Of a DNA stretch of 62,507 nucleotides, positions 1-62,507 are shown one piece after another. Within the stretch, counting starts at the first letter, position 1, and each line of letters begins with the position of its first letter. A model generated the notes under the pieces. That model did not search any database, was not told the DNA's origin, and worked only from the letters and a program-made list of their open reading frames with translations. Origin of the DNA: a virus; the IMG/VR virus record IMGVR_UViG_3300028361_000028, positions 1 to 62,507 of that record; one strand, 5' to 3'. The position numbers and the translations under genes were made by a program.

Positions 1-610
1 CTACTACTGGAGGCTCTGCTGCCTCAATAGCCGCCCACTCATCGACAACACTTACGTAGTTCCAATAATAATCTATATACCGAGGAATAACCTTATTATT
101 ATCAAAAATAACCCTACCATCTTTGTAATCTATCATATACTCTGTACCAGAAATTACTACAAAATTTTCATCATAAACCTCTACCCTGTTTGATTGTTCA
201 GGAGTACCTACACACTTATTACCACCAAATACCATAATCCCAGAACAATTAGTAATCCCACTTTCAGTAGTATAATAACTACCGTCTGAGTATAAACATC
301 CTGAAACAGAAGTATCAAGATCCCTACCTTGTACTGTAACAAATTCAGGAACACATGTAGAATTCAAATACTGACATTCTCCGTTTTTATCATAAGATGG
401 GCAGTCAAAAAATACCCAACCACGTCCCCTATCATTAGGACTAGGAAGAGTATTAGACATAGCTTGGTACACATAACTTCCAGCACAAGTTAAATGCTCC
501 ATAATCTGTAAAGAAACTTGTTCGTCTTTCTCAATAAAATTCCTGAGAGCGGTGTCTTTTATATACCTATATAAACTTAGATCTTCTTTTCTTAACTGGG
601 TCATCTCCAT
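1..610 (-). CDS. Unidentified virion-region protein, C terminus beyond window
   Basis: The frame is open from an ATG at 610 to the window edge (203 codons visible), so the C-terminal end is missing. AAGGAG lies 6 nt before this ATG, which favours it over the in-frame ATG two codons later. The visible protein has no signal peptide or membrane segment. It has several cysteines in its first half (FFDCPSYDKNGECQ and CVPEF) and a later segment VISGTEYMIDYKDGRVIF typical of beta-rich phage structural proteins. It is upstream-adjacent to the capsid cluster, so a neck, head-completion or tail-base role is inferred from position only. Confidence 0.75.
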   Translation of the reverse strand, partial: MEMTQLRKEDLSLYRYIKDTALRNFIEKDEQVSLQIMEHLTCAGSYVYQAMSNTLPSPNDRGRGWVFFDCPSYDKNGECQYLNSTCVPEFVTVQGRDLDTSVSGCLYSDGSYYTTESGITNCSGIMVFGGNKCVGTPEQSNRVEVYDENFVVISGTEYMIDYKDGRVIFDNNKVIPRYIDYYWNYVSVVDEWAAIEAAEPPVV

Positions 611-620
611 AACAAGCTCC

Positions 621-1253
621 TTAATATTTTGTTTTGATCAGTCTAGTGCTTTTTTCGTTTGCTTCGTCTATCCAAGCGTCTATATTTTCCTCATAATACT
701 CATCTGCGGCGCCAAATACTTCGTCTTCTAGAGGCGGTACATTAGAAAAAGGAAATTTAATCAATTCTCGACTTAAAACAGTTTTCTCTTTATTTTTAAG
801 ACTAGGAGTATACTGTATTATATATACTCGTTTTTTTCTTGGAACAGTAGAGTCGATAGGATCAGCATTAATAGTTGTTTTACCTGTTATTTTTTCCAAA
901 TCATCATGACTAACCTCTACATAAGTACCAGGAGTACCCTCTAAAATACGTTCTATTATTTTCATACCATTAAAGTCAAAATTTAATAGATCAGGTAAAA
1001 TAATACGTACACCAGTAGTAGGATGTTCCCCTATAAACTTAAATGCATCAAGAGACTCTTGAAATATTTTTCTAAATAAAGCAGGATCGGTGTTACTGTT
1101 TGGATCAGTTATCCTATCAGAAAGCCCATCAAAACCTGTCAATATAAGGTCTTTAAAATTAGGTACTTCAGCCACTAAACGCTCTTTTAAATGATAAGTA
1201 AAAGCACGTTCTATATCTTTTACTACCCTAGTTATTCTAGAAGAATCAGCCAT
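621..1253 (-). CDS. Unidentified virion-region protein
   Basis: A 210-residue soluble protein with no family I can name. It has a mixed alpha/beta look, an acidic C-terminal third (EDEVFGAADEYYEENID) and no membrane segment. Its ATG overlaps the stop of the preceding gene in a TAATG arrangement, which implies translational coupling within the late structural operon. A head-tail connector or neck role is an inference from its position between portal/capsid genes and the probable tail genes beyond the window. Confidence 0.8.
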   Translation of the reverse strand: MADSSRITRVVKDIERAFTYHLKERLVAEVPNFKDLILTGFDGLSDRITDPNSNTDPALFRKIFQESLDAFKFIGEHPTTGVRIILPDLLNFDFNGMKIIERILEGTPGTYVEVSHDDLEKITGKTTINADPIDSTVPRKKRVYIIQYTPSLKNKEKTVLSRELIKFPFSNVPPLEDEVFGAADEYYEENIDAWIDEANEKSTRLIKTKY

Positions 1254-1846
1254 TAACTACTATAATCCTTTATTATCTCATCACTATCAATACTAGGCTT
1301 ATCAGTAGTAAACGCAGTTATTACTAACACAGTTTGATTACCTAGACCTCTTAATACTGGGGGCTTAGATAACTTACAATTTACACCGTCGACTACTAAT
1401 TTTTTACAATTTTTAAATGTATCAAAATTTTTAGGATCTGTTTTTAATTGAACTACTGATGACCCCTCAGAACCGGCTGGTGTATAAACCATCTTATTTC
1501 TATCATCAGGATTCCAAGTAATCAAACAATTTGTATAAACTTTACGAGGTGTTTCTAAAAACCCTTTACCTAGACATATAGGGCACCTACCTACTTTAAA
1601 ATATTTAAACTGTAAAGACATATTACCATCAGCTAACCATTCAGACTGTTTAATTTTTGCCTCAAGGGCAGTCCACTTACACTTACCTGTAGAGCTATCT
1701 GTGCCTTTATCATAATAACAATTACTACATTGACTTTTTATAGATTGTTTATAAACAAGCACTTTTCTACTTAAACATTTTATAACGTCCCTCATAGCCG
1801 TACGAAATCTGTTTTTTGTTTTTGGGCTAATACGTCCACGAGCCAT
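1253..1846 (-). CDS. Small zinc-binding virion-region protein
   Basis: 197 residues with two paired-cysteine knuckles, CSNCYYDKG near residue 40 and CPICLGKG near residue 88, that could hold one zinc ion. The N terminus is very basic (MARGRISPKTKNRFRTAMRD). AAGGAG precedes the start. It shares a one-base overlap with the next gene. Zinc-knuckle proteins of this size occur among phage neck proteins, but no specific family is recognised and the function is unknown. Confidence 0.8.
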   Translation of the reverse strand: MARGRISPKTKNRFRTAMRDVIKCLSRKVLVYKQSIKSQCSNCYYDKGTDSSTGKCKWTALEAKIKQSEWLADGNMSLQFKYFKVGRCPICLGKGFLETPRKVYTNCLITWNPDDRNKMVYTPAGSEGSSVVQLKTDPKNFDTFKNCKKLVVDGVNCKLSKPPVLRGLGNQTVLVITAFTTDKPSIDSDEIIKDYSS

Positions 1847-1860
1847 ATTAAGCTCTCCTT

Positions 1861-2709
1861 TTAATATCTATTTTTAATTATTGCTCTATACCAAGCTTTG
1901 TGCCACGTTCTATTTTTATTAGCCATAGAATTGCACGATCTGCAAATTGTTATTAGATTACTTGGTTTGCAATTTTTTTTATTATAATCTATATGATGAA
2001 TAGTTAGATCATTTGGATTTTTAGAATTGCAATACGGATTTAAGCATTTATTATTGTCACGATCTCTTATACTTTGTTTGTATTCTTTGTCTTTCCAAAC
2101 TTCACAATAAGGTTCGAACGAGATACCACCTTTCCAATTATAATGACCAGTGCCTGCATTCTTAATATGTGAACAAGTAGGGCATCTGTATCCTTGCTGC
2201 CAATCAGCCCAAGTAATTAAATGTGTGTGCCCTTCCTTACACGTGTAACCTAACTTATCTTTACTACGTTTATATTTATCAGATATAAGTGTATACCCTT
2301 CTTTTTCAAAAGATTTTTTAACTGTGCTTAGAGTTGGCTTACCTTGTCCTACGCAATAAGGACATCTGTGTCCTTGCTGCCAATCAGTCCAAGTAATAGA
2401 ATGCTTATGCCCCTTAGAACAAATATAATCTAACTTAGTGTAAGCGTTTTTATATACTTTAGAAACAAGTATATAATTAGCATTATTAAAACAAGTTCTT
2501 ACATATTCAATAACAAGAGTAGTATTTCCTACACAAGTAGGGCATCTATGGATTTGTTGCCAATCATTCCAAGCAATGCTGTGCTTATGTCCTTTAGGAC
2601 AACTATAGTCTAACTTATGTTTATTATTGATATACACTTCACTAAGCAAAACATAACCTTCTTTTTCAAAAGAATCTTTTACGTATTCTATTGTTAATTT
2701 TTTACCCAT
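1861..2709 (-). CDS. HNH homing endonuclease with three zinc-ribbon repeats
   Basis: Residues 1-180 hold three copies of a roughly 55-residue repeat of the form YVKxSFEKEGYxLLS, then KLDYxCxxGHxHxIxWxDWQQ, then RCPxC. These are probable zinc-binding DNA-recognition modules. The C terminus has the NWKGGISFEPYCEVWKDKEY linker followed by an HNH nuclease (CLNPYC, LTIHHIDYNKKNCKPSNLI, CRSCN). A close relative with four repeats lies at 22578-23618 and a collapsed remnant at 11575-11760. It is a freestanding selfish gene between structural genes and is probably not needed for virion assembly. Confidence 0.93.
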   Translation of the reverse strand: MGKKLTIEYVKDSFEKEGYVLLSEVYINNKHKLDYSCPKGHKHSIAWNDWQQIHRCPTCVGNTTLVIEYVRTCFNNANYILVSKVYKNAYTKLDYICSKGHKHSITWTDWQQGHRCPYCVGQGKPTLSTVKKSFEKEGYTLISDKYKRSKDKLGYTCKEGHTHLITWADWQQGYRCPTCSHIKNAGTGHYNWKGGISFEPYCEVWKDKEYKQSIRDRDNNKCLNPYCNSKNPNDLTIHHIDYNKKNCKPSNLITICRSCNSMANKNRTWHKAWYRAIIKNRY

Positions 2710-2712
2710 AGT

Positions 2713-3717
2713 CTAATCAACTCTAACCCCCGTAATTCCTTTCAACATTAACGAATTCACTACCTCATCTAAATCTTTCTTCAGGTCATCCAACAACATT
2801 TTTCTAATTTTTAAGCCGGCTTCTGGGTTATAGGAAGATCCTTCATCTTTTATGAAGCTCCCATCTTCAGTAGCGTCCTCCCATAACTCTTTACGCAGTA
2901 AGTCTATAGCAGTCTGTAATATATACGCCTGAGAAGTAGCTGTAACAGTTGTTAGCCCAGTAGGAGGCATTACAGTATCATACGCCTCCATAATCTCTCT
3001 ATCAGAATGCCTAAAAGAGTGGTAAAAAATATCTACCCCGTGTTCGATCTCTTTTATTGTATCTGTACCACAAATATTAGTTATACCTGAACAAGTTATA
3101 CATACCTCATCTATGTACTCTTGAAACTTAAGATACTTATAACCATTTACTGAAGGATTTAAAGTGTCTATAAAAGACTTACCCCCCATAGTTATAAAAA
3201 CCGGCCATCCTTTTTGATCAAGCTGAAAAGTTTTACCATCAGGATGAATAGATGATTGAGCTTCAACTCCGTATTCTCTTATAAGTGATAAAGGGTCACC
3301 TATATACAACCTTATTCTATTTATAATACGTTGATTATCTGTATCATATAAGACTTCTCTGGGGAATTCCGGATTATAATAAAGATCCCCAGTCTCTCCT
3401 AGTATTGGAGATGACCACCCATTAGCAGCACTAATAGTATCAATACCACTTTCAGTAGTAACCATAATATACCTAGAACTATACCAATCACTGAAGTTAC
3501 CGTCAGTATCATAAGTTTGATAGAAAGTCTGACCTGCGTGTAATGCAATAGGTATTGGAAAAGTCTCTGACCCTAATACAGTTACCCAATCAATTAAATC
3601 CTCAGTAGGGTTTGGTGGCTGATCCGGTTCATTGCCTGCGTACTTAGCAATCTGTATATAGTTATACGCTGTAAGTACTGTAGCTATATTATCAACTGTA
3701 AACGATAAACTTATCAT
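2713..3717 (-). CDS. Unidentified structural protein, probable neck/head-tail connector
   Basis: 334 residues without signal peptide or membrane segment. The N-terminal third is beta-rich (SLSFTVDNIATVLTAYNYIQ, then YQTYDTDGNFSDWYSSRYI) and resembles fibronectin-like or tail-associated folds. The C-terminal half is helical with an acidic and basic mix. AAGGAG stands 6 nt before the ATG. Position in the late block supports a virion role; the exact role cannot be assigned. Confidence 0.8.
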   Translation of the reverse strand: MISLSFTVDNIATVLTAYNYIQIAKYAGNEPDQPPNPTEDLIDWVTVLGSETFPIPIALHAGQTFYQTYDTDGNFSDWYSSRYIMVTTESGIDTISAANGWSSPILGETGDLYYNPEFPREVLYDTDNQRIINRIRLYIGDPLSLIREYGVEAQSSIHPDGKTFQLDQKGWPVFITMGGKSFIDTLNPSVNGYKYLKFQEYIDEVCITCSGITNICGTDTIKEIEHGVDIFYHSFRHSDREIMEAYDTVMPPTGLTTVTATSQAYILQTAIDLLRKELWEDATEDGSFIKDEGSSYNPEAGLKIRKMLLDDLKKDLDEVVNSLMLKGITGVRVD

Positions 3718-3894
3718 GTATTCTCCTTAGTATTATGTATTCAGTAGTAAGTCAGTATCAATCACCGTAGTCTGCTCCCAATACCGAAATAATTATCTGC
3801 AAAAACCAACTAGTTATAAGCAGGTTACATAAATAAAAAAAGGACCATACGCTAATAAACGCACAGCCCTTTAATAGGTCATAACTAATTTTAT

Positions 3895-4371
3895 TTATCT
3901 TGAAATCTGTAATTCACGTACTCTCTTATGTAATAATTTACATAGACTATCCTTTCCAGTAAGCTGATTAGCCTCTTTCAAAGCGTATCTTAGTAAATTA
4001 AGATTAGTAATTTTTGGTAAAGCTTCTCTTGCTTTTCTTACAGATAATGACGTTATATCATCTACAGTAGTCTCCTTACTAACCATCGGAGGTACATTAC
4101 TGCCCCCTTGGCTTCTTGTTTGAGGTTCTACCGGAATATCAACTTCTAACTTATCCAAATCTTCATTATAGACAATCTTCCAAGTAGTTTTATCCGGTAG
4201 CTTTACATCTTTAAGCCAACTAATAAATTGTTCATTAGGAGGCATACCGTGCTTTTTACCGTACTGCTCAAAAAGATCTTGAAGTGCAATTTCTCCTCCA
4301 GGGCGTACAGACCTTTTCATAGCGTATGCCCAATTAGGTGTAATGTTCTTAACATATCCTCGCATAATCAT
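3895..4371 (-). CDS. Unidentified head-region protein
   Basis: 158 residues. The N-terminal half (MIMRGYVKNITPNWAYAMKR, then PGGEIALQDLFEQYGKKHGM) looks like a compact conserved phage domain. A Gln/Gly/Pro linker around residues 85-95 leads to a helical C-terminal domain (SVRKAREALPKITNLNLLRY). AAGGAG is 9 nt before the first ATG. It is preceded by about 180 nt without a gene on the downstream side. I infer a capsid or neck-associated role from neighbours only. Confidence 0.75.
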   Translation of the reverse strand: MIMRGYVKNITPNWAYAMKRSVRPGGEIALQDLFEQYGKKHGMPPNEQFISWLKDVKLPDKTTWKIVYNEDLDKLEVDIPVEPQTRSQGGSNVPPMVSKETTVDDITSLSVRKAREALPKITNLNLLRYALKEANQLTGKDSLCKLLHKRVRELQISR

Positions 4372-4412
4372 AATAGTTTTCTCCTTTTCTGTTTGTTAAT
4401 TACCTTGTCCTT

Positions 4413-4727
4413 TTAATTAGTTCTTGTTTTATCTATCAAATTATGTATTAAATTTGATAAACGGTGTATAATAAGTCCTGTAATAAAAAATAAAATCGGT
4501 GTATAATCAGAATTTAATACTAACACCAGTGAAAAAAAACCAGCCCAAACTGAAAAACAATACCCACAATCTATAAGCTCATGGAAAAAGCTAAATACTC
4601 TACTATTTTGTCCACGATCAAATAACCATTTTCTCATTGGCCAAAAAAGCTCAGATTTAACCACTAATTCAGTTAATGCTTCAGTTAGTATCACAGCCAT
4701 TACGATATTATACATAAATATATACAT
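4413..4727 (-). CDS. DUF1360-like small membrane protein
   Basis: About 104 residues with three hydrophobic segments (near the N terminus, around residues 58-70 and at residues 76-92). The motif DCGYCFSVWAGFF matches the CxxC-x-S-x-W signature of the DUF1360 phage membrane family. I prefer the ATG at 4727 over the TTG three bases upstream; the ribosome site is weak. Function is unknown, but members are recurrent in large phages and presumably insert in the inner membrane. Confidence 0.7.
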   Translation of the reverse strand: MYIFMYNIVMAVILTEALTELVVKSELFWPMRKWLFDRGQNSRVFSFFHELIDCGYCFSVWAGFFSLVLVLNSDYTPILFFITGLIIHRLSNLIHNLIDKTRTN

Positions 4728-4748
4728 CAATACCTACTTATTATAAAG

Positions 4749-5615
4749 TCAGTTAATTACAAAATTAGTTATTAAATCAAAGCACTCATCTCTATACCAA
4801 CTTTTATCACTAATACGTAATAAGTTAATATTATTATCCGCACAAAATATATCCTTAATTTTATCTCTAAAAATCATGTCTTTTCTGGAATGCCAATATT
4901 CACCGTCACATTCTATTGCTTTATTAATATCCGGCAAATAAATATCAAGCTCTAAATATTTACCAGTTACTTCGTTAAATACTACCTCTCTATTATTATA
5001 TAAAATATTACCATCATATATATTTTTTATGTACTCTCTAACGGATTGTTCAAACTTAGAAGTATAATTATTTTGTGAGTAACAAATAAAACATCTATTA
5101 TTATTATCTTTAAAATTATGAACGGTCGAATACCATTTATGCCCTTCTGGACATTCTAATAATAATTTACCAACATGCGAATTAATGTAATTTGAACTAT
5201 CAATTATATTATAATTATAATTATTCAAATAAATAGTAAAAATTTTAAGATCATTTATTCGTTTTTTTTCTTGATTTGATTTAGTAATATATTTTTTCTT
5301 AATATTACGCTTTTTTTCTGCTTTTAGATTATTTTTTTTTAATCTGGATTTTTCACATGATAGACTGCCACAAGTAGTCTTATTTTTATAATAAGTAATA
5401 AATTCTACACCGCAAAACTTACAATTGCGCGTAAATTCTACATAATTATTTCTTTTCCTACTTTGGTTTCTCCATTGAATCTTTTCTCTATCTTGTTTAG
5501 CAATATCTTTACAATTATTACAATATTTTTGACTGCCTGAAGTAGGTGTAAAAACCTCATTACAACCCGACATAGTGCATACTTTATCTTTATACATTTT
5601 AGTCCTTTTATCCAA
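4749..5615 (-). CDS. EDxHD (Vsr-like) homing endonuclease with zinc fingers
   Basis: 288 residues. The N terminus carries two zinc-binding modules (CTMSGCNEVF with KYCNNC, and CKFCGVEF with CGSLSCEKS). A third, RCFICY, follows a GHKWYSTVHNF segment. The C-terminal domain LELDIYLPDINKAIECDGEY-W-H, with a later RISDKSWYRD, is the Vsr/PD-(D/E)XK-type core seen in EDxHD homing endonucleases such as I-Bth0305I. The central region is Lys/Asn-rich. It sits beside an HNH gene in a cluster of mobile nucleases upstream of the capsid gene. Confidence 0.82.
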   Translation of the reverse strand: MDKRTKMYKDKVCTMSGCNEVFTPTSGSQKYCNNCKDIAKQDREKIQWRNQSRKRNNYVEFTRNCKFCGVEFITYYKNKTTCGSLSCEKSRLKKNNLKAEKKRNIKKKYITKSNQEKKRINDLKIFTIYLNNYNYNIIDSSNYINSHVGKLLLECPEGHKWYSTVHNFKDNNNRCFICYSQNNYTSKFEQSVREYIKNIYDGNILYNNREVVFNEVTGKYLELDIYLPDINKAIECDGEYWHSRKDMIFRDKIKDIFCADNNINLLRISDKSWYRDECFDLITNFVIN

Positions 5616-6425
5616 TTAACATACAAAATTTGCTATATTAATTGTTGTGCAATTATCCCTATGCCCAAATTTGTAATGACAGATACTGCAACAGGCTATT
5701 CCATTGTCTGGGTCCAAAGCATAAAACGATTCTAGTTTTTTTGGTTGTATATGATGTGCGACTGTTGCTTGCTTACCACAATATTCACATACGTACTTAG
5801 CTCTTTTAAGTACCTCTTTTGACCATATTTGTAATTCATAACTTGTATATTCAATTATATTCCTACTTTTTCTTACATTAAATCCTACTGGATATTTATG
5901 TTTATTAAATATACTACAAGATGATCTACACCCATCAGAACAATAAAGTTTTGATTCTCTATCTATATTACCTTTTATATATTGTGCACGAGCCTCCACA
6001 GAAGTTCTTTTAGCTACAAACCATTCACCACATAATGAGCATTTTACTAAAAGAATACCATTATCATTCTTTACCTCTTCTATAGGAAAAATTTGATGAG
6101 CATAAGTATCAAATAATGGAATGTTTTTTTTAATCACACCGCCTTTTGACATTCTTTTTGAAATAGCCTTACACTCTTGTTTTGACTTCTTTACACCAGA
6201 CATACTTTTTGAAATTTTCTTTTTTATTGTTTCTGATTGATGAGCACAATTAGCACTACATATTTTTGTAGGATAAGTAGCCCTCATAAAAAATGACTCA
6301 CCACACACACTACAGGAATTTATAAATTTATAATACAAACGTTTTCTTCGAAACACATCTCTTTTATATATATAAGAAAAACTATCTAAATTTTCAAGTC
6401 CATCATTACCATACTTAATCTTCAT
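5616..6425 (-). CDS. HNH homing endonuclease
   Basis: 269 residues. N-terminal zinc knuckle CSVCGESFF with CSANC, then a NUMOD3-like basic segment (KKKISKSMSGVKKSKQE), a second zinc module (CSLCGEWF, YCSDGC) and a C-terminal HNH nuclease (CEYCGKQATVAHHIQPKKLE, then DNGIACCSICHYKFG). It abuts the EDxHD gene head to tail with no gap, forming a two-nuclease insertion next to the capsid gene. Confidence 0.9.
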   Translation of the reverse strand: MKIKYGNDGLENLDSFSYIYKRDVFRRKRLYYKFINSCSVCGESFFMRATYPTKICSANCAHQSETIKKKISKSMSGVKKSKQECKAISKRMSKGGVIKKNIPLFDTYAHQIFPIEEVKNDNGILLVKCSLCGEWFVAKRTSVEARAQYIKGNIDRESKLYCSDGCRSSCSIFNKHKYPVGFNVRKSRNIIEYTSYELQIWSKEVLKRAKYVCEYCGKQATVAHHIQPKKLESFYALDPDNGIACCSICHYKFGHRDNCTTINIANFVC

Positions 6426-6508
6426 AACATAATGCCTTTATTTATTTATTAGTATGGGTCCTTAAAAATAATATTCCTAAGGACCCACACCATATTAAAA
6501 TATTTACA

Positions 6509-7582
6509 TTATAAACTTCTATCTATAATACCCATGCCCAGCATTCTCGAATCTAGGCAAGCGAATCCGAGCTCTGCCCAACCAAAGAAACCTTGTTTCT
6601 GAACACGAAGAAGAGTGGGATCATCATGAGCCTCATATTCTTTACGAATAGGCATAACAAGAGAATCATTAACACTAAGGTCAAACCCCATAATCTGTGT
6701 CTCGCCGAGATCACTAATAGTACCATCAGCAGCAGTCACATTAGGATTATCAAGTGTATACCCATTATACTGCTCAGTACCAGCAGTGGCCACAAACTTA
6801 CCATAAGCAGAGGCACTACCATTAATGTTATAAAGTCCTGTTGCTCCTAGATGTTGAATCTCATGAAGAGTTACATTCCAAATACTACCCATACCTGACG
6901 CCTGAAAAATCTCACGCCTAGTAACAGGGTCAATATCAGTGTCAGTCCACTCTCTGATGTCAGCAGCATCCTCTGGGGATACATAAAGATCAGTAAGTGT
7001 CCTGCCTGTCCTCTTAAATCCTACAATCATCTTATTAATTAATTCCTTAGAAAGATATCCAGCTCCAGCAGCAGAAGGTGCGATCTCATAAAGAGGTGCA
7101 GGGCGTGAACCAAGTAGCCCTTTTCCTGAGAAAGCAGAAGTAGCAGCAGGCATAATAACACGCCAACCACACTCCTCCTCATAATTTGCTAGATCTTTTG
7201 CGGCACGCGTTGCTGCTCTTGAGGCAATATCAATCCTGGAATCCCTTGCGTATGTAATTTTCCAGTCAGCTGCCGCATCAATAGTAAACGTAGGAACGTA
7301 TACCTCTTCACCAATACCTTCGATGAAGTTCTGTGCAACATAACCAAGTCCTGGAAGTACCCATACTGGAATCTCAAAATCTTCTGCGACGGGATAAACC
7401 GCCTGAGCGCCCGGGCCTAATCTTTCCACTGTAAAGAGCTGACGCATAATAGAGTCGAGCTCGATCTTTTGTAGTATTGGAGTTGTTAAAGCAGCTGCAA
7501 ATGCTCGATAAGCAGCCAAACCTTCAGGGGTATTAACCTCTGCGGTTGCTCTAAAAAGCTCCATCATTTCCTTTCTTTCCAT
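6509..7582 (-). CDS. Major capsid protein
   Basis: 357 residues. The size, the N-terminal helical arm rich in Ala/Glu and the long beta-rich core (FTVERLGPGAQAVYPVAEDF, then VPTFTIDAAADWKITYARDS) fit an HK97-fold capsid protein. It follows the scaffold and protease genes in transcription order, as expected for a head module. AGGAGG stands 6 nt before the ATG, one of the best ribosome sites in the window, in keeping with high expression. The base composition is less AT-rich than the flanking nuclease genes. Confidence 0.88.
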   Translation of the reverse strand: MERKEMMELFRATAEVNTPEGLAAYRAFAAALTTPILQKIELDSIMRQLFTVERLGPGAQAVYPVAEDFEIPVWVLPGLGYVAQNFIEGIGEEVYVPTFTIDAAADWKITYARDSRIDIASRAATRAAKDLANYEEECGWRVIMPAATSAFSGKGLLGSRPAPLYEIAPSAAGAGYLSKELINKMIVGFKRTGRTLTDLYVSPEDAADIREWTDTDIDPVTRREIFQASGMGSIWNVTLHEIQHLGATGLYNINGSASAYGKFVATAGTEQYNGYTLDNPNVTAADGTISDLGETQIMGFDLSVNDSLVMPIRKEYEAHDDPTLLRVQKQGFFGWAELGFACLDSRMLGMGIIDRSL

Positions 7583-7651
7583 AATTTCCTCCTAAATGTA
7601 TTATAATAATTTTGGATGTGTATATCACATTAATCCAAAGTTTTTTAAAAT

Positions 7652-8275
7652 CTAAACTAAAAGTTTAATTCTAATTGGGTATAGCGTGGTGTTAGCAATA
7701 TTAGCAGTAGCTTTAGCAGCACTAGCTCCCTTAACTACTCTAGCAACAACAGTACCAGACGCGCCACTAATAGCTGCGCCAGTTGCTTTGTCAGTAGAAC
7801 CATCAGATGAACCAACACTCGTTGTTACTCTTGCTTCATCAGCAGCAGCCCTCAAGGACTCACCTGGCGCTATTGCAGCAACACCATTAAGTGATGTGTA
7901 ATGCACGGTGTCAAAAATACCGAGGTGCGCTACACCTACTGGTACCGATTTAGTACCCACAATCGCACCAGTGTTATCATAAACTGGTTGAGATATAGCA
8001 TCACTGGAACCTAAATCACCTGGCATAACAAACCCAGTTGGATGTACACTGTGGTATCCAGCTTTAACTTTTTGCATAAGAAATCCAAACGGTGTTTCTG
8101 AAACACTGTGAGCCATTTTTTTTACCATTGCTTCTTGGTTAGTTGCGTCAGGATCAAGATACACTACAGAACCGGCATAAGCAATAACACCCCCAACCCC
8201 GGCAGCCCCAAAAGAAGCATTCTCCGCGTAGCTACAAAATTGATTCTCTACAACTGAATGTCTAGGAATAAACAT
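7652..8275 (-). CDS. Probable head decoration/stabilising protein
   Basis: 207 residues, Ala/Gly/Val/Ser-rich and likely all-beta, with no membrane segment. The pattern GAIVGTKSVPVGVAHLGIFD followed by a low-complexity A/T/S-rich C-terminal region fits capsid-surface proteins. It is directly upstream of the major capsid gene in transcription order and has an equally strong AAGGAGG site. The role is inferred from composition and position. Confidence 0.65.
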   Translation of the reverse strand: MFIPRHSVVENQFCSYAENASFGAAGVGGVIAYAGSVVYLDPDATNQEAMVKKMAHSVSETPFGFLMQKVKAGYHSVHPTGFVMPGDLGSSDAISQPVYDNTGAIVGTKSVPVGVAHLGIFDTVHYTSLNGVAAIAPGESLRAAADEARVTTSVGSSDGSTDKATGAAISGASGTVVARVVKGASAAKATANIANTTLYPIRIKLLV

Positions 8276-8313
8276 ACTTTATTTCCTCCTTATTAATTTC
8301 AATATTTATTTAT

Positions 8314-9021
8314 TTATTTATCAGTCTTAGTCATACTAGCAGCCATGGCTTTACCCATATTAGCGTACTTAGTCAACATATCATCTGATGGTTTACTTTC
8401 AAAATTCATTGCAGCAGCCATACTCTGTCCAGGAGTAATTTTAGCTGGAGGAGTCTTTACGTCTTTATTAGACGCAGTTTCTTTCCCAGAAGTACCCTCT
8501 TCTTTGTCAGAAGCAGGCTCTTGTTTAGAAGCAGCCTCTAGCTCTGCAGATACAGCATTACGAAGTTCTACACGGTCAGCCTTATAAGATGCAAACTCTT
8601 CATCAGTAAGTTCCTTAACTTTGGCGGTCTGTGTTTTAAGATCAGACAAAATAGCTACCTTCTCTTCTTTGAGTTCAGTCATTCTAGACTCAGCTACCCT
8701 ATCTTTTTCTATACTCTCCAGTGCTTCTTTGGTTTCTACAAGAGAAGCCTCTAATTCCGTTACTTTTAACTGTGCCGCCTCAAGCTCAGTAGTAAGTTCG
8801 GAAATTTTAGTATCTTTCTCAGCAGTAAGTGTCTTAGAAGATACATTAGCTTCTTCTAGCTCAATCACTTTTGCTTCCAGTGACTGAGTAAGTGTTTCGA
8901 TTGTTTCAGCAGACTCATTGAGTGCATCCTGTGTTTTTTGTACTTGTCCAGCCCTTTCTTTATCAGAAAAGATTTCTGTTACAATAGCTTCAATGTCTTG
9001 CTTTAATGTGTCTTTATCCAT
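8314..9021 (-). CDS. Probable capsid scaffolding protein
   Basis: 235 residues, almost entirely helical. Heptad-rich coiled coil covers about residues 15-150 (AETIETLTQSLEAKVIELEE and onward), followed by a flexible Glu/Ser/Lys/Pro linker and a short C-terminal basic/Met-rich helix (MLTKYANMGKAMAASM), which in scaffolds binds the capsid protein. It lies between the protease and the capsid gene, the canonical scaffold position. No tryptophan and no cysteine are present. No recognisable sequence family. Confidence 0.72.
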   Translation of the reverse strand: MDKDTLKQDIEAIVTEIFSDKERAGQVQKTQDALNESAETIETLTQSLEAKVIELEEANVSSKTLTAEKDTKISELTTELEAAQLKVTELEASLVETKEALESIEKDRVAESRMTELKEEKVAILSDLKTQTAKVKELTDEEFASYKADRVELRNAVSAELEAASKQEPASDKEEGTSGKETASNKDVKTPPAKITPGQSMAAAMNFESKPSDDMLTKYANMGKAMAASMTKTDK

Positions 9022-9150
9022 TAAGGTATTTCCTCCTTATAAATTGTTTTTTTTGTTATTAACTTTTGTTTACTCATTTTGGCTACCAACCTATTTTAGT
9101 AAAAATTTTAATACCCTTTTCCGCAATAGTTAATAAGCTATTTTAATTAA

Positions 9151-9579
9151 TTATGGGTAACTCTGTGATGGTGCTCCAGTACCTCTAGTACTAAGTGTGC
9201 TTACATCAATTTTTGGTCCTAACATAAACTGTAAATTAAAATCTACATCTGCATCGGCTTTTACACTGGCCATTTTAATTTCGATTGTGTTAGCTTCAGT
9301 ATCAAAAGCCACCCAATGATCTGAGCCTGCATTAGTTGTAGGTGTAGCTGTTACACTAGCGTAAGCAGCCAAGTCCATATCATAGAACTTAACCCCACTA
9401 GCAACAGTAACAGAGGTAGTACCACTTGCAACAGTAGCAGTAGCAGACCACATAAACGGTACATTATGGTTATTACCCATATTCTTGAATACAGTAGCAG
9501 AATTTGCTGAGCTTGTAATCTTTACCTGTCTAGGTGTGCTGTTTAAAGAACCTGTTTGTGCTTGTCCTAAATCTGGCAT
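9151..9579 (-). CDS. Probable capsid decoration protein
   Basis: 142 residues rich in Thr, Ala, Ser and Val and probably an immunoglobulin-like or jelly-roll beta fold (ATVASGTTSVTVASGVKFYD). It has no membrane segment. The gene overlaps the protease by one base and its AAGGAGG site lies inside the protease 3' end. Decoration is an inference from beta-rich composition and head-module context. Confidence 0.6.
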   Translation of the reverse strand: MPDLGQAQTGSLNSTPRQVKITSSANSATVFKNMGNNHNVPFMWSATATVASGTTSVTVASGVKFYDMDLAAYASVTATPTTNAGSDHWVAFDTEANTIEIKMASVKADADVDFNLQFMLGPKIDVSTLSTRGTGAPSQSYP

Positions 9580-10742
9580 TAGTTTTCCTCCTTATTTTTG
9601 TCAGTAAAAACTTTTTTGGCATTAACCAATGCTTTTTCTAATCTTAACAAACATCTCGAACTTTCTTTACTATCGAGTTCAAATTGTTTACCAGCTAGAA
9701 GCTTCTTTGTATAAGATGACGCCGTAAATTCTGCAATAAACCTGAGACAGCGCGGGTCAAGCGCATCTCTTGTATCAGAAGTACACGGAGAATCAAACAA
9801 AGTACAGTAGTTTTCAGCCAAAACAACATCGTGCTTATCAGTGAGACGTTTTTTGTAATTTATACAAATACCCACTGTATCATCATAATTTAAATTAGAG
9901 TTTTCTTTTTTATCTTCTATACTTTGGGAGGTTACATTAATACCCTCAACTTTTTTATCAATAACAGGTGTGACAACTTCTTCTTTTGTAGAACTATTTT
10001 CTACTAAATCAAGATCAAATATAATCGGTTTAATATCATCATCAGACGCGGTTTCTAAAATAACACTCGGAGGATTAGCTGGATTTTTAACAATCCCGCA
10101 CCCAGAGAAACATATCCCTCTAAGTACTCTAGCTACAGTGCCTTCGGCTACCTCTTTACCACCTTTCATTATCTTTGCTGATTTTCCAAAAATACTTTCA
10201 TCAGATAACTCAATACCTAAAGAGTTTGCTACAGACTTTGGTATAATCATATCACCTACTTTAATATCAAAGTCTTTAAAATAACATTCCATAGATACCT
10301 TCCATTCATTATTAGCAATTTCTTTTGCTATGTCTGGAAATCTATTTTTATAAACAATAGAACCTATTTGTATATGCATATCCTTAGTATCTAAAGTTGC
10401 AGTCTCAGTAGAGGACAACTCAGTAAGGTCAAGTGCTTTATGCTGATCATCAGTAAAAGCATGAGAATATAAATGACCAATAATCTCAGTCTCTTCATGT
10501 TCCACATCTAGTGCTTTACTAACAATAGTATTAGCAGCGGCTACTAGCTCTGACCCTAAGAAAAAAGCATGGTTAAGGTTTTCACCTGAGCTAACAAGAA
10601 TGGCAGAAAAATAAGAAAGGTCGGGTTGTTTCTCACCAGGACCTGGTAAATTGATTACAGAAGCCACCTCCTTCTTTAATTCCTCTGTTTCCTCATCCAT
10701 GTCAATACTAGCTGTTAAATAAAATTTATACTTATCTTCCAT
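9579..10742 (-). CDS. Prohead maturation protease
   Basis: 387 residues. The N-terminal half has the herpesvirus/T4 gp21-type serine protease layout: His82 in ALDVEHEE and Ser150 in KVSMECYF, followed by Glu152. GSIVYKNRFPDIAKEI stands just before the Ser strand and ICFSGCGIVKNPANPPS closes the domain. The Lys/Glu-rich C-terminal part could be an internal scaffold or targeting tail. It would cleave scaffold and capsid arms inside the prohead. Position between portal and scaffold agrees. Confidence 0.85.
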   Translation of the reverse strand: MEDKYKFYLTASIDMDEETEELKKEVASVINLPGPGEKQPDLSYFSAILVSSGENLNHAFFLGSELVAAANTIVSKALDVEHEETEIIGHLYSHAFTDDQHKALDLTELSSTETATLDTKDMHIQIGSIVYKNRFPDIAKEIANNEWKVSMECYFKDFDIKVGDMIIPKSVANSLGIELSDESIFGKSAKIMKGGKEVAEGTVARVLRGICFSGCGIVKNPANPPSVILETASDDDIKPIIFDLDLVENSSTKEEVVTPVIDKKVEGINVTSQSIEDKKENSNLNYDDTVGICINYKKRLTDKHDVVLAENYCTLFDSPCTSDTRDALDPRCLRFIAEFTASSYTKKLLAGKQFELDSKESSRCLLRLEKALVNAKKVFTDKNKEEN

Positions 10743-10767
10743 TATCCTCTCCTAGTAATTATTTATT

Positions 10768-10884
10768 CTATTTATTTCCATACTTCTCTCTTAATATCTC
10801 AAGAGCGCTATAAAAATCATAACCATTCATAATCAATTCTTTCATTTCATTATAAAACGCCACATAGTCTATATCAAAAGTCAT
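10768..10884 (-). CDS. Very small acidic ORF between protease and homing endonuclease
   Basis: A 38-codon ORF (starts MTFDIDYVAFYNEMKELIMN) with GGAGA upstream of an ATG at 10884. It is helical, acidic and lacks membrane character. It lies in the otherwise empty space upstream of the protease gene. Function unknown; it could be a genuine mini-gene or a decayed piece of a larger gene. Confidence 0.5.
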   Translation of the reverse strand: MTFDIDYVAFYNEMKELIMNGYDFYSALEILREKYGNK

Positions 10885-10928
10885 TAATATTCTCCGTGAG
10901 TTTTTATTTATTATGAATCAACTAATTA

Positions 10929-11582
10929 TTACTGACTTGCTTTTATATTATCTATTCTTTGGCATTTAAATCCTCTGTGGTGATTTCTACCATAAAGTGC
11001 TACCAATCTCATTCCTGAATCATTTAAATTATTCTCTCTACAAAAAGCACTTAAGTTTTTTATTACCTTATGAGTACCGTTAGGATACACTACATCCCAA
11101 TACTTACTTTTTGATGCTACTACATTAGCCACATGAGCTTTTGATTTTTTAACCCCACGACGCATAGTTGATAATTTTTTCTTAAATTCTTCAGACATTT
11201 TTTTACCAGTTTTAGCTTTGGAAATTTTACATTTAGTACTTTCCTTACATATTCTTCCTACAGTACCTTCACCACCTAAAGTCATATTATACCCGTTTTT
11301 ATATGTATCATAATACTCGATGTAGTACACCTCTTTCTTGTCTAACTCAGCCTTTCTATTACAAGAACATAGAATTTGCCAAACAAAATTAGTTTCCCCG
11401 TATTTATTAATTGCCCTATGAAAATGAGTTTTTATATTTGATCTTGTAGCCAGATTTAAATGTTTAATTTTTCTTTTATTCAAAGAATGGATAGTTTGTC
11501 CTATATAAGCTTTATTATTTATCATATTAGTTACTTTATAAACAATACCGTCTACTTTTATATTTGAATCATATTTATACAT
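10929..11582 (-). CDS. GIY-YIG homing endonuclease with NUMOD3
   Basis: 217 residues. The catalytic N-terminal domain shows IVYKVTNMINNKAYIGQT (GIY-YIG strands), a helix with the catalytic-type Arg/Lys and His region (NKRKIKHLNLAT), and EVYYIEYYDTYKNGYNMTLGG-type C-terminal strands with the expected Glu. NUMOD3-like repeats (KCKISKAKTGKKMSEEFKKK) follow and would bind DNA. It overlaps the remnant gene at 11575-11760 and separates the portal from the protease. Confidence 0.9.
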   Translation of the reverse strand: MYKYDSNIKVDGIVYKVTNMINNKAYIGQTIHSLNKRKIKHLNLATRSNIKTHFHRAINKYGETNFVWQILCSCNRKAELDKKEVYYIEYYDTYKNGYNMTLGGEGTVGRICKESTKCKISKAKTGKKMSEEFKKKLSTMRRGVKKSKAHVANVVASKSKYWDVVYPNGTHKVIKNLSAFCRENNLNDSGMRLVALYGRNHHRGFKCQRIDNIKASQ

Positions 11583-11760
11583 ATGACACCGCTTTTATAT
11601 TATACCTATTCTTAAGCACCACCCGATGCCAACCTTTATGCCCCTTCTGACAAATACAATCTAATTTATAACCATTATTGACATACTCTTTACTAAGTAA
11701 AGTATAATCTTCTGAATCAAATGACTCTTTAACAAATGCATATGTAAGTCTCTTACTCAT
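11575..11760 (-). pseudogene. Collapsed remnant of a zinc-ribbon HNH endonuclease
   Basis: 61 codons. Residues 1-42 (TYAFVKESFDSEDYTLLSKE, then KLDCICQKGHK) match the first repeat of the HNH enzymes at 1861-2709 and 22578-23618. Residues 43 onward (GWHRVVLKNRYNI) match their extreme C terminus (WYRAIIKNRY). Everything between, including the whole HNH core, is gone without loss of frame. This is best explained by an internal deletion that left a head-to-tail stub. It overlaps both neighbours by 8 nt. Confidence 0.75.
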
Positions 11761-13732
11761 ACCTAACTACCTCTACAGCTTCCAAAAATTCTGCGTATTC
11801 TGTATCATCTAAAACACTTCTTGCGCCACCCAGAAAAGCCGAATACTGTTCATCATCCATAACACTTATATCCCCAATAGCCGCTGTCTTTTTTGGTTTA
11901 GTAGGCTTACTACCAGGTTGTTTGTCTGGGTTTGTATTAGGTTTTTTCTTTGTCTTTGTTTCACCAGCCGGTCTTCCTTTACTAGGTGTTCCTGTAGGTG
12001 ATTTTTGCTTAGGCTGAACTCCTGGACCATCTACTGCTTTTTGAAACGGGCTGCCAATTATACCAAAAATACCACCTTCTACTAAAGGCAACTCTGTTTG
12101 CATATTCTTTAATTCATTATCGTAATCAAACCCTAAGGCCTCTAAGGCTGTTTGATATGACAACATCCTTCTATCGACTAGCGAACTCAATGTGCTCATA
12201 TATAATACCTCATCACGTAACACACTATCGTCCCAACGTATTTTAGGAAAACGATCAAAACCCATTGCCTCTGCTATTTGTCTATATTCCTTATAAATCC
12301 ATTTCTCTACTTGCCGACGGGCATAATGAATCTCCTCCATTAGACCTTTAGTAAGTAAATTTACTTCTGCTGCATTGATATCCCCTGTTCCATCTATTAT
12401 GGCACGAGTTACAGCAAGACCTGCTGTCATATCCTCGTTTACCTGTTTGTACTTATCTTGCCCTAAAATAGCTTCAATCTCGGGCGAAACTATTTTTTGA
12501 ATATCCAGTGTATGGTTCCATACCACATCAAATGCTTTTGATGGACTATTAAATAACTGAGCAACTGTCTCTAATTCTTGCTGACTAACGACTGGGTACT
12601 CATCATTACCTATGGTAATCTTTAGAATATAATTAGAAATACCATCAAGTGTACTTACATCAGCCTCTTGTAGTGATTGTTTATATTTTATAGTATCCAA
12701 TATCCTAGTTACCCTAGGTCTTGCATAACGTTCATAAGGCTGTTTTCTATAAGTAACCATTCCCACAAGTCTCGAATCTAGTTGAAACTCACCGCCTTGC
12801 TCTGCTGCAGATTTAATCTCTTTAGGTAGTGACTTAATTAGTTCTTTTTCTTCTTCTGTTAGTTCTCCAGAAGCTTTTTGTAATAACTGACCTAGCTCTT
12901 GTGGGGGAGTTAATTTTACAGCTACTTTATCAAATAAAAGGTTACCTTCTATATTAACTAGTTGATGATTTAAAACTGTGTATGAGGAGGGAAGAAATCC
13001 TTTGGACCATATATTTTTTTTGGCGGCTTTTTCAACCTCCATTAACTGCTCAAAAGAAGCACCTTTTTTCTTAGCAGACTCGACAAGCTTTGCCACTTCC
13101 GCATCTTTTTCATCTTCAAATTCAGCATGTAATTTATGAAGCCTGACAGTTTCTGAAGCAGAGTCGCCTTTTTTAGTCTTCTGCCCTGGTACGGGTGATA
13201 AAAAAGATACTCTAGGTTCATACTTAGATAAAACTTTATAAGTTACAACATGTCCTATCTTAAAAAAATCAAGAAAAATCCACTCTAGTACTTCTTTAAA
13301 ATCTACATCAAATGTCCAGGTATCATAAAACTGTTTGATATTCTCATCATCAATATCATTTTCAAACCCTTTCATTGACAAAGAGGCTAAGGCGTTTGTA
13401 GCAGAACCAACCAATGGATCAGTGTAATAATGTTTTTCTGCTTGTTTATATAGTGTTTTAGGGTCTTCGTCATAAGGATTTTTACTCAGGGCTAAATCCA
13501 AAGTTTGCCGTGAAGTATAGTCTCTATTTATAGTTGCAGCAGATTCAAGCCTAGGTTTAATAGCCATACCAGGTTTATCTAATATAGCTAGATTACGTTT
13601 ATTTGGTTTGAGCATAAAAACAGATTGACCAGTCTCTCTATTTATCTCTAGAGATTCTATACCAGCATCTGGGTATCTATTTTGTAGATCAGAAGTTAGT
13701 TTATTTATATCTATTATATTATCATCTGCCAT
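11753..13732 (-). CDS. Portal protein
   Basis: 659 residues. The pattern KQAEKHYYTDPLVGSATNAL, a central wing/stem region, and a C-terminal basic Pro/Lys/Thr-rich linker before an acidic tail fit large-phage portal proteins. Gene order (TerL, receiver protein, small protein, portal, protease, scaffold, capsid in transcription order) is that of a head module. It would form the dodecameric DNA entry ring at the capsid vertex. The low-complexity stretch near residues 560-610 is unusual and may be disordered. Confidence 0.82.
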   Translation of the reverse strand: MADDNIIDINKLTSDLQNRYPDAGIESLEINRETGQSVFMLKPNKRNLAILDKPGMAIKPRLESAATINRDYTSRQTLDLALSKNPYDEDPKTLYKQAEKHYYTDPLVGSATNALASLSMKGFENDIDDENIKQFYDTWTFDVDFKEVLEWIFLDFFKIGHVVTYKVLSKYEPRVSFLSPVPGQKTKKGDSASETVRLHKLHAEFEDEKDAEVAKLVESAKKKGASFEQLMEVEKAAKKNIWSKGFLPSSYTVLNHQLVNIEGNLLFDKVAVKLTPPQELGQLLQKASGELTEEEKELIKSLPKEIKSAAEQGGEFQLDSRLVGMVTYRKQPYERYARPRVTRILDTIKYKQSLQEADVSTLDGISNYILKITIGNDEYPVVSQQELETVAQLFNSPSKAFDVVWNHTLDIQKIVSPEIEAILGQDKYKQVNEDMTAGLAVTRAIIDGTGDINAAEVNLLTKGLMEEIHYARRQVEKWIYKEYRQIAEAMGFDRFPKIRWDDSVLRDEVLYMSTLSSLVDRRMLSYQTALEALGFDYDNELKNMQTELPLVEGGIFGIIGSPFQKAVDGPGVQPKQKSPTGTPSKGRPAGETKTKKKPNTNPDKQPGSKPTKPKKTAAIGDISVMDDEQYSAFLGGARSVLDDTEYAEFLEAVEVVRYE

Positions 13733-13742
13733 TTAATAACCT

Positions 13743-13946
13743 TTATCCTTTTAAAATACTACCAGGAGTACCTGATACTGTAGCTACAGAATCAGTAGAT
13801 AATATCCATTTAGTAACATCTTTTCTTCCTATTATATCATCCATTGTCCAAGTAGCCTTACCAGATCTACTTTTGGTATAGTCAGCAGGCATATTATTTA
13901 TCCACCAAGGTGTACCAATAGCTTCACCTCTATTTTCTTCTGACAT
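13743..13946 (-). CDS. Small hypothetical protein upstream of portal
   Basis: 67 residues starting MSEENRGEAIG. GGAGG is 7 nt before the ATG at 13946, so I reject the TTG two codons upstream. It contains TPWWINNMPADYTKSRSGKA and a Ser/Thr-rich C terminus and has no membrane segment. It lies in the packaging operon; function unknown. Confidence 0.7.
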   Translation of the reverse strand: MSEENRGEAIGTPWWINNMPADYTKSRSGKATWTMDDIIGRKDVTKWILSTDSVATVSGTPGSILKG

Positions 13947-14060
13947 ATTCAATCCTCCTATTATTAAAAGTGGGTACCTGGGTAATCAAAAGCTTTATTT
14001 ATTTTTTTACCATGTACCAAGGCCCCACTATATAAATACTCTAATTATTACAGAGGTTAG

Positions 14061-14438
14061 TTAATTATTACCTGTTAAATCTTTTTTAATTTGCTCAACA
14101 AGCTCAGTAAAACCAAAACCTTTACTCAATACCTTATCAAATCCAGCTACTGACGGTTCTATAGAATCAAATATATTAGAATAACCAGTCATAGCATAAA
14201 TCTTAGCATCTTTAAATTTCTTCCTAAAAACTACACCTAAATCAACACCAGATAGTTCCTTACTTCTTAAATTAATGTCTACTATAAAAATATCAAAAGA
14301 CATAGTCTCTATTAACTGCAGCGCTTCTTCTCCGGTTGTAGCTATTTTATAAGAGTAAGGAGATAGTGCCATAATAGCTCTATATACTGATATTATATTT
14401 TTATCATCGTCGATAAATAAAATATTATAATTTTCCAT
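14061..14438 (-). CDS. CheY-like response-regulator receiver domain protein
   Basis: 125 residues consisting of a single receiver domain. The acidic pair and loop are in LFIDDDKN (residues 7-14), the phospho-acceptor Asp is in FIVDINLRS (about residue 54), the switch Thr is in YAMTGYS and the conserved Lys in VLSKGFGF. All catalytic positions are present, so phosphorylation by a host histidine kinase or a small phosphodonor is possible. No output domain is attached. Its place between terminase and portal is unexpected. GGGGGA precedes the start. Confidence 0.85.
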   Translation of the reverse strand: MENYNILFIDDDKNIISVYRAIMALSPYSYKIATTGEEALQLIETMSFDIFIVDINLRSKELSGVDLGVVFRKKFKDAKIYAMTGYSNIFDSIEPSVAGFDKVLSKGFGFTELVEQIKKDLTGNN

Positions 14439-14452
14439 TATAAACTTCCCCC

Positions 14453-17443
14453 TTATTTAATTCTTTTCTTTAATACCGCGTGGCCTAGTCCGTATTCCAA
14501 TAGTGGGGGTGCTTGAAAACTTGAAGTGCCTTGAGATCCTAAATAATCAAAACTAGTCCCTACTCTACTACGCACTAAGCCACTTACACTATGAAGAATA
14601 GGACCATCTCCCTCTTCGAGTTCCCTCTCAACCTGTCTTGCTCCATGGGCTCCTAATATAAGTGCAGAATATAAATCCTTATTCATATGCTTAGTAGGAG
14701 TATCGAAATGCAATATACCAGTAGAAGTTTGAGTAACTACTATATTTAATAACTGTGATTTAAGCGTTATTATATTTATATAAGCCCTAGCTAATAAATC
14801 GTTAGTAGAATTAGATGGATTATCTGGAAATAAAAGACTCTTATCCTCAAACATAGCTTTTGTAGTAAAATTGGCATCAGCTATCCAAGTAGGATTAAAA
14901 TTAACCATATCTAGTATATGTCTTCCTTCTAAATGTATATGATCTTGGTTTCCTCTATCAATAATAGGTTCGGTTTCTCCGTAACCCTCCTCTAATAAAT
15001 CACATACTGCCTTTCCACCTCCGCCTTTATCCATGAATATTCTAATGATATTATATTGATTACAAAGTTGTTGTACTGATCTTGTAAGTCCTTGTGTGGT
15101 CTGCTTTTTAAGTTCTATTACATTAACTATTTTATTAGGTTTACCTATTTCAATAATAACCACACCACAACTGGCGCTTCCCCCCTGATTAGGGTCAATA
15201 CCCATTATATACTGTTTATTAGGCGCTCCATTGAACTGTAAAGTAAAATCATTCCCTAAAGTACAATCATCTAATAGGGATGCCTTAAAAAATCCCTCTG
15301 AATCTGAAACCATGGCAGCTTCATATTCCATACTATACTCATGTCTAGACATAATACGTTTAGCTTCAGCAATATTATTATTATCCAAGAACCCCTCAGG
15401 TAAGTCCCAATAAGGTACTTGCCACACTGCATAATCACAATCCTTACCTTGAGCTTCAGCTTCCGCCACCATCTTCCAATGGTCCCTCATACGTCGCCAC
15501 ATATGATTAAATTTATAATACCCTGAGGAAGTCATTACCATCTTGTTAACTTTTTCCTCAGCAAAATCATCAGCAGCAGCAAGACCAGCATTAATCAAAC
15601 GAGTCTGTTCCTCTAGTCTACGAACTCTTTCCATCGGTGCCAAAGAGGTTGCTCCCATTGGTCTTACTACCATATCCAAAGTTTGATCTGGAACTTGCGC
15701 TAACTCATCCACAAGAATTAGATAGAAACGTGATCCACGAATTTTACTACCATCTCCTAGTGGTAGTCCCTCAATATATGATGGAGTTTTACCAGCAACC
15801 GACTTAAATTTTAAATAAGCTGTGTCTGAACCACGAGTTGGTTTCTTTGCAGAAGCTTCTCTAAGAATTGAAGATTGATCATATAGTTTCTCTACTTCAG
15901 CAAATATCATTTTTGAATTGTGATTAATAAACCCGTTAGCCCAATAACAGTGTTCATTTTTTACTTCTATATCTATTGTTTCTGAAAAGAAGTAATCAAC
16001 CTCTTTAATTTTAACAAAGTATAACCCTTGTTCATATAATTTTTTGGCTTTATTGTAATTATCCTTTATTAATTTATTTGTAAGACCAATAGCCCTAGCT
16101 AAACTTTCTTCTTGATTAAAATGGTTATCTATATAAGCATTAAGCTTTTCTTTCTTTCTTAAGCATCTAAATCCAACAGTATCATTGAATCTTTTGATAA
16201 AAGTTTGTCCTGTAATCCTAACTTTATAGGCTTCTGCACATTTAGACGGTTTATTTCCTTGCGATAATTGTCTTATACATGCCTTTTTACTTATACCAAA
16301 GTTAGACACTATACCTAAATTTAGTAGTATAGCCTGCACTTCTTTAGCTAGTTGTTTAGAAGAAGTACTAAAGGCAATTTCAGAACCTTTATTTTTTTGC
16401 ACATAAAAACACCCATCTGTGTCATATAAACCCTGTAAACAAGCTATTAAGTTATCTCGTGAAGCTTTTTTTAAAATACTAGGAATCTTTTTATCCAGAG
16501 CTGTTGTTTTAGTAAAACCACACTCTAATAAATACTGGGCTAGTTGCTTACAAAAGTATTGAATTTCCCAAGTATCATTCCTTCTATTCCTTCTATCTAT
16601 CTTTTCTTCTTTATCTACACAAAAATATCTTCTTAGATTATTCTCAAAAGAGTCTAATAAATCCTGGTCTTCACTTACAAAGTCTACACGCTGTTTTCTT
16701 TTATTTTTACTAACAGAAACACAGCCATCACCTAGTAAAAGACCCATCCAATAAGATAAAGAAGGTGTTAATTCTTTAGGTATTAAACAATTTTTAGTTC
16801 TCCAATCATGTTCAAATTCAAATTCAGGCATCGAGTTATCATTACCAAAATAATTAAATCCTGTTTTTATTGCTATATATTCATCTTTTATATCCTGTAA
16901 GTCTTTAAATTCAGTATCTAAATCATCGTTTAAACACACAACGGCATGATCTATAGTACCAGACAATTCAAATCCTTTTGTAGTTTTTATATACTTACAT
17001 GCTTTATCTTTATCTGTCCATTTACTGACTACTGTATTATGATTAAAATTTGACTGTACTCTTGTTTTTCCTGGAATTACTTTATTATAAAAATCCTCTG
17101 TACCTGTATTTAATCCTTCATTTGTCCAAAACGTAGCAAGTGTGTCTGATTTTATTAACGATTGTCTAAATACTGGGCCAATTAGACCTACCCTATAACC
17201 TGGATACAACAAGCAACTTAATGCAGCTAAAGTACCGAGCATAAAAGTTTTTCCCACGCCACGTCCACAAATAGCTATGACGTAGTTCTTAAACCACATG
17301 TCTCTAAAAACCAATCGCTGAATAGGTGCTAAATCTACCCCTAGGAGCTCATAAGCGGCTGTACAAGGGTGAGCTCTATAAAACTCTATAAGTTCCTTAC
17401 CTTGTACCAGCAACGCTTCCATGTTTTGTCTTTTTTTAGCCAT
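14453..17443 (-). CDS. Terminase large subunit interrupted by an intein
   Basis: 996 codons encoding a precursor. Extein: Walker A CGRGVGKT (residues 59-66), Walker B YLILVDELAQ (Asp579-Glu580), and an RNase H-like nuclease with IMGIDPNQGG (Asp750), IFMDKGGGG and KDLYSALILG. The intein covers residues 95-509, so the spliced product is about 581 residues, normal for a TerL. It would power DNA packaging through the portal and cut concatemers. The gene overlaps the stop of the upstream putative small subunit by one base. Confidence 0.95.
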   Translation of the reverse strand: MAKKRQNMEALLVQGKELIEFYRAHPCTAAYELLGVDLAPIQRLVFRDMWFKNYVIAICGRGVGKTFMLGTLAALSCLLYPGYRVGLIGPVFRQSLIKSDTLATFWTNEGLNTGTEDFYNKVIPGKTRVQSNFNHNTVVSKWTDKDKACKYIKTTKGFELSGTIDHAVVCLNDDLDTEFKDLQDIKDEYIAIKTGFNYFGNDNSMPEFEFEHDWRTKNCLIPKELTPSLSYWMGLLLGDGCVSVSKNKRKQRVDFVSEDQDLLDSFENNLRRYFCVDKEEKIDRRNRRNDTWEIQYFCKQLAQYLLECGFTKTTALDKKIPSILKKASRDNLIACLQGLYDTDGCFYVQKNKGSEIAFSTSSKQLAKEVQAILLNLGIVSNFGISKKACIRQLSQGNKPSKCAEAYKVRITGQTFIKRFNDTVGFRCLRKKEKLNAYIDNHFNQEESLARAIGLTNKLIKDNYNKAKKLYEQGLYFVKIKEVDYFFSETIDIEVKNEHCYWANGFINHNSKMIFAEVEKLYDQSSILREASAKKPTRGSDTAYLKFKSVAGKTPSYIEGLPLGDGSKIRGSRFYLILVDELAQVPDQTLDMVVRPMGATSLAPMERVRRLEEQTRLINAGLAAADDFAEEKVNKMVMTSSGYYKFNHMWRRMRDHWKMVAEAEAQGKDCDYAVWQVPYWDLPEGFLDNNNIAEAKRIMSRHEYSMEYEAAMVSDSEGFFKASLLDDCTLGNDFTLQFNGAPNKQYIMGIDPNQGGSASCGVVIIEIGKPNKIVNVIELKKQTTQGLTRSVQQLCNQYNIIRIFMDKGGGGKAVCDLLEEGYGETEPIIDRGNQDHIHLEGRHILDMVNFNPTWIADANFTTKAMFEDKSLLFPDNPSNSTNDLLARAYINIITLKSQLLNIVVTQTSTGILHFDTPTKHMNKDLYSALILGAHGARQVERELEEGDGPILHSVSGLVRSRVGTSFDYLGSQGTSSFQAPPLLEYGLGHAVLKKRIK
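15917..17161 (-). mobile_element. Ser1-type intein with LAGLIDADG homing endonuclease inside TerL
   Basis: 415 codons. Block A begins at Ser95 (SLIKSDTLATFWTNEG) and block B is LSGTIDHAVV. Two LAGLIDADG helices, YWMGLLLGDG and CLQGLYDTDG, give the endonuclease. The C-terminal splice motifs are SETIDIEVKNEHCYWANGF, then INHN, followed by Ser510 of the extein. Removing it restores GPVFRQ joined to SKMIFAEVEKLY, the conserved motif region just after Walker A in terminases. Both nucleophiles are serines rather than the commoner Cys1. Confidence 0.93.
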
Positions 17444-17952
17444 TAGTCTTCTTCGCCTTTTGTTTCCTCTATATCAAGCCTGTTGCCATCATAACTTTCT
17501 CTATTTTTCCTCATCAACTTCTCTTCAGCTCTTAGTTTAGCCATACGTTTGGCTTGAGCTGCTTTTGCTTGCTGGTCATAGGCTACCGCTAAATCAACAA
17601 TGGAGAAGCCTTTAAGCTCATTAGGATTAATCCTATCTCGCCTCCTAGAAGACAAGTTTTCTTTAAGTTTTTCATTTCGTTTATCAAGCTTCTCTATAGT
17701 AGCCGCCATATCAAGTTGTTTATCAGAGTCACCCTTAGTTTCTTTTAATAGTCTAAACGACAATACTTTATTCATAGACAAACTCATAATGTCATCTAGA
17801 TCACTAGAAATTAACTCATCAGCATCAAAATCTGCTAAGTATACCTCTACATACTCTCCGTACAATTTCAACTCATCATCATCAAAAATATCTTTAGCTG
17901 GCAAAAGGTCTCTAACTTTTCTATGTGCTGGATGTAATTTTGGTCTAGCCAT
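17443..17952 (-). CDS. Candidate terminase small subunit
   Basis: 169 residues, highly charged and helical: acidic N-terminal half (DIFDDDELKLYGEYVEVYLA) and a strongly basic coiled-coil C-terminal half (AKRMAKLRAEEKLMRKNRES). It overlaps TerL by one base, the usual place for the small subunit that recognises packaging DNA. No clear helix-turn-helix is visible, and the neighbour at 17958 is a rival candidate. Confidence 0.55.
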   Translation of the reverse strand: MARPKLHPAHRKVRDLLPAKDIFDDDELKLYGEYVEVYLADFDADELISSDLDDIMSLSMNKVLSFRLLKETKGDSDKQLDMAATIEKLDKRNEKLKENLSSRRRDRINPNELKGFSIVDLAVAYDQQAKAAQAKRMAKLRAEEKLMRKNRESYDGNRLDIEETKGEED

Positions 17953-17957
17953 TATCT

Positions 17958-18359
17958 TTACTCCTCCATTTTTTGTTTGTACATTAGGAGTAATTCAGGA
18001 GTTAAAGAATGACCAAACATTTCTTCTATGTTTTCACCATATGAAATCTCTATTCTTAATTTATTCTGTAAAGACTTAAAAGTCAATACATCACGTATAT
18101 CATCCAATTCCTCCTCTACATTTAATACCCACTCACACATATCATCATCAATTATTCTACAATAAGTATTTATAATTTCTTGTGATAAAGGGTCTTTTCT
18201 TCTAAAATAATTCTGTAAAGATCTTGATATTTTATTTTTTGTAGCCTCTTTATGTTTTTGTCCCTTCTTGGCTTCACTTATAGCATGCTTACTAGCTTCA
18301 CTAAGTTTAAAACCAATAGGTCTACCTTTTCTACCTTGAGTTAGTCTAATCGGTTTCAT
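17958..18359 (-). CDS. NUMOD3-like DNA-binding protein in the packaging operon
   Basis: 133 residues. The N terminus GRPIGFKLSEASKHAISEAK followed by KGQKHKEATKNKISRSL has the twin-motif look of NUMOD3, a DNA-binding module normally attached to homing endonucleases. The C-terminal 75 residues are an acidic helical domain with no nuclease motif. GGAGG precedes the start. It could be a homing-enzyme module adopted as a packaging-site binder (TerS-like), or a nuclease relic; I cannot decide. Confidence 0.6.
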   Translation of the reverse strand: MKPIRLTQGRKGRPIGFKLSEASKHAISEAKKGQKHKEATKNKISRSLQNYFRRKDPLSQEIINTYCRIIDDDMCEWVLNVEEELDDIRDVLTFKSLQNKLRIEISYGENIEEMFGHSLTPELLLMYKQKMEE

Positions 18360-18660
18360 AAGTTACCTCCGATACTGAAGAAAATTTATTACAACCACTA
18401 CATATTACACCTACAGTAGCAGTCGTTCCATAAAGTATTTTACCACAATTATCACACCTAATAACGGAAGATCTCCCTTTAGATTTTAACGGTTTTCTAA
18501 ACTCAAACGGTAAGTTTTTATAATGATCTGCAAACTTACTCTCTTTATGTATTTTCTCATTTAGTTTAGTAACCCCTCCTTCCGGTTCCCATCTTCTAGG
18601 CGTTTGCCCAGGTCTTAATTCCCCTGTACCTAAACTACCAAATGTATTATCTTTATTCAT
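18346..18660 (-). CDS. Zinc-ribbon hypothetical protein
   Basis: 104 residues. The C-terminal half has a CDNCGKILYG and CSGCNKF pair that forms a zinc ribbon; the N-terminal half is polar and Pro/Gly-rich. Its 3' end overlaps the next gene by 14 nt, so the two are translationally linked. Function unknown; DNA or protein binding in packaging is possible. Confidence 0.72.
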   Translation of the reverse strand: MNKDNTFGSLGTGELRPGQTPRRWEPEGGVTKLNEKIHKESKFADHYKNLPFEFRKPLKSKGRSSVIRCDNCGKILYGTTATVGVICSGCNKFSSVSEVTYETD

Positions 18661-18673
18661 ATACTTCTCCTGT

Positions 18674-19087
18674 TCAACTTTCGAGATCTATATTTAGAAT
18701 TTTTAAAATATCTTCTATCTCTATATACAAAAGCTGCTTAGCTTCCTCTATCCCTAACTCATAATCCTCTTGTAATTTTAAAGGAACTACTACTGAGTCA
18801 TTAAACCTTTTCCCAGGTTCAGGTCTATCCTCTATAATTCTATTATATACTTCTAAGTTAGCCTTATATTTCCTTACCATAAAAAGCATTGAAGAATCTA
18901 GTATTTCTTTTATTAGTGTTATTTTTTTACTATTACTTAAATTATCCATCTGAGAAATACTTAACACAAAAGAAAATAGACCACAGTAACCTTTAAATGC
19001 ATCCATTACATCTCTAACCACTAAACCTTCACCCTCAAGTAACAAACTATCTAGATACTCAGTACTACTCTTATTAACTCTACTCAT
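18674..19087 (-). CDS. Hypothetical helical protein
   Basis: 137 residues, predicted mostly helical, with a central hydrophobic stretch (YCGLFSFVLSISQMDNLSNS) that is too polar to be a clear membrane segment and an acidic C terminus. Start ATG has AAGGATAT upstream. It overlaps the HD-domain gene by 8 nt. No family recognised. Confidence 0.7.
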   Translation of the reverse strand: MSRVNKSSTEYLDSLLLEGEGLVVRDVMDAFKGYCGLFSFVLSISQMDNLSNSKKITLIKEILDSSMLFMVRKYKANLEVYNRIIEDRPEPGKRFNDSVVVPLKLQEDYELGIEEAKQLLYIEIEDILKILNIDLES

Positions 19088-19649
19088 GTTTTATATCCTT
19101 ATATTGAACGTCTAAGAACTTTTTAGACCCTATATAATCACTTATATAAACACAAAGTTCTGGTAAAGTATATTCAGTCATAGGCTTAGCAAAAGCTTTA
19201 GTAGTCCAAGGACCATAGTGATAATAAACACTACCATAAATTATGTTATAATCTTCTTCAGTTAGTAATTGAGTGTCTCTCTGTACCTCCATAACCAAAT
19301 CAGCCGCTAATCTAGGATGATTTTTTAAGGTCCAGCTGGTTTTTTCCTTTCCGCGTTTTAATAAATCATGAATTATACAAGCACTTAAAACAGCATCACG
19401 ATTACTGTCTATAGCAAGGGCTCTAGTTAGAGCGTAAGCTATATGAAATACTTTTTTAGTGTGTATAATAGTACCATCCCAACTCAATTCATTTAGAGGG
19501 TGATACTTACCAGTAGAACTAGCAGGACAATCTGTAAAAATATAATCAGGAGCTAATGCTAAACATAATTTAGTAAATTCTCTAATATTAGAATCAGTTA
19601 TTAGTGCTAATTCAGCTTCAAACATCTCTTCTCTTTGTTTACTTCTCAT
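19080..19649 (-). CDS. HD-domain phosphohydrolase
   Basis: 189 residues. Metal-binding motifs in order: HTKKVFHIAYAL (first His), ACIIHDLLKRG (the His-Asp doublet), HPRLAADL, VYYHYGPW and a C-terminal ISDYIGSK Asp. These are the HD superfamily ligands used by nucleotidases and cyclic-nucleotide phosphodiesterases. It lies two genes from a dNMP kinase, so nucleotide metabolism or degradation of a signalling nucleotide is plausible; the substrate cannot be read from sequence. Confidence 0.85.
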   Translation of the reverse strand: MRSKQREEMFEAELALITDSNIREFTKLCLALAPDYIFTDCPASSTGKYHPLNELSWDGTIIHTKKVFHIAYALTRALAIDSNRDAVLSACIIHDLLKRGKEKTSWTLKNHPRLAADLVMEVQRDTQLLTEEDYNIIYGSVYYHYGPWTTKAFAKPMTEYTLPELCVYISDYIGSKKFLDVQYKDIKHE

Positions 19650-19664
19650 TTAATTCTCCAAATA

Positions 19665-19910
19665 CTAGTACGGACGAAGTTGTAAATCATCCGTAGTTAA
19701 ATTAATTCTTTCGATAGATGTAGAATTGTGATTAGGGTTGTACCCTGGTTGTTTCCAACCACTACCATCTATACTATGCGATCTGCCTTGAGCTATTTTA
19801 GGATTAACTACTGTAGCAGTCCACCTATCATTTTTATTATAACTAATAGGGTATCTTTCTCGGTATCTACTTAGTTGGGGTTCTCTAAATTCATTTTCAC
19901 TAATTGGCAT
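19665..19910 (-). CDS. Small hypothetical protein
   Basis: 81 residues, polar, rich in Arg, Asn, Pro and Tyr (NEFREPQLSRYRERYPISYN), no membrane segment and little predicted secondary structure. It has a strong GGGGGAG site. The look is that of a small virion or assembly protein, but nothing confirms it. Confidence 0.65.
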   Translation of the reverse strand: MPISENEFREPQLSRYRERYPISYNKNDRWTATVVNPKIAQGRSHSIDGSGWKQPGYNPNHNSTSIERINLTTDDLQLRPY

Positions 19911-19938
19911 TATACTCCCCCTTTATTCACATAATTAA

Positions 19939-20322
19939 TTACTTTTTTTTCTTATCATCTTTTTTATTTTTCTTAAAAGGAAAACCATCATCTTCTTCGT
20001 CTTCCATATCTTTCTTATCTTTCTTATCCTCTTTCATTTTAGCTGCTTGCTCGATAAAAAAGTTCCCAGCCCTTTCCAAAGAAGCTGCATAATCATTATC
20101 TTTAGATGATTCTTCCTTACCTATTGATTTCATGATTTCCATAACATTTAGTGCAAACTCAGGAATTTGTTTCCCACTCCACTCATAGTGCACACTCATA
20201 TACTCATTATCACCCATTTTAGAAGAGATACTAGCGTAATTATATCCATCACTGTATCTACTAATAACAGCATTCTTAACCGTTTTAACATCAATACCTA
20301 CATTAAAGTTACTATCTTTCAT
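19939..20322 (-). CDS. Hypothetical protein with Lys/Asp low-complexity tail
   Basis: 127 residues from the ATG at 20322, which has GGAG 7 nt upstream; a TTG two codons earlier is a poorer start. The first 70 residues are a compact beta-containing domain. The last 40 are runs of Lys and Asp/Glu (KKDKKDMEDEEDDGF), a nucleic-acid-like or disordered tail. It overlaps the dNMP kinase by 11 nt. Confidence 0.68.
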   Translation of the reverse strand: MKDSNFNVGIDVKTVKNAVISRYSDGYNYASISSKMGDNEYMSVHYEWSGKQIPEFALNVMEIMKSIGKEESSKDNDYAASLERAGNFFIEQAAKMKEDKKDKKDMEDEEDDGFPFKKNKKDDKKKK

Positions 20323-20899
20323 TTTCAATCTCCTTTTTAATTTCTAAAGCTTTTAATTTCAATTCATCTAATGTACCATTATTATCTACCACAAAATCGG
20401 CATCACAAAAGTCATCAAGAGATGTCTCTGAGGTATGCTGAGTATTATGTATTTTAATATCATGATTTCTATTTATTTTTATATGGTAACCTCCACGATC
20501 TGTAACAGCTTTAATTTCGTCAGGGAATCTACCATCGGTGATAATAACATTTTTAAGACCACTACTGTCTATATGATTAAATAACTGTTTTATCCAAAAC
20601 TTATTATCTATAGTTCTATAAGCTTCAGTACCCATATACTGCATAATCTCTCTTGGAGTCCAATACTCTATCTCAGATAAGTCGTTATCAAGTAGAGTTT
20701 TAGGATACCTCTTATCAGGTACTTCCTTTAAGTCACCATACAATTGGGCGGAGCTTAAACCAAAATCGTTAGCTAACCTTTCTTTAAGATTATTAGCGTA
20801 ACCCATAATAAAATAATTAGCATCCATTACATCTTGTAACATTTTACCTAAGGTGTCTTTTCCACATCTAGCCTTAGAGCTTATAACTATTAGAGCCAT
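20312..20899 (-). CDS. Deoxynucleoside monophosphate kinase (T4 gp1-like)
   Basis: 195 residues. P-loop SSKARCGKDTLGKML at the N terminus, the hallmark WTPREIMQYMGTEAYRTID in the centre, followed by NVIITDGRFPDEIKAVTDRG (Walker B-like) and an ETSLDDF lid segment. These match phage dNMP kinases, which raise the dNTP precursor pool by phosphorylating dNMPs. Length fits the family. ATG follows a weak AAGGAA site. Confidence 0.9.
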   Translation of the reverse strand: MALIVISSKARCGKDTLGKMLQDVMDANYFIMGYANNLKERLANDFGLSSAQLYGDLKEVPDKRYPKTLLDNDLSEIEYWTPREIMQYMGTEAYRTIDNKFWIKQLFNHIDSSGLKNVIITDGRFPDEIKAVTDRGGYHIKINRNHDIKIHNTQHTSETSLDDFCDADFVVDNNGTLDELKLKALEIKKEIENER

Positions 20900-20908
20900 T
20901 TTAATTCC

Positions 20909-20998
20909 TTATTTATTTTTTAAAAGTCTAATTACACTACAAAATGTATCCCAATCTTTTATACCACTTAGTGCTTGCTTATCATAGGCGTTTTCCAT
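20909..20998 (-). CDS. Very small ORF upstream of dNMP kinase
   Basis: 29 codons (MENAYDKQALSGIKDWDTFC then SVIRLLKNK) with AAGGAG 5 nt before the ATG and tightly spaced neighbours. The good ribosome site is the main support. Function unknown; it may serve mainly for translational coupling. Confidence 0.5.
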   Translation of the reverse strand: MENAYDKQALSGIKDWDTFCSVIRLLKNK

Positions 20999-21013
20999 AG
21001 GTACTCCTTTATA

Positions 21014-21418
21014 TTAATCAATAGTTACTCTCCAATCAAGCTGTCTAATAGCGCTATCAATACTAACAAACTCGTGCAATAAACCGTCCCTTTGTTTTTG
21101 TAAAGTTATTATATCCAAACTTTTATTATCAGAACCAATAAGTTCCGTAATAACAGCTACTTTTAATTCTATAGCTTCTCTGAGTTCAATAGCAGTACTA
21201 AGAGTTACTTCAGTATCTCCTATACTAATCTTAGACTGTGTATTAGCCTGAATTAATATTAAATTTATAGTTTGTAATTTATTAATATAATTTAATAACA
21301 CAACTACAATACCATTAGCTTCTATCTCATTTACAAGCCCAGAAGATAATTTTCTCCTGAGCTCGTTTATTTTTTGTTTTAATAATATACGTTCATCTAA
21401 TTTTTCTCGTAAGTACAT
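21014..21418 (-). CDS. Coiled-coil protein resembling the DIP1984/septicolysin-like family
   Basis: 134 residues. N-terminal helix LREKLDERILLKQKINELRR, a central INKLQTINLILIQANTQ segment, a TLSTAIELREAIE helix and the ending IDSAIRQLDWRVTID. The order of these pieces resembles DIP1984-family proteins (LREKL, INxTN, LTEALARRD, IQExNW), which are present in actinobacteria and phages with unknown function. I call this from pattern memory, so moderately sure. Confidence 0.6.
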   Translation of the reverse strand: MYLREKLDERILLKQKINELRRKLSSGLVNEIEANGIVVVLLNYINKLQTINLILIQANTQSKISIGDTEVTLSTAIELREAIELKVAVITELIGSDNKSLDIITLQKQRDGLLHEFVSIDSAIRQLDWRVTID

Positions 21419-21431
21419 AATCTCCTATTGT

Positions 21432-22148
21432 TTAATAGCGTAAGCTTGTTGAACAATTACCGCAGTACTTAATATTACTTTTCCAACGATGGCCACAGGT
21501 TGGGCAAGTAACTTTAGTTTTAACAGTAATAGGTTTTTGTATTTTTTTTCTTTTAACCTCACCTTTAAGGTTTAGTATAATTGTGTATGGAAAAAGTTCT
21601 AACTTACCAATAGCCCCAGTAACAAACTCTTGAAAAATCTCTTTACCAGGGACTGTGATACCTACGGCATTTTCGGGCTCATTATAGTCAGATACAATAG
21701 ATTCAAATTTATTTGCAGAATAAGCAAGAGGATCACAAAAGTTACCATAACGAATACCAGTTTCTTTAAAAAAAGAAGGTCTAGTCTGGCTAATAAACTC
21801 TCGTTCCTCAAACCTATAAGTTACTTCTATCAAACCATCCTCTATTAAATTACCTCTAAATTTAGATATAGACTCAGTACGCTCTATAAATCTAAATTTA
21901 TTAGTAACTTTTAATCCATTCATAAATCCTTTTAATTCTGTAGACCCGTTAGGATCAATTATTATACTATTACCATTTAAAACATCCTGACCGTCGACTT
22001 TCACCTCTACGAGTGCCTTTCTACTTTCTTTATTTTTTAATAAAAGAGAGTAGTCTGAACCAAATGGTAATCGTACTACATTATTATTGAATTCTCTTAA
22101 TACTTTACCCTTATGCTTAATCACTACTATAAAATTATTACCGTACAT
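21432..22148 (-). CDS. Conserved phage protein with C-terminal zinc ribbon
   Basis: 238 residues. N terminus MYGNNFIVVIKHKGKVLREF, then RLPFGSDYSLLLKN and KALVEVKVDGQDV form a beta-sandwich-like domain seen in several large phages. The C terminus is a zinc ribbon (CPTCGHRWKSNIKYCGNC). It is probably a virion-associated or assembly protein; its exact role is unknown. Confidence 0.75.
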   Translation of the reverse strand: MYGNNFIVVIKHKGKVLREFNNNVVRLPFGSDYSLLLKNKESRKALVEVKVDGQDVLNGNSIIIDPNGSTELKGFMNGLKVTNKFRFIERTESISKFRGNLIEDGLIEVTYRFEEREFISQTRPSFFKETGIRYGNFCDPLAYSANKFESIVSDYNEPENAVGITVPGKEIFQEFVTGAIGKLELFPYTIILNLKGEVKRKKIQKPITVKTKVTCPTCGHRWKSNIKYCGNCSTSLRY

Positions 22149-22225
22149 TATTTTTATCCTTTAACGGGCTACTAGTTAAAGCCCCTATTTATTTTAAACT
22201 AGTTAGTGTTATTATTAATTAGTTA

Positions 22226-22441
22226 CTATACAGGTGTTACATCTATTGCTTGAGTACCTTTATCGGTAATTTTCAACGCAAACGTAACTGCTTGTCCATC
22301 AGTCAAAGTTTTATACCCTGATACATTTATAGCACTATAATGAACAAAATACTCCTCTGTATCCATTTCTTCCTCGTAGACAAATCCATACCCTCTGTCA
22401 TTATTAAACCATTTTACAATTCCATCAATCTTTTCTACCAT
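22226..22441 (-). CDS. Cold-shock domain protein (CspA-like)
   Basis: 71 residues spanning one cold-shock OB fold. RNP1 appears as KWFNNDRGYGFV and RNP2 as EYFVHYSAI (canonical VFVHFSAI), followed by GYKTLTDGQAVTFAL. Such proteins bind single-stranded RNA/DNA and act as RNA chaperones. It stands alone with its own upstream spacer containing a 28-bp palindrome, which may be its regulatory site. Confidence 0.92.
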   Translation of the reverse strand: MVEKIDGIVKWFNNDRGYGFVYEEEMDTEEYFVHYSAINVSGYKTLTDGQAVTFALKITDKGTQAIDVTPV

Positions 22442-22480
22442 GTTAATTATTCTCCATTTTTTAATTTTATTTTAGTTTTT

Positions 22481-22508
22481 ACTAGTCATTGTGGCCATAA
22501 TGATTAGT
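22481..22508. repeat. 28-bp near-perfect palindrome upstream of the cold-shock gene
   Basis: ACTAGTCATTGTGG is followed directly by CCATAATGATTAGT. Twelve of fourteen positions are complementary as DNA and the other two are G/T. With no loop at the GGCC centre it looks like a binding site for a dimeric protein rather than an RNA hairpin. It lies 40-67 nt upstream of the cold-shock start codon. Confidence 0.6.
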
Positions 22509-22577
22509 AATTATAATTCTTATTTTTAATTTAATCAAAGTATTTTATCACTATACATCTAGAAGTTACATTAATAG

Positions 22578-23618
22578 TTATATTTTATATCTATTATTTA
22601 ATATAGCCTGATACCAAGACTTATGCCACTCTCTATCTTTATTAGCCCTTGAATTACAAGAGCGACATACCGTTATTAAATTACTTGGTTTACAATTCTT
22701 TTTATTATAATCTATATGATGGATTGTTAGTACCTTGTCCCTATTCCAACAAACAGGATTTAGACACACATTCCCATCACGATCCATAATACCTTGTTTA
22801 TATTCTTTATCCTTCCATGCTTCACAATAAGGGTCAAATGTAATACCACCTCTCCAATTCGGAGTATTTGATCCAAAATAGTTATTAATATAACATGTAG
22901 AGCATCTATTACCTTGACTAAAATTATTCCAAGTCACATAATTAGTATGTCCATTATCACATATGTATTTTAATTTCTGTTTTCCATTTCTATATTCAGT
23001 AGACAGTAAAGTATATCCTACTTTACTAAACTCATCTTTTATATACTCTACATTGTGTCTAACTTTACCAGAGCACACTGAGCACCTATTACCGTTACTC
23101 CAATTTGCCCAAGTAATATTTCTAATATGACCTTTGGGGCATTTAACTTTTAAATTAGAAAAAGCATTTTTATATTTATTTAATAGCACATAACCCTCTG
23201 ACGCTAGTAACTCAAACACATCATCAGTAGTTAACTTGGCATTATTACTACATATAGCACATCTACTATTTTTAGAACTCCAAGCATCCCAAGAAGTACT
23301 ATACTTATGACCATTTGGACATATATAATCTAATTTTTCAGAACAATTTATATATTCAGAGGTTAATAAAACATACCCCTCGTCAGCAAAGGCTTTCCTT
23401 ATACTCTCGATTGTTCTTCTTCTTACTCTACCATTAGGATTACAATAAGAACATCTTCTTCCAGTTTGCCATTTATTCCACGATATTTTATATTTATGCC
23501 CTTTAGGACAAATATATTCTAACAACGTAGCTGAGTTTGTATAACTAGTAGCTAATAATTTATATCCTTCAGACTCAAAAGAACTTTTTACATATTCTAT
23601 AGTAAGCTTTTTAGACAT
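22578..23618 (-). CDS. HNH homing endonuclease with four or five zinc-ribbon repeats
   Basis: 346 residues. Repeats of the type YVKSSFESEGYKLLATSYTN, then CPKGHKYKISW, then RCSYC occupy residues 1-240, with the HNH part at the C terminus (NWRGGITFDPYCEAWKDKEY, CLNPVC, LTIHHIDYNKKNCKPSNLI, CRSCN). It is the longest of three related loci here (see 1861-2709 and the remnant at 11575). Repeat number differs between copies, suggesting gain and loss by recombination. It is inserted between the cold-shock gene and the M15 peptidase. Confidence 0.93.
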   Translation of the reverse strand: MSKKLTIEYVKSSFESEGYKLLATSYTNSATLLEYICPKGHKYKISWNKWQTGRRCSYCNPNGRVRRRTIESIRKAFADEGYVLLTSEYINCSEKLDYICPNGHKYSTSWDAWSSKNSRCAICSNNAKLTTDDVFELLASEGYVLLNKYKNAFSNLKVKCPKGHIRNITWANWSNGNRCSVCSGKVRHNVEYIKDEFSKVGYTLLSTEYRNGKQKLKYICDNGHTNYVTWNNFSQGNRCSTCYINNYFGSNTPNWRGGITFDPYCEAWKDKEYKQGIMDRDGNVCLNPVCWNRDKVLTIHHIDYNKKNCKPSNLITVCRSCNSRANKDREWHKSWYQAILNNRYKI

Positions 23619-23619
23619 A

Positions 23620-24021
23620 TCACTCTACTAACTCAAAATGAGGTCCGTCGAAGAATTTATTATTCATTTTCCTATTAGAAGACCAGTCGCCTCCCCATCG
23701 AATATTTATACCCATCTGTGATGCTACGCCAAGAACAAACCCCGCAAAAAGTACAAATTTTTCTTTACTCTCCCAAGGGATACCCTCCCCTACATAATAC
23801 GGAGTTACATCAACTGCTTTAGATGGAAATGTATTGTGGTTACTATTAGGCCACTTTACTTTAGAACGTCCAGAATTAAATGCATTATCTTGTTCCGTTT
23901 GCTCTCTATGCCCGCATATAACACTACAATCGTAATACTTAATAATCTCATTAAATAATCTTTGTAGAGCTACATCAGTTGTTTCAAGATTTCTTTTAGA
24001 TCTTTTTCCAAACTCTGGCAT
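23620..24021 (-). CDS. M15 (VanY-like) peptidase, endolysin candidate
   Basis: 133 residues. The zinc ligands and catalytic residues are in SNHNTFPSKAVDVTPYY (His and Asp) and FFDGPHFELVE (second His), with IRWGGDWSS between. This is the compact L-alanyl-D-glutamate peptidase type that phages use as endolysin to cut peptidoglycan cross-bridges. There is no signal peptide, so export would need a holin; none is recognisable next to it. Confidence 0.88.
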   Translation of the reverse strand: MPEFGKRSKRNLETTDVALQRLFNEIIKYYDCSVICGHREQTEQDNAFNSGRSKVKWPNSNHNTFPSKAVDVTPYYVGEGIPWESKEKFVLFAGFVLGVASQMGINIRWGGDWSSNRKMNNKFFDGPHFELVE

Positions 24022-24059
24022 ATTTCTATCTCCTGCTGATTTAGAGGTTACATTAATGT

Positions 24060-25112
24060 TTATAAATTAGCCGCCAATAAAGCACCATTAGCCACAGAAG
24101 TTAGTGGAGAAGCTGCTAATCTTACTTCCGATATCTTTATAGGTAACTCTGTTTTAGCTAGTTGTTCTTCTACTCTTCTAACAAAACCTTCAGCTAGTGC
24201 TAAGCCTCCAGATACTACCAGAGGTATTCCATCTTTAAATACTGGAAGTTTTTTACTATTCTTTTTTAACTCATAAGCTATATTCTCTATAGTGTATTTA
24301 ATAACATTATTGTAGTAAACACAAATTGCATCAGCTATATCACCTTTAGGATTATATAAATCAGTTCCAGCTTCTTTTTCTTGTAGTACAAGAGACGGAG
24401 ATATATCTAACGCGCGTCCAACTGAGCTATCTATAAAATCACCAGACTTGGTCATAGAGAATTCTAGTAAAGGGTCGCCATCTACTATCACAATGCAGTT
24501 AGCCATCCCAGCCCCAAAACTAACAGCAATACCGACCAACCCATCATCAATTAATTCAGAAAGTGCTATAGCGAATGCTTCATTAATAGGCTGTGGGGCA
24601 TAGCCCAAACTTCCAAGATACTGATTAATAATTTCCGTATGATAAAGAATGTCAAAGTCACTGTCAATAGGAGCGGCAGGTACGCTATATACTACCTTTG
24701 AACCAGGAACAGCTTCGCCTAATAAATTTTTAATAATTAATTTAATTATTGGCAATGATTTTTTTGACTTAGGGCTAATAACCCCCTGACTAAGAGGTCT
24801 TTCAGCAACTCCTCTACGCTCTATAGCAATATCTAATGCATCATCTCCTATCACTATAAATGATCCATCTGTATCTATAATATAGTCAGCATCTCTTTTA
24901 TCCAACGACATTTTAATAGCGTTACTATTAACTTCTGATTTAGGTACTAGTCTATAGAATGCATCACGTTGCATTTTGAATATTGGATTTCCTTCTGTAT
25001 CCATACTAGATGCAATTAGAAGATTAGTTCCCACATCTAGTCCTTTATGTATCAGTGCTTGTGTAGTTGGAACTTCTACAACCACACCAACAGCTTCATT
25101 TTCTTCAGTCAT
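24060..25112 (-). CDS. Actin-like ATPase (ParM/Hsp70 fold)
   Basis: 350 residues. Actin-fold signatures in order: phosphate-1 KGLDVGTNLLIAS (around residue 23), connect-1 NEAFAIALSEL, phosphate-2 VGIAVSFGAGMANCIVIVDG, and the adenosine motif PLVVSGGLALAEGFVRRVEE. It therefore probably binds ATP and may polymerise. Phage actin homologues segregate or position DNA. The next gene downstream encodes a coiled-coil protein that could be its adaptor. Alternatives: an MreB-like or chaperone-like ATPase. Confidence 0.88.
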   Translation of the reverse strand: MTEENEAVGVVVEVPTTQALIHKGLDVGTNLLIASSMDTEGNPIFKMQRDAFYRLVPKSEVNSNAIKMSLDKRDADYIIDTDGSFIVIGDDALDIAIERRGVAERPLSQGVISPKSKKSLPIIKLIIKNLLGEAVPGSKVVYSVPAAPIDSDFDILYHTEIINQYLGSLGYAPQPINEAFAIALSELIDDGLVGIAVSFGAGMANCIVIVDGDPLLEFSMTKSGDFIDSSVGRALDISPSLVLQEKEAGTDLYNPKGDIADAICVYYNNVIKYTIENIAYELKKNSKKLPVFKDGIPLVVSGGLALAEGFVRRVEEQLAKTELPIKISEVRLAASPLTSVANGALLAANL

Positions 25113-25121
25113 TTATATCTC

Positions 25122-25733
25122 CTATTTTTTAGGTAATTTATCCATAAGATTTTTTAATTTATTTATGTTAGCTTCAGTATTAGAATTATACTTAATCTCT
25201 TTAATTTTAACATGAGATTCCATTTTATCTTCAGCCCCTTTCTTAGACGGGTCAATAAATATATCATCCATAGAAGGTCTATCAGATCCTTCTTCTGATT
25301 GAGTATTACTAATTGAAGGCGCGCTACCTGTTAAACTTGATAACTTAGTTATTTTATCAGTTAAACTTAAAATAATGTTATCTTTAGACTCAAGTACCGC
25401 CTCTTTCTTGTCTAAAACTAGTTCCATTTTATCCATGGTTGTAGTAATTTCTACTATTTTTAACTCAAGTTGTTTAATATTTTGTATATATTTTTTTTCT
25501 AACTCAATCGAAACCTCTGCTATTGCCTCATTCAACATATCATCTACTTGCTGCTGGGAATAACCACTAGAAACTATATTACTACTATTAGCCAATTTAA
25601 TTATTTCAGCTTTAAGTTCTTTTATGTCTTCAGAAGCGTTATTTACTATAGAAGCCCTACTCTGAACATTTCTTGGTCCAGTAGAACTCAATCTTCTACC
25701 TCCTTTTAAGGAGGACTCTTTATTATATATCAT
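25122..25733 (-). CDS. Coiled-coil protein paired with the actin-like ATPase
   Basis: 203 residues. A coiled coil spans about residues 35-130 (ELEKKYIQNIKQLELKIVEI), flanked by a basic N terminus (KGGRRLSSTGPRNVQSR) and a C-terminal segment RPSMDDIFIDPSKKGAED. It directly precedes the ATPase in transcription with a 9-nt gap, so the two are co-expressed. A filament adaptor is an inference. No DNA-binding fold is obvious. Confidence 0.72.
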   Translation of the reverse strand: MIYNKESSLKGGRRLSSTGPRNVQSRASIVNNASEDIKELKAEIIKLANSSNIVSSGYSQQQVDDMLNEAIAEVSIELEKKYIQNIKQLELKIVEITTTMDKMELVLDKKEAVLESKDNIILSLTDKITKLSSLTGSAPSISNTQSEEGSDRPSMDDIFIDPSKKGAEDKMESHVKIKEIKYNSNTEANINKLKNLMDKLPKK

Positions 25734-26643
25734 TATTGCACCTCAACTCACTGTAACTACAACCAGGTAATTTATGCACATCTTTATGACATTCTTTACA
25801 AAGTGTTATACAATTAACTACGTCATTACCTAAACGAGGATTTTGAGTGTACCCTTCGATGTGATGACAATGAAGTGTGGCCTCTTTTTGAGTAGCACCA
25901 CAAATTTGACATCTCCAATTATCTCGTTCAAAACAAAGCTGCCTAATTAGAGGATCAACTTCCCGCGAGGTTGCTTTTTTAAAACCTTTAGGATATAACT
26001 CTTGCCCATAGGTAGGGCAAGATTCTTTACAATAATTAGAACAATATAGATAACAATCACCTCTACAATTACCTAACCCGTCTAAAGCACTCACCCTCGA
26101 CTGTATCTGTAAATTAGTTGGTATAAAATATCCATTACAGTATTTACAAAGCACTTCCAAAGAAACCCCGTCTTTAGCTAATCTTGGTAACTCGTCTACA
26201 GTTAATCTACCACAATAAGTTTCATAATTTGCTCCACTTTTATAATACTTTTGGAGATATAACAATCTATCAGTTTTATTTTTTTTATAATATAGCATAC
26301 TCTTATCAGATAATCTAGCCTTATTACTCTTTCTATAAAGCTTATTAACATCAGCAATTCTCTCTTTATTACTATTTCTATATATTTTAGATTTTTTAGC
26401 TATCTTTTCTTTATTTTTTTGATAGTATTGTTTTTGTTTAGACAAACTAACTTCTCTATTATCATAATAATAGTCACTAGACTGTCTATTAAGTAACTCT
26501 TTATTAGAGTCTCTATATAACTTTCTGCATGACTTGCAAACGTACTGTAATCCATCAGCATTACATTTGCATTTACCAAAACATGTAATGCTTTTAGAAA
26601 TACCACATCTGGTACACACCTTAATACCATCCTTAGCCATCAT
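25723..26643 (-). CDS. HNH homing endonuclease with NKEK-type repeat region
   Basis: 306 residues. N-terminal zinc module (CTRCGISKSITCF, CKSCRKLYR), then about six imperfect 13-15-residue repeats of the type KIYRNSNKERIADVNKLYRK (basic helices likely tracking DNA), a second zinc module (CKYCNGYF) and a C-terminal HNH (CQICGATQKEATLHCHHIEG, then CKECHKDVHKLPG). A close relative is at 29403-30404. It sits between the coiled-coil gene and clpP. Confidence 0.92.
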   Translation of the reverse strand: MMAKDGIKVCTRCGISKSITCFGKCKCNADGLQYVCKSCRKLYRDSNKELLNRQSSDYYYDNREVSLSKQKQYYQKNKEKIAKKSKIYRNSNKERIADVNKLYRKSNKARLSDKSMLYYKKNKTDRLLYLQKYYKSGANYETYCGRLTVDELPRLAKDGVSLEVLCKYCNGYFIPTNLQIQSRVSALDGLGNCRGDCYLYCSNYCKESCPTYGQELYPKGFKKATSREVDPLIRQLCFERDNWRCQICGATQKEATLHCHHIEGYTQNPRLGNDVVNCITLCKECHKDVHKLPGCSYSELRCNNDI

Positions 26644-26652
26644 TTACTAAAA

Positions 26653-27234
26653 TCACCTCTTATCTTGTATTTTGTCAATAACACCATAAGTAACAGCCTC
26701 TTCAGCTGACATATAGAAGTCCTTCTTCATATCTTCTTTCACTGTTTCAATACTTTGACCTGTAAACTCTACATAGTATTTTGCCATCTTCTCATATAAA
26801 TGTTTAGTGTGTGCAAAACTATTTTCCATTTCATGATATTTACCTTGATGCCCGCTGCTTAACTCATGTAACATAATCGATGAATTAGTTAGTGCAAAAC
26901 GTTTGCCCTTTGTGCCTGCAGCTAGAATAAATGAACCTGCTGAGGAAGCTTGTCCATAAGCTAACGTACAGATATCTGGTTTAATATAGTTCATCGTGTC
27001 AAATATTGAGAACATAGCGGTTATTTCACCGCCAGGACTATTGATATACATATTAATATCTTTAGTGGCATCGGAAGATTCAAGAAACAGTAACTGTGCT
27101 ACTACAGCATCAGCCATGTGCTGATCAAAAACTCCCTTAATAAAAACTACGCGGTCCTTTAACAGACGAGAATAGATATCGTAAGTCCTCTCCTGTCCTT
27201 TATCACCTTTTTCAATAACGTATGGTACACTCAT
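26653..27234 (-). CDS. clpP: ClpP-like serine protease
   Basis: 193 residues, the usual ClpP length without a propeptide. Catalytic triad in place: Ser98 in [14 protein letters not shown], His123 in [11 protein letters not shown], Asp172 in [23 protein letters not shown] forms the oxyanion region. It could replace or mix with host ClpP in a Clp machine, or act as an assembly protease, although a dedicated prohead protease exists elsewhere. It has its own sigma70-type promoter at 27298-27325. Confidence 0.93.
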
Positions 27235-27297
27235 AATTCTTTAATTCCTTTTTCGTTAATTAATTCATAATTATGCGGGACCATCCCACATGTATAT

Positions 27298-27325
27298 AAT
27301 ATAAACATATTTAGTTATTTGTCAA
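27298..27325 (-). promoter_or_regulatory. Sigma70-type promoter for clpP
   Basis: On the minus strand TTGACA (27325-27320), a 16-nt spacer and TATATT (27303-27298), followed by ATATACATG. It is nearly the same as the elements at 37188-37215 and 39325-39352. It would start transcription about 55 nt upstream of clpP. Confidence 0.75.
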
Positions 27326-27337
27326 GTATTTTTTTAA

Positions 27338-27559
27338 TCAAGCTAAAAACTGTTTCACTACTGCTTTTATTATTACCATATCTTCTTGTTGTAACACAGG
27401 ATTTAACAACATATCCGATATAGTACAATTTAAATTGTTATACAGTATGAGAAGAGGTCTATCTCTCCAAATCATATGAACGAAACTTAAACAAGCATTT
27501 TGGCTCTTCAGAGTGATAGTTCTTTCGGCTACATACTTAGTAATATTGTTATCAACCAT
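27338..27559 (-). CDS. Small hypothetical protein
   Basis: 73 residues (MVDNNITKYVAERTITLKSQ), mixed hydrophobic/polar, with a single likely amphipathic helix near the C terminus. The ribosome site is weak. It ends just before the clpP promoter. No family recognised. Confidence 0.55.
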   Translation of the reverse strand: MVDNNITKYVAERTITLKSQNACLSFVHMIWRDRPLLILYNNLNCTISDMLLNPVLQQEDMVIIKAVVKQFLA

Positions 27560-27986
27560 AGTTATTAGTATCCATTATCCTATTATGATGTATTTAAACG
27601 AGTTTAAACATACCTTAGGGCTCGTTACAAATAAAACTGATAGTAGTGTACCAACTAAGGTATAAGTACATTCTTAATACCTACTAAGGACTACTAGTAT
27701 GTTATTAAACTTAGTTTACTCTTGTATCTTCTGTGAAAGGTAAATAACTTACACAAAAAAATACCTAGAAGAACTTCCTTAATCAAGACTTATTTTTAAT
27801 ATTATTGCGTGAGTTTCTTTATTTTTAAAGTATTGCATTTTTCCAAAAATGCTATTAATACTTATGAATTAAATACTAGTCATAAGTATTGTTATCTTAT
27901 TATATGAGTATCTTCTTATATTGGGTACATTTCGGCCCCTTTCACATGGGTACATTTTGGAACTGTTGTCTGGTATGAGGGGCTCT
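27560..27986. other. Intergenic region with repeated ACTA/AGTA motifs
   Basis: No convincing gene on either strand. It is AT-rich with many TACTAAG, AGTACA and TACTAGTAT words like other gene-free regions of this phage. A direct repeat GGGTACATTTYGG occurs twice about 25 nt apart (around 27922 and 27947), a possible operator pair. TTACTCTTGTATCTT (around 27716) recurs near 54626. Confidence 0.5.
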
Positions 27987-28478
27987 TCATCCCCTTAATT
28001 CAGCAAGCATTATTGGACCCATACTTTCTTCCCAAGCAGTTTGTTTTTCTTGATCGGTGGTTTCTAAGTCTAACATAATATCCTTAAATAAGTGTTCTCT
28101 ATAATTTTTATTACTGCCTTTATGTGTTCCTAGCATATATACATTTTGACCATTACTTACTTTTCTATTTTTTTTAATCCATCCAGCATTAAGTAATAGT
28201 TTAATATGTTTTTTAGTTTTGCGCTCACCCATTTTAGTGAATTTCATTATTTCAACTATAGGGTATGTACATGCTAATATACCTTCATCAAAATAGTTTT
28301 TTTTAATAGGGTATCCTGTATAATCATTCCAAGTGTTTCGTATTATTTTATCCCATAGTACTGAGTAAGTAAGGATTGCTCCATTACGAAGTATCTCTAT
28401 ATTCATTTCTTGTTGTTTTGTTAACTTATCTTTAGTACTAATGCTTTTACTGTATATTTTAAAAAATGTATCTGCCAT
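27987..28478 (-). CDS. Winged-helix DNA-binding protein, paralogue 1
   Basis: 163 residues. The central part PIVEIMKFTKMGERKTKKHI followed by KLLLNAGWIKKN and QNVYMLGTHKG reads as a winged helix-turn-helix with its wing. The N-terminal region (IRNGAILTYSVLWD-like) may dimerise. The gene overlaps its paralogue in a TAATG arrangement. A transcriptional or replication-initiation role is inferred. The short GGGG...CCCC hairpin at its stop codon lacks a T tract. Confidence 0.75.
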   Translation of the reverse strand: MADTFFKIYSKSISTKDKLTKQQEMNIEILRNGAILTYSVLWDKIIRNTWNDYTGYPIKKNYFDEGILACTYPIVEIMKFTKMGERKTKKHIKLLLNAGWIKKNRKVSNGQNVYMLGTHKGSNKNYREHLFKDIMLDLETTDQEKQTAWEESMGPIMLAELRG

Positions 28479-28855
28479 TAGTCTACTTCCTCTGACATAA
28501 TATCTTTGAATAGTTTTATATTACCATCTATATGCGTTCCTAATATATAAACACATTGACTAGAGAACCCATCTTTATTTATTTTTATCCAGCCCTTATC
28601 CACAAGGGTTTTGATAGCCCTATTTAATACTTTTATGCCGCACCCGAGTTTGGCCATTAGTGTTTTTTTGCTGAGACTTGCTACAATAAACCCTTTATCA
28701 TAGAAATCTCTTTTAAGCGGTGGAAACTTGCATAAATGCCAATAACCTTTATATTCTGGTGCAGACTGCTCCAACCAGTACTCATCCGTGTAATACTCAT
28801 CAGCTATGTTGAACCATAAGTATCCAAATAGTTTTTTTGAAACATCTTTTTTCAT
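28478..28855 (-). CDS. Winged-helix DNA-binding protein, paralogue 2
   Basis: 125 residues from the ATG at 28855 (AAGGAG 8 nt upstream; an upstream TTG is rejected). Residues 60-115 (FYDKGFIVASLSKKTLMAKL, RAIKTLVDKGWIKINKD, QCVYILGTHIDG) align with the neighbour at 27987-28478, including the shared ending with FKDIM. The two arose by tandem duplication. Confidence 0.75.
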   Translation of the reverse strand: MKKDVSKKLFGYLWFNIADEYYTDEYWLEQSAPEYKGYWHLCKFPPLKRDFYDKGFIVASLSKKTLMAKLGCGIKVLNRAIKTLVDKGWIKINKDGFSSQCVYILGTHIDGNIKLFKDIMSEEVD

Positions 28856-28909
28856 AATTTTAGCTCCTTGGCTCAATTACTGTATTTCTTTTTACTGATT
28901 ATTAGTTAT

Positions 28910-29170
28910 TTAGTATACAAATTCCCTTATTAATCTGTATCTATTAATTGGAGTATACATACTACATTCATGAACTATTGTGTCTAAATCTTCCCCTGTA
29001 ATTAAACATTTATATTGCTCTAAAAAAAGATCGAAGTCGTCTGTGTCTTCTAAATCAAACATTTCTGCATAATAATCCTTATCTTCTTGTGTTATAGGTT
29101 CAAGCAGTCTTGATAGTCTATGTTCGCATGTAGAGCACTTTGATTTTTCAAGTAGGTTAATGATATTCAT
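28910..29170 (-). CDS. Small acidic Cys-containing protein
   Basis: 86 residues. CSTCEHRL near the N terminus and two further cysteines (KCLITG, ECSMYTP) could bind a metal; the middle is strongly acidic (EMFDLEDTDDFDLF). GGAGAG precedes the ATG. No known family; the acidic character could suit a host-protein inhibitor or DNA mimic, which is speculation. Confidence 0.65.
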   Translation of the reverse strand: MNIINLLEKSKCSTCEHRLSRLLEPITQEDKDYYAEMFDLEDTDDFDLFLEQYKCLITGEDLDTIVHECSMYTPINRYRLIREFVY

Positions 29171-29188
29171 AAATGATCTCTCCAGTAA

Positions 29189-29413
29189 CTAGTTATTATT
29201 TAAATCTATACCTCTTTGTTTATATGCTCTTTTAATAGTAGTATCATCTTTTCCATCTAATATTTCACCAGAGCGTTTCATTCTTTTAATCTTATTGTTT
29301 ATTGATTCACGAGTTCTGTTAGGAAACATGTCCTCTAGTTCTTTTATAGTCATAGTTTCATAATTGTCAAGTAATAATCTTTTTTCTGAGTATCCCCAAC
29401 TTTTAGTTTTCAT
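29189..29413 (-). CDS. Myb/SANT-like small DNA-binding protein
   Basis: 74 residues. KSWGYSEKRLLLDNYETMTI followed by KELEDMFPNRTRESINNKIK forms a tryptophan-led helical triplet typical of Myb/SANT-like homeodomain folds found in phages and mobile elements. It is probably a transcription factor or recombination-associated protein. It overlaps the downstream HNH start by 11 nt. Confidence 0.75.
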   Translation of the reverse strand: MKTKSWGYSEKRLLLDNYETMTIKELEDMFPNRTRESINNKIKRMKRSGEILDGKDDTTIKRAYKQRGIDLNNN

Positions 29414-30404
29414 TTATAGCCCCCTTGTTATTACACCTAAGTTCATAATACCCACATCCTGGAAGCTTATGCACATCTTTATGGCATGTTTTACATAAAG
29501 TAGTAGTGTTAGTCACATCATTTCCTAAACGTGGATTCTGGGTGTATCCTTCGATGTGATGGCAATGTAGTGGAGCTTCATTTTGAGTTGCTCCACAGAT
29601 TTGACATCTCCAATTATCTCGCTCGAAACACATTTGTCTAACTAGTGGATTTACTTCGCGAGAAGATGCAGGTTTGAATCCTTTAGGGTATAGAATTTGT
29701 CCGTATATTGGGCAAGATTCTTTGCATCCAGCAGAACAATATAATAAATTTTCTGATGTTATTATTCCATTTATAGCACTTATTCTATGTATTACTTGAG
29801 AATTAGTAGGCATAAAATATTTACCACAATAACGGCATTTAACTTCTAGTGACTTATTATCCTTAGCAAGTCTGGGTGATTCTTCAATTGTTAATTTATC
29901 TTTGTATGGGTAGTACTTTGCATTTGATTTACGATATTGGTTTTTGTTGCTTGATATTTTTTCTTTATTGTTTTCTCCATATAGTTTTGATTTTTTATCT
30001 AGGTGTTTTTTATTATTTAAATAGTACTGTTTAATGTAATCTGCTAATTCTTCCTTATTGTCTTTTTGGTATTGTTTAATATATTTAGCTAGTTTTTTCT
30101 TATTATTTTTACGATACGTTTTATTATATTCCGATGTTTTTTCTTTATTATTTATACAGTACTGTTTAGTTTGTTCATTCATCTTAATTTTATTATTTCT
30201 ATAATAATTTTTACTATATTTTAGTGTCTTTTCTCTATTTCCTTCTCTATAAACTTTATTACATATACTAATTTTGTTTTTATTAACTATTCTGTATTCT
30301 TTATCGCACAATTTGCATCTATAACTTAAACCGTCTTCGGTATTTTTATTTTTACTAAAGTCACTATAATTTTTTTCTTTTTTACACTTAGTACATCTTT
30401 TCAC
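29403..30404 (-). CDS. HNH homing endonuclease with NKEK-type repeat region
   Basis: 333 residues beginning at a GTG (30404) with GGAGG 9 nt upstream. N-terminal zinc module CTKCKKEKNYSDF, about eight basic repeats such as KQYQKDNKEELADYIKQYYL, a second zinc module (CRYCGKYF) and a C-terminal HNH nearly identical to that of 25723-26643 (CQICGATQNEAPLHCHHIEG). The repeat number differs from its relative. The start overlaps the frameshifted remnant upstream. Confidence 0.92.
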   Translation of the reverse strand: MKRCTKCKKEKNYSDFSKNKNTEDGLSYRCKLCDKEYRIVNKNKISICNKVYREGNREKTLKYSKNYYRNNKIKMNEQTKQYCINNKEKTSEYNKTYRKNNKKKLAKYIKQYQKDNKEELADYIKQYYLNNKKHLDKKSKLYGENNKEKISSNKNQYRKSNAKYYPYKDKLTIEESPRLAKDNKSLEVKCRYCGKYFMPTNSQVIHRISAINGIITSENLLYCSAGCKESCPIYGQILYPKGFKPASSREVNPLVRQMCFERDNWRCQICGATQNEAPLHCHHIEGYTQNPRLGNDVTNTTTLCKTCHKDVHKLPGCGYYELRCNNKGAINEN

Positions 30405-30677
30405 AATCTTTATCCTCCTCTTTAAGTACTAAAAAACAATTCAACTGCTCAGAATTATTAATTGACATAACAGCCTTTGTCTCTTGAGAATGTCTAAAAT
30501 TTTTACGTATGCTAGATGATTTTTGTTTTACTGTAGAATTACATACAAAACATTTAGTACTGCAATATAATCCTTTGGTAATACTTCTCACTAAACAATA
30601 CTCATTACAGGTTTCACATATTTTTATATAGTAAGTAGCTGTACCTTTTTCCAATTACCATTTCTAGTAAGTAACAT
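30388..30677 (-). pseudogene. Frameshifted, truncated homing-endonuclease remnant
   Basis: An ATG at 30677 opens LLTRNGNWKK, typical of HNH-enzyme N termini, but runs out of frame. Continuation in the -1 frame gives GTATYYIKICETCNEYCLVR and a NUMOD3-like RHSQETKAVMSINN. The switch falls at GAAAAAGG near 30645. The zinc part aligns with that of 31239-31814 (YVIDICPLCKETF). No HNH core is left. It is either a one-base deletion or a slippery -1 frameshift site. No clear ribosome site. Confidence 0.65.
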
Positions 30678-30685
30678 ATTACTAA

Positions 30686-31249
30686 TCATCGAATTGAGAA
30701 TGTCAAATCCTTATTAAAAGTGTTTAATATTATAGAAGTTACTTTATTTATAGTTTTTAAGCCTGGTTCTAAATTTATATAATTGATTTTATGTTGATCT
30801 AAGACAGATTTAATTATACCATCGATATCTATTGCCTCTGCTTTAGATTGCTTTCTACCAAATTTTTCATACTTAATTGAATTATTTCTCGTCAAATATA
30901 TATTTAAATTATTATATGAGTTGTATACACTCATAATATAGTCCTCAAACTCCTTAGTTAGGGTGTTCCTTTGATAAACTAAAGAAAGCAGTAGTGACGT
31001 ATCAGTAACTACTACAGCCGCTTTATTCTCTATTCTAGCGAGTCGTCTATTTTGTTCCCCAAACACTGAACCTTGCATACTAAGTGCTTTCCAATTTTCT
31101 TCAAAGGTTAATTCTTTAGGGTATTCAGTCACTAGTTCACAATCTATATAGTGTAATTTTAGTAATGAAAATATTCCTGAGGCGGACGCTGATTTTAGAC
31201 TGCCAGGTCCTCCTAGGAAATTTATTATTAGTGGTTTTTTAATACTCAA
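30686..31249 (-). CDS. P-loop NTPase/kinase-like protein
   Basis: 187 residues from a TTG start (AAGGA 8 nt upstream). Walker A is NFLGGPGSLKSASAS (GxxGxxKS form) at residues 10-24. ELVTEYPKELTFEENW and VVVTDTSLLLSLVY resemble the substrate and Walker B regions of NadR/Ttd14-like P-loop kinases found in phages. The substrate is unknown. The gene overlaps the upstream HNH gene by 11 nt. Confidence 0.78.
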   Translation of the reverse strand: MSIKKPLIINFLGGPGSLKSASASGIFSLLKLHYIDCELVTEYPKELTFEENWKALSMQGSVFGEQNRRLARIENKAAVVVTDTSLLLSLVYQRNTLTKEFEDYIMSVYNSYNNLNIYLTRNNSIKYEKFGRKQSKAEAIDIDGIIKSVLDQHKINYINLEPGLKTINKVTSIILNTFNKDLTFSIR

Positions 31250-31814
31250 ATTCTTTATCCTTTTTACTATTCATAAAAATGGCTAATTGTTCTTTAGTAT
31301 TATTTCCATACCCAAAATATTTATGGAATTTTATATGGCATTTTTCACACAGGGTTATACCATTGTCAACATTTAATCTATACTTAGGATAAGCTGAATA
31401 AGACATTATGTGATGAGCCACTAAATTACCACCTTTATCATCATTACATTTTTTACAATTGTAATTATCTTTTTTATACACCTTAAGTCGCCAATCTATA
31501 TAATCTGTATAATCCCTGTTACGTATTCTATCTTCATCAGATAAGTTTGGGTTATACCTATAGCTGCTTTTGCCACTGTTTGCTTTAGATATTATTAATT
31601 TATGTGCTTTGGACATTGACTTACCATACCTTGGGTTATTATCTCCTAAATTTGCACAACGCTTACTGCAAAAAGTATTTTTCTTACTTTTTATTCTTAA
31701 AAATGTTTCTTTACAAAGGGGACAAATATCTATTACGTAAATATCCGACCCCTTTCTAAAAGTGCCTCTAGTAGTTAAGTATACATTCTCTAAATTATCC
31801 CAACAAATAATCAT
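31239..31814 (-). CDS. HNH homing endonuclease
   Basis: 191 residues. N-terminal zinc knuckle (CPLCKETFL, CSKRC), a NUMOD3-like link (NPRYGKSMSKAHKLIISKAN) and a C-terminal HNH (CKKCNDDKGGNLVAHHIMSY, then CEKCHIKFHKYFG). It is inserted between the PIN-PhoH gene and the P-loop kinase with a 3-nt gap to the former. Confidence 0.9.
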   Translation of the reverse strand: MIICWDNLENVYLTTRGTFRKGSDIYVIDICPLCKETFLRIKSKKNTFCSKRCANLGDNNPRYGKSMSKAHKLIISKANSGKSSYRYNPNLSDEDRIRNRDYTDYIDWRLKVYKKDNYNCKKCNDDKGGNLVAHHIMSYSAYPKYRLNVDNGITLCEKCHIKFHKYFGYGNNTKEQLAIFMNSKKDKEFEY

Positions 31815-31817
31815 TTA

Positions 31818-33158
31818 TTACCCTATTGTTTTATCTTGTAGTAAATCAGCTATTTCTAATATATCACTTCTATATGAGTTCTGTAATTCAACATAAGCTA
31901 TAGATCTGTGTGGTAGAACTCTAAGTAATTTTAATAGACCTGATTCTGATGGCTTAACTACGTTATATGTTTGTTTTAAATCACCAAGTAGTATCAACCT
32001 ACCAGAAGCCGATGGACGACTTAGAATCATGCTCATATAGTCTACAGTAATAAGTTGAACTTCATCTACGATTAGTGTGTCGTTATCTAGAAGAGATAGT
32101 CCTTGAATTGAATTTAAAGATATAGGCTCAAACTTTTCTTTAAAAATTATATCTTTAACGTAATCATAGCGTTTCTTTATGTCTTGACCTCTAGTATTTG
32201 AATAGATATAATATAGAGCGCTCATAAAACCAGCAAGCCAGTCTTGCATTTTATCCATTTTATCCCCAGGAAGAAATCCCAACTCATACTTAGAATTAAT
32301 TCCTATAGGTGCTCTCGACACAAACACTTTTTTATCTCGATCTTTAGCTAATGCCGCTGCTGAAGCCAGCAAAGTCTTACCAGAGCCCCATCTGCCGGTG
32401 ATTAAGCAATGAGGGGCTTCTTTGAGTGCAAATATAGCGCATACTTGATAAGCATCTCTTGCTTTTACAGTAGTTTGTTCTACTTTTATTTCCCTATATT
32501 CAGGATTATCATCTATTTTAATAAATACTTTTTTTATGGGATTATGTGCATATATAATCGTGTTAGGGGTAGGATTTTTAATAAATACAAAAAACCAGGA
32601 GTTTTCATCTAATGATTTTTCACTGGATCTTTCAAATAAATCAAATGTGTTTGAATAATCATTACCGTTTGGGTCATCACTAATGTATCTCCCATAACCA
32701 AATACACCTTCTTCACAATTCCAATAAAGAGCGTCTTGTTCAATGTAAACATAAGGATTAAATAAATTATTTAACACAACATCAAAAAGCTTTACCATCA
32801 CTCCTTGAGATTCAGCGATTATTGACATTGACATATCTTTTGTAGCCAGTACTGCTCCGTGTTTTTTTGCGGAAGCTATAATAGCTTGATCATTATTGAA
32901 CGTGCCATTAAACGCCTCAGTGTCAAATTCTATCTTATCTGGAAATTCTTTTTTAAAGTCTATAATAGCTCTTATAGCCTCTCTCGCACTATAAGAAGTG
33001 TCTGGTTTAAATTTATGTTTATCTAGTTCTTGTAATACAGTAATAGGCAGAATTAACTTTATATATTCTTTTGAAAGTTTAAATAAGATTTTTGAGTCAT
33101 CAAGTAATAAGTTAGTATCAATAACTACTTTAGTGTTGTTTTTTATTGACTTAAGCAT
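31818..33158 (-). CDS. PIN-PhoH fusion protein (YlaK-like)
   Basis: 446 residues. PIN-like RNase domain at residues 1-130: VVIDTNLLLDD (Asp14), VLQELDKHK, NNDQAIIASAKKHG and LATKDMSM provide the acidic cluster. PhoH ATPase from about residue 225: Walker A ITGRWGSGKT (253-262), RAPIGINSKYELGFLPGDKM, Walker B TLIVDEVQL and LLGDLKQTYNV. This architecture suggests an ATP-driven RNA unwinding and cleaving enzyme, involved in RNA turnover in infection. Confidence 0.93.
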   Translation of the reverse strand: MLKSIKNNTKVVIDTNLLLDDSKILFKLSKEYIKLILPITVLQELDKHKFKPDTSYSAREAIRAIIDFKKEFPDKIEFDTEAFNGTFNNDQAIIASAKKHGAVLATKDMSMSIIAESQGVMVKLFDVVLNNLFNPYVYIEQDALYWNCEEGVFGYGRYISDDPNGNDYSNTFDLFERSSEKSLDENSWFFVFIKNPTPNTIIYAHNPIKKVFIKIDDNPEYREIKVEQTTVKARDAYQVCAIFALKEAPHCLITGRWGSGKTLLASAAALAKDRDKKVFVSRAPIGINSKYELGFLPGDKMDKMQDWLAGFMSALYYIYSNTRGQDIKKRYDYVKDIIFKEKFEPISLNSIQGLSLLDNDTLIVDEVQLITVDYMSMILSRPSASGRLILLGDLKQTYNVVKPSESGLLKLLRVLPHRSIAYVELQNSYRSDILEIADLLQDKTIG

Positions 33159-33551
33159 AAATAAGTCTCCTTATTGTGTATTGGGATTTATTTTGAAAAA
33201 ACATAGGTTAGTTAAATACACTAACACTTTTTATGAACAAAACTGGGAAGGGGTTTTATAAAATCATTGGCATACTCTAGCTCCTAGTAAATATATATTG
33301 TAAGAAGGTAAGAGGCTAACCTCCTTAATAATAAGAAGGTTAGTTAAAGCTAGATTATAGAGAGATGTATTAATAATTTCATCGATATTACAGTGGGGGA
33401 CACTGTTGAAGTTTGTTGTTAGTATTATGGCTACAGATTTTTTTATCAGTTCGGCCTTTAGGCCGTAAAACCCAATGCTTTAGCTTTGGGATATAAGCCT
33501 TTGCTTTAGCAGTTTTTGTTAGATATGATTCATTTACCGCAACAAGGATAT
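33159..33551. other. Intergenic region carrying the right end of the IscB element
   Basis: No gene seen. On the IscB side it holds two hairpins, CGGCC-TTTA-GGCCG (33452-33465) and CCCAATGC-TTTA-GCTTTGGG (33471-33490), likely the transposon right end. The remainder up to the PIN-PhoH start is AT-rich spacer with a run of TAAGAAGGTTAG-type words (33300-33345) appearing as a loose inverted pair. Confidence 0.55.
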
Positions 33552-35038
33552 TAGTAAGTCACCAAGCCGCAATTGTTTGTCAATTTACGACAACGTTTAA
33601 TGCCAAAAGTATCTAATTTTTTTGGATTAAGAATGTTCTCAAAAGTAATAACCTCACCTTTGTTTTGCACGCCTTTACAAACTTGTATCATTGATTCTAC
33701 GTTGACAACATCACCTTTTCGGATCTTGTAGTCAGTGATTAAACTTCTCATTACTTTTTTTCCTGGGATTGCAACTATAACTGTTGAGTTAAGCTTCCCC
33801 TCAACCATGAGAGATTGTTTTAATTCGGTAAGACTCTTTTTCTTAGGGTCTTGTCCTGCCCGTCGTTTACGATTCCAGGCTACTATCTTTTTCTTTTTTT
33901 CCGGTATTGAGTCAAAAATCATATATCTACGATCCGTAGATCTTAACGTAAATGACCGGGTGTGCCTAGGAAATTGTCTCATATTCAACTCAGAATTATA
34001 ATCTTTCCAAGAGTAATCTTGTAAATCCTGATTTCCTAAACTGTCGTTGAATGCAATGAGGCTTGCATCACTGGCATGAGATTTAATAATATTGTCTCGA
34101 TTCCTAACGCCACTCGTAATATATCCGTAAGTGTCTTGAATTGGACATTTGTCTTCAAATTCATTCCAGATCGTTTTCATGACTGAATTTAAAACTCCAG
34201 CATCACGGTATCCGTTTACAGAAGTAGATTCCTTTGGACATTTTAATCCATTTTTGTGAACTTTGTTATGACAATTTTCACACAGCAATATTAAATTTTC
34301 AGGTCGATCTGAACCACCATTACTCTTCCAAGTGATATGATGAACTTCGTTTCTAATTTTACCAACATCTTTTTTACAGATTTGACATTGGTAATTGTCT
34401 CTATTCCTTACATAACTTTTTACGTTTTCAAAACCAAATTGTAATCCTTTTTGATACCAAAAAGATTGGACCTTTGGAGTAATCATCTTGTGGATATCAA
34501 ATTTATTATACTCTAAATGAATTTTAACTTGTTCAATTGGAACCAACTTTAATAACTTTGCCAATACATTTCTATGCGATTGGATCAAATGAAGATGAGT
34601 AACTTGAAACTTATGTTTACTTCGATTTTTCCAAATAGGGTGCTTGAACTTAGCATTTCCAGCCCCATACTTTTTTTTGATACCTTTTCGAGCCAGATAT
34701 CTTCGACTGCGGCGATACATTCTTTTGGCATCAAGCCCTTCTTTGATCTTTGCTGTGCGTAGGTATACCTCTCCGTTAATAAGTTTAGTAATAACATCCC
34801 TTTGGATTTTAAATACTGCAAACCCAATGTTCGCATATCCAGGATCAATACCTATTCTAAACTCACAATTAATTGTTTCACTTTTATAAAATACTTTTGT
34901 TAATAATTGAACAATAATTACGTCTTTGTTTAATCGTTTTATAACTTTAGCTTTCTTGTTTCGAATCAACCTTCCCACCATATCGTGTTTTTTGGTAGGG
35001 TGGCCGATATTGTTTCTTGCGTCTACAATGTAAATCAT
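33551..35038 (-). CDS. iscB: IscB-type RNA-guided nuclease
   Basis: 495 residues. The N-terminal RRXRR/PLMP-like segment is HPTKKHDMVGRLIRNKKAKV. RuvC-I is RIGIDPGYANIG (Asp65), the Arg-rich bridge helix is RMYRRSRRYLARKG, RuvC-II is IHLEYNKFD (Glu176). HNH has CQIC, VHHITWKSNGGSDRPENLI and CENCH (His233/His234). RuvC-III is SHASDASLIAF (His321, Asp324). A C-terminal target-interacting-like region follows. All nuclease residues are intact, so both DNA strands could be cut. GAGGGG precedes the ATG, and an omega-RNA-like leader lies upstream. Confidence 0.93.
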   Translation of the reverse strand: MIYIVDARNNIGHPTKKHDMVGRLIRNKKAKVIKRLNKDVIIVQLLTKVFYKSETINCEFRIGIDPGYANIGFAVFKIQRDVITKLINGEVYLRTAKIKEGLDAKRMYRRSRRYLARKGIKKKYGAGNAKFKHPIWKNRSKHKFQVTHLHLIQSHRNVLAKLLKLVPIEQVKIHLEYNKFDIHKMITPKVQSFWYQKGLQFGFENVKSYVRNRDNYQCQICKKDVGKIRNEVHHITWKSNGGSDRPENLILLCENCHNKVHKNGLKCPKESTSVNGYRDAGVLNSVMKTIWNEFEDKCPIQDTYGYITSGVRNRDNIIKSHASDASLIAFNDSLGNQDLQDYSWKDYNSELNMRQFPRHTRSFTLRSTDRRYMIFDSIPEKKKKIVAWNRKRRAGQDPKKKSLTELKQSLMVEGKLNSTVIVAIPGKKVMRSLITDYKIRKGDVVNVESMIQVCKGVQNKGEVITFENILNPKKLDTFGIKRCRKLTNNCGLVTY

Positions 35039-35271
35039 CTTTTCCCCTCTTAATAAATACCCATTGATCGGGCAAACTAAGAATAGTTCGGTTCGTCTCC
35101 CCCGACTTAATCAAAAGTAATACTGATCTTCGTTACCTACTAATCAGCAATGAGGACTTGTAATGCTCCGCTTACCTCCATTGCTACGGACTGGGAGTGG
35201 CATCCGTAGGTGAACTCTCGATTAAACGTCTGTTCAATCCTGAATTAAATCAGCTTGCTGTTGATTGCAAG
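35039..35271 (-). ncRNA. Putative omega RNA of IscB
   Basis: The 230 nt upstream of iscB are GC-richer than surroundings and strongly structured. A hairpin of CTACGGA (35190-35184 region) with TCCGTAG lies within GAGTTCACCTACGGATGCCA, similar to the GAGUUCACC...GGC core known from IscB omega RNAs. Further pieces are AGCGGAGCATTACAAGTCC and GGGGGAGACGAACCG. A GCTTGC/GCAAGC hairpin (35253-35271) lies at the element-end side. In the family the guide is at the RNA 5' end, next to the left transposon end. Confidence 0.75.
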
Positions 35272-35466
35272 CCCAAGTCCTTTAGGCTTGGGTAATTGAC
35301 TATTATTTTGTAAGTATGTGTTAATGATGGTTGATTGGTCATCAGAAGATAGGTTATTAAATAATTCGTTACACATAATTAAGCAATCTGTTGGTGACAC
35401 ATCAATTGTTAAATTAAACTTTGCTCCGCTTGTTTCTAAGGTAGTTTCAAAAAATTTCTTACTCAT
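35245..35466 (-). CDS. Small hypothetical protein whose 3' end lies in the IscB element
   Basis: 73 residues; AGGAGG precedes the ATG. Residues 1-57 look like a normal phage protein (ETTLETSGAKFNLTIDVSPT). The final 16 residues (LPKPKGLGLAINSKLI) are encoded by the hairpin at the left end of the IscB element, so the natural C terminus was probably displaced by insertion. Function unknown. Confidence 0.68.
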   Translation of the reverse strand: MSKKFFETTLETSGAKFNLTIDVSPTDCLIMCNELFNNLSSDDQSTIINTYLQNNSQLPKPKGLGLAINSKLI

Positions 35467-35473
35467 AGTCCTC

Positions 35474-35965
35474 CTAAATTCTAAAATATTTTTCTAAGAT
35501 GTGACACGCCTCTTCTTCAGTACGTACCCAACAATTAACCACACTTTTAACAAACGGATGGTTGCATTTGGCATCTTTGGTAGGGTCTCCGTCCAAGATC
35601 CCTATTACGGCTTTATGGTTATTATCGTGATACCATGCCAATTCAAAAAAAGTACCTATCATGTCTTTGGCTGTGTCATAATGATTCATATTTGCTATAG
35701 CCCCTGTAGACTTCATAACATACATCTTGTCTTTAGGAACTAGTAGGTTAATCCCTTCAGTGGTATACACCTTAGTTCTATCTGGATCAGATCCGTCGCT
35801 GTATTCTTTTTGTACTGATTTATTAAATTCATTTTTGCATGGGTCAATGAAATAAAACTGTCTATCACCGTTAAAATGGTTTTTTACTCTTTTTCTCCAG
35901 TTATAAGTTTCTGGCTCATTAACGCTGATTTGTCCAATTAAATAAATCTTATCTCTCATAACCAT
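35474..35965 (-). CDS. Nucleoside 2-deoxyribosyltransferase-like protein
   Basis: 163 residues. IYLIGQISVNEPETYNWRKR at the N terminus, FYFIDPCKNEFN, then AIANMNHYDTAKDMIGTFFE (the conserved Asp/Glu region with the catalytic-type Glu in GTFFELAWY) and HPFVKSVV fit the nucleoside 2-deoxyribosyltransferase family. It would move deoxyribose between bases or hydrolyse nucleotides. It overlaps the tiny gene upstream by 17 nt. Confidence 0.8.
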   Translation of the reverse strand: MVMRDKIYLIGQISVNEPETYNWRKRVKNHFNGDRQFYFIDPCKNEFNKSVQKEYSDGSDPDRTKVYTTEGINLLVPKDKMYVMKSTGAIANMNHYDTAKDMIGTFFELAWYHDNNHKAVIGILDGDPTKDAKCNHPFVKSVVNCWVRTEEEACHILEKYFRI

Positions 35966-36107
35966 AATTCCTTGTTTCTAAGTGTGTTTTTAAAAAAGCT
36001 ATTTCATTTTCAATGGTGATTTTTTCTTTTCCTTTTGTAACATCTAATATTGTATTTAATAAATTAAGTTTTTTTATTAAATTATCATTCTGTAATTTTT
36101 TTTTCAT
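35949..36107 (-). CDS. Small Lys/Leu-rich helical protein
   Basis: 52 codons from ATG 36107 (MKKKLQNDNLIKKLNLLNTI). The ATG overlaps the TGA stop of the upstream gene (ATGA), so translation is probably coupled; no separate strong ribosome site is needed. It is predicted to be a single long helix pair. Function unknown. Confidence 0.55.
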   Translation of the reverse strand: MKKKLQNDNLIKKLNLLNTILDVTKGKEKITIENEIAFLKTHLETRNYGYER

Positions 36108-36358
36108 AATATTAAATCTTCCTCAGTGTAAACATCTCCGTTTAGTTCAATCTTACTATTTTCATAATTTTCTATGACTCGTCTATAGAATTCTAGTTTA
36201 GCTCCTTCACATGCACCTATTATATCATTAAATGTTGAATAACACTTACCGTTGTGTCTCATATACTTAAGTAATAACTCTGTTATCATAAAATTTAATT
36301 CTCCCGATGTTTCTGGAGTAGTTATGTCGTTTCTTCTAAATTGTTCAATATATGGCAT
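36104..36358 (-). CDS. Conserved small phage protein (DUF6899-like)
   Basis: 84 residues. MPYIEQFRRNDI, then GELNFMITELLLKYMRHNGK, then NDIIGACEGAKLEFYRRVIE and ELNGDVY form a pattern that I recognise from many large phages (GELNY, then LECAKLEFYRR, then NGDVY). The family has no assigned function. GGAG site present. Confidence 0.8.
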   Translation of the reverse strand: MPYIEQFRRNDITTPETSGELNFMITELLLKYMRHNGKCYSTFNDIIGACEGAKLEFYRRVIENYENSKIELNGDVYTEEDLIL

Positions 36359-36370
36359 TATATCTCCTTT

Positions 36371-36559
36371 TTATCCAACACTGATGTTTTTATATAACCA
36401 ACTATCGTAATGTTTTCTAATACTTTTGGCATATTCATGTTTGTCTTTAAACTCTTCTCTTTTGTATATTGATTTGTCTATTAAAAACTTTATTTCCTCG
36501 TCTACAAACTTTTCATCTAAGTCTGTTTCAGGTATTACAAAGAAATCGCTATATTTCAT
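36371..36559 (-). CDS. Small hypothetical protein
   Basis: 62 residues, charged and helical (DEKFVDEEIKFLIDKSIYKR), ending DSWLYKNISVG. AGGAG is present but 11 nt from the ATG, which is long. No family recognised. Confidence 0.6.
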   Translation of the reverse strand: MKYSDFFVIPETDLDEKFVDEEIKFLIDKSIYKREEFKDKHEYAKSIRKHYDSWLYKNISVG

Positions 36560-36611
36560 TTTAAGTTTTCTCCTGATAGTGTTTAAATTTACTTATTAAA
36601 ACATAGTGTTA

Positions 36612-36929
36612 TTATCCCTTTTTTAAACTATCTATATAGAGCATCTGTCTAGCTATAGTAGACATCAGCATTACTTCAATTATATCTGAAGCCACTTCCT
36701 CTGTCGTGGTGTTGAATTTAGTTGCAGTAGTTTTAACTCCCGGATCTATTAACAATTCATTTTCTACTGATTGTATGTACTCCATTACTTCGTATGTTTT
36801 TTCTGTTAGTTTTGGCAAGTCAATTTGATCCTCGAAAGTAGGGTCACTTTGGTAAAGTTTGGACAAGGTTTGCCCAAGGTTGTTCATAATTTCTTGTTTC
36901 TCTATAAAATCTGATAATTTACTCGTCAT
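36612..36929 (-). CDS. Small acidic helical hypothetical protein
   Basis: 105 residues, predicted helical throughout, acidic (SKLYQSDPTFEDQIDLPKLT). A C-terminal MLMSTIARQMLYIDSLKKG ends it. AAGGG precedes the start. No family recognised. Confidence 0.65.
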   Translation of the reverse strand: MTSKLSDFIEKQEIMNNLGQTLSKLYQSDPTFEDQIDLPKLTEKTYEVMEYIQSVENELLIDPGVKTTATKFNTTTEEVASDIIEVMLMSTIARQMLYIDSLKKG

Positions 36930-36943
36930 AATTAGTCCCTTAA

Positions 36944-37144
36944 TTAAATTTTATTAAATAAATCATCTATTGCATCAATTAAAGATGTTTTTAATTTAGC
37001 TAGATCATTAGATTGCATAGTTATAACTGGTTGCTTTTGTTCTGTACCATCTTCAAATACTATTCTTATATCACTAACACCGGTAGCAAAATTTCTATCA
37101 TGTAATCCAATTGTTGCTATTAGTTGATATTTATTTTTCTTCAT
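36944..37144 (-). CDS. Small hypothetical protein, first gene after a promoter
   Basis: 66 residues; beta-strand-rich N terminus (KYQLIATIGLHDRNFATGVS) and a helical C terminus. It is the first gene after the best promoter in the window (37188-37215) and has an AAGGAA site, so it is probably well expressed early. No family recognised. Confidence 0.68.
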   Translation of the reverse strand: MKKNKYQLIATIGLHDRNFATGVSDIRIVFEDGTEQKQPVITMQSNDLAKLKTSLIDAIDDLFNKI

Positions 37145-37187
37145 TTTTAATTCCTTTATTAGTTAATATTATTTCCGACATGTATAT

Positions 37188-37215
37188 ATTATAAGCATGT
37201 TTTTATGTTTGTCAA
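37188..37215 (-). promoter_or_regulatory. Sigma70-type promoter with perfect -35 and -10
   Basis: On the minus strand TTGACA (37215-37210), a 16-nt spacer ending TGCT, and TATAAT (37193-37188), followed by ATATACATG. Both hexamers are consensus. It shares spacer and downstream sequence with the elements at 27298 and 39325. Confidence 0.85.
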
Positions 37216-37218
37216 GTT

Positions 37219-37539
37219 TTATTTACTAAAATATTTTTTACCTAAATGAGTTAGTCTAAATGCAAACATTGAACCACCATTAACATTCCCTCTAACTGTT
37301 ACTTCTAATAATCGCTCATCCGCGAATTCATCTAAATAACCCCAATCATTTTCTTCTATGTCAATATAAACTACATCCGAATTAGGAGACTCTAAGATAG
37401 CTCTTTGTATAGCCCTTCCTTCTGTAGTTTTTAATAAAGCTTTTATATAAGGTTCTCGTTTTTTTATAGCTTTATCTATTTTATATTTTAACCATACAAA
37501 TTTAAATGCATGACTTAGTGCCGAAAGTGGTACAGTCAT
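37219..37539 (-). CDS. Small hypothetical protein
   Basis: 106 residues. A basic helical N-terminal half (KYKIDKAIKKREPYIKALLK) and a beta-rich C-terminal half ending FAFRLTHLGKKYFSK, reminiscent of a winged-helix-like end, but not enough to call DNA binding. It ends just before the promoter at 37188. AGGAGG site. Confidence 0.65.
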   Translation of the reverse strand: MTVPLSALSHAFKFVWLKYKIDKAIKKREPYIKALLKTTEGRAIQRAILESPNSDVVYIDIEENDWGYLDEFADERLLEVTVRGNVNGGSMFAFRLTHLGKKYFSK

Positions 37540-37540
37540 A

Positions 37541-37783
37541 TTAACCCTCCTTTTCTTTTGCTTTAAAGCCTGTATAAAAAGCTATCGCTGTGCCAGCTAC
37601 CGTACTAAATGAGTAGTAAAAAGGCGCGAAGGTATCAATCGCTAACCCAAACAATGAACTAACCATTAATGCTAATGTAATAAAGATATAAATTAATACG
37701 GTGCTAAATAATACTACACGTCTAGCCCTATTAGGCTCTTTCTCTGCCCATTCTATTAGTTCTAATACATTAGTCATTTCCAT
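37541..37783 (-). CDS. Small protein with two membrane segments
   Basis: 80 residues with two transmembrane helices (about residues 23-44, VVLFSTVLIYIFITLALMVS, and 52-70) and charged ends (N-terminal EWAEKEPNRARR, C-terminal KAKEKEG). Holin-like in size and topology, but far from the M15 peptidase and in an early-type operon, so an unknown membrane role is equally likely. Confidence 0.68.
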   Translation of the reverse strand: MEMTNVLELIEWAEKEPNRARRVVLFSTVLIYIFITLALMVSSLFGLAIDTFAPFYYSFSTVAGTAIAFYTGFKAKEKEG

Positions 37784-37789
37784 TATAGT

Positions 37790-37999
37790 TTATCCTTTTT
37801 CTACATTTTCTATATACTCCTTATATAGCTTTAATTCTTTTTTATTTAGCATACGGCATTTAACGGCTGTACCTTTCTGGCTACCTATAAAACAAATTTC
37901 TTCAGTAGTACAATTTTCTGCTTTATGCGGTCGTCCATGTAAACAAGTATCATGACAATGGTCCACTTTCTTTTTTTTATTACATATATAATAGATCAT
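37790..37999 (-). CDS. Small Cys/His-rich protein
   Basis: 69 residues with an N-terminal cluster of Cys and His (CHDTCLHGRPHKAENC, then EEICFIG) that could bind zinc, and a helical Lys/Glu-rich C terminus. AGGGG precedes the ATG. No family recognised. Confidence 0.65.
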   Translation of the reverse strand: MIYYICNKKKKVDHCHDTCLHGRPHKAENCTTEEICFIGSQKGTAVKCRMLNKKELKLYKEYIENVEKG

Positions 38000-38364
38000 A
38001 TTATAAACCCCTGTGTTATAGTATAAGTATTTAGGTACATCTAATATAGCTTTTTAATGACCATAATGGTATTTATGAAATAGATAGTTGATTTAGAACT
38101 GACCATCATGTTCATTATAATTTCAAAGATAAAGGCGCAACTACTATCTTTAAAATTATAACTATAATTGTTATTATTGAAGTATTCAGTCTTCTAGTAT
38201 TCAGTCTTCTAGTATTTACCCCATAGTATTTTTCATACTAGTAATAATGATTGTTTCAAAATAGTGCTTAAATATTTAAATTAAAAAAATAAATAAACAA
38301 AAAAAATATCTGTATTATGTAATAAGTATTTTTAACTACCCACTCACGCAAGAATGTTTTAAAT
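38000..38364. other. Gene-free AT-rich region with hairpin and short direct repeats
   Basis: No plausible gene. It contains a 17-bp-arm inverted repeat at 38115-38161, a direct repeat of AGTATTCAGTCTTCT (twice within 38183-38215), a small ACCATAATGGT palindrome near 38053 and several ACTAGTA/AGTATT words like those in other intergenic regions. Perhaps regulatory for the flanking early operons. Confidence 0.55.
38115..38161 (-). repeat. Large inverted repeat (17-bp arms, 13-nt loop)
   Basis: TTATAATTTCAAAGATA (38115-38131) and its near-complement (38145-38161) differ at one position. In minus-strand RNA that position is a U-G pair so the stem is unbroken, whereas in plus-strand RNA it is a C-A mismatch. 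The loop holds GC-rich AAGGCGCAACTAC. There is no T tract after it, so it is not an ordinary terminator. Confidence 0.65.
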
Positions 38365-38601
38365 TTATAAGCTTTCATTGTACTTATCTGTTCTTAGTTC
38401 TTTATCAGTACCGTCCAGGTAGTTACTTGTTAGACAATAGAACTTATATAGAATGTCCGATACATACTCGGCTTGTTTTTTTAATTCAGGGTTAGATTGC
38501 ACCGCCGGATGATCTACTATATGCTCATTAAATATGTCTACGGCTATATAAGATCTATCCATAACTTCAAAGTAATGATAATCGGTTAATTTATTATCCA
38601 C
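38365..38601 (-). CDS. Conserved-type small phage protein
   Basis: 78 residues from a GTG start with AGGAG 5 nt upstream. FEVMDRSYIAVDIFNEHIVD, then HPAVQSNPELKKQAEYVSDI, then YKFYCLTSN is a helical layout found in small early proteins of other large phages (DR, then DHP, then a helical pair). Function unknown. Confidence 0.7.
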   Translation of the reverse strand: MDNKLTDYHYFEVMDRSYIAVDIFNEHIVDHPAVQSNPELKKQAEYVSDILYKFYCLTSNYLDGTDKELRTDKYNESL

Positions 38602-38641
38602 AGATTCTCCTAGTATTTAATTAGTTAGTAAAACTATAAAA

Positions 38642-38983
38642 CTATATAACTATGAACTGATATAGTATAATTATTCCTAGTACTAATATATTTATTATCT
38701 TTATATGGTTAGTGTATATAAAATTAAGCAACTTATTAGTATCATTTTTAATAACATCTAATGTCGCTGTTTTAAGTTCTATATAAGCTTTATTTAACTC
38801 GTTGATACATTCACTGGACGACTTAATATGTTCTTTAGTCATTTGATGTGTTATTTTAGGGTTATACTCGTTATAGTACCAACCTGTAGGTGATTCTATA
38901 GCCCCGCAATTTAAACACTTCTCTGGAGACCACGAACCTCCAGAGGTATTCGTACTTCTGCTTTGTTGACATTCATTTATCAT
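38642..38983 (-). CDS. Tail-anchored membrane protein with N-terminal zinc-like motif
   Basis: 113 residues. An N-terminal CLNCGAIES pair with a further Cys (NECQQS) could bind metal. A helical central part follows. One C-terminal transmembrane segment (IKIINILVLGIIILYQFIVI) would anchor it in the inner membrane with the N terminus in the cytoplasm. Function unknown. Confidence 0.7.
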   Translation of the reverse strand: MINECQQSRSTNTSGGSWSPEKCLNCGAIESPTGWYYNEYNPKITHQMTKEHIKSSSECINELNKAYIELKTATLDVIKNDTNKLLNFIYTNHIKIINILVLGIIILYQFIVI

Positions 38984-39029
38984 ATTTTAACCCTTTTCTC
39001 CTCCCGCCCTTGTTTAATTTATTACAGTG

Positions 39030-39284
39030 TTATTCCTCATAATATGCTAAACACGTCTCTGTGTTAGGAGGTACTTCAGTGTAACCAGCGTCTATAACCC
39101 TGTAGTGACGGGTATCTTGAAGTTTTTCGGCATTTTCAAAATATTTATTATCACTCATCATTAAAACTATTACACTCAAATTACAGTCAGTTACACCTAG
39201 TCCGATTACAGCGTGACAGGTTTGTGCTGCTAGCTTCTGTGGTGACATTTTTAAATTACGTCTGTATAAAATTTTTACTTTCAT
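39030..39284 (-). CDS. PTH2-like (peptidyl-tRNA hydrolase 2) small protein
   Basis: 84 residues. YRRNLKMSPQKLAAQTCHAV matches the KLAAQxxHA signature of the Pth2 family, and VIDAGYTEVPPNTETCLAYY matches its C-terminal DAGxTEVxPxTxTxLA strand. The protein is shorter than cellular Pth2 (about 115-120 residues), lacking part of the middle. It may hydrolyse peptidyl-tRNA or have been recruited for tRNA binding. It has its own promoter. Confidence 0.82.
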   Translation of the reverse strand: MKVKILYRRNLKMSPQKLAAQTCHAVIGLGVTDCNLSVIVLMMSDNKYFENAEKLQDTRHYRVIDAGYTEVPPNTETCLAYYEE

Positions 39285-39324
39285 TTAAATTCCTTTATGT
39301 AGATAACGTGCATGTGTATATTTA

Positions 39325-39352
39325 AGTATAAGCACTAATAGTTATTTGTCAA
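39325..39352 (-). promoter_or_regulatory. Sigma70-type promoter upstream of the PTH2-like gene
   Basis: On the minus strand TTGACA (39352-39347), a 16-nt spacer ending TGCT and TATACT (39330-39325), followed by an ATACACATG sequence. Same layout as those at 27298 and 37188. The -35 begins only 5 nt after the stop codon of the metacaspase gene. Confidence 0.78.
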
Positions 39353-39356
39353 TGTA

Positions 39357-40286
39357 TTAACTTCCAAAAATATTACGTGATTTAATTAGGGTATTATCTC
39401 CAGTCAGTTGTGGTTCTTGAGTATATCCATTAATATTTAAAGTAGCTGTAATATCTTCATGTATATTAATCCAATTTTTATTAGAATTACTCTTAATTGT
39501 GTTAATTAGGTACGAAGTCATGGCACCTTGCCACTTACCTTCTATATACGCATCAGCCGATGTTTGATTGTCTTTACAACCTGATAGAAGTACATACTCT
39601 TGATAGCTTTTAATTTCTTTATTAAGTCTATTTATAGGAGTATCCACATTATTTCGTATCTGAATATCAATCGGGGGACTTATGAATCTATCCTCCTGTT
39701 TTATAGACCTAGCCATTGAACCACTATGACATGAATCACAAATGAATGTTAAAAACACTCCATTGGCTTTTTTATTGAAATTATGTCGAATAATGTCATC
39801 TGTTAATGGGTCATCCCAATTTAAATCCGTAGGGCAAAGTATTTCATCTAAATGATCATTAAGTTCATCTCCATCACGATCTCTCACTTGAGACCCGTGC
39901 CCTGAAAAATGAAGAACCAATTCATCACCTGGAACAGTGTGACTTAATAACCAGTCTATTCTACTTAAAATGTTCTTTTTAGTAGCTCTTTTGTCTACTA
40001 GTACTCTAACATTGTCTGATGGAAACTTATAGATATTAACTAATACATCGTGCATAGCAACAGCGTCATTTACACAGCCTTTGAGATCTGAGTTAAGGCT
40101 TGAATCATAGATATTAATACCTATAATAACGGCGAACTTAGATGGTTCCCTCTTAGCAGTAATACCCTCTTCTATGGTCTCATCTATAGTGGCGTAAATA
40201 GGGTTATTCTTTATCTCCCCTGTTGTTTCTGGAGTTTTTAATACTGTAGTAATCCAACCCCAAAAGCTTGTTAAAAAGTTTGTCAT
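39357..40286 (-). CDS. Metacaspase/caspase-like cysteine protease (peptidase C14)
   Basis: 309 residues. The p20 core begins near residue 50 (KFAVIIGINIYDSSLNSDLK, GCVNDAVAMHDVL). The catalytic His130 is in VLHFSGHGSQ and Cys186 in FICDSCHSGS; DGDELNDHLDEILCPTDLNW is the typical metacaspase segment between them. The N-terminal 45 residues include a Trp/Phe-rich stretch (MTNFLTSFWGWITTVL) that could be amphipathic. Specificity is probably basic P1 as in other metacaspases. It is co-directional with early genes. Its target is unknown. Confidence 0.92.
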   Translation of the reverse strand: MTNFLTSFWGWITTVLKTPETTGEIKNNPIYATIDETIEEGITAKREPSKFAVIIGINIYDSSLNSDLKGCVNDAVAMHDVLVNIYKFPSDNVRVLVDKRATKKNILSRIDWLLSHTVPGDELVLHFSGHGSQVRDRDGDELNDHLDEILCPTDLNWDDPLTDDIIRHNFNKKANGVFLTFICDSCHSGSMARSIKQEDRFISPPIDIQIRNNVDTPINRLNKEIKSYQEYVLLSGCKDNQTSADAYIEGKWQGAMTSYLINTIKSNSNKNWINIHEDITATLNINGYTQEPQLTGDNTLIKSRNIFGS

Positions 40287-40287
40287 A

Positions 40288-40548
40288 TTATTTCTCCTTA
40301 TTATTTTTATACATCTCTGCTAATAAATCTAATTGAAATTTTTCTGGTAATTCCCAATACTCCCATTCTATTCCTTTTAGTGGTTTTTCACATAAAGATT
40401 GTTTTATGATGTTTCCATCCATTATACACCAACCACCAAATAAAATTTTTATAAAAACATATTTAGATTTTGATGGAAAAACTCTTGATGCAATAAGTAT
40501 TAAAAATTTTGCTATTTGTTCTCGTGCACTCTTATTAGAGTAACTCAT
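40288..40548 (-). CDS. Small protein upstream of the metacaspase
   Basis: 86 residues with a hydrophobic stretch (QIAKFLILIASRVFPSKSKY) and GGWCIMDGNIIKQS. The gap to the metacaspase ATG is only about one codon, so both are co-translated. It may be a partner or substrate of the protease. No family recognised. Confidence 0.65.
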   Translation of the reverse strand: MSYSNKSAREQIAKFLILIASRVFPSKSKYVFIKILFGGWCIMDGNIIKQSLCEKPLKGIEWEYWELPEKFQLDLLAEMYKNNKEK

Positions 40549-40614
40549 TTTTTCTCCTTATTTATTTTTTTAAAATACTAGTTCATAGTTCTTATCCATA
40601 AGTAGGTTTGTTTA

Positions 40615-41727
40615 TTACGAATTATTTAGTAAATAAGCTTTACATATTATGTATAATTCCTTTTCTGTATAATGACCTAATCCCGCATTAAACACCCAAA
40701 TAACCAATCTACAGTTTTCAGGTGTATATCCCTTACTAACATCAATTCTATCAATACTTGGTCCGAATGGGTTTCTCTGAAGAGTGGTATCGTAGTCGAA
40801 TGGTAATTCAGTGACCTCACATAAATTTGACTCTGTCTTCTCGTTTAACCATTTTCTAGTTATACTGTGATCCATATTTTTTTCTTTCGCGCGGACTTTT
40901 GAGTACACAAACAACCGTCTTAGTTTAAACTCCTTAGGGTTTTCTGTCCTTAGTTTTTCTAATCGTTCTTTCTGGTCTCTACTATAGTCATTAGGCGTCT
41001 TATAGTTGGCTATTCGCTCTAATCTCTTACGTTCTTTTTCTAGCTCTCTAATTTCTTTTAATTTCTTACGTTTTAATACTAGTAAAGCTTGCCGCTCTTT
41101 CTTTTCTTTCTTTTTTATTATTTTACTAAGGTAAAGTTCTTTTTCCCTTATTGCTTCTCTTTCTTCTATTATAAATTGCTCTATAGGTATATTTTTCTTA
41201 TACCACAGATTAGTAAGTCTCCTTAGTTCTCGATAGAGTAGTGTTTGGTGTTCAGTACAACAATAGAAGGTACTGATTATTTTTTTACTGTTATGTCCTT
41301 GTACGAAGCACTTAACTTTAGTAGCTGTGTTAATACTAGGGGTAAACCACTCATGGCAATAAGCACATTTTATTTCTAAATAGTCTCTATCTAGTACTGC
41401 TCTTCTTATCTCATAATATGGAGCTAGTATTTCATACCTCTCGTATAATGGATGTATTTGACCTTTATCAATCAATTCGAAGTATCTCTTGTTTTTAATT
41501 ACCTTAGCTTCCTCTACTTCTTCCCAATCTTTAAGTTCTTCCTCTGATGGTTTATACTTATGTTTACACTTGGCACCACAGAATAATGACTGGTGTTGAT
41601 TTGAAGTTAAATACGGCTCGCCACAGTTCTTGCATGCATCCTTATATATATAGGAGCACCCTTTTCTCCTAAAGAACCCGTTCCTACTAAGTGTCATTTG
41701 ATCCAGTTTTTCATAACACAATCTCAT
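40615..41727 (-). CDS. HNH-type homing endonuclease (SIDRID subtype), zinc fingers and long basic linker
   Basis: 370 residues from ATG 41727, which has GAGGAGG 6 nt upstream (an ATG five codons earlier is rejected). N-terminal zinc modules (CKNCGEPYL, CGAKC; CAYCHEWF), a very Lys/Arg/Glu-rich helix around residues 200-260, and a C-terminal nuclease LCEVTELPFDYD, then GPSIDRIDVSKGYTPENCRL. The end resembles the neighbour at 41711-42064. It overlaps that gene by 17 nt. Confidence 0.85.
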   Translation of the reverse strand: MRLCYEKLDQMTLSRNGFFRRKGCSYIYKDACKNCGEPYLTSNQHQSLFCGAKCKHKYKPSEEELKDWEEVEEAKVIKNKRYFELIDKGQIHPLYERYEILAPYYEIRRAVLDRDYLEIKCAYCHEWFTPSINTATKVKCFVQGHNSKKIISTFYCCTEHQTLLYRELRRLTNLWYKKNIPIEQFIIEEREAIREKELYLSKIIKKKEKKERQALLVLKRKKLKEIRELEKERKRLERIANYKTPNDYSRDQKERLEKLRTENPKEFKLRRLFVYSKVRAKEKNMDHSITRKWLNEKTESNLCEVTELPFDYDTTLQRNPFGPSIDRIDVSKGYTPENCRLVIWVFNAGLGHYTEKELYIICKAYLLNNS

Positions 41728-42064
41728 TGTTATCCTCCTCATACTTCTTCACAAATGCAGCAGCCCAATAGGCAAACACTTCCTCAGGAAACTCACATTT
41801 GGCCGTATTATACATATGACAAACCATTTGGCAGTTATTTTCTGTATATCCTTTGTTTGAATCTACTCTATCAATACTTGGGTAGTAGGGATTTACATAC
41901 GGATCTCTGTGAGTCTTAAAAGGCAAGCCAGTGACCTCACAACGACCAGCATCCAATTTATCACGTATCCAGTTAGGTGTTAAACTAAACGGGATATTTT
42001 TTCGGCGGGCGCGCTTTTCAAGTTTTTGTAGTTTGTTGTTTAAATTACTAAAATAATTATCCAT
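41711..42064 (-). CDS. Small HNH-type endonuclease (SIDRVD subtype)
   Basis: 117 residues from ATG 42064 (AAGGA 7 nt upstream); an in-frame ATG at 42097 would add 11 residues. Basic N-terminal helix (KLQKLEKRARRKNIPFSLTP), then CEVTGLPFKTH, YPSIDRVDSNKGYTENNCQM and a helical end. The same core as the neighbour at 40615-41727, without zinc fingers. It is the last minus-strand gene before the divergent switch. Confidence 0.8.
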   Translation of the reverse strand: MDNYFSNLNNKLQKLEKRARRKNIPFSLTPNWIRDKLDAGRCEVTGLPFKTHRDPYVNPYYPSIDRVDSNKGYTENNCQMVCHMYNTAKCEFPEEVFAYWAAAFVKKYEEDNNEIVL

Positions 42065-42097
42065 GGTTGGTTCCTTTTTTTTATCTTTTTCCCCCAT

Positions 42098-42622
42098 CTC
42101 TTCTTCGGAGGTAAGTCCTAATCGTGGTTGTTTGTCAGCAGTGCTTCAAAAATAAATAATCAATAGAAAGGTGTTCTGACGAGTTAGATACTAAAGGTCT
42201 TCAGTACTAAAGGTCTTCAGTACTAATAGTTTAAGTACTAATAGTTTAAGTACTAATAGTTTAAGTACTAAAGGTCTTCAGTATTGATAGTTTAAGTACT
42301 AAAGGTCTTCAGTACTGATGAGTTAGATACTATGTAGTTACTGCCTATATAGTAGTTAGTTTAATATAGCCTAAAGGTACTACTATCGTGGTCTAATACA
42401 ATTTTAGAACCCCCAAAATAAGTGGGACAGGGACACTGTAGTATGATAGAGTATTATTGCATACATACAATACATTATAGGCCCCTTACTTCTTATTTAG
42501 TAGAGTGCCTTTATGCGATGACAGCTCTATGATAAACATACCAGCCGGGTGAGTCGGTTTGATATGAGATCAAGTTTGATCCCCCCCCCTCCCCCTGGGA
42601 GGCAACTACAAAGGAGATTATT
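42098..42622. other. Divergent control region between leftward and rightward genes
   Basis: All genes to the left read leftward and nearly all to the right read rightward. No gene is visible in this 525-nt space. It contains the 10-unit repeat array (42176-42340), AT-rich sequence after it, a TTGCATACATACAATACATTATAGG promoter-like patch (weak) near 42458, and a C-rich tract near 42581. It is the most likely place for an origin or master switch in this window. Confidence 0.65.
42176..42340. repeat. Tandem 15/16-bp repeat array, iteron-like
   Basis: Ten tandem units built on AGTACT. Type A is AGTACTAAAGGTCTTC (16 bp), type B is AGTACTAATAGTTTA (15 bp) and type C is AGTACTGATGAGTTA, which occurs once near each edge. 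The order is C-A-A-B-B-B-A-B-A-C. CTGAYGAGTTAGATACTA occurs at both edges (42176-42193 and 42315-42332, one mismatch). Each AGTACT is palindromic, so the array could bind a row of protein dimers at about 1.5-turn spacing. Confidence 0.85.
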
Positions 42623-42856
42623 ATGACTACCACACAAAAGACTTATGAGCAAGTAATCGAGACTAAGGAATCTTATATTGATGTATATCAGCCAGTTGCA
42701 GGTTGGAAACCTCAACTAATGGTTTGGATGGAAGAGGATGGCATGACTGGATTTGTATGTCTCAACACAAGCTACTTCGCATATGAAACAAGGGAGAAGG
42801 CTGTTGTTGAGGCTAAGCAGTGGGCTGAGGATGAGGATATAGCCTATGTAGAATAA
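42623..42856 (+). CDS. Small hypothetical protein, first rightward gene
   Basis: 77 residues (TYEQVIETKESYIDVYQPVA, then YETREKAVVEAKQWAEDEDI), alpha/beta and acidic at the end. AAGGAG stands before the ATG. The hammerhead ribozyme begins 5 nt after its stop codon. No family recognised. Confidence 0.75.
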   Translation: MTTTQKTYEQVIETKESYIDVYQPVAGWKPQLMVWMEEDGMTGFVCLNTSYFAYETREKAVVEAKQWAEDEDIAYVE

Positions 42857-42861
42857 ACAAT

Positions 42862-42918
42862 CCGAAACGGGACTATACATCCCGTCTACAGCCTTAAGCA
42901 AGCTGTACTGATGAAGGT
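42862..42918 (+). ncRNA. Type II hammerhead ribozyme
   Basis: Contiguous core: GAAA (42864-42867), stem III ACGGGA/TCCCGT (42867-42872 with 42880-42885), GTC cleavage triplet ending at C42886, stem I TACAGC/GCTGTA (42887-42892 with 42902-42907), and CTGATGA (42908-42914). Stem II is the open stem and short: G42916-C42862, G42917-U42861 and U42918-A42860, next to an A-C at the usual G-C position 10.1/11.1. Predicted cut is between 42886 and 42887, inside the mRNA spacer between two small genes. Confidence 0.82.
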
Positions 42919-42952
42919 AGCTTAATTAATATATAACTTAAGGAGACTTATC

Positions 42953-43141
42953 ATGACTAATTCAATCAACATTACTGACGCACCAAAATGTAAAACATTT
43001 GAAATGAATGGTAATACTTGTGAAGGTTGTTTGGTTGACCCTTGTCCTTGTGGAACCGATGACGCTAATTCACTTGAATACATCGATCATGTTGGATATT
43101 GTATAATTAACAAAAATAACGAAATTGTGGAGGTGATGTAA
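42953..43141 (+). CDS. Small Cys-rich protein downstream of the ribozyme
   Basis: 62 residues with six cysteines in a tight cluster (KCKTFEMNGNTCEGCLVDPC, then PCG) and one further Cys near the end; probable metal binding. AAGGAG lies 7 nt before the ATG. If the hammerhead cuts, this gene's mRNA would begin at 42887. It overlaps the next start (TAATG). Confidence 0.7.
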   Translation: MTNSINITDAPKCKTFEMNGNTCEGCLVDPCPCGTDDANSLEYIDHVGYCIINKNNEIVEVM

Positions 43142-43287
43142 TGATAAAGTTTATTAAACCTTTAGTAATGTTTACCACATCATTCAGCGCAGTATGGTAC
43201 GCAGCATTCATTCTTGACCCAGACTTTGTTAAGTTTGTCTGGGAAGCAGTCAAATACACTACCCAGCATTGGCTGTGGATAGTGTAG
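43141..43287 (+). CDS. Small hydrophobic protein
   Basis: 48 codons. GGAGGTG lies before the ATG, which overlaps the upstream stop. MIKFIKPLVMFTTSFSAVWY followed by AAFILDP gives one probable membrane helix, and the C terminus is Trp-rich (TQHWLWIV). Unknown function. Confidence 0.6.
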   Translation: MIKFIKPLVMFTTSFSAVWYAAFILDPDFVKFVWEAVKYTTQHWLWIV

Positions 43288-43335
43288 ATTTTAACTCTTT
43301 CGTCTTGGGCAGGACGTTAACTTACCCATCACTCG

Positions 43336-43400
43336 TCTGAGCGAGTATAAACAGTCCTTAGGCTCAGAGCGTCGTCCCACTTCGGTGGGGCGGGTGGCAA
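43336..43400 (+). ncRNA. Two-hairpin leader RNA motif, copy 1
   Basis: Hairpin A is TCTGAGC (43336-43342) with GCTCAGA (43362-43368). Hairpin B is CGTCCCAC-TTCG-GTGGGGCG (43373-43392) with a UUCG tetraloop, followed by the invariant GGTGGCAA. Copy 2 at 46328-46390 keeps both stems with compensating changes. It lies 33 nt before the ATG at 43433, so it is part of that gene's 5' leader. Confidence 0.8.
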
Positions 43401-43432
43401 TAACGCCTTAATTAGTTAAATAGGAGTTTATT

Positions 43433-43720
43433 ATGAAAGTAAGAACAACTGCACTTATTATGTCGTCTATCCTCGATTCAGGACGCACCATTGATATGAG
43501 TGGGGCAAGTAACCTTCTTCAGTTTGGTAATAAAGCCAGTTACCTTGGTGGTGGGTGGTGGTACATCAGTGATAGTGGAGGAACATCATTGAAGAAAACC
43601 ATTATGGCTATTAGGTCACTTACCAGGTCTGGTAAGGTGTGTGTGGAATGTGGAAAACTTCACATCTGTAATGACAAGTGTGTAAAATGCGCCAGTGCAT
43701 CATCGCCTGAATACTGGTAA
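43433..43720 (+). CDS. Hypothetical protein with C-terminal zinc ribbon
   Basis: 95 residues. Gly/Trp-rich middle (ASYLGGGWWYISDSGGTSLK) and a C-terminal CVECGKLHICNDKCVKC zinc module. TAGGAG site. Its leader holds RNA motif copy 1. No family recognised. Confidence 0.72.
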   Translation: MKVRTTALIMSSILDSGRTIDMSGASNLLQFGNKASYLGGGWWYISDSGGTSLKKTIMAIRSLTRSGKVCVECGKLHICNDKCVKCASASSPEYW

Positions 43721-43771
43721 TCAACAGTCCTTTCGAATATTAAATATATAGATATTAAAAGGAGTATTACT

Positions 43772-43972
43772 ATGGAATTAAAGGAAGTGGGAAAAAGAGA
43801 ACTAGCGGAACAGTACAATATTCCTGAAGAGTATTTAAGGTATATAGGACCCACTGATTGCTCAATGCTAGCTGGAGGAGGTAAACTTCATCAGTATAAT
43901 ATCCACCTCAAAGGACACCCGAACGACAAATCGACGGTTGCATACAGACAAAAGGAGGTACAAAATGGTTAA
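43772..43972 (+). CDS. Small hypothetical protein
   Basis: 66 residues (KRELAEQYNIPEEYLRYIGP, then GGGKLHQYNIHLKG). AAGGAG site. It overlaps the HAD-like gene by 8 nt, so the two are co-translated. No family recognised. Confidence 0.68.
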   Translation: MELKEVGKRELAEQYNIPEEYLRYIGPTDCSMLAGGGKLHQYNIHLKGHPNDKSTVAYRQKEVQNG

Positions 43973-44369
43973 TGTATACGTAGACCTTGACGGCACCCTA
44001 CTAGATAGCCGGCTTGATGATAAGTACAAAGCCATCAGCACTCAGTATGGTAAGGGTTTTGCTGATGACTGGTATGAATCCACCTATTACGATACCCTTG
44101 AGCTCAATTTGGCTCTGTGGTGTCGTCTATTGGTATTAAAGGAAGAGGGTGCTTCTATTGTAGCCTGGACTAATAGACGAGAATCTAAGGCTGACATGAC
44201 ATTCAGTAATTTGGCTAAGCTTGGTATTATGGATTTGTTTTCAGGATTTATGTTCTGTAACGGACAAAAACATACTATGCCACTCAGGGATGGAGTAGTA
44301 TTTGAGAATGAGTTCGACAATGAGATTGAATGTTCAGAATTTAATTTTATCCCAACATTTAAACTGTAA
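43965..44369 (+). CDS. HAD-like phosphatase
   Basis: 134 residues from ATG 43965, which has AAGGAGG 7 nt upstream (an earlier in-frame start is rejected). Motif I is VYVDLDGTLLDSR with both Asp residues, motif II is SIVAWTNRRES, and a GMPLRDGVVFENEFDNE-like acidic end could supply the metal-binding part. A short HAD without an evident cap; possible nucleotidase or sugar phosphatase. Confidence 0.8.
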   Translation: MVNVYVDLDGTLLDSRLDDKYKAISTQYGKGFADDWYESTYYDTLELNLALWCRLLVLKEEGASIVAWTNRRESKADMTFSNLAKLGIMDLFSGFMFCNGQKHTMPLRDGVVFENEFDNEIECSEFNFIPTFKL

Positions 44370-44380
44370 GGAGATTCAAG

Positions 44381-44473
44381 ATGGATAAATGGTTAGAAAT
44401 TGTGTCTGGAATTGTGTGTGGGTTGCTGATTGTTGGTATGATATATATGGCAATGCTCGGAATGGCTAACTAA
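44381..44473 (+). CDS. Tiny single-span membrane protein
   Basis: 30 codons (MDKWLEIVSGIVCGLLIVGM, then IYMAMLGMAN) forming one transmembrane helix. AAGGAG 7 nt before the ATG supports translation. Function unknown. Confidence 0.62.
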   Translation: MDKWLEIVSGIVCGLLIVGMIYMAMLGMAN

Positions 44474-44485
44474 TAAGGAGGCATT

Positions 44486-44683
44486 ATGAAGGTAAGCAGA
44501 TTTACTACAAAAAAGAATAACTATAGCAAGAGATACCTTGAGAAAGAGTATAGAGAGGAGTATTTGGTCGCTAAGTTATCAAAGAAATCCTCTACTCTTG
44601 CATACGATTTTAATTCTCCTACAGAAAATACAATAAACAACTGGGAAAGAACTTCAAATGGAGCAAAGATTTGGAGTTTTTAA
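44486..44683 (+). CDS. Small basic hypothetical protein
   Basis: 65 residues, Lys/Arg/Tyr-rich (KKNNYSKRYLEKEYREEYLV), ending SNGAKIWSF. AAGGAGG site at ideal spacing. Possibly nucleic-acid binding. No family recognised. Confidence 0.68.
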   Translation: MKVSRFTTKKNNYSKRYLEKEYREEYLVAKLSKKSSTLAYDFNSPTENTINNWERTSNGAKIWSF

Positions 44684-45008
44684 TATATTAACCTATAACT
44701 GCCCCTTACTTAGAGGGGCACCACTAAAGCACCGTTGTCAGGGTTCCCAAGTCCTGGATGAGAAAACTGCTGAGGGGTGGTTACAATTATCACTATAAGG
44801 ATAAATGCGTATGTTACTATTATGATGTTCTTAATGGCCCTAAAGTGTTTTACCATCAACTACAGGTGTTGCTCCAAAATGTAGTGTAGTAGCTATCTAA
44901 TACCTACGGGGCAAAATCACATCTTAGGATACCATAACTAAAAGATACGAGTGAACTTTTAAAAGCAATTCTATCTATATTTATAAATAACTAATAGGAG
45001 ATTACACC
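44684..45008. other. Intergenic leader region of the PcfJ-like gene
   Basis: A GCCCC-TTACTTAGA-GGGGC hairpin (44701-44719) lies near the upstream gene. The rest could be a long 5' leader. One unsupported ORF (44758-44889, listed separately) falls here. No tRNA fold was found, although GGTTCCCAAGTCC looks superficially like a T arm. Confidence 0.5.
44758..44889 (+). CDS. Possible small protein without a ribosome site
   Basis: 43 codons (MRKLLRGGYNYHYKDKCVCY, then YYDVLNGPKVFYHQ). The residue pattern is protein-like, but there is no Shine-Dalgarno sequence before the ATG, unlike its neighbours. It may be a chance frame. Confidence 0.3.
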   Translation: MRKLLRGGYNYHYKDKCVCYYYDVLNGPKVFYHQLQVLLQNVV

Positions 45009-46316
45009 ATGAAGACAATCACAGTTGAAAACAATCAGGTATTTATCACAAACACCATTACCAATGAGAAAGTAAAACATAACTATTCAATGAACAACCG
45101 ACCACTCAGTGTTGTTGAACTGTATACGAGTATTGATCCTATAGATATTAGAAAATCTCGTGAAAAGAAAGAAATAACTGCATTGTGGCGAGCAGCTGGA
45201 GATGAGCTAGGGACTTCAGTAGCTAACTTCTCCAGAATGTTAAATGGTGCGTGTTATAAAGCTTATATTAAAGACAATGAAGACCTACACAACAGGTTTG
45301 GGGTTGAGTACAAAAAAGTTGGAGGAAAAGTTAAAAGAGTCAGAACCCGTTTAGCTGTTGAAATGGTAAATACTTACTGTGAAGTAATACGACAATATAT
45401 TGCTGACGGTAATACTCATTTAGCCGGATTTAGTATTCCGTTCGGTGAAGCTAGTGTAGCTAAAAAGAAATTAGGCAAAGGATTGTGGAAACAACTAAAT
45501 AAGAATTCTAAAACTAAGAATGATTTAATATGTAAGATACTTAATGCGTACTCTGAACCTAAACTTGATACTACAGCTTATACAGCCATGTTGAATAATA
45601 CACCATCTACAATACTCAGTATGGTAGACAGTGCCAATACATTGCTGGCTTTCTTTAATACGGAAAGTTCAACAGGGATGAAGGATACTGTTAAAAAGTC
45701 AATTCAGCACATAGGACTTCCTATGTACAAATTAGATTATGAAAGACTGCAACGTGTTATTGTATTGATTCGTGATACACACCGTATGCATCAAAACTTT
45801 AACCCTAATTGGTCTTTAACTAGAATTAAAGAAGAACATCAAATAACAATAAACGAGCAGTTTGCCTTAAGACACTCTAAAGAGAGGTTTAGTTGGTTAA
45901 ACCTCATTACTCAGTACTTTGAGGCTAATGGTAATAAAGCTGAACTCATGTGCTCAGCATATGATATAGCTATACTAGGTAAGGACCAAGGACATTACGT
46001 AGGTAATTATGCACGTTTCAGTAAAGATGCTAACTACGTTGTATATAGAATTACTGACTGTGAGGGAACGATCTCTACATTAGGGATTAGGCACCCAGAT
46101 GAAACAAATCACTTATGTGATCAACACTACCTGAGATTTAATTATATAGTAGCTAATGAAGCTTGTTTATCCTTTGCAGCTAAAATTACCAGACAAGTAA
46201 AAAAGGAATTAGAGTTGATTGATATATCCAAAAAACAGGAACCTTTAAAACCTATCACACAAGCTATCGATTTTCCTCAAATTGAAGCTGATGATCCAGA
46301 AGACACCCCATTCTAG
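45009..46316 (+). CDS. PcfJ-like domain protein
   Basis: 435 residues. The C-terminal part AYDIAILGKDQGHYVGNYAR, then NYVVYRITDCEGTISTLGIR, then QHYLRFNYIVANEACLSFA follows the pattern of PcfJ-like proteins (GxxxxHCVGxY, then a beta hairpin ending in TLxI). Here the usual HC is HY. The N-terminal 300 residues are helical and unassigned. PcfJ proteins occur on conjugative plasmids and phages with unknown mechanism. TAGGAG site. Confidence 0.62.
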   Translation: MKTITVENNQVFITNTITNEKVKHNYSMNNRPLSVVELYTSIDPIDIRKSREKKEITALWRAAGDELGTSVANFSRMLNGACYKAYIKDNEDLHNRFGVEYKKVGGKVKRVRTRLAVEMVNTYCEVIRQYIADGNTHLAGFSIPFGEASVAKKKLGKGLWKQLNKNSKTKNDLICKILNAYSEPKLDTTAYTAMLNNTPSTILSMVDSANTLLAFFNTESSTGMKDTVKKSIQHIGLPMYKLDYERLQRVIVLIRDTHRMHQNFNPNWSLTRIKEEHQITINEQFALRHSKERFSWLNLITQYFEANGNKAELMCSAYDIAILGKDQGHYVGNYARFSKDANYVVYRITDCEGTISTLGIRHPDETNHLCDQHYLRFNYIVANEACLSFAAKITRQVKKELELIDISKKQEPLKPITQAIDFPQIEADDPEDTPF

Positions 46317-46327
46317 TCAATTATCTG

Positions 46328-46390
46328 TTTGAGCAGGTACACAGGCCTTAAGCTCAAAGCGTCGCCTCACTTCGGTGGGGCGGGTGGCAA
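46328..46390 (+). ncRNA. Two-hairpin leader RNA motif, copy 2
   Basis: Hairpin A is TTTGAGC (46328-46334) with GCTCAAA (46352-46358). Hairpin B is CGCCTCAC-TTCG-GTGGGGCG (46363-46382). The tail GGTGGCAA is identical to copy 1. Relative to copy 1, one C-G pair in stem A became T-A on both sides, and two stem B positions changed while staying paired. It lies 50 nt before the zinc-ribbon gene start at 46440. Confidence 0.8.
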
Positions 46391-46439
46391 AATGGACATT
46401 CCGTCCACAATTAAACCGTAATACATAGGAGATTACACC

Positions 46440-47045
46440 ATGACTAACATTATCAAAAAGAATGCTAAAGTACTTAACAATCGTGAACTTATAACTGGAA
46501 TGGGCGCTAATGGTATTGTGCCCTCTCTTAACAACAAAGGCACACTTATTTTTACTCATTGCCCTATGTGCGAAGCAGAGCTCCTTGCAGATAACCCTGG
46601 TTATACTAAAGCTATTCTTAGTAATAAACCTTGGTATCAAGCTACGCCAGCTATTGTGTTCAAAATGCCTAATGGCTCTACTCTCAAGGCGTGCTGTTGT
46701 GGTTATAGAGAGCTAGTAATTATTACACCTAAACCTAGGTGCTCTAACTGCGGTAGTGTTCTTAAGAACGAAGGGGACAGGTGCTATGGTCCTAACTGCC
46801 AGCCTCCTACACAACAGGAGCTGGACTCCATTGCGACCGAGAAAAAGCAAGCTCAGGAGATAAAGGCTGCTGAATTGAAAGCCAAACAAGAGGCTAAGCA
46901 AAAAGCCACTAAACCTCCTGTCAAACAGTGCGTAACTCCTGGATGTACAAACCCAGTGCCTGAGAGTCGTTTTGTTAGATGCGAGGCATGTCGTGCAACA
47001 CGAAGAACCCCAAAGGAGGAGGCTTGTACTGAAGTTCAGATGTAA
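46440..47045 (+). CDS. Multi-zinc-ribbon hypothetical protein
   Basis: 201 residues. Zinc modules: CPMCEAEL with CCCGYREL, CSNCGSVLKNEGDRCYGPNC, and CVTPGCTNP with CEACRA, joined by a charged Ala/Lys/Gln coil (KAAELKAKQEAKQKATKPPV). TAGGAG site; leader contains RNA motif copy 2. The gene before which copy 1 lies also ends in a zinc ribbon. Confidence 0.75.
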   Translation: MTNIIKKNAKVLNNRELITGMGANGIVPSLNNKGTLIFTHCPMCEAELLADNPGYTKAILSNKPWYQATPAIVFKMPNGSTLKACCCGYRELVIITPKPRCSNCGSVLKNEGDRCYGPNCQPPTQQELDSIATEKKQAQEIKAAELKAKQEAKQKATKPPVKQCVTPGCTNPVPESRFVRCEACRATRRTPKEEACTEVQM

Positions 47046-47214
47046 TCTGCTGGCTACCGAAGATGAACTCATCTATCTCATGATAGATGGACTAACCTAT
47101 ATCTACTGCCTTGATAAAGCTAAGCATCCATACTTCATTAAAACATTGAAGTATAAACCAGGCAAAGCTATTAACTATATCAAAGCAGAAGCCTATTGGA
47201 CAGAGATGGGTTAA
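47029..47214 (+). CDS. Small hypothetical protein, start codon uncertain (CTG?)
   Basis: The frame is protein-like from about 47050 on (EDELIYLMIDGLTYIYCLDK, then HPYFIKTLKYKPGKAINYIK) but lacks an early ATG. AAAGGAGGAGG at 47013-47022 inside the upstream gene is 6 nt before a CTG at 47029, the start I prefer. A TTG at 46972 or the internal ATG at 47080 are alternatives. It overlaps the upstream gene by 17 nt. Confidence 0.5.
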   Translation: MKFRCNLLATEDELIYLMIDGLTYIYCLDKAKHPYFIKTLKYKPGKAINYIKAEAYWTEMG

Positions 47215-47223
47215 ATTAAACCT

Positions 47224-47248
47224 GGGCACCTGAGTAATTAAGGTGTCC
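47224..47248 (+). promoter_or_regulatory. Leader hairpin before 47267 gene
   Basis: GGGCACCT pairs with AGGTGTCC over 8 bp around a 9-nt loop, followed by AAATTAAGGAGAATTATC and the ATG. Member of the repeated leader-hairpin family, here in reverse arm order compared with 48197 and 48856. Confidence 0.65.
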
Positions 47249-47266
47249 AAATTAAGGAGAATTATC

Positions 47267-47605
47267 ATGCAAAAAGCACTAAAAACTGTTAAACGAGCTA
47301 CCTATGCACAAAAACGACAAGAGGCTTTTGATATGTTGAACAACACATATGAGGAAGAAGGTGTTCTTCTGTGCAGTGGGGAATTTAAAATCAATTCTCT
47401 GATGGCTATGATGATGGCAAGATCTGCTTTTAAAGAGACTTATGGAGCACTCGCCCCAAGGTACTTCAACATACCGGCTGACGAGCTTCCAGGAACTGAA
47501 GTACACCCAGGTGTATATATTTCACGAGATGAGAATTCTCATTATTCTTTGGAGTACGAAGACGGTTTCCAAATGGAGGAATTTATTCAACAATGGGTAT
47601 GTTAA
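47267..47605 (+). CDS. Hypothetical protein
   Basis: 112 residues from ATG 47267, which has AAGGAG 7 nt upstream (an earlier TTG is rejected). N-terminal basic helix (MQKALKTVKRATYAQKRQEA) and a mixed C-terminal domain (YFNIPADELPGTEVHPGVYI). Preceded by a leader hairpin. No family recognised. Confidence 0.72.
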   Translation: MQKALKTVKRATYAQKRQEAFDMLNNTYEEEGVLLCSGEFKINSLMAMMMARSAFKETYGALAPRYFNIPADELPGTEVHPGVYISRDENSHYSLEYEDGFQMEEFIQQWVC

Positions 47606-47617
47606 ATAAATAAACAA

Positions 47618-47636
47618 GGGGCTCTGTATGAGCCCC
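47618..47636 (+). promoter_or_regulatory. GC-rich hairpin between two genes
   Basis: GGGGCTC-TGTAT-GAGCCCC, 7 perfect pairs with a 5-nt loop, placed between a stop codon and the AAGGAGG of the gene at 47650. No T tract follows, so a stability or processing element is more likely than a terminator. Confidence 0.65.
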
Positions 47637-47649
47637 ATAAGGAGGCAAT

Positions 47650-47841
47650 ATGGGTAATTTAGATAAAATAGGAATGTGTTCCCACTGTAAACAGCTTTGT
47701 ACACCTGTTGAATTGGATGAAGATAAAACTGAAGAAGTGGATTTCTTTGGTGTGGATAGCCTGTCTGAAGTAGACCAGTATATACTGGAAGGTGGAATTT
47801 TGTGCGAAAAATGCTACTCAAAAGAAGGCGGCATAGTATAA
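47650..47841 (+). CDS. Small zinc-finger-like protein
   Basis: 63 residues with CSHCKQLC near the N terminus and LCEKCYSK near the C terminus flanking an acidic middle (ELDEDKTEEVDFFGVD). AAGGAGG site. Probably binds one zinc. Unknown function. Confidence 0.7.
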   Translation: MGNLDKIGMCSHCKQLCTPVELDEDKTEEVDFFGVDSLSEVDQYILEGGILCEKCYSKEGGIV

Positions 47842-47850
47842 ACCAAACAC

Positions 47851-47875
47851 AGGTGTTTGAATAACTCAGACATCT
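47851..47875 (+). promoter_or_regulatory. Leader hairpin before 47894 gene
   Basis: AGGTGTTTGA and TCAGACATCT pair over 10 bp (two G-U) around loop ATAAC, 6 nt before AAGGAG. Same family as the hairpins at 47224, 48197 and 48856. Confidence 0.7.
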
Positions 47876-47893
47876 AAACCAAGGAGAAGTGAT

Positions 47894-48166
47894 ATGACAC
47901 AGCGTACAGCAATGAACAACGACAAACGAACAGAAGAGGCTACCACTGATTATACACTCCAATTTGAATTAAGGAAATTAGGTTATCGTCGCAAAGATAA
48001 ACAAGTATGTGAAGCATGTATCGAAGAAATGGAATACAGCATGCAGTCCGTTGGTTATACAGGTACCAACCCTGCTTGGGCTAACCCAAGATGTGCATAT
48101 AGATTCGAAAAAGAAGGGTCTTCTATGATAGCCTGTAGGTGTGGTTGGAGAAAAACCATAGTTTAA
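47894..48166 (+). CDS. Small Cys-containing hypothetical protein
   Basis: 90 residues. CEACIEEMEYSMQSVGYTGT and a C-terminal ACRCGWRKTIV give two cysteine pairs for a zinc site. The N-terminal half is polar. AAGGAG site behind a leader hairpin. The ending CRCGWRK resembles CCCGYRE of the protein at 46440. Confidence 0.7.
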   Translation: MTQRTAMNNDKRTEEATTDYTLQFELRKLGYRRKDKQVCEACIEEMEYSMQSVGYTGTNPAWANPRCAYRFEKEGSSMIACRCGWRKTIV

Positions 48167-48196
48167 ATAACACTATTTAATAGTTCCATAACTAAT

Positions 48197-48221
48197 AGGT
48201 GCCTGAATAACCAGGGCACCT
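48197..48221 (+). promoter_or_regulatory. Leader hairpin before 48240 gene
   Basis: AGGTGCC pairs with GGCACCT, a bulged G, TG/CA and loop AATAAC, followed by AAATCAAGGAGAATTACC and the ATG. Member of the repeated leader-hairpin family. Confidence 0.7.
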
Positions 48222-48239
48222 AAATCAAGGAGAATTACC

Positions 48240-48845
48240 ATGATAAACAATGCCACTTTTACCCCAAACACTCTTGAAATACTTCCTGAATTCTGTGAAC
48301 TATCCACCTTAACCTCATCGTTATTTGGTGATAACAATAGCTTAAGCTTTCAAAGTATTAAACTTAGTGCTGCTATTACCGTAAAAAAAGAGTACTTGGA
48401 TGATTACTCACTTTCACATGACTGTAAAGCGTCAATATTGCGACAAACCAGAGACAGGATATCTGTACCAATAATACATTCTAATTTTGACTATGCTCTC
48501 AGTCGTGCGAGAGAATTTGATGGTAAGCTGTATTGTGGTAGCACTAACACAGTACGTTGGCAAGTAGAGTGGATAGAGCTACTTAGTAATTCCACTGGTA
48601 ATGTGTATAAATTAAAGAGAATTAAAGACGAGTTACTTTGGCGCATGATGCTTATACAAGTGAATGGTGTGTCTATAGAGGACTCAGGGTTATCCTCGGT
48701 TGATTTAGAGGCAGTTCGTATGGAGCTAATGGATATAATTTACGTAATGTGCTTTCGTTTAAAAGGACATAGAGATAAAGGTAAAGTCTGTCAATCAAGG
48801 AAGATGCTTGAAGCGCAGCTCGAAGACTTAAATACAGAAGTATAA
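48240..48845 (+). CDS. Hypothetical protein
   Basis: 201 residues, helical in the C-terminal half (SSVDLEAVRMELMDIIYVMC, then KGKVCQSRKMLEAQLEDLN) and no membrane segment. AAGGAG site. No family recognised; part of a run of equally spaced rightward genes. Confidence 0.72.
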   Translation: MINNATFTPNTLEILPEFCELSTLTSSLFGDNNSLSFQSIKLSAAITVKKEYLDDYSLSHDCKASILRQTRDRISVPIIHSNFDYALSRAREFDGKLYCGSTNTVRWQVEWIELLSNSTGNVYKLKRIKDELLWRMMLIQVNGVSIEDSGLSSVDLEAVRMELMDIIYVMCFRLKGHRDKGKVCQSRKMLEAQLEDLNTEV

Positions 48846-48855
48846 TTTAAATATG

Positions 48856-48878
48856 GGTGCTTGGATAATCCAGGCACC
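48856..48878 (+). promoter_or_regulatory. Leader hairpin before 48899 gene
   Basis: GGTGCTTGG and CCAGGCACC pair over 9 bp (one G-U) around loop ATAAT, 7 nt before AAGGAG. Compared with 47851, a C-G pair replaces T-A and a G-C replaces A-T, so the stem is conserved by compensation. Confidence 0.72.
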
Positions 48879-48898
48879 TAAAATCAAGGAGAATTATC

Positions 48899-49492
48899 AT
48901 GGGAGCAGATAGAACTCACCACAACGCACACATGAAGAATGAGAATGCAGTAGCTGGAGTACGAATGACTGTTTGGGTTGCAGTGTATGATTTTTACAAC
49001 CAGATGGGAATAAATTGGGACAATATTGATGACTTGGTAAGCCCTTATGAGTATGGTAACACTAGATTCTCAGAAGCTTATCTTCTTCCTTTTTATTTCA
49101 AAAACCACTTTAATACGCGTAAAGCCACACAGATGATAGGATATGCTGGAAGCAATAACAGTCCTCTGGAGTTTCGACTCAAAAGGATGAACCTGCTGAA
49201 CTTCATTGAGTTAGCCAGAGCACTGATGCAAGCCAACATGATTACAAAAAAAGATATTCAAATTATTTTGGAAGCACCTTTCAAAAAGCGTAAAACAACA
49301 GGGAGAGGTCCGGAAAGCGGGGGAGTTTATAAATTCTACGCCAAAACACTTGTTGTTTCTTCCATCAATAAATGGGGAGGATTAAAGAACGCAGCAAGGC
49401 AGCTCGAAGTATCCTTGGATGTTGTTAAGTATTGGAGTACTTTAGTTGTTAAAGATATTAAAGTGAAACCCACCTCATCAGCAAGGAGATAA
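48899..49492 (+). CDS. Hypothetical protein with possible C-terminal helix-turn-helix
   Basis: 197 residues. The C terminus INKWGGLKNAARQLEVSLDV-V-KYW looks like a helix-turn-helix followed by a basic tail (KVKPTSSARR). The N-terminal domain is alpha/beta. AAGGAG site behind a leader hairpin. Possibly a regulator. Confidence 0.68.
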   Translation: MGADRTHHNAHMKNENAVAGVRMTVWVAVYDFYNQMGINWDNIDDLVSPYEYGNTRFSEAYLLPFYFKNHFNTRKATQMIGYAGSNNSPLEFRLKRMNLLNFIELARALMQANMITKKDIQIILEAPFKKRKTTGRGPESGGVYKFYAKTLVVSSINKWGGLKNAARQLEVSLDVVKYWSTLVVKDIKVKPTSSARR

Positions 49493-49510
49493 TCATACAG
49501 GAGGTACAAC

Positions 49511-50092
49511 ATGTTTATTAAATCTAAGTACAATGATGGTGTGTGGAACAAATTGGAAAATTGGGAAATGTCAGAAAACTGTGAAATAACAGGTATTGGA
49601 CCTATGGGACTTGAGGTATACGGAATGATAAAGGCAGTAGCCCCATTCGAAAAACTTGAGGCTGGACAGAAGATAGGTATTATGGACTATGGTTGGTGGA
49701 TACTTGGAGAACCCAAATCATTATCTAAACAACAGTTGCACACCATCTATACTGCACACTATCGATATCCTGGGTCAGACAGGGTGGATATTACTGTCAA
49801 AGGACAGGACCCTAATTGGAAAGAATTTGCACCCACTTGGAAGATGGTAATGGGAGTAAAAAATGGTACTATGAGTGAACAGGAGTATGTTGATTTGTAT
49901 GCGCCTACTGGTAGACAAATCACAGTCATAGGTAGCGTGTCTGAGGCTACTTGGGAAAGACTGTATCAAATGGAAACAGCGACATTTGTTTGTTTTTGTC
50001 CTGAAGGTGCGTTTTGCCACCGAAATATCCTACTAAACTACATCCTTGAAATAATGGGAGGCAAAGTAGTCTATGGGGGTTGGAGAAAATAA
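49511..50092 (+). CDS. DUF488-like protein
   Basis: 193 residues. IYTAHYRYPGSDRVDITVKG, then FAPTWKMVMGVKNGTMSEQE and the C-terminal VCFCPEGAFCHRNILLNYIL match the DUF488 signature (LxCxCxxxxFCHRxxLA). Some DUF488 proteins accompany DNA-processing systems, but the activity is unknown. AGGAGG site. Confidence 0.8.
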   Translation: MFIKSKYNDGVWNKLENWEMSENCEITGIGPMGLEVYGMIKAVAPFEKLEAGQKIGIMDYGWWILGEPKSLSKQQLHTIYTAHYRYPGSDRVDITVKGQDPNWKEFAPTWKMVMGVKNGTMSEQEYVDLYAPTGRQITVIGSVSEATWERLYQMETATFVCFCPEGAFCHRNILLNYILEIMGGKVVYGGWRK

Positions 50093-50459
50093 ATCGACAT
50101 TTGTTATTATGATACTATTTTACGGTAACCGCTTATTTCGTGTTTTAAGTCAGTACAATAACTCGCCCAACTAATGAAACGCCAGAAAGTGCCTGTAAGC
50201 AATTTGGAGATGTTTGACGGTAAATGCAATTTATACCTACACCTTGGGGGACTAGCTTTTAAAAGTTAGTTCCCCTTAGTGTTCTCGGAAGAGTGCCACC
50301 CACTGGCGCTGGCGCGTGTTCTCGGTATACTGAAAAACAAGCACCACTTCCGGGACAGTCCTGGATTCGGTAGCCTTCCCTGCTTGAAATCTCATATAGT
50401 CTGGAAGTCACGAGTACTGCCTAAGTATTAATCGTTCTACTAAACCAAAGGATTAAATT
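50093..50459 (+). other. Intergenic region with long hairpin and duplicated segment
   Basis: A hairpin with 15-bp arms and no loop (50246-50275, GGGGGACTAGCTTTT with its complement, two G-U) is followed by two GTTCTCGG words and a GC-rich tract. The segment GCTTGAAATCTC to GAGTACTG (50383-50424) recurs in altered form in the next gene (50571-50607). A 31-codon ORF at 50174 lacks a ribosome site and is not called. Confidence 0.55.
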
Positions 50460-50660
50460 ATGAGCACTAAACAATGGGTGTGGATGATGGACTACTGCAA
50501 AAAACAAAGCATTCCACCCGCAGAATCCTGGGCTTGGGGAGATGCCAAGAAAGCCTATGAACTTTCCCGCTTGAAATCCTCTATAGTAGGGAGGCCGGGA
50601 GTACTGGAGTACCAGGAGGTTCTCGGGAGACAGGAGTATGAGGGAGACATCAACCAATAA
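50460..50660 (+). CDS. Small hypothetical protein with repeat-derived C terminus
   Basis: 66 residues. Trp-rich N terminus (STKQWVWMMDYCKKQSIPPA). The C-terminal third (from about residue 38) is encoded by repeat sequences: one segment like 50383-50424 and 19 nt identical to 53415-53433, both read in the same frame as QEVLGR. AAAGGA site. Unknown function. Confidence 0.6.
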   Translation: MSTKQWVWMMDYCKKQSIPPAESWAWGDAKKAYELSRLKSSIVGRPGVLEYQEVLGRQEYEGDINQ

Positions 50661-50778
50661 CCCTTTAGTAAGGAGAGTAGCACTAACAGGTAAGTAAAGT
50701 TGAGTATTAAAAACAGGAGAGGGAGCCAGGAGGTTCCTTCAATGTAGCATCAATCTATTAAATATAGGGAGTTTTAAC

Positions 50779-50979
50779 ATGGCTAAAATTATTCGTTTTG
50801 TAAAAGTTGATGGGTACCAGACAAGAGCCGGTATTACACAGTCCAACATCTTTAAGAATTCTTGCGAAAAAGCTGCTAAGATTCTCGGACTGGATGTTGT
50901 AACCCTCAATACCAAAAGGCAAGCCTCAAAATTCAAAAGAGGCACCGGTATCGTATTCAACACAGCAATCAACAAGTAA
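50779..50979 (+). CDS. Small basic hypothetical protein
   Basis: 66 residues (MAKIIRFVKVDGYQTRAGIT, then KAAKILGLDVVTLNTKRQAS), a beta-alpha fold with a basic C-terminal half. GGGAG site. It could be a small DNA-binding protein, not recognised. Confidence 0.65.
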   Translation: MAKIIRFVKVDGYQTRAGITQSNIFKNSCEKAAKILGLDVVTLNTKRQASKFKRGTGIVFNTAINK

Positions 50980-51005
50980 TACCAACCAACCAAGGAGAAA
51001 TACCC

Positions 51006-51176
51006 ATGGCAAGAAATCGAAAGTACGGAGCATCCCCAGCAGTCGTGCATTTTTTCAGAGAATGTAATACAGAAGTTGTAAAAATGATAGATGCCCGTGC
51101 ATCAAAGCCAAAAGCCTGTGGTAAGGTTACAAGGATTAGCGATAATGTTATTAAACGGAGGAAGCTATATGTTTGA
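51006..51176 (+). CDS. Small basic protein
   Basis: 56 codons (MARNRKYGASPAVVHFFREC, then RISDNVIKRRKLYV), strongly basic. AAGGAG 8 nt before the ATG. Its end overlaps the next start by 8 nt. Unknown function, nucleic-acid binding possible. Confidence 0.62.
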   Translation: MARNRKYGASPAVVHFFRECNTEVVKMIDARASKPKACGKVTRISDNVIKRRKLYV

Positions 51177-51351
51177 AACCCAAAAACTGATTGTTGATGA
51201 AAAGGGAGTATGTAGTCCCCCATATAAAGTCATCCCATTAGAGAGGCTCTATCGACATATTCCAACGGCACGTAAGCTGTTGAGGCACAGGAGTATGATG
51301 CGGTTGAGTGCACCACCAGTAATAAAATCATTACCCCTATATATAGGGTAA
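51169..51351 (+). CDS. Small hypothetical protein
   Basis: 60 codons from ATG 51169, which has GGAGG 7 nt upstream inside the previous gene (longer frame rejected). MFETQKLIVDEKGVCSPPYK then a basic LERLYRHIPTARKLLRHRSM helix. Followed by two hairpins (51333-51355 and 51366-51387) before the HExxH gene. Confidence 0.6.
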   Translation: MFETQKLIVDEKGVCSPPYKVIPLERLYRHIPTARKLLRHRSMMRLSAPPVIKSLPLYIG

Positions 51352-51412
51352 AATTGATCACAAAGGGGGGCCGTAAGGTTCCCCACAACTAACCAAAGTA
51401 AGGAGATACACC

Positions 51413-53137
51413 ATGACAGAAGCACAAACTCAAACCAATGAAGTACCGGCAGAAGAAGTTATTGAAGTTCATCAAACAGCAGATGAAGCAGCAGTAAAAG
51501 ATTCATTTGGTAAAAATTTGACACTCACTGGTATGCAGACTCGTCAGACAGATACTGGTGATATTACCTTCTTCAATACTGATTATGTATCACCACGAGT
51601 ACTTGATATCATCCAATGGTACTGCAATACTCAAGTTAGTGGATTCAATGGTCTCTATTCAGTCATTTTCAGAATGGATGGTCTTCCAAAAGTGGATGTA
51701 CCTAGCGACACTCCAACATCCTGGATGTTCTTCCCTGACACCCTTACTGCAGTATGTAATATCCGTGGGTGTATCGATGTAGCTCTATTTGAGGTAATGT
51801 CTGGAGATGTTAAAGAGGCTGCATGCATTAACACGTGGGCTGTCATTTGGCGCGCAATTGTGCAAAACTTCTTTCACGAAGCACACCATGCACAAACTTT
51901 CCTCAACGATAGAGAATTGCTCGATTCCAAAGGGCAAAAAGGCTCCAAAGCCAGAGACGATGAAGAACAAGCGGCAATTGTATATGCTCAAACAATGATG
52001 ATTGAAGCCGCTAAAGCATTAAACATAGAACCTGAATTCACGCCTGAAGTAGCCGATATTATTCAGGATCGAATTGCGGATGAGATGGAAGCTATTGATG
52101 ATGAATCACCCAGCCATCACAAACTATGGGCGTCTAACATGAAGTATATGTTGAAACATGGATTCATCGTACATATCAAAACCGATGAAGGATATGAGGA
52201 TAAAAGCTATTCCACGCTCAAAGAGTTTATGCATTCACAAAGTGGAGATGCTGAAAATGACCCAGCATGGCTAATCCAACATCCAGATACTACTTGTGTT
52301 GGTACAACTACTAACACAATAAACCCTATAGCAGACTCACCAGCTCCTGTAACCCAAACCGGTGGATTTATGTCTCCTCCTAATAACAACAATGGTTATG
52401 TCATTGAGGACGACGATTATAATGATGATGATATTGATTATGGGCAAGCACAAAGTCCAACCAATACTATTCATGCTAACAACGCATACCAAACCCCTAA
52501 CGCAAACGGTATGCAGGGAGCTGCAAATGTAGCAAACGGTTATGCTGGACCAAACACTACACCGCAAAATCCTGTAGCCGGTCCGCCTGCGCAGTTTAAT
52601 CAGCCTGCTGTTGTTGGTGGGCAATCCGCACAACCATTGAATTGGGACACTGGATACCACCAGGCAATAGTAAAAGGACTCTACCAGAAATTGGCTAATA
52701 ACATCTTTGGTAAATGTCAGTTTATAGTAGGACAAACAGCGAACACCCCATTCTTCATGAATGTTCCGGGTATTGAAGCACCACTACCCCTCAGCCCTGA
52801 AGAAGCACAACTGGTGATTGCCCAAACCATTACCCAGAACGGTAAGTTCATGAAAGACCAACCTATGCAGAACAACGCTATCGGTGGTTGTACCATTGGT
52901 AAAGCAAAACTCATGCCTGGTTATGAATTGGTATTGAACAACGGACAAGGTGGTCAAATTCGTCGTAAATTCATTCCCCAAAATCCTTGGAAAACTTCCA
53001 AAACAGCAGAATGGGCACGTAACGGACATCAGATTGTCTGGATTATTGACCCCGACGCCGCTGATAAATCTCTAAGTATGAGAGTAATGGGTGGTATAGT
53101 TGAAAGTAATCGAAGTGGACAGTGGGCAGCAGTCTAA
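51413..53137 (+). CDS. HExxH metalloprotease-like protein with Gln/Asn-rich linker
   Basis: 574 residues. A zincin motif lies at FFHEAHHAQTF (His155, Glu156, His159), with a possible third ligand in RDDEEQAAIVYA about 25 residues later. Residues 305-420 are a Pro/Asn/Gly/Gln-rich linker. The C-terminal 150 residues form another folded domain (FIVGQTANTPFFMNVPGIEA). AAGGAG site. It is the first gene of an operon ending with the SSB-like protein, so a DNA-replication-linked role is possible. The sequence here is visibly less AT-rich. Confidence 0.75.
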   Translation: MTEAQTQTNEVPAEEVIEVHQTADEAAVKDSFGKNLTLTGMQTRQTDTGDITFFNTDYVSPRVLDIIQWYCNTQVSGFNGLYSVIFRMDGLPKVDVPSDTPTSWMFFPDTLTAVCNIRGCIDVALFEVMSGDVKEAACINTWAVIWRAIVQNFFHEAHHAQTFLNDRELLDSKGQKGSKARDDEEQAAIVYAQTMMIEAAKALNIEPEFTPEVADIIQDRIADEMEAIDDESPSHHKLWASNMKYMLKHGFIVHIKTDEGYEDKSYSTLKEFMHSQSGDAENDPAWLIQHPDTTCVGTTTNTINPIADSPAPVTQTGGFMSPPNNNNGYVIEDDDYNDDDIDYGQAQSPTNTIHANNAYQTPNANGMQGAANVANGYAGPNTTPQNPVAGPPAQFNQPAVVGGQSAQPLNWDTGYHQAIVKGLYQKLANNIFGKCQFIVGQTANTPFFMNVPGIEAPLPLSPEEAQLVIAQTITQNGKFMKDQPMQNNAIGGCTIGKAKLMPGYELVLNNGQGGQIRRKFIPQNPWKTSKTAEWARNGHQIVWIIDPDAADKSLSMRVMGGIVESNRSGQWAAV

Positions 53138-53574
53138 TGTTGCATCGAACCCTTGGTGGTATTGTGCTCGCAAAAAGTAAAGGGTGCAGTACCATCAGAC
53201 TCGAAACGGGCGAGACCAGGAAAATATTAATTCCTTGTTTATCTCGTATTGGGGATAGAATTCATGTGTATATTAATTGGTCTACTAATAAAGTGACCAA
53301 AGTAAGCACTGTAGGATGCCCAGACCATTGGAACGGTGATGTGGAGCCGAAACCAGTGGATATCCCCGATGAGACTGAAGATATTCCACATTTAGAGTGC
53401 CAGTCACTTGAGGACCAGGAGGTTCTCGGGAGACCGAGGAGTGAGGGAGTAGGGAGCTTGGAGTTTCCTATGCCCATAAGCGAAGACGATTCTATATTAG
53501 ATGATGTCTTCGAGGAAGATTATTATACCCAGGCTGGAGAACCCAGTCACAAATTATTTAAGGAGCTATTATGA
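53137..53574 (+). CDS. Hypothetical acidic protein coupled to SSB
   Basis: 145 residues from ATG 53137, which overlaps the upstream stop (TAATG). N-terminal beta-rich half (GGIVLAKSKGCSTIRLETGE) and an acidic C-terminal half (SEDDSILDDVFEEDYYTQAG). It carries the in-frame QEVLGR repeat seen in 50460-50660. Its stop overlaps the SSB start (ATGA), so all three operon genes are translationally coupled. Confidence 0.72.
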   Translation: MLHRTLGGIVLAKSKGCSTIRLETGETRKILIPCLSRIGDRIHVYINWSTNKVTKVSTVGCPDHWNGDVEPKPVDIPDETEDIPHLECQSLEDQEVLGRPRSEGVGSLEFPMPISEDDSILDDVFEEDYYTQAGEPSHKLFKELL

Positions 53575-54485
53575 ACCGTTTATCCGTAGTTGGACGTATC
53601 GCTGGCATGCCCGTTTATACACCTTCAGTTGTTGTTAATGGCAAAACTATCAACGCCAAAACTGAACTCACAATCATTGAAAACGACGGTGAGAAGAAAA
53701 ACTCATTCCGTATTACTGGTTGGGGCAAACAAGCAGAAAACTTGGCAAAGGGCGGAGCTGTTGGTAAAGCGATCACAATCTTTGGGCGTCTCTCTACATA
53801 TAAGGGACGTGTATGGCTGGACATGGGTAATGGTAATCGTCAGCCTGTTCAAAGTCCTCAGGGTGGAGATTTGCTAATTACCAAAACAGGTATTACTCTT
53901 GAAAGACTGGATTGGGGAGCAGATTCAGGTAAAACAATTGCTCAGGAAATTCAGGACTTCCAGAATAGCGGTGGCTCAATGGGTCGTCCGCCAATGTGGC
54001 AAATTCCTGGGTCTCCTGATAACCAGACCTGGAAAAACATTTGTGCTGAGCGTAAAGCAACTGAATTTCAACCTGGAAGTACTCATTTTGGATATGCTGA
54101 AGTGCGTATTCCTAATGGTGCTCAGGTTGCTCCTCCTACACAAAGTGGTAATCAGTATGCAAATAATGGCGGTCATCAGGGTGGATTTCAAGCAGGGCAG
54201 CCGAATAATAACGGCGCTGCTCAGTATGGTAATCCTCCTCAGCAACCAGCAACTCAGCAGGGCGGATTTCAGGGTGCAGCAAACAATCAACAAGTTCAGT
54301 ATGGCGGACAGAATATGGGTCAGGCTATGTCAGGTTATACTGGTACTGGTCAGATGGCAGGTAATCCTGGGCAGGTTCAAGGTGGTTTTCAGGGGGCGCA
54401 GCAAGGTAATCCCCCAAACCAGGGTTATGCTCCTCAGACACAAGGGTACGCACCAAATCAGCAGGCAACTAACGTTCAGATGTAA
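53571..54485 (+). CDS. ssb: Single-stranded DNA-binding protein (SSB-like)
   Basis: 304 residues. N-terminal OB fold of about 110 residues: MNRLSVVGRIAGMPVYTPSV, then NSFRITGWGKQAENLAKG, then TIFGRLSTYKGRVWLDMGN. A second conserved patch (PPMWQIPGSPDNQTWKNICA) follows, then a 110-residue Gln/Gly/Asn-rich tail. The usual acidic C-terminal tip (DDDIPF) that recruits partners is absent; it ends NQQATNVQM. It would coat replication intermediates. It is the last gene before a terminator. Confidence 0.86.
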   Translation: MNRLSVVGRIAGMPVYTPSVVVNGKTINAKTELTIIENDGEKKNSFRITGWGKQAENLAKGGAVGKAITIFGRLSTYKGRVWLDMGNGNRQPVQSPQGGDLLITKTGITLERLDWGADSGKTIAQEIQDFQNSGGSMGRPPMWQIPGSPDNQTWKNICAERKATEFQPGSTHFGYAEVRIPNGAQVAPPTQSGNQYANNGGHQGGFQAGQPNNNGAAQYGNPPQQPATQQGGFQGAANNQQVQYGGQNMGQAMSGYTGTGQMAGNPGQVQGGFQGAQQGNPPNQGYAPQTQGYAPNQQATNVQM

Positions 54486-54500
54486 TTAACCTTTAACTTA

Positions 54501-54544
54501 CCGGTAGGTCAGCTCAATAATGGGTTGGCTTACCGGGTTTTTTT
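54501..54544 (+). terminator. Rho-independent terminator after SSB
   Basis: CCGGTA pairs with TACCGG, extended by GGTCAGC with GTTGGCT (three G-U), loop of 10 nt, followed directly by seven T. It ends the rightward operon that starts at the HExxH gene. Confidence 0.88.
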
Positions 54545-54980
54545 CTACTTCCTATTAATGGAGGGTACAGAATTTGTTTACATCAATACCGACTTTTTTT
54601 GCTTTTAGTTTATTGTTTAATTATTACTCTTGTATCTTATGTAGTACCGACTTTATTTGCTCTTCTTGATCCTGGTTCCCTGGAGTAAGGGGAAAATGAT
54701 GATTAAGAACGGAACATCTATTTATACCCGCAAATATAAATATACAATAATAAATAATACTAGTAGACTAGATACTAACTAGTACTATATAGTTTAGTAC
54801 TTAATCTATTGGTATTAAAGTACACTAGTATCTATTATATGAGTATCCCTACTAGGACTAAAAAACATAAGATGTATAAAAGAATAAAAATGATTATTTA
54901 TTGGGTACTGCTAGTTTTGATACTAGTAAAGTATACTATGAGAATTAAGTATTAATTATATAAAAAGTAAAGGAGTTATC
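54545..54980. other. Intergenic region rich in ACTAGTA/AGTACT words
   Basis: No firm gene. Between 54750 and 54860 short words ACTAGTA, AGTACT and GTATTAAAGT recur as in other gene-free regions. Two very short ORFs exist: 54700-54783 (28 codons, AAGGGG upstream) and 54872-54955 (27 codons, one hydrophobic helix, no clear ribosome site). I do not call them. Confidence 0.5.
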
Positions 54981-55130
54981 ATGGATTTTGAAGAAGCAGT
55001 AGAGCAACTAGTAGATGAGTATGGATGTCCTGAAAATCAAGCAGAAGATATTAAAGAATTTTTAATTGGCGCAGGAAATATGTATGGTATTGTTGAACTA
55101 TACGAAGCCAGTCAAAAGGAGAATAAGTAA
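54981..55130 (+). CDS. Small acidic protein
   Basis: 49 codons (MDFEEAVEQLVDEYGCPENQ, then AEDIKEFLIGAGNMYGIVEL), helical and acidic, UBA-like in feel but not identifiable. AAAGGAG 6 nt before the ATG. It directly abuts the next gene (TAA then ATG). Confidence 0.65.
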   Translation: MDFEEAVEQLVDEYGCPENQAEDIKEFLIGAGNMYGIVELYEASQKENK

Positions 55131-55412
55131 ATGAAAAATTATGAAGGTTTTATTAAAGTATGGCATCCAGGTAAAGAATTACCTATTAAATTTGAAGGGA
55201 TGGTCAATCTAATAGTTGATCCAGCGTGCGACGACGACACCCTAACATTTGAATTTAGAGCTAATATACCTGATGCAAAAGTAACTATAGTATCCGTTCC
55301 TACCTATAAATTTATGGTACAATACTATGAGGATAACGAACTCAGCGGCGAAGATGATATTATTGATTGTGATCCAGACGACTGGTCTGATGTTCTAGAC
55401 CTAAAAGCATAA
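55131..55412 (+). CDS. Acidic hypothetical protein
   Basis: 93 residues, beta-rich and strongly acidic (CDDDTLTFEFRANIPDAKVT, then DDIIDCDPDDWSDVLDL). AAAAGGAG lies inside the upstream gene. Acidic surface proteins of this size can mimic DNA or bind host enzymes; that is only a possibility. Confidence 0.7.
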   Translation: MKNYEGFIKVWHPGKELPIKFEGMVNLIVDPACDDDTLTFEFRANIPDAKVTIVSVPTYKFMVQYYEDNELSGEDDIIDCDPDDWSDVLDLKA

Positions 55413-55519
55413 TTTTTAAGTCTTTATAATTAGATGAGACTATAAATATAATCTAATATACTTCTGGTTTAAACACCTAAGTATACGTGTTCTTTCATAG
55501 AGAACTCTCCTGAATAATA

Positions 55520-55567
55520 GGGATTAGTGCTTATAGGTTAAGTACTAGTCCCTATTTCTCCTTTTTA
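55520..55567 (+). terminator. Hairpin terminator between convergent genes
   Basis: GGGATTAGT pairs with ACTAGTCCC (9 bp, one G-U) around a 15-nt loop, followed by TATTTCTCCTTTTT. It ends the rightward pair 54981-55412. The T-rich part overlaps the stop codon region of the leftward RHH gene. Confidence 0.7.
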
Positions 55568-55738
55568 ATTTTCCCCTGTTCCTTGTTTATTAATCCAATT
55601 AGTAAGAAATCCATCCAGTATAAATACTATGGTATCTGTTTTATTAAGTCCTTTCTCTTTCATATACATCTCCAATAAGGACTTGGTTATATTGTTTATT
55701 CTAAATGTTACACTACCTACCGATTTTTTTTCACTCAT
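55565..55738 (-). CDS. Ribbon-helix-helix repressor-like protein
   Basis: 57 codons from ATG 55738 with AGGAG 6 nt upstream. VGSVTFRINNITKSLLEMYM and LNKTDTIVFILDGFLTNWIN give the strand-helix-helix order of MetJ/Arc-type repressors. It is the only leftward gene in this half of the window and faces away from an array of TTACAGTG repeats beginning 46 bp upstream, probable operators for autoregulation and control of rightward genes. Confidence 0.8.
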   Translation of the reverse strand: MSEKKSVGSVTFRINNITKSLLEMYMKEKGLNKTDTIVFILDGFLTNWINKQGTGEN

Positions 55739-55783
55739 AATGTTGCTCCTATTATTACTACTATTATTAAATTACACCGTAAC

Positions 55784-55873
55784 TTACAGTGCATATTACA
55801 GTGTCTTACAGTGTATAACCCCCTACCTATAGAAAAGTTAGTTAATTCAACTTACAGTGCTATTTACAGTGTA
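55784..55873. promoter_or_regulatory. Array of TTACAGTG operator-like repeats
   Basis: Five copies of TTACAGTG at 55784, 55796, 55806, 55852 and 55864 (spacings 12, 10, 46 and 12 bp), plus a degenerate TTACACCG at 55772. The 10-12-bp phasing places neighbours on the same helix face, typical for RHH dimers binding cooperatively next to their own promoter. Confidence 0.75.
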
Positions 55874-56337
55874 GATTACATTTACTCTAATTTACTCCCA
55901 GGGACTAAAACATGATACCCCCATAGGGGGGATTTGAGCCTTTTCTTACTCACTCACATCTACTGAAATCACTAATAGCTACCATTCATGGGGTTATACG
56001 CCTATCTGACCCAGGAGACCGCTTGTTCAGTATCTTAAACAAAAGAGGGTAAAGTAGAGCTTAGTGCCAGTATCTTTTGGCAAAAACACAAAAGGTGCCG
56101 TGATTAAGCTTCATTTTTTAACGAAACTCATCGATTGACATCGAAAAGTATCGAATTCGACACAAAATCACTCATATTAGTTAAAAAGGGGGTATAATAC
56201 CCTATATTGCCGTACTACCCACAGTGCATATTTGAGCCTTTTGCACACAGAGTTAAGTACTATAATCACTGTATCGCCGCTAATACCAGACCTCTTAGCC
56301 GTTTTTAGACAAACCGACAATTGATTGAGGAAAAAGA
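55874..56337. other. Regulatory-looking intergenic region
   Basis: No gene found. Features: CCCC-ATA-GGGG hairpin (55919-55930), an exact 13-bp direct repeat ATTTGAGCCTTTT (55932-55944 and 56230-56242), several ATCGA/TCGAA words including the palindrome-like ATCGAATTCGAC near 56150, and a further CACAGTGCATA near 56219 resembling the operator repeats. Confidence 0.5.
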
Positions 56338-56499
56338 ATGAACTTAACCCACCAAATATCTATATCAACAATAACTATAATACTATCATGGATACTAGTA
56401 ATAATAACCCTACTTCCATATACCATTAATAGAGCTAAACCCTTAGTATTAGGCGCTATAGCTCTTGCAATCACTTCTTTCGGAGTACTTATCATATAA
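56338..56499 (+). CDS. Small two-span membrane protein
   Basis: 53 codons with two hydrophobic helices (ISISTITIILSWILVIITLL and VLGAIALAITSFGVLII) joined by PYTINRAKP. GAGG 7 nt before the ATG. Holin-like size and shape, but no lysis gene adjoins. Unknown. Confidence 0.6.
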   Translation: MNLTHQISISTITIILSWILVIITLLPYTINRAKPLVLGAIALAITSFGVLII

Positions 56500-56523
56500 G
56501 AAGAAAAAGAAAAGGAGAAGACA

Positions 56524-56817
56524 GTGAGGAATAGACTAAGAGTGTTGGTACTTAGGGCTTTAGCACTAGAAAGGTCTGAACTAAAGTTATTGATACTTAA
56601 ACTAATAATACTAGTTTGTATGGTTTTTATAGTACTATTTAGTTCAATACTAGGTATAACTTATATTATCTATGATATCAAGAGTACCGAGAATAGGGGC
56701 TCTCAATCAACTATTGAAATGTGTCGAAAATTATTATCGAAAAATATTGAAATCGATGAAACGTCGAAAAGTGTGTATTTCGGGCACCTTATAGATGTTA
56801 ATAGAGATATAAGATAA
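56524..56817 (+). CDS. Single-span membrane protein
   Basis: 97 residues from a GTG start with AAGGAG 7 nt upstream. Basic N terminus, a transmembrane segment (LILKLIILVCMVFIVLFSSI) near residues 22-48 and a polar extracytoplasmic part with one Cys. The layout resembles an inner-membrane spanin, but no outer partner overlaps it, so the role is open. Confidence 0.65.
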   Translation: MRNRLRVLVLRALALERSELKLLILKLIILVCMVFIVLFSSILGITYIIYDIKSTENRGSQSTIEMCRKLLSKNIEIDETSKSVYFGHLIDVNRDIR

Positions 56818-57296
56818 AGATAAACTAGTATTTATTATGATTAGTATTAGAGAGTATTAGATAGTATTATGATTGGTATTAAAGAATATTAGTATTTATT
56901 ATGGTAGTATTGATAAGTATTAGTATCAAATTAATTAGTATTATAAAACACTTAGTATTTATCGTGAAAGTGTTAGTACCTAATCAACTAGTATTAATGA
57001 AACCCTTACCAGTGCTTACTCTCAGAGTTCTAAAGAGTTCTTACCTTAACTCAATCAATTAACATAATCTTCTCTCTTGTTTCTATTGTACTACTTCTAT
57101 TAGACTTAGAGTTAGTTGTATAGTCATTATAACTCTTAGGGTTGATTGTGGAACTATTAGTGATGTTATGGGTTTAATTAAGGTTAGGGTTAGGGTTTGT
57201 TATTAAAGAGGAGTTAATGACCCATTAATGGCGTTTAACGCTGATTGTCGATATTTAGCCCGCCGCCGTATTTTTTACTGTAACAAGGAGGTATAA
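56818..57296. repeat. Gene-free region with phased AGTATT repeats
   Basis: From 56825 to 57000 TAGTATT or close variants (AGTATTAG, GGTATTAA, AGTACC) occur at least thirteen times, mostly 10-16 bp apart. Further on, TTAGGGTTAGGG-like (57183-57196) and repeated GAGTTAGT words follow. No gene is visible. Phased A/T-rich words could bend DNA or bind a protein array. Confidence 0.6.
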
Positions 57297-57509
57297 ATGA
57301 GTAAAGTATTTAGTTGGCTAGTGTACATCCTAATAGTATCGCCAAATAGGGCATACAGCAGATTAAGTATGTATAATACATTGCACAAATTTAGTGTAAT
57401 TTTAAGTGTAACACTATTGGTCATAAATGTGGATAATTGTATAATACTGACTAGTTGTTTAATTGGGTTAATTGTATATAGAGCTATTTACTTTCAAATT
57501 GATTTTTAA
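57297..57509 (+). CDS. Small membrane protein
   Basis: 70 residues with hydrophobic segments at the N terminus (VFSWLVYILIVSP) and in the second half (SVILSVTLLVINVDNCIILT). AAGGAGG site. It begins a run of small membrane/lipoprotein genes. Unknown function. Confidence 0.65.
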   Translation: MSKVFSWLVYILIVSPNRAYSRLSMYNTLHKFSVILSVTLLVINVDNCIILTSCLIGLIVYRAIYFQIDF

Positions 57510-57518
57510 GGGGATAAT

Positions 57519-57746
57519 ATGAAAAAAATACTACTACTATGTTTAGTTGGTTTAATGCTCCTATTAATGTCTTGTGGCACTGATAGTAATAAGCCTACAG
57601 CTCTTCCAACTGAATCTACAAACATAACCAACATTGGAAATGGATGGATTGAATTTGATTACGCAGATCAACGTTTTTTATACTATAAAGGTAGAAAAGG
57701 TTATTCAGGATATCAAGCATTAACAGTGGTTAAGAAAATAGAATAG
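57519..57746 (+). CDS. Small lipoprotein
   Basis: 75 residues. Signal peptide MKKILLLCLVGLMLLLMSC with lipobox ending at Cys19, so it should be lipidated and exported. The mature part is a small domain (WIEFDYADQRFLYYKGRKGY, then YSGYQALTVVKK). Similar short lipoproteins in phages are sometimes superinfection-exclusion or host-envelope factors. AAGGGG site. Confidence 0.75.
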   Translation: MKKILLLCLVGLMLLLMSCGTDSNKPTALPTESTNITNIGNGWIEFDYADQRFLYYKGRKGYSGYQALTVVKKIE

Positions 57747-57747
57747 T

Positions 57748-57858
57748 ATGACTTTATTTATAAAATGTTTAATAATAACCTCTTTTATATTAATAATTAT
57801 TGTTAATTTATTTATACAGAGTCAACTAGTGTTTAATTTCTTATTCGATTTAATATAA
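57748..57858 (+). CDS. Tiny membrane protein
   Basis: 36 codons, hydrophobic (MTLFIKCLIITSFILIIIVN), starting 1 nt after the previous stop, so translation would rely on coupling. Weak ribosome site. Confidence 0.5.
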   Translation: MTLFIKCLIITSFILIIIVNLFIQSQLVFNFLFDLI

Positions 57859-57868
57859 GGAAAGTTAA

Positions 57869-57967
57869 ATGTATATATGGGCTAAATGTTTATTAAAAGT
57901 AGTAATATTAAATTACATAATTATATGGGGATGGATTACTTTTAGTACTATAACTAGTATAATATAA
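57869..57967 (+). CDS. Tiny membrane protein
   Basis: 32 codons (MYIWAKCLLKVVILNYIIIW), one hydrophobic helix. AAGGAAA stands 7 nt before the ATG. It shares the KCL-hydrophobic layout of the previous mini-gene, perhaps a duplicate. Confidence 0.5.
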   Translation: MYIWAKCLLKVVILNYIIIWGWITFSTITSII

Positions 57968-57977
57968 GGAGAACAGC

Positions 57978-58172
57978 ATGCTTTTTGAAATAGTAACTCT
58001 AATAGGTTTAGTATCGATATTTATTGCATTTATTTATTGCGATGGCGGAGATCTTTTTATTATACTTAGAGTGTGGGCTTATTGCACTTTATTCTTATTT
58101 GCAGTGGTATTTATAACTATGTTAATGGTGGAGATATGTAAATGGGTATTTACTTCTTTGGGCATTATTTAA
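57978..58172 (+). CDS. Small two-span membrane protein
   Basis: 64 residues with two hydrophobic helices (IVTLIGLVSIFIAFIYCDGG and AYCTLFLFAVVFITMLMVEI). AAGGAG site. Unknown role; holin-like shape but no supporting context. Confidence 0.65.
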   Translation: MLFEIVTLIGLVSIFIAFIYCDGGDLFIILRVWAYCTLFLFAVVFITMLMVEICKWVFTSLGII

Positions 58173-58191
58173 AAATAAAAAGGAAACTATT

Positions 58192-58578
58192 ATGAAAAAA
58201 TTATTTGTACTACTATCGTTATTGTTCATTACTATTATTGTTGGATGTGCTACGGATGCTGACATGGCATCACATAATTTATCTAAAGCGGCTGAAATGT
58301 TTGAAGTCAATAGACGTGTTGTATTTTATAATGGTATAACAGATGCTTATATTCTATCAATTGAGGGTAGATGTTCTGTAGAATTTTTTGTTGATAAATT
58401 CACTGTTACTGTAAAAACTGGACCTAATGAATATAAGAAACATTATTTAGGACGGGCCGATAATGTATTTCCGTTTGTTGAACAATTAGACAGTTCTCCT
58501 GTAGGTGTATATCATTACAGAGTTATTTTTAAACCTAAAAGCATTATTCCAAATATTGAACTAAGAACAAGTAACTAA
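58192..58578 (+). CDS. Beta-sandwich lipoprotein of large phages
   Basis: 128 residues. Signal peptide MKKLFVLLSLLFITIIVGC with lipobox Cys19. DMASHNLSKAAEMFEVNRRV, then VFYNGITDAYILSIEGRCSV and HYRVIFKPKSIIPNIELR match a conserved phage lipoprotein family that databases sometimes label recombination directionality factor-like, a label a lipoprotein signal makes doubtful. AAGGAA site. Confidence 0.82.
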   Translation: MKKLFVLLSLLFITIIVGCATDADMASHNLSKAAEMFEVNRRVVFYNGITDAYILSIEGRCSVEFFVDKFTVTVKTGPNEYKKHYLGRADNVFPFVEQLDSSPVGVYHYRVIFKPKSIIPNIELRTSN

Positions 58579-58624
58579 TAATTTTTAGCCGCCAAAAATA
58601 AAATCATAACATAAGAGAGAATTT

Positions 58625-59380
58625 ATGATAACTCATTCAAATTTATACGCGATAATTAAAGAGAATACTCTATATTCAATTGATAATTATTTGAAAACAT
58701 GGACGGTATTTGAAAAAATTTGGCTTATCGTCTCAATAGCTCTCCTAACTTGGGCTTCTATTCTCTGGAAAAGCCCTTGGTACGGTTATGTTGCATCAAT
58801 CAGTGGAATAATTTGTGTTGTATTAGCAGCAAAAGGAAAAATAGCTAATTATTGGTTTGGTATTATAAACTGTATTTTTTATGCTTATGTAGCGTATAGT
58901 TGGCAACTATACGGTGAAGTGATGCTTAATGCTTTATACTTCTTACCTATGCAGTTTGTTGGTTTATACTTCTGGAATTGTAAAGACAATAAGGACCCAG
59001 AAATTAAGGGTAGTATCAAAGTTAAATTTTTAACAAACAATAGTAGAATTATACTAAGTATTGTATGTGTTATTAGTGTTTGTATTTATGCTCTGTTTTT
59101 GCAGTATTTAAAGGGTAATATACCTTGGATTGATGCCACTTCAACAGTATTATCAATTATAGCTATGGTATTAATGGCAAAAGTATACATGGAGCAATGG
59201 ATTCTATGGATTATAGTTGATGTAGTCAGTATTATTATGTGGGCTATTGTAGTGTTTAAACAAGGATCTAATGATATAGGGTTATTTATTATGTGGTCTG
59301 CATTTCTAGTAAACGCTATCTATGGTTATTATAATTGGGTTAAAATGTATCATAAATCAATAGAAGACAAATATGTATAA
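58625..59380 (+). CDS. pnuC: Nicotinamide riboside transporter PnuC
   Basis: 251 residues with about seven membrane helices. GIICVVLAAKGKIANYWFGI, NCIFYAYVAYSWQLYGEVML and NALYFLPMQFVGLYFW are PnuC signatures including the Trp/Asn-rich substrate region. It facilitates uptake of nicotinamide riboside across the inner membrane. The stop overlaps the NadR start by 8 nt, so uptake and phosphorylation are coupled. Confidence 0.93.
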   Translation: MITHSNLYAIIKENTLYSIDNYLKTWTVFEKIWLIVSIALLTWASILWKSPWYGYVASISGIICVVLAAKGKIANYWFGIINCIFYAYVAYSWQLYGEVMLNALYFLPMQFVGLYFWNCKDNKDPEIKGSIKVKFLTNNSRIILSIVCVISVCIYALFLQYLKGNIPWIDATSTVLSIIAMVLMAKVYMEQWILWIIVDVVSIIMWAIVVFKQGSNDIGLFIMWSAFLVNAIYGYYNWVKMYHKSIEDKYV

Positions 59381-60389
59381 AAAAATTGGATTTATGGGTG
59401 GAAAGTTCTTACCCTTCCATTTAGGTCATTTGTTTGCTGCTCTTGAAGCCCACAATCAGGTTGATAAACTTTACATTATTCTATCTTCTTCTAAAAAAAG
59501 AGATACTGAATTATGTGATCGTGATGGTATTAAACACATGCCAGGAGACGTTAGAATGTCTTGGTTAGGTCAAGCATTTAATGATTTAGAAAATATTGAA
59601 ATTATACATATTAAAGACGACCAGTGGGATAATGATTATGATTGGGAAGCTGGGGCTAGATTAATTACTACTGCGATACCAGAAAAAATTACCCATGTAT
59701 TTAGTTCTGAACAAGAATATACACCTTTATTTAAAAAATTTTATCCTTTTGCTAAACACGTAATAGTAGACGATCAACGTAAAACTGTAACTATATCAGC
59801 TACTAAACTACGTAAAGATTTGTATTCAAATTGGGATAAGTTACCTAATTTTGTAAAGTCTCATTTTGTTAAGAAAGTTCTTATTACAGGTACTGAAAGT
59901 GTGGGTAAATCTACTCTAACCACAAAACTGGCAAAGTTCTATAATACTTGCTTTGCACATGAGGTGGGAAGAGATTACTGTGAGCGTTATAAGAATCATT
60001 TAACTGTTCCTATGTTTAATTCCATTACAATGGAACATTATATCCTTCAACAACAATTGCTTCCATATTGCGACAAATTACTCCTTGTAGACAGTGATGC
60101 AGTGATTACTAGTTATTATTTAAATATGTATTTTGACACCCAATCCAATGCTATTGATAGTATTATACAACTTCAACAATATGATTTATGTTTATACTTG
60201 GAACCTGATGTTAAATGGGTACCTGATGGTTTTAGATTTGCTGGGGCTATGGATGAAAGAATTAACAATAACAAATGTCTTAAAGCCATGTATACCAAAC
60301 ACATGCAGGAAATGGTTTGTGTGTTTATTGAAGGTGATTACTCAACTAGGCTATTTAAAGCTAGACAAGAAATCAATAAGTTATTTTAA
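59373..60389 (+). CDS. nadR: NadR-like NMN adenylyltransferase / ribosylnicotinamide kinase
   Basis: 338 residues, two domains. N-terminal nucleotidyltransferase: GGKFLPFHLGHL (GxFxPxHxGH form) and TISATKLRKDLYSNW (ISxTxxR form). C-terminal kinase: P-loop ITGTESVGKSTLTTKLAKFY near residue 172, then EVGRDYCERY and LLLVDSDAVITSYYL. It would turn nicotinamide riboside into NMN and then NAD. The DNA-binding N-terminal repressor domain of enterobacterial NadR is absent. Confidence 0.93.
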   Translation: MYKKIGFMGGKFLPFHLGHLFAALEAHNQVDKLYIILSSSKKRDTELCDRDGIKHMPGDVRMSWLGQAFNDLENIEIIHIKDDQWDNDYDWEAGARLITTAIPEKITHVFSSEQEYTPLFKKFYPFAKHVIVDDQRKTVTISATKLRKDLYSNWDKLPNFVKSHFVKKVLITGTESVGKSTLTTKLAKFYNTCFAHEVGRDYCERYKNHLTVPMFNSITMEHYILQQQLLPYCDKLLLVDSDAVITSYYLNMYFDTQSNAIDSIIQLQQYDLCLYLEPDVKWVPDGFRFAGAMDERINNNKCLKAMYTKHMQEMVCVFIEGDYSTRLFKARQEINKLF

Positions 60390-60400
60390 AGGGGTTAGTA

Positions 60401-60685
60401 ATGGCAAACAGTGACGATTTTTATCAATTTCTCAATTCTTATAATTGTTTTGAGAATTTCTGTGTAGCACTTGACGAACAACATGCTACAACTTTTAATG
60501 ATTTAATGCGTGATTCAAAAGATTCAAAAGATTTAATTAAAATAATAGATTATTCGATAACTTGGGATGAAACACACGAAGGCAGTGATTATTGGTCAAG
60601 TATTAATTATGATTGGACTAATTCATGTAAAACGGGTATATTTATTAAAACTGGACTAAATTGTAATAATATTTGGGAGCGATAA
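60401..60685 (+). CDS. Tandem small-protein family, copy 1
   Basis: 94 residues. Shared pattern with the next two genes: FL, then an aromatic pair and Cys21, then TF, then a core ITWDETHEGSDYWSSINYDW and a C-terminal NCNNIW. GGGG site 7 nt before ATG. No known family. The strict Trp positions suggest a compact binding domain. Confidence 0.75.
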   Translation: MANSDDFYQFLNSYNCFENFCVALDEQHATTFNDLMRDSKDSKDLIKIIDYSITWDETHEGSDYWSSINYDWTNSCKTGIFIKTGLNCNNIWER

Positions 60686-60687
60686 AA

Positions 60688-60966
60688 ATGTCAGCTACAT
60701 TAAAAGATATTACTAATTTTATTGCTTTTCTTGAACAAAAAGGAGCTTATCACGAATTTTGTGAGGAAAGTAATCGTCAAAAAAACAATTCTTTTACAAA
60801 AACAGTTAATGAGAATAAAAAGAACCTCGATAGAATAATTGATCGTGCATTTACTTGGGAAAATACTATTAGTGGATCAAATTATTGGGCAAGTAAGTCT
60901 AGTGAATGGGAAATTGTTTTTGAGAAAGGTATTAGTCTTACAGAAGGTTGTAGAAGTATTTGGTAA
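60688..60966 (+). CDS. Tandem small-protein family, copy 2
   Basis: 92 residues from ATG 60688 (GGGAG upstream; an earlier start is rejected). Core FTWENTISGSNYWASKSSEW and end GCRSIW align with copies 1 and 3; Cys25 matches the N-terminal Cys. A 2-nt gap follows copy 1. Confidence 0.75.
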   Translation: MSATLKDITNFIAFLEQKGAYHEFCEESNRQKNNSFTKTVNENKKNLDRIIDRAFTWENTISGSNYWASKSSEWEIVFEKGISLTEGCRSIW

Positions 60967-60975
60967 GGAGATAAA

Positions 60976-61257
60976 ATGTCGGCAAGTAAAGAAAAATTTA
61001 TATCTTTTCTAATTAATGAGGATTACTATAAAAATTATTGTGATAATGTATTAATACAAAGGGGTTTAACTTTTACGGGTATACTTGCTCAAAATATAAC
61101 ATTTAATATGACAGACATGATAAGTACTTCTTTTGAATGGGATAAAACACCGGAAGGTCAATATTTTTGGCAGAATATAAATAAAAAATGGCTTTGTGTA
61201 TGTAATAATGATATAAAGCTCAATACAGGTAATTTTAATTGTAAAAGTATATGGTAA
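60976..61257 (+). CDS. Tandem small-protein family, copy 3
   Basis: 93 residues. Core FEWDKTPEGQYFWQNINKKW and end NCKSIW; N-terminal FLINEDYYKNYC aligns with the other copies. AAGGAG site. The three genes form a head-to-tail array between nadR and the aldolase-like gene and are clearly diverged, so the triplication is not recent. Confidence 0.75.
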   Translation: MSASKEKFISFLINEDYYKNYCDNVLIQRGLTFTGILAQNITFNMTDMISTSFEWDKTPEGQYFWQNINKKWLCVCNNDIKLNTGNFNCKSIW

Positions 61258-61267
61258 GGAGGATCTT

Positions 61268-62275
61268 ATGGGTAAACTTACTATTATTGGTGGAACTAAG
61301 AATAGAAAATCAAGTGTTATTGATAAAATATATAATTCATTCATTGAAACAAACAGCTTTAAATATATTGAACTACATAATGGTAAGATTATCCCAAAAG
61401 ATATAAGTAATAGTAATCTTACTATTTGGATGCCGGACATTGCTAACGAAGAACCAAAACATTATCCCGTTAAAAAACAAGGTTCTGTACTTATATGTTC
61501 AAAAGTAATACACAATGATAGAACAAGAATTGACGCTATAACTCGTATATTTAGAATGCATGGAAATGCTGTTATAGCCATTAGAAAAATAATAAACAAT
61601 AGTTTTGAATTTGAATTAATTGATGCGCTTGGAAATACTTGGTGTAGAACTATAGATATACTTGAATTAGTTCATACAATAAACTCTTTGTATAAATGGA
61701 CCAAAGAATCAGTACGAAAAAGTCTTAAACATAATGAGCTTCCTGATAATGTTTTTAATGGCGTGGATTATAAAGAACTACAAATTTTTATGAATATTAA
61801 TCAATTAATAGCACTTAAAGTAGCAGAAGGTTGTGGTAATAGGTTTTTTGGTAACTATAGTACTAGATGTACAAAATTATTTCCAAGTACAAGAAGGAAT
61901 AAAAATTATTTTTTCTTTTCTCCACGTAATACAGATAAAAGGTTTGTTACGATAAAAGATTTAGTACTTACAGATAACCAATATTATTATGGGAATAGAA
62001 AACCGTCTGTAGATACTCCAGCTCAAATAGAACTATATCAACAGATGCCAAAAATTAATTGGATAATTCATGGTCATGCCTATATTAAAAATGCCCCTAT
62101 TACTGAAAAATATTTGCCTTGTGGTGATATGCGTGAAGTAGTTGAAGTTCATCGTGTAATAAGAAAAATTAATACTAATCGAATTAATTTAAAAAATCAC
62201 GGGTTTTTACTTATAGGGAAAAATGTCGAAGATATGCAAAATCACCTCGACGATTGTAACTTTCATGCTTTATAA
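61268..62275 (+). CDS. Class II aldolase/adducin-like protein with extra N-terminal domain
   Basis: 335 residues. From about residue 165: CGNRFFGNYSTR, then FFFSPRNTDKRFVTIKDLVL, KPSVDTPAQIELYQQMPKIN, WIIHGHAYI, TEKYLPCGDM and NLKNHGFLLIG follow the order of class II aldolase motifs, with the HxH metal pair and the late NHG. The N-terminal 150 residues (KLTIIGGTKNRKSSVIDKIY) form a separate alpha/beta domain of unknown type. Strong AAGGAGG site. Substrate unknown. Confidence 0.78.
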   Translation: MGKLTIIGGTKNRKSSVIDKIYNSFIETNSFKYIELHNGKIIPKDISNSNLTIWMPDIANEEPKHYPVKKQGSVLICSKVIHNDRTRIDAITRIFRMHGNAVIAIRKIINNSFEFELIDALGNTWCRTIDILELVHTINSLYKWTKESVRKSLKHNELPDNVFNGVDYKELQIFMNINQLIALKVAEGCGNRFFGNYSTRCTKLFPSTRRNKNYFFFSPRNTDKRFVTIKDLVLTDNQYYYGNRKPSVDTPAQIELYQQMPKINWIIHGHAYIKNAPITEKYLPCGDMREVVEVHRVIRKINTNRINLKNHGFLLIGKNVEDMQNHLDDCNFHAL

Positions 62276-62296
62276 TAGTAGAGAGGAGAATTGAAA

Positions 62297-62507
62297 ATGC
62301 TTATTGCATTTAGTGTAGTATTATCATTAATTCTTACTGTATTAGCTTCAACATCAGTTCTTATTAAATTTATTTCGTTTCTTAATTACAGTGAGCTTGA
62401 TAAAGAAATTGATAACTACAAAGGTATCAAAAAAAATTATAACTCAGTAAAAGAATTATATATTTTTATAATTTGTGGAAGTTGGTTAATAACTGTATTT
62501 TTTTTTA
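62297..62507 (+). CDS. Small membrane protein, cut by window edge
   Basis: Open from ATG 62297 (GAGGAG upstream) to the right edge, about 70 codons. N-terminal transmembrane helix (LIAFSVVLSLILTVLASTSV), a charged loop (DKEIDNYKGIKKNYNSVKEL) and a second hydrophobic segment at the edge. C terminus missing; function unknown. Confidence 0.65.
   Translation, partial: MLIAFSVVLSLILTVLASTSVLIKFISFLNYSELDKEIDNYKGIKKNYNSVKELYIFIICGSWLITVFFF

Follow-up and report, generated by a model that had tools for sequence, protein, structure and literature searches.

A predicted type II hammerhead ribozyme shares a rightward gene block of a large uncultured phage with two Pistol ribozymes

The record studied here, the virus IMGVR_UViG_3300028361_000028, comes from a large uncultured phage and comprises 62,507 bases, all of which were analyzed and are referred to below as the window. 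Positions 39009-52313 of the window are 99.99% identical, over 13.3 kb, to part of a contig of 237,910 bases (IMGVR_UViG_3300028364_000014, the ~238-kb contig or G001). The left arm of the window carries the terminase, portal and major head genes on the minus strand, and from 42623 rightward the genes bearing a Shine-Dalgarno site lie on the plus strand. Three gaps between these rightward genes hold ribozyme candidates, a hammerhead in the gap 42856-42953 and two Pistol copies in the gaps 43287-43433 and 46316-46440, and all three lie on the same strand, within ~3.5 kb and in one gene direction. The first-pass annotation of this DNA, made from the letters and their open reading frames, had pointed to the hammerhead and not to the Pistol copies. 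The features of the block are the following.

42623..42856 (+): first rightward gene, 77 aa, an ORF with Shine-Dalgarno site, upstream of the hammerhead
42862..42925 (+): predicted type II hammerhead including its pseudoknot tail (RF02276, 36.6 bits; our own viral model, 45.5 bits)
42862..42863 (+): 5' strand of stem II, CC, with proposed partners G42916-G42917 (sequence and survey register)
42864 (+): first nucleotide of the core GAA (sequence)
42867..42885 (+): stem III hairpin, strands 42867-42872 and 42880-42885, 6 bp with a 7-nt loop (sequence and fold)
42886..42887 (+): predicted cleavage site between C17 (C42886) and U42887, from the position in the hammerhead core
42887..42907 (+): stem I hairpin, strands 42887-42892 and 42902-42907, 6 bp with a 9-nt loop (sequence and fold)
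42894..42899 (+): pseudoknot strand in loop I, UUAAGC, a perfect complement of 42920-42925
42908..42914 (+): core CUGAUGA (sequence)
42915 (+): probable extra A between A9 and G10.1 (survey register)
42920..42925 (+): pseudoknot strand in the 3' tail, GCUUAA, at tail offset 5
42940..42945 (+): Shine-Dalgarno site of the 62-aa gene, AAGGAG (read from the sequence)
42953..43141 (+): second rightward gene, 62 aa, an ORF with Shine-Dalgarno site, downstream of the hammerhead
43141..43287 (+): 48-aa ORF between the hammerhead and Pistol copy 1
43331..43399 (+): Pistol copy 1 (RF02679, 71.3 bits, cut-off 34.5), between the 48-aa and 95-aa ORFs
43433..43720 (+): 95-aa gene, an ORF with Shine-Dalgarno site, downstream of Pistol copy 1
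45009..46316 (+): 435-aa gene, an ORF between the two Pistol copies
46323..46389 (+): Pistol copy 2 (RF02679, 49 bits, cut-off 34.5), 6 nt past the stop of the 435-aa gene
46440..47045 (+): 201-aa gene, an ORF with Shine-Dalgarno site, downstream of Pistol copy 2

The 77-aa protein had no Pfam or PHROG match, and the 435-aa protein had distant matches (26-29% identity, for the best 20 of 24) to hypothetical proteins in 24 Vibrio phage records.

Architecture and family membership of the hammerhead

Along the plus strand the element runs without interruption in the order CC, GAA, stem III hairpin, C17, stem I hairpin, CUGAUGA, A, GG, UA and GCUUAA. The core GAA-A15.1 ... U16.1-H17 ... CUGAUGA is present in type II order by sequence and motif scan, with A15.1 as the first nucleotide of the stem III hairpin. 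Stems I and III are closed hairpins in which 12 of 12 pairs are Watson-Crick and stem II is open, which is the type II topology. The proposal of the first-pass annotation, a hammerhead core at 42862-42918 with 6-bp stems I and III and a cut after 42886, was borne out as regards the core, both stems and the position of the cut. Its right end, on the other hand, moves from 42918 to 42925, because 42894-42899 in loop I can form a possible 6-bp pseudoknot with 42920-42925.

In a scan of 2 kb, the Rfam model of these ribozymes, RF02276, gave 36.6 bits (E 2.8e-5) for 42860-42926 (+), 0.4 bits short of the curated cut-off, which is 37; when the record as such was searched, the score was again 36.6 bits, at E 2.1e-7. 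No match was found in 14 control genomes at E 0.01, and at a lax E of 1 five of the 14 had matches, none above the cut-off. The whole-window Rfam scans omit the hammerhead: one of them lists only matches above cut-off, and another, run with a limit of E 5, presumably missed it because of stricter filters. A covariance model of our own, built from 66 other viral type II hammerheads taken from the matches listed in the survey described below and excluding the window, gave the element 45.5 bits (E 4.9e-7, a rough value), with the next-best site in the window at 12.5 bits, and found none in the rest of G001 or in the contigs G004 and G024. In addition, a strict motif was counted, for which stems I and III had to reach 5 bp (G-U pairs being accepted) and stem II 2 bp with no more than one extra nucleotide. 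It occurred a single time in the window, and 600 genomes simulated with the dinucleotide frequencies of the window yielded it in 2 of their 1,200 strands. The fold z-score is modest (-1.65), as calculated by a program that cannot count pseudoknots.

Two papers are cited here by accession, PMC3088659 (first author Perreault) and PMC4604425 (first author Harris). The element resembles the hammerheads of RF02276 and of PMC3088659 in its open stem II, closed stems I and III, core, very short stem II, predicted pairing of loop I with the 3' tail and location in a phage gene gap. It differs from RF02276 in the probable extra A before stem II (U is commoner among the matches listed) and in scoring under that family's cut-off. 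PMC3088659 reports that a two-bp stem II is frequent among hammerheads and that one ribozyme with a single bp needs its pseudoknot and cleaves at more than 1.2 per minute. The complementarity between loop I and the tail of the window element is 6 bp in the expected register, in line with the four or more bp given there as a majority feature. This bears on the first-pass remark that a ribozyme with so short a stem II may be slow or need a tertiary contact: a candidate for one is available, and it had been missed. The Rfam match, the score on the viral model and the survey register thus uphold the earlier identification, and we regard 42862-42925 as a well-supported candidate for a new example of the known type II hammerhead, with a probable extra A and in a three-ribozyme setting, as judged from sequence models.

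Searches of viral contigs with the 435-aa, 77-aa, 62-aa, 201-aa and 574-aa proteins each led to the near-identical 238-kb contig only, and bacterial and archaeal genomes gave no match to the 435-aa protein. These viral-contig and bacterial/archaeal searches yielded no diverged relative in which the ribozyme part of the rightward arm is covered. Weak signs of relatives are the Vibrio phage matches of the 435-aa protein and an 84-residue match of the 574-aa protein in the record G031 (31% identity, E 1.8e-4), and G031 had no match to the hammerhead or Pistol family. The portal protein led to 31 loci; each ribozyme family matched one of the 31 records, the 238-kb contig itself, and neither was found in the other 30 at E 0.01. 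The two longest portal relatives, G004 and G024, showed none of the window's rightward-arm genes, and since both contigs appear to stop in the region of that arm, little can be concluded from the absence of ribozymes in them.

A vestigial or accidental look-alike of a hammerhead, with no useful rate of cleavage, would fit the score under the Rfam cut-off, the very short stem II (two canonical pairs, and these only if A42915 is extra) and the fact that the searches found no orthologue showing constraint. PMC3088659 adds two observations that count against activity of the window element: inactivity was found for some hammerhead-like RNAs, including one of a Xanthomonas phage, and insertions around the pseudoknot of one ribozyme lowered its rate by orders of magnitude. 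Nevertheless, the complete core, the two perfect 6-bp stems, the possible 6-bp pseudoknot in the right register, the rarity of the motif in simulated strands and the two Pistol copies nearby all argue against such a look-alike, which we consider unlikely. That the hairpins act as a transcription terminator or attenuator rather than as parts of a ribozyme is hardly credible, since this would leave the hammerhead core and the pseudoknot unexplained; on the minus strand stem III was classed as terminator-like, but the tail there is CGGATTGTTT, and on the plus strand no U-run follows the hairpin.

The extra nucleotide, the pseudoknot register and placement between genes

Viral contigs were surveyed with a degenerate pattern that required CCGAAAC, GTC and ACTGATGA. 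The pattern returned at least 119 stretches, with 80 loci listed, 65 of which contain a structured match, and the frequencies that follow hold for this pattern-picked subset only. Including the window, there were 86 matches among those listed; exclusion of 16 with a stem of less than 4 bp left 70 in which stem I and stem III both reach 4 bp, and removal of three duplicates left 67 distinct members. Among the matches listed, stem II begins directly after CUGAUGA in 50 of the 67 and after one extra nucleotide in 15, the window included (13 U and 2 A), and two fit neither class; an extra A rather than U occurs in one of the 14 other extra-nucleotide members.

The tail offset of the pseudoknot differs between the two classes. 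When offsets 2-7 were searched in both, a pseudoknot of at least 4 bp was present in 17 direct members, 13 of which (one of them by a tie) start it at offset 4, and in 12 extra-nucleotide members, 10 of which, the window among them, start it at offset 5, again among the matches listed. Class-dependent offsets (3-5 for direct members, 4-6 otherwise) gave nearly equal counts (13/16 and 10/12). What the survey adds is that, among the matches listed, a common extra nucleotide before stem II goes with a shift of the pseudoknot by one position. Loop I and the tail pair in register over at least 4 bp in 29 of the 51 listed members whose loop I has at least 5 nt, compared with 3.7 members on average, and never more than 10, in 500 swaps of tails. 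Loop I of the window forms 6 bp with its own tail and at most 4 bp with 66 foreign tails, and the window tail forms at most 3 bp with the loops of other members.

Since the pseudoknot offset of 5 matches the extra-nucleotide class, A42915 is best read as an extra nucleotide, with stem II formed by the pairs G42916-C42863 and G42917-C42862. The pair G10.1-C11.1 next to the core is present only on this reading, and an A-C mismatch takes its place otherwise. The alternative, in which that mismatch would be followed by G42916-C42862, G42917-U42861 and U42918-A42860, fits less well. What the first-pass annotation had read as an A-C pair next to the core is probably an extra A in view of the survey register. 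The plus-strand hammerhead of CChMVd likewise has one added core nucleotide, labeled 'extra A' in a figure legend. Among the matches listed, 14 other viral members share an added nucleotide before G10.1. The viroid ribozyme of CChMVd has a topology different from that of the type II hammerhead in the window. Its extra A was reportedly described by De la Pena and Flores in 2001.

For the placement count, six of the 67 members lay near contig ends and were dropped, leaving 61 among the matches listed. A same-strand gene start preceded by a Shine-Dalgarno site lies within 150 nt downstream in 58 of these 61 listed members, the window included, compared with 9 of 61 on the opposite strand and 193 of 800 random positions; the distance from CUGAUGA to the gene start has a median of 32.5 nt among the matches listed and is 38 nt in the window. 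A same-strand stop within 150 nt upstream is found in 61 of 61, a weaker contrast to the opposite strand (39/61, likewise among the matches listed) and to random positions (421/800). These stereotyped starts and stops indicate that, in the surveyed subset, the hammerhead is a between-gene element ahead of the next ribosome-binding site, and the stereotyped distance to that site is a further addition of the survey, among the matches listed. For the window, both the position of the element and this stereotyped placement (58/61) support the earlier prediction of a cut between the genes 42623-42856 and 42953-43141.

On another reading, the ribozyme would act mainly as a translation switch. The Shine-Dalgarno stretch (CUUAAGG, 42937-42943) could pair with loop I (CCUUAAG, 42892-42898) or with the tail, the pseudoknot would compete with this pairing, and folding or cutting would make the beginning of the 62-aa gene accessible. 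The competing pairing has the lowest energy both for the 96-nt gap (-18.7) and for transcripts with ends at 42943-42951. For some lengths a structure of the gap that lacks stem I is the minimum, which also counts against the hammerhead. However, once the gene start is included the best fold forms stems I and III, and 42943-42945 of the Shine-Dalgarno site are mostly open in the 3' product (0.77-0.96 unpaired), although 42941-42942 are mostly paired there (0.04-0.06 unpaired). Because AAGGAG-type sites are common in the phage, the complementarity may be incidental, and we judge a switch of this kind to be quite improbable.

Pistol copies, RtcB and cutting of the rightward transcript

Both Pistol copies match positions 1-68 of 68 of RF02679, above its cut-off, and are 89% identical to each other over 53 nt. 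P1 differs between them at three pairs, two changed on both sides and one from C-G to U-G, and the pseudoknot differs at one pair, from C-G to U-A. As pairing is kept in each case, both copies seem to be maintained, although two are too few for statistics; copy 1 has a non-standard pair in P2. The Pistols share the phage setting of the hammerhead and represent a separate ribozyme class. PMC4604425 reports an association of pistol ribozymes with phages and a discovery of the class that was guided by phage genes and by other ribozymes in the neighborhood. Elsewhere in G001, Rfam gave only tRNAs above cut-off and nothing at E up to 0.1. No Pistol was found in the 80 hammerhead-pattern records among the matches listed (0 of 30 in a search in which G001 came up as the positive control, 0 of 50 in one in which no positive control came up). 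A scan for a Pistol pattern returned 80 loci that were mostly chance matches, with two of the 50 records tested matching the family, both below cut-off, and the scan was dropped on that account.

From its sequence, the hammerhead is quite probably a working type II ribozyme, one of three self-cleaving ribozymes in the gaps of one rightward block, and its most likely function would be the cutting of a polycistronic transcript. In this scheme, loop I would pair with the 3' tail and align stems I and II, and the RNA would cut itself after C42886. The stem III hairpin, carrying a 2',3'-cyclic phosphate, would then form the end of the upstream messenger. The downstream messenger would begin at its 5'-OH with the hairpin of stem I, 66 nt before the start codon at 42953. 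Hairpin ends with a cyclic phosphate and 5'-OH ends would be expected to be protected from ribonucleases. If a single RNA spans all three ribozymes, three cuts would split this polycistronic RNA into units whose stability and translation could be set separately. With two ribozyme classes and three ribozymes in ~3.5 kb, one clone of ~4 kb could test transcript processing. The first-pass description of the RNA as an early transcript was not sustained: a promoter scan gave 19 sites against a shuffle mean of 19.0, which leaves the divergence from the structural-gene arm as its basis.

The processing idea and its parts are already known from PMC3088659 and PMC4604425. The former describes multiple hammerheads flanking prophage genes and clustered prophage hammerheads that cleaved in vitro, and it already proposed processing into operon- or gene-length messengers while calling the biological function of such hammerheads unproven. 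In the literature searched, represented in part, we found no description of a mixed hammerhead-Pistol block of this make-up. The hammerhead of Halorubrum phage HF2 (10292-10359, NC_003345) is annotated as type II and, like that of the window, lies just upstream of a gene start; it is located in the early gene section, with a tRNA splicing ligase downstream on the same strand. HF2 differs from the window phage in its archaeal host, in having no annotated Pistol and, according to PMC3088659, in a core insertion near C3.

A ligase gene is also encoded on the 238-kb contig.

83094-84557 of G001, same strand as the ribozymes: RtcB ligase gene, ~24 kb downstream, beyond the right end of the window

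The gene is in two in-frame pieces ~230 nt apart, and the insert between them bears a weak resemblance to a group I intron (RF00028, 19.6 bits, cut-off 50). A second RNA ligase (PF09414) is encoded just upstream of RtcB, and a search for the RNA ligase PF09511 gave no match, with its controls silent too. As RtcB joins RNAs with 3'-phosphate and 5'-OH ends, the phage enzyme might close messengers into circles, or rejoin them, at the ends left by the hammerhead and the Pistols, a reading favored by the split RtcB gene on the ribozyme strand and by the pairing of hammerhead and ligase on one strand of HF2. In a more specific form, paired cutters would release RNAs of ~508 nt (the 62-aa and 48-aa genes, between the hammerhead site 42886/42887 and the Pistol site 43394/43395) and ~2,990 nt (between both Pistols, whose sites are assigned by homology), and an RtcB split by an intron-like insert would seal them into circular messengers. 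Paired cutting, if it occurs, would give 5'-OH and 2',3'-cyclic phosphate ends, which RtcB could join.

However, RtcB was found in one of the 80 hammerhead-pattern records among the matches listed, about as often as in phage records at large (619 of 50,697), the former search covering 2.3 Mb of partly overlapping pieces from records of which some are incomplete and of which 65 of the 80 listed hold a structured match. Controls from the Pistol-pattern scan, which overlap, gave RtcB in 0 of 16 partial records and 0 of 80 loci. Furthermore, the phage has tRNAs, whose repair explains RtcB, the RtcB gene is interrupted, and circular or spliced products were not detected according to PMC3088659. Since the records picked for such ribozymes show no excess of RtcB, joining of the ribozyme products is in our view very unlikely, and the sealing of paired-cutter products into circular messengers is just as doubtful.

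Other features of the phage

Several further features were observed outside the ribozymes. In the minus-strand arm, the large terminase gene (14453-17443) contains an intein splicing domain and a LAGLIDADG match, and G004 matches both terminase flanks side by side, without the insert. An IscB-like protein with RRXRR and HNH domains (33551-35038, minus strand) has upstream of its gene a HEARO RNA match at 35117-35300 (minus strand; 46.5 bits, below the cut-off of 83), and a caspase-domain protein (Peptidase_C14, E 1.9e-31) is encoded at 39357-40286 (minus strand). The divergent gap between the arms (42184-42333) holds tandem 31-nt repeats with AGTACTAA cores, possibly a promoter or operator array. 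Inside the ribozyme block, 43968-44369 encodes a small HAD-type protein weakly like phage polynucleotide kinase, on weak matches (PHROG 1.6e-4, Pfam below cut-off, PDB E 0.02). At 138.5-158.5 kb of G001, 16 clustered tRNA genes were identified by ARAGORN, with 18 Rfam matches, one spanning 131 nt. Finally, a recurrent hairpin of about GGTGYYTGRATAAYYCAGRCACCT is found at 47224-47250, 47852-47875, 48198-48221 and 48856-48879 of the window, directly upstream of the Shine-Dalgarno sites of nearby genes and with paired changes between copies. A pattern derived from the copies finds the last three (at most 3 mismatches, none in shuffles) and misses 47224-47250, and the hairpin could be a translational operator.
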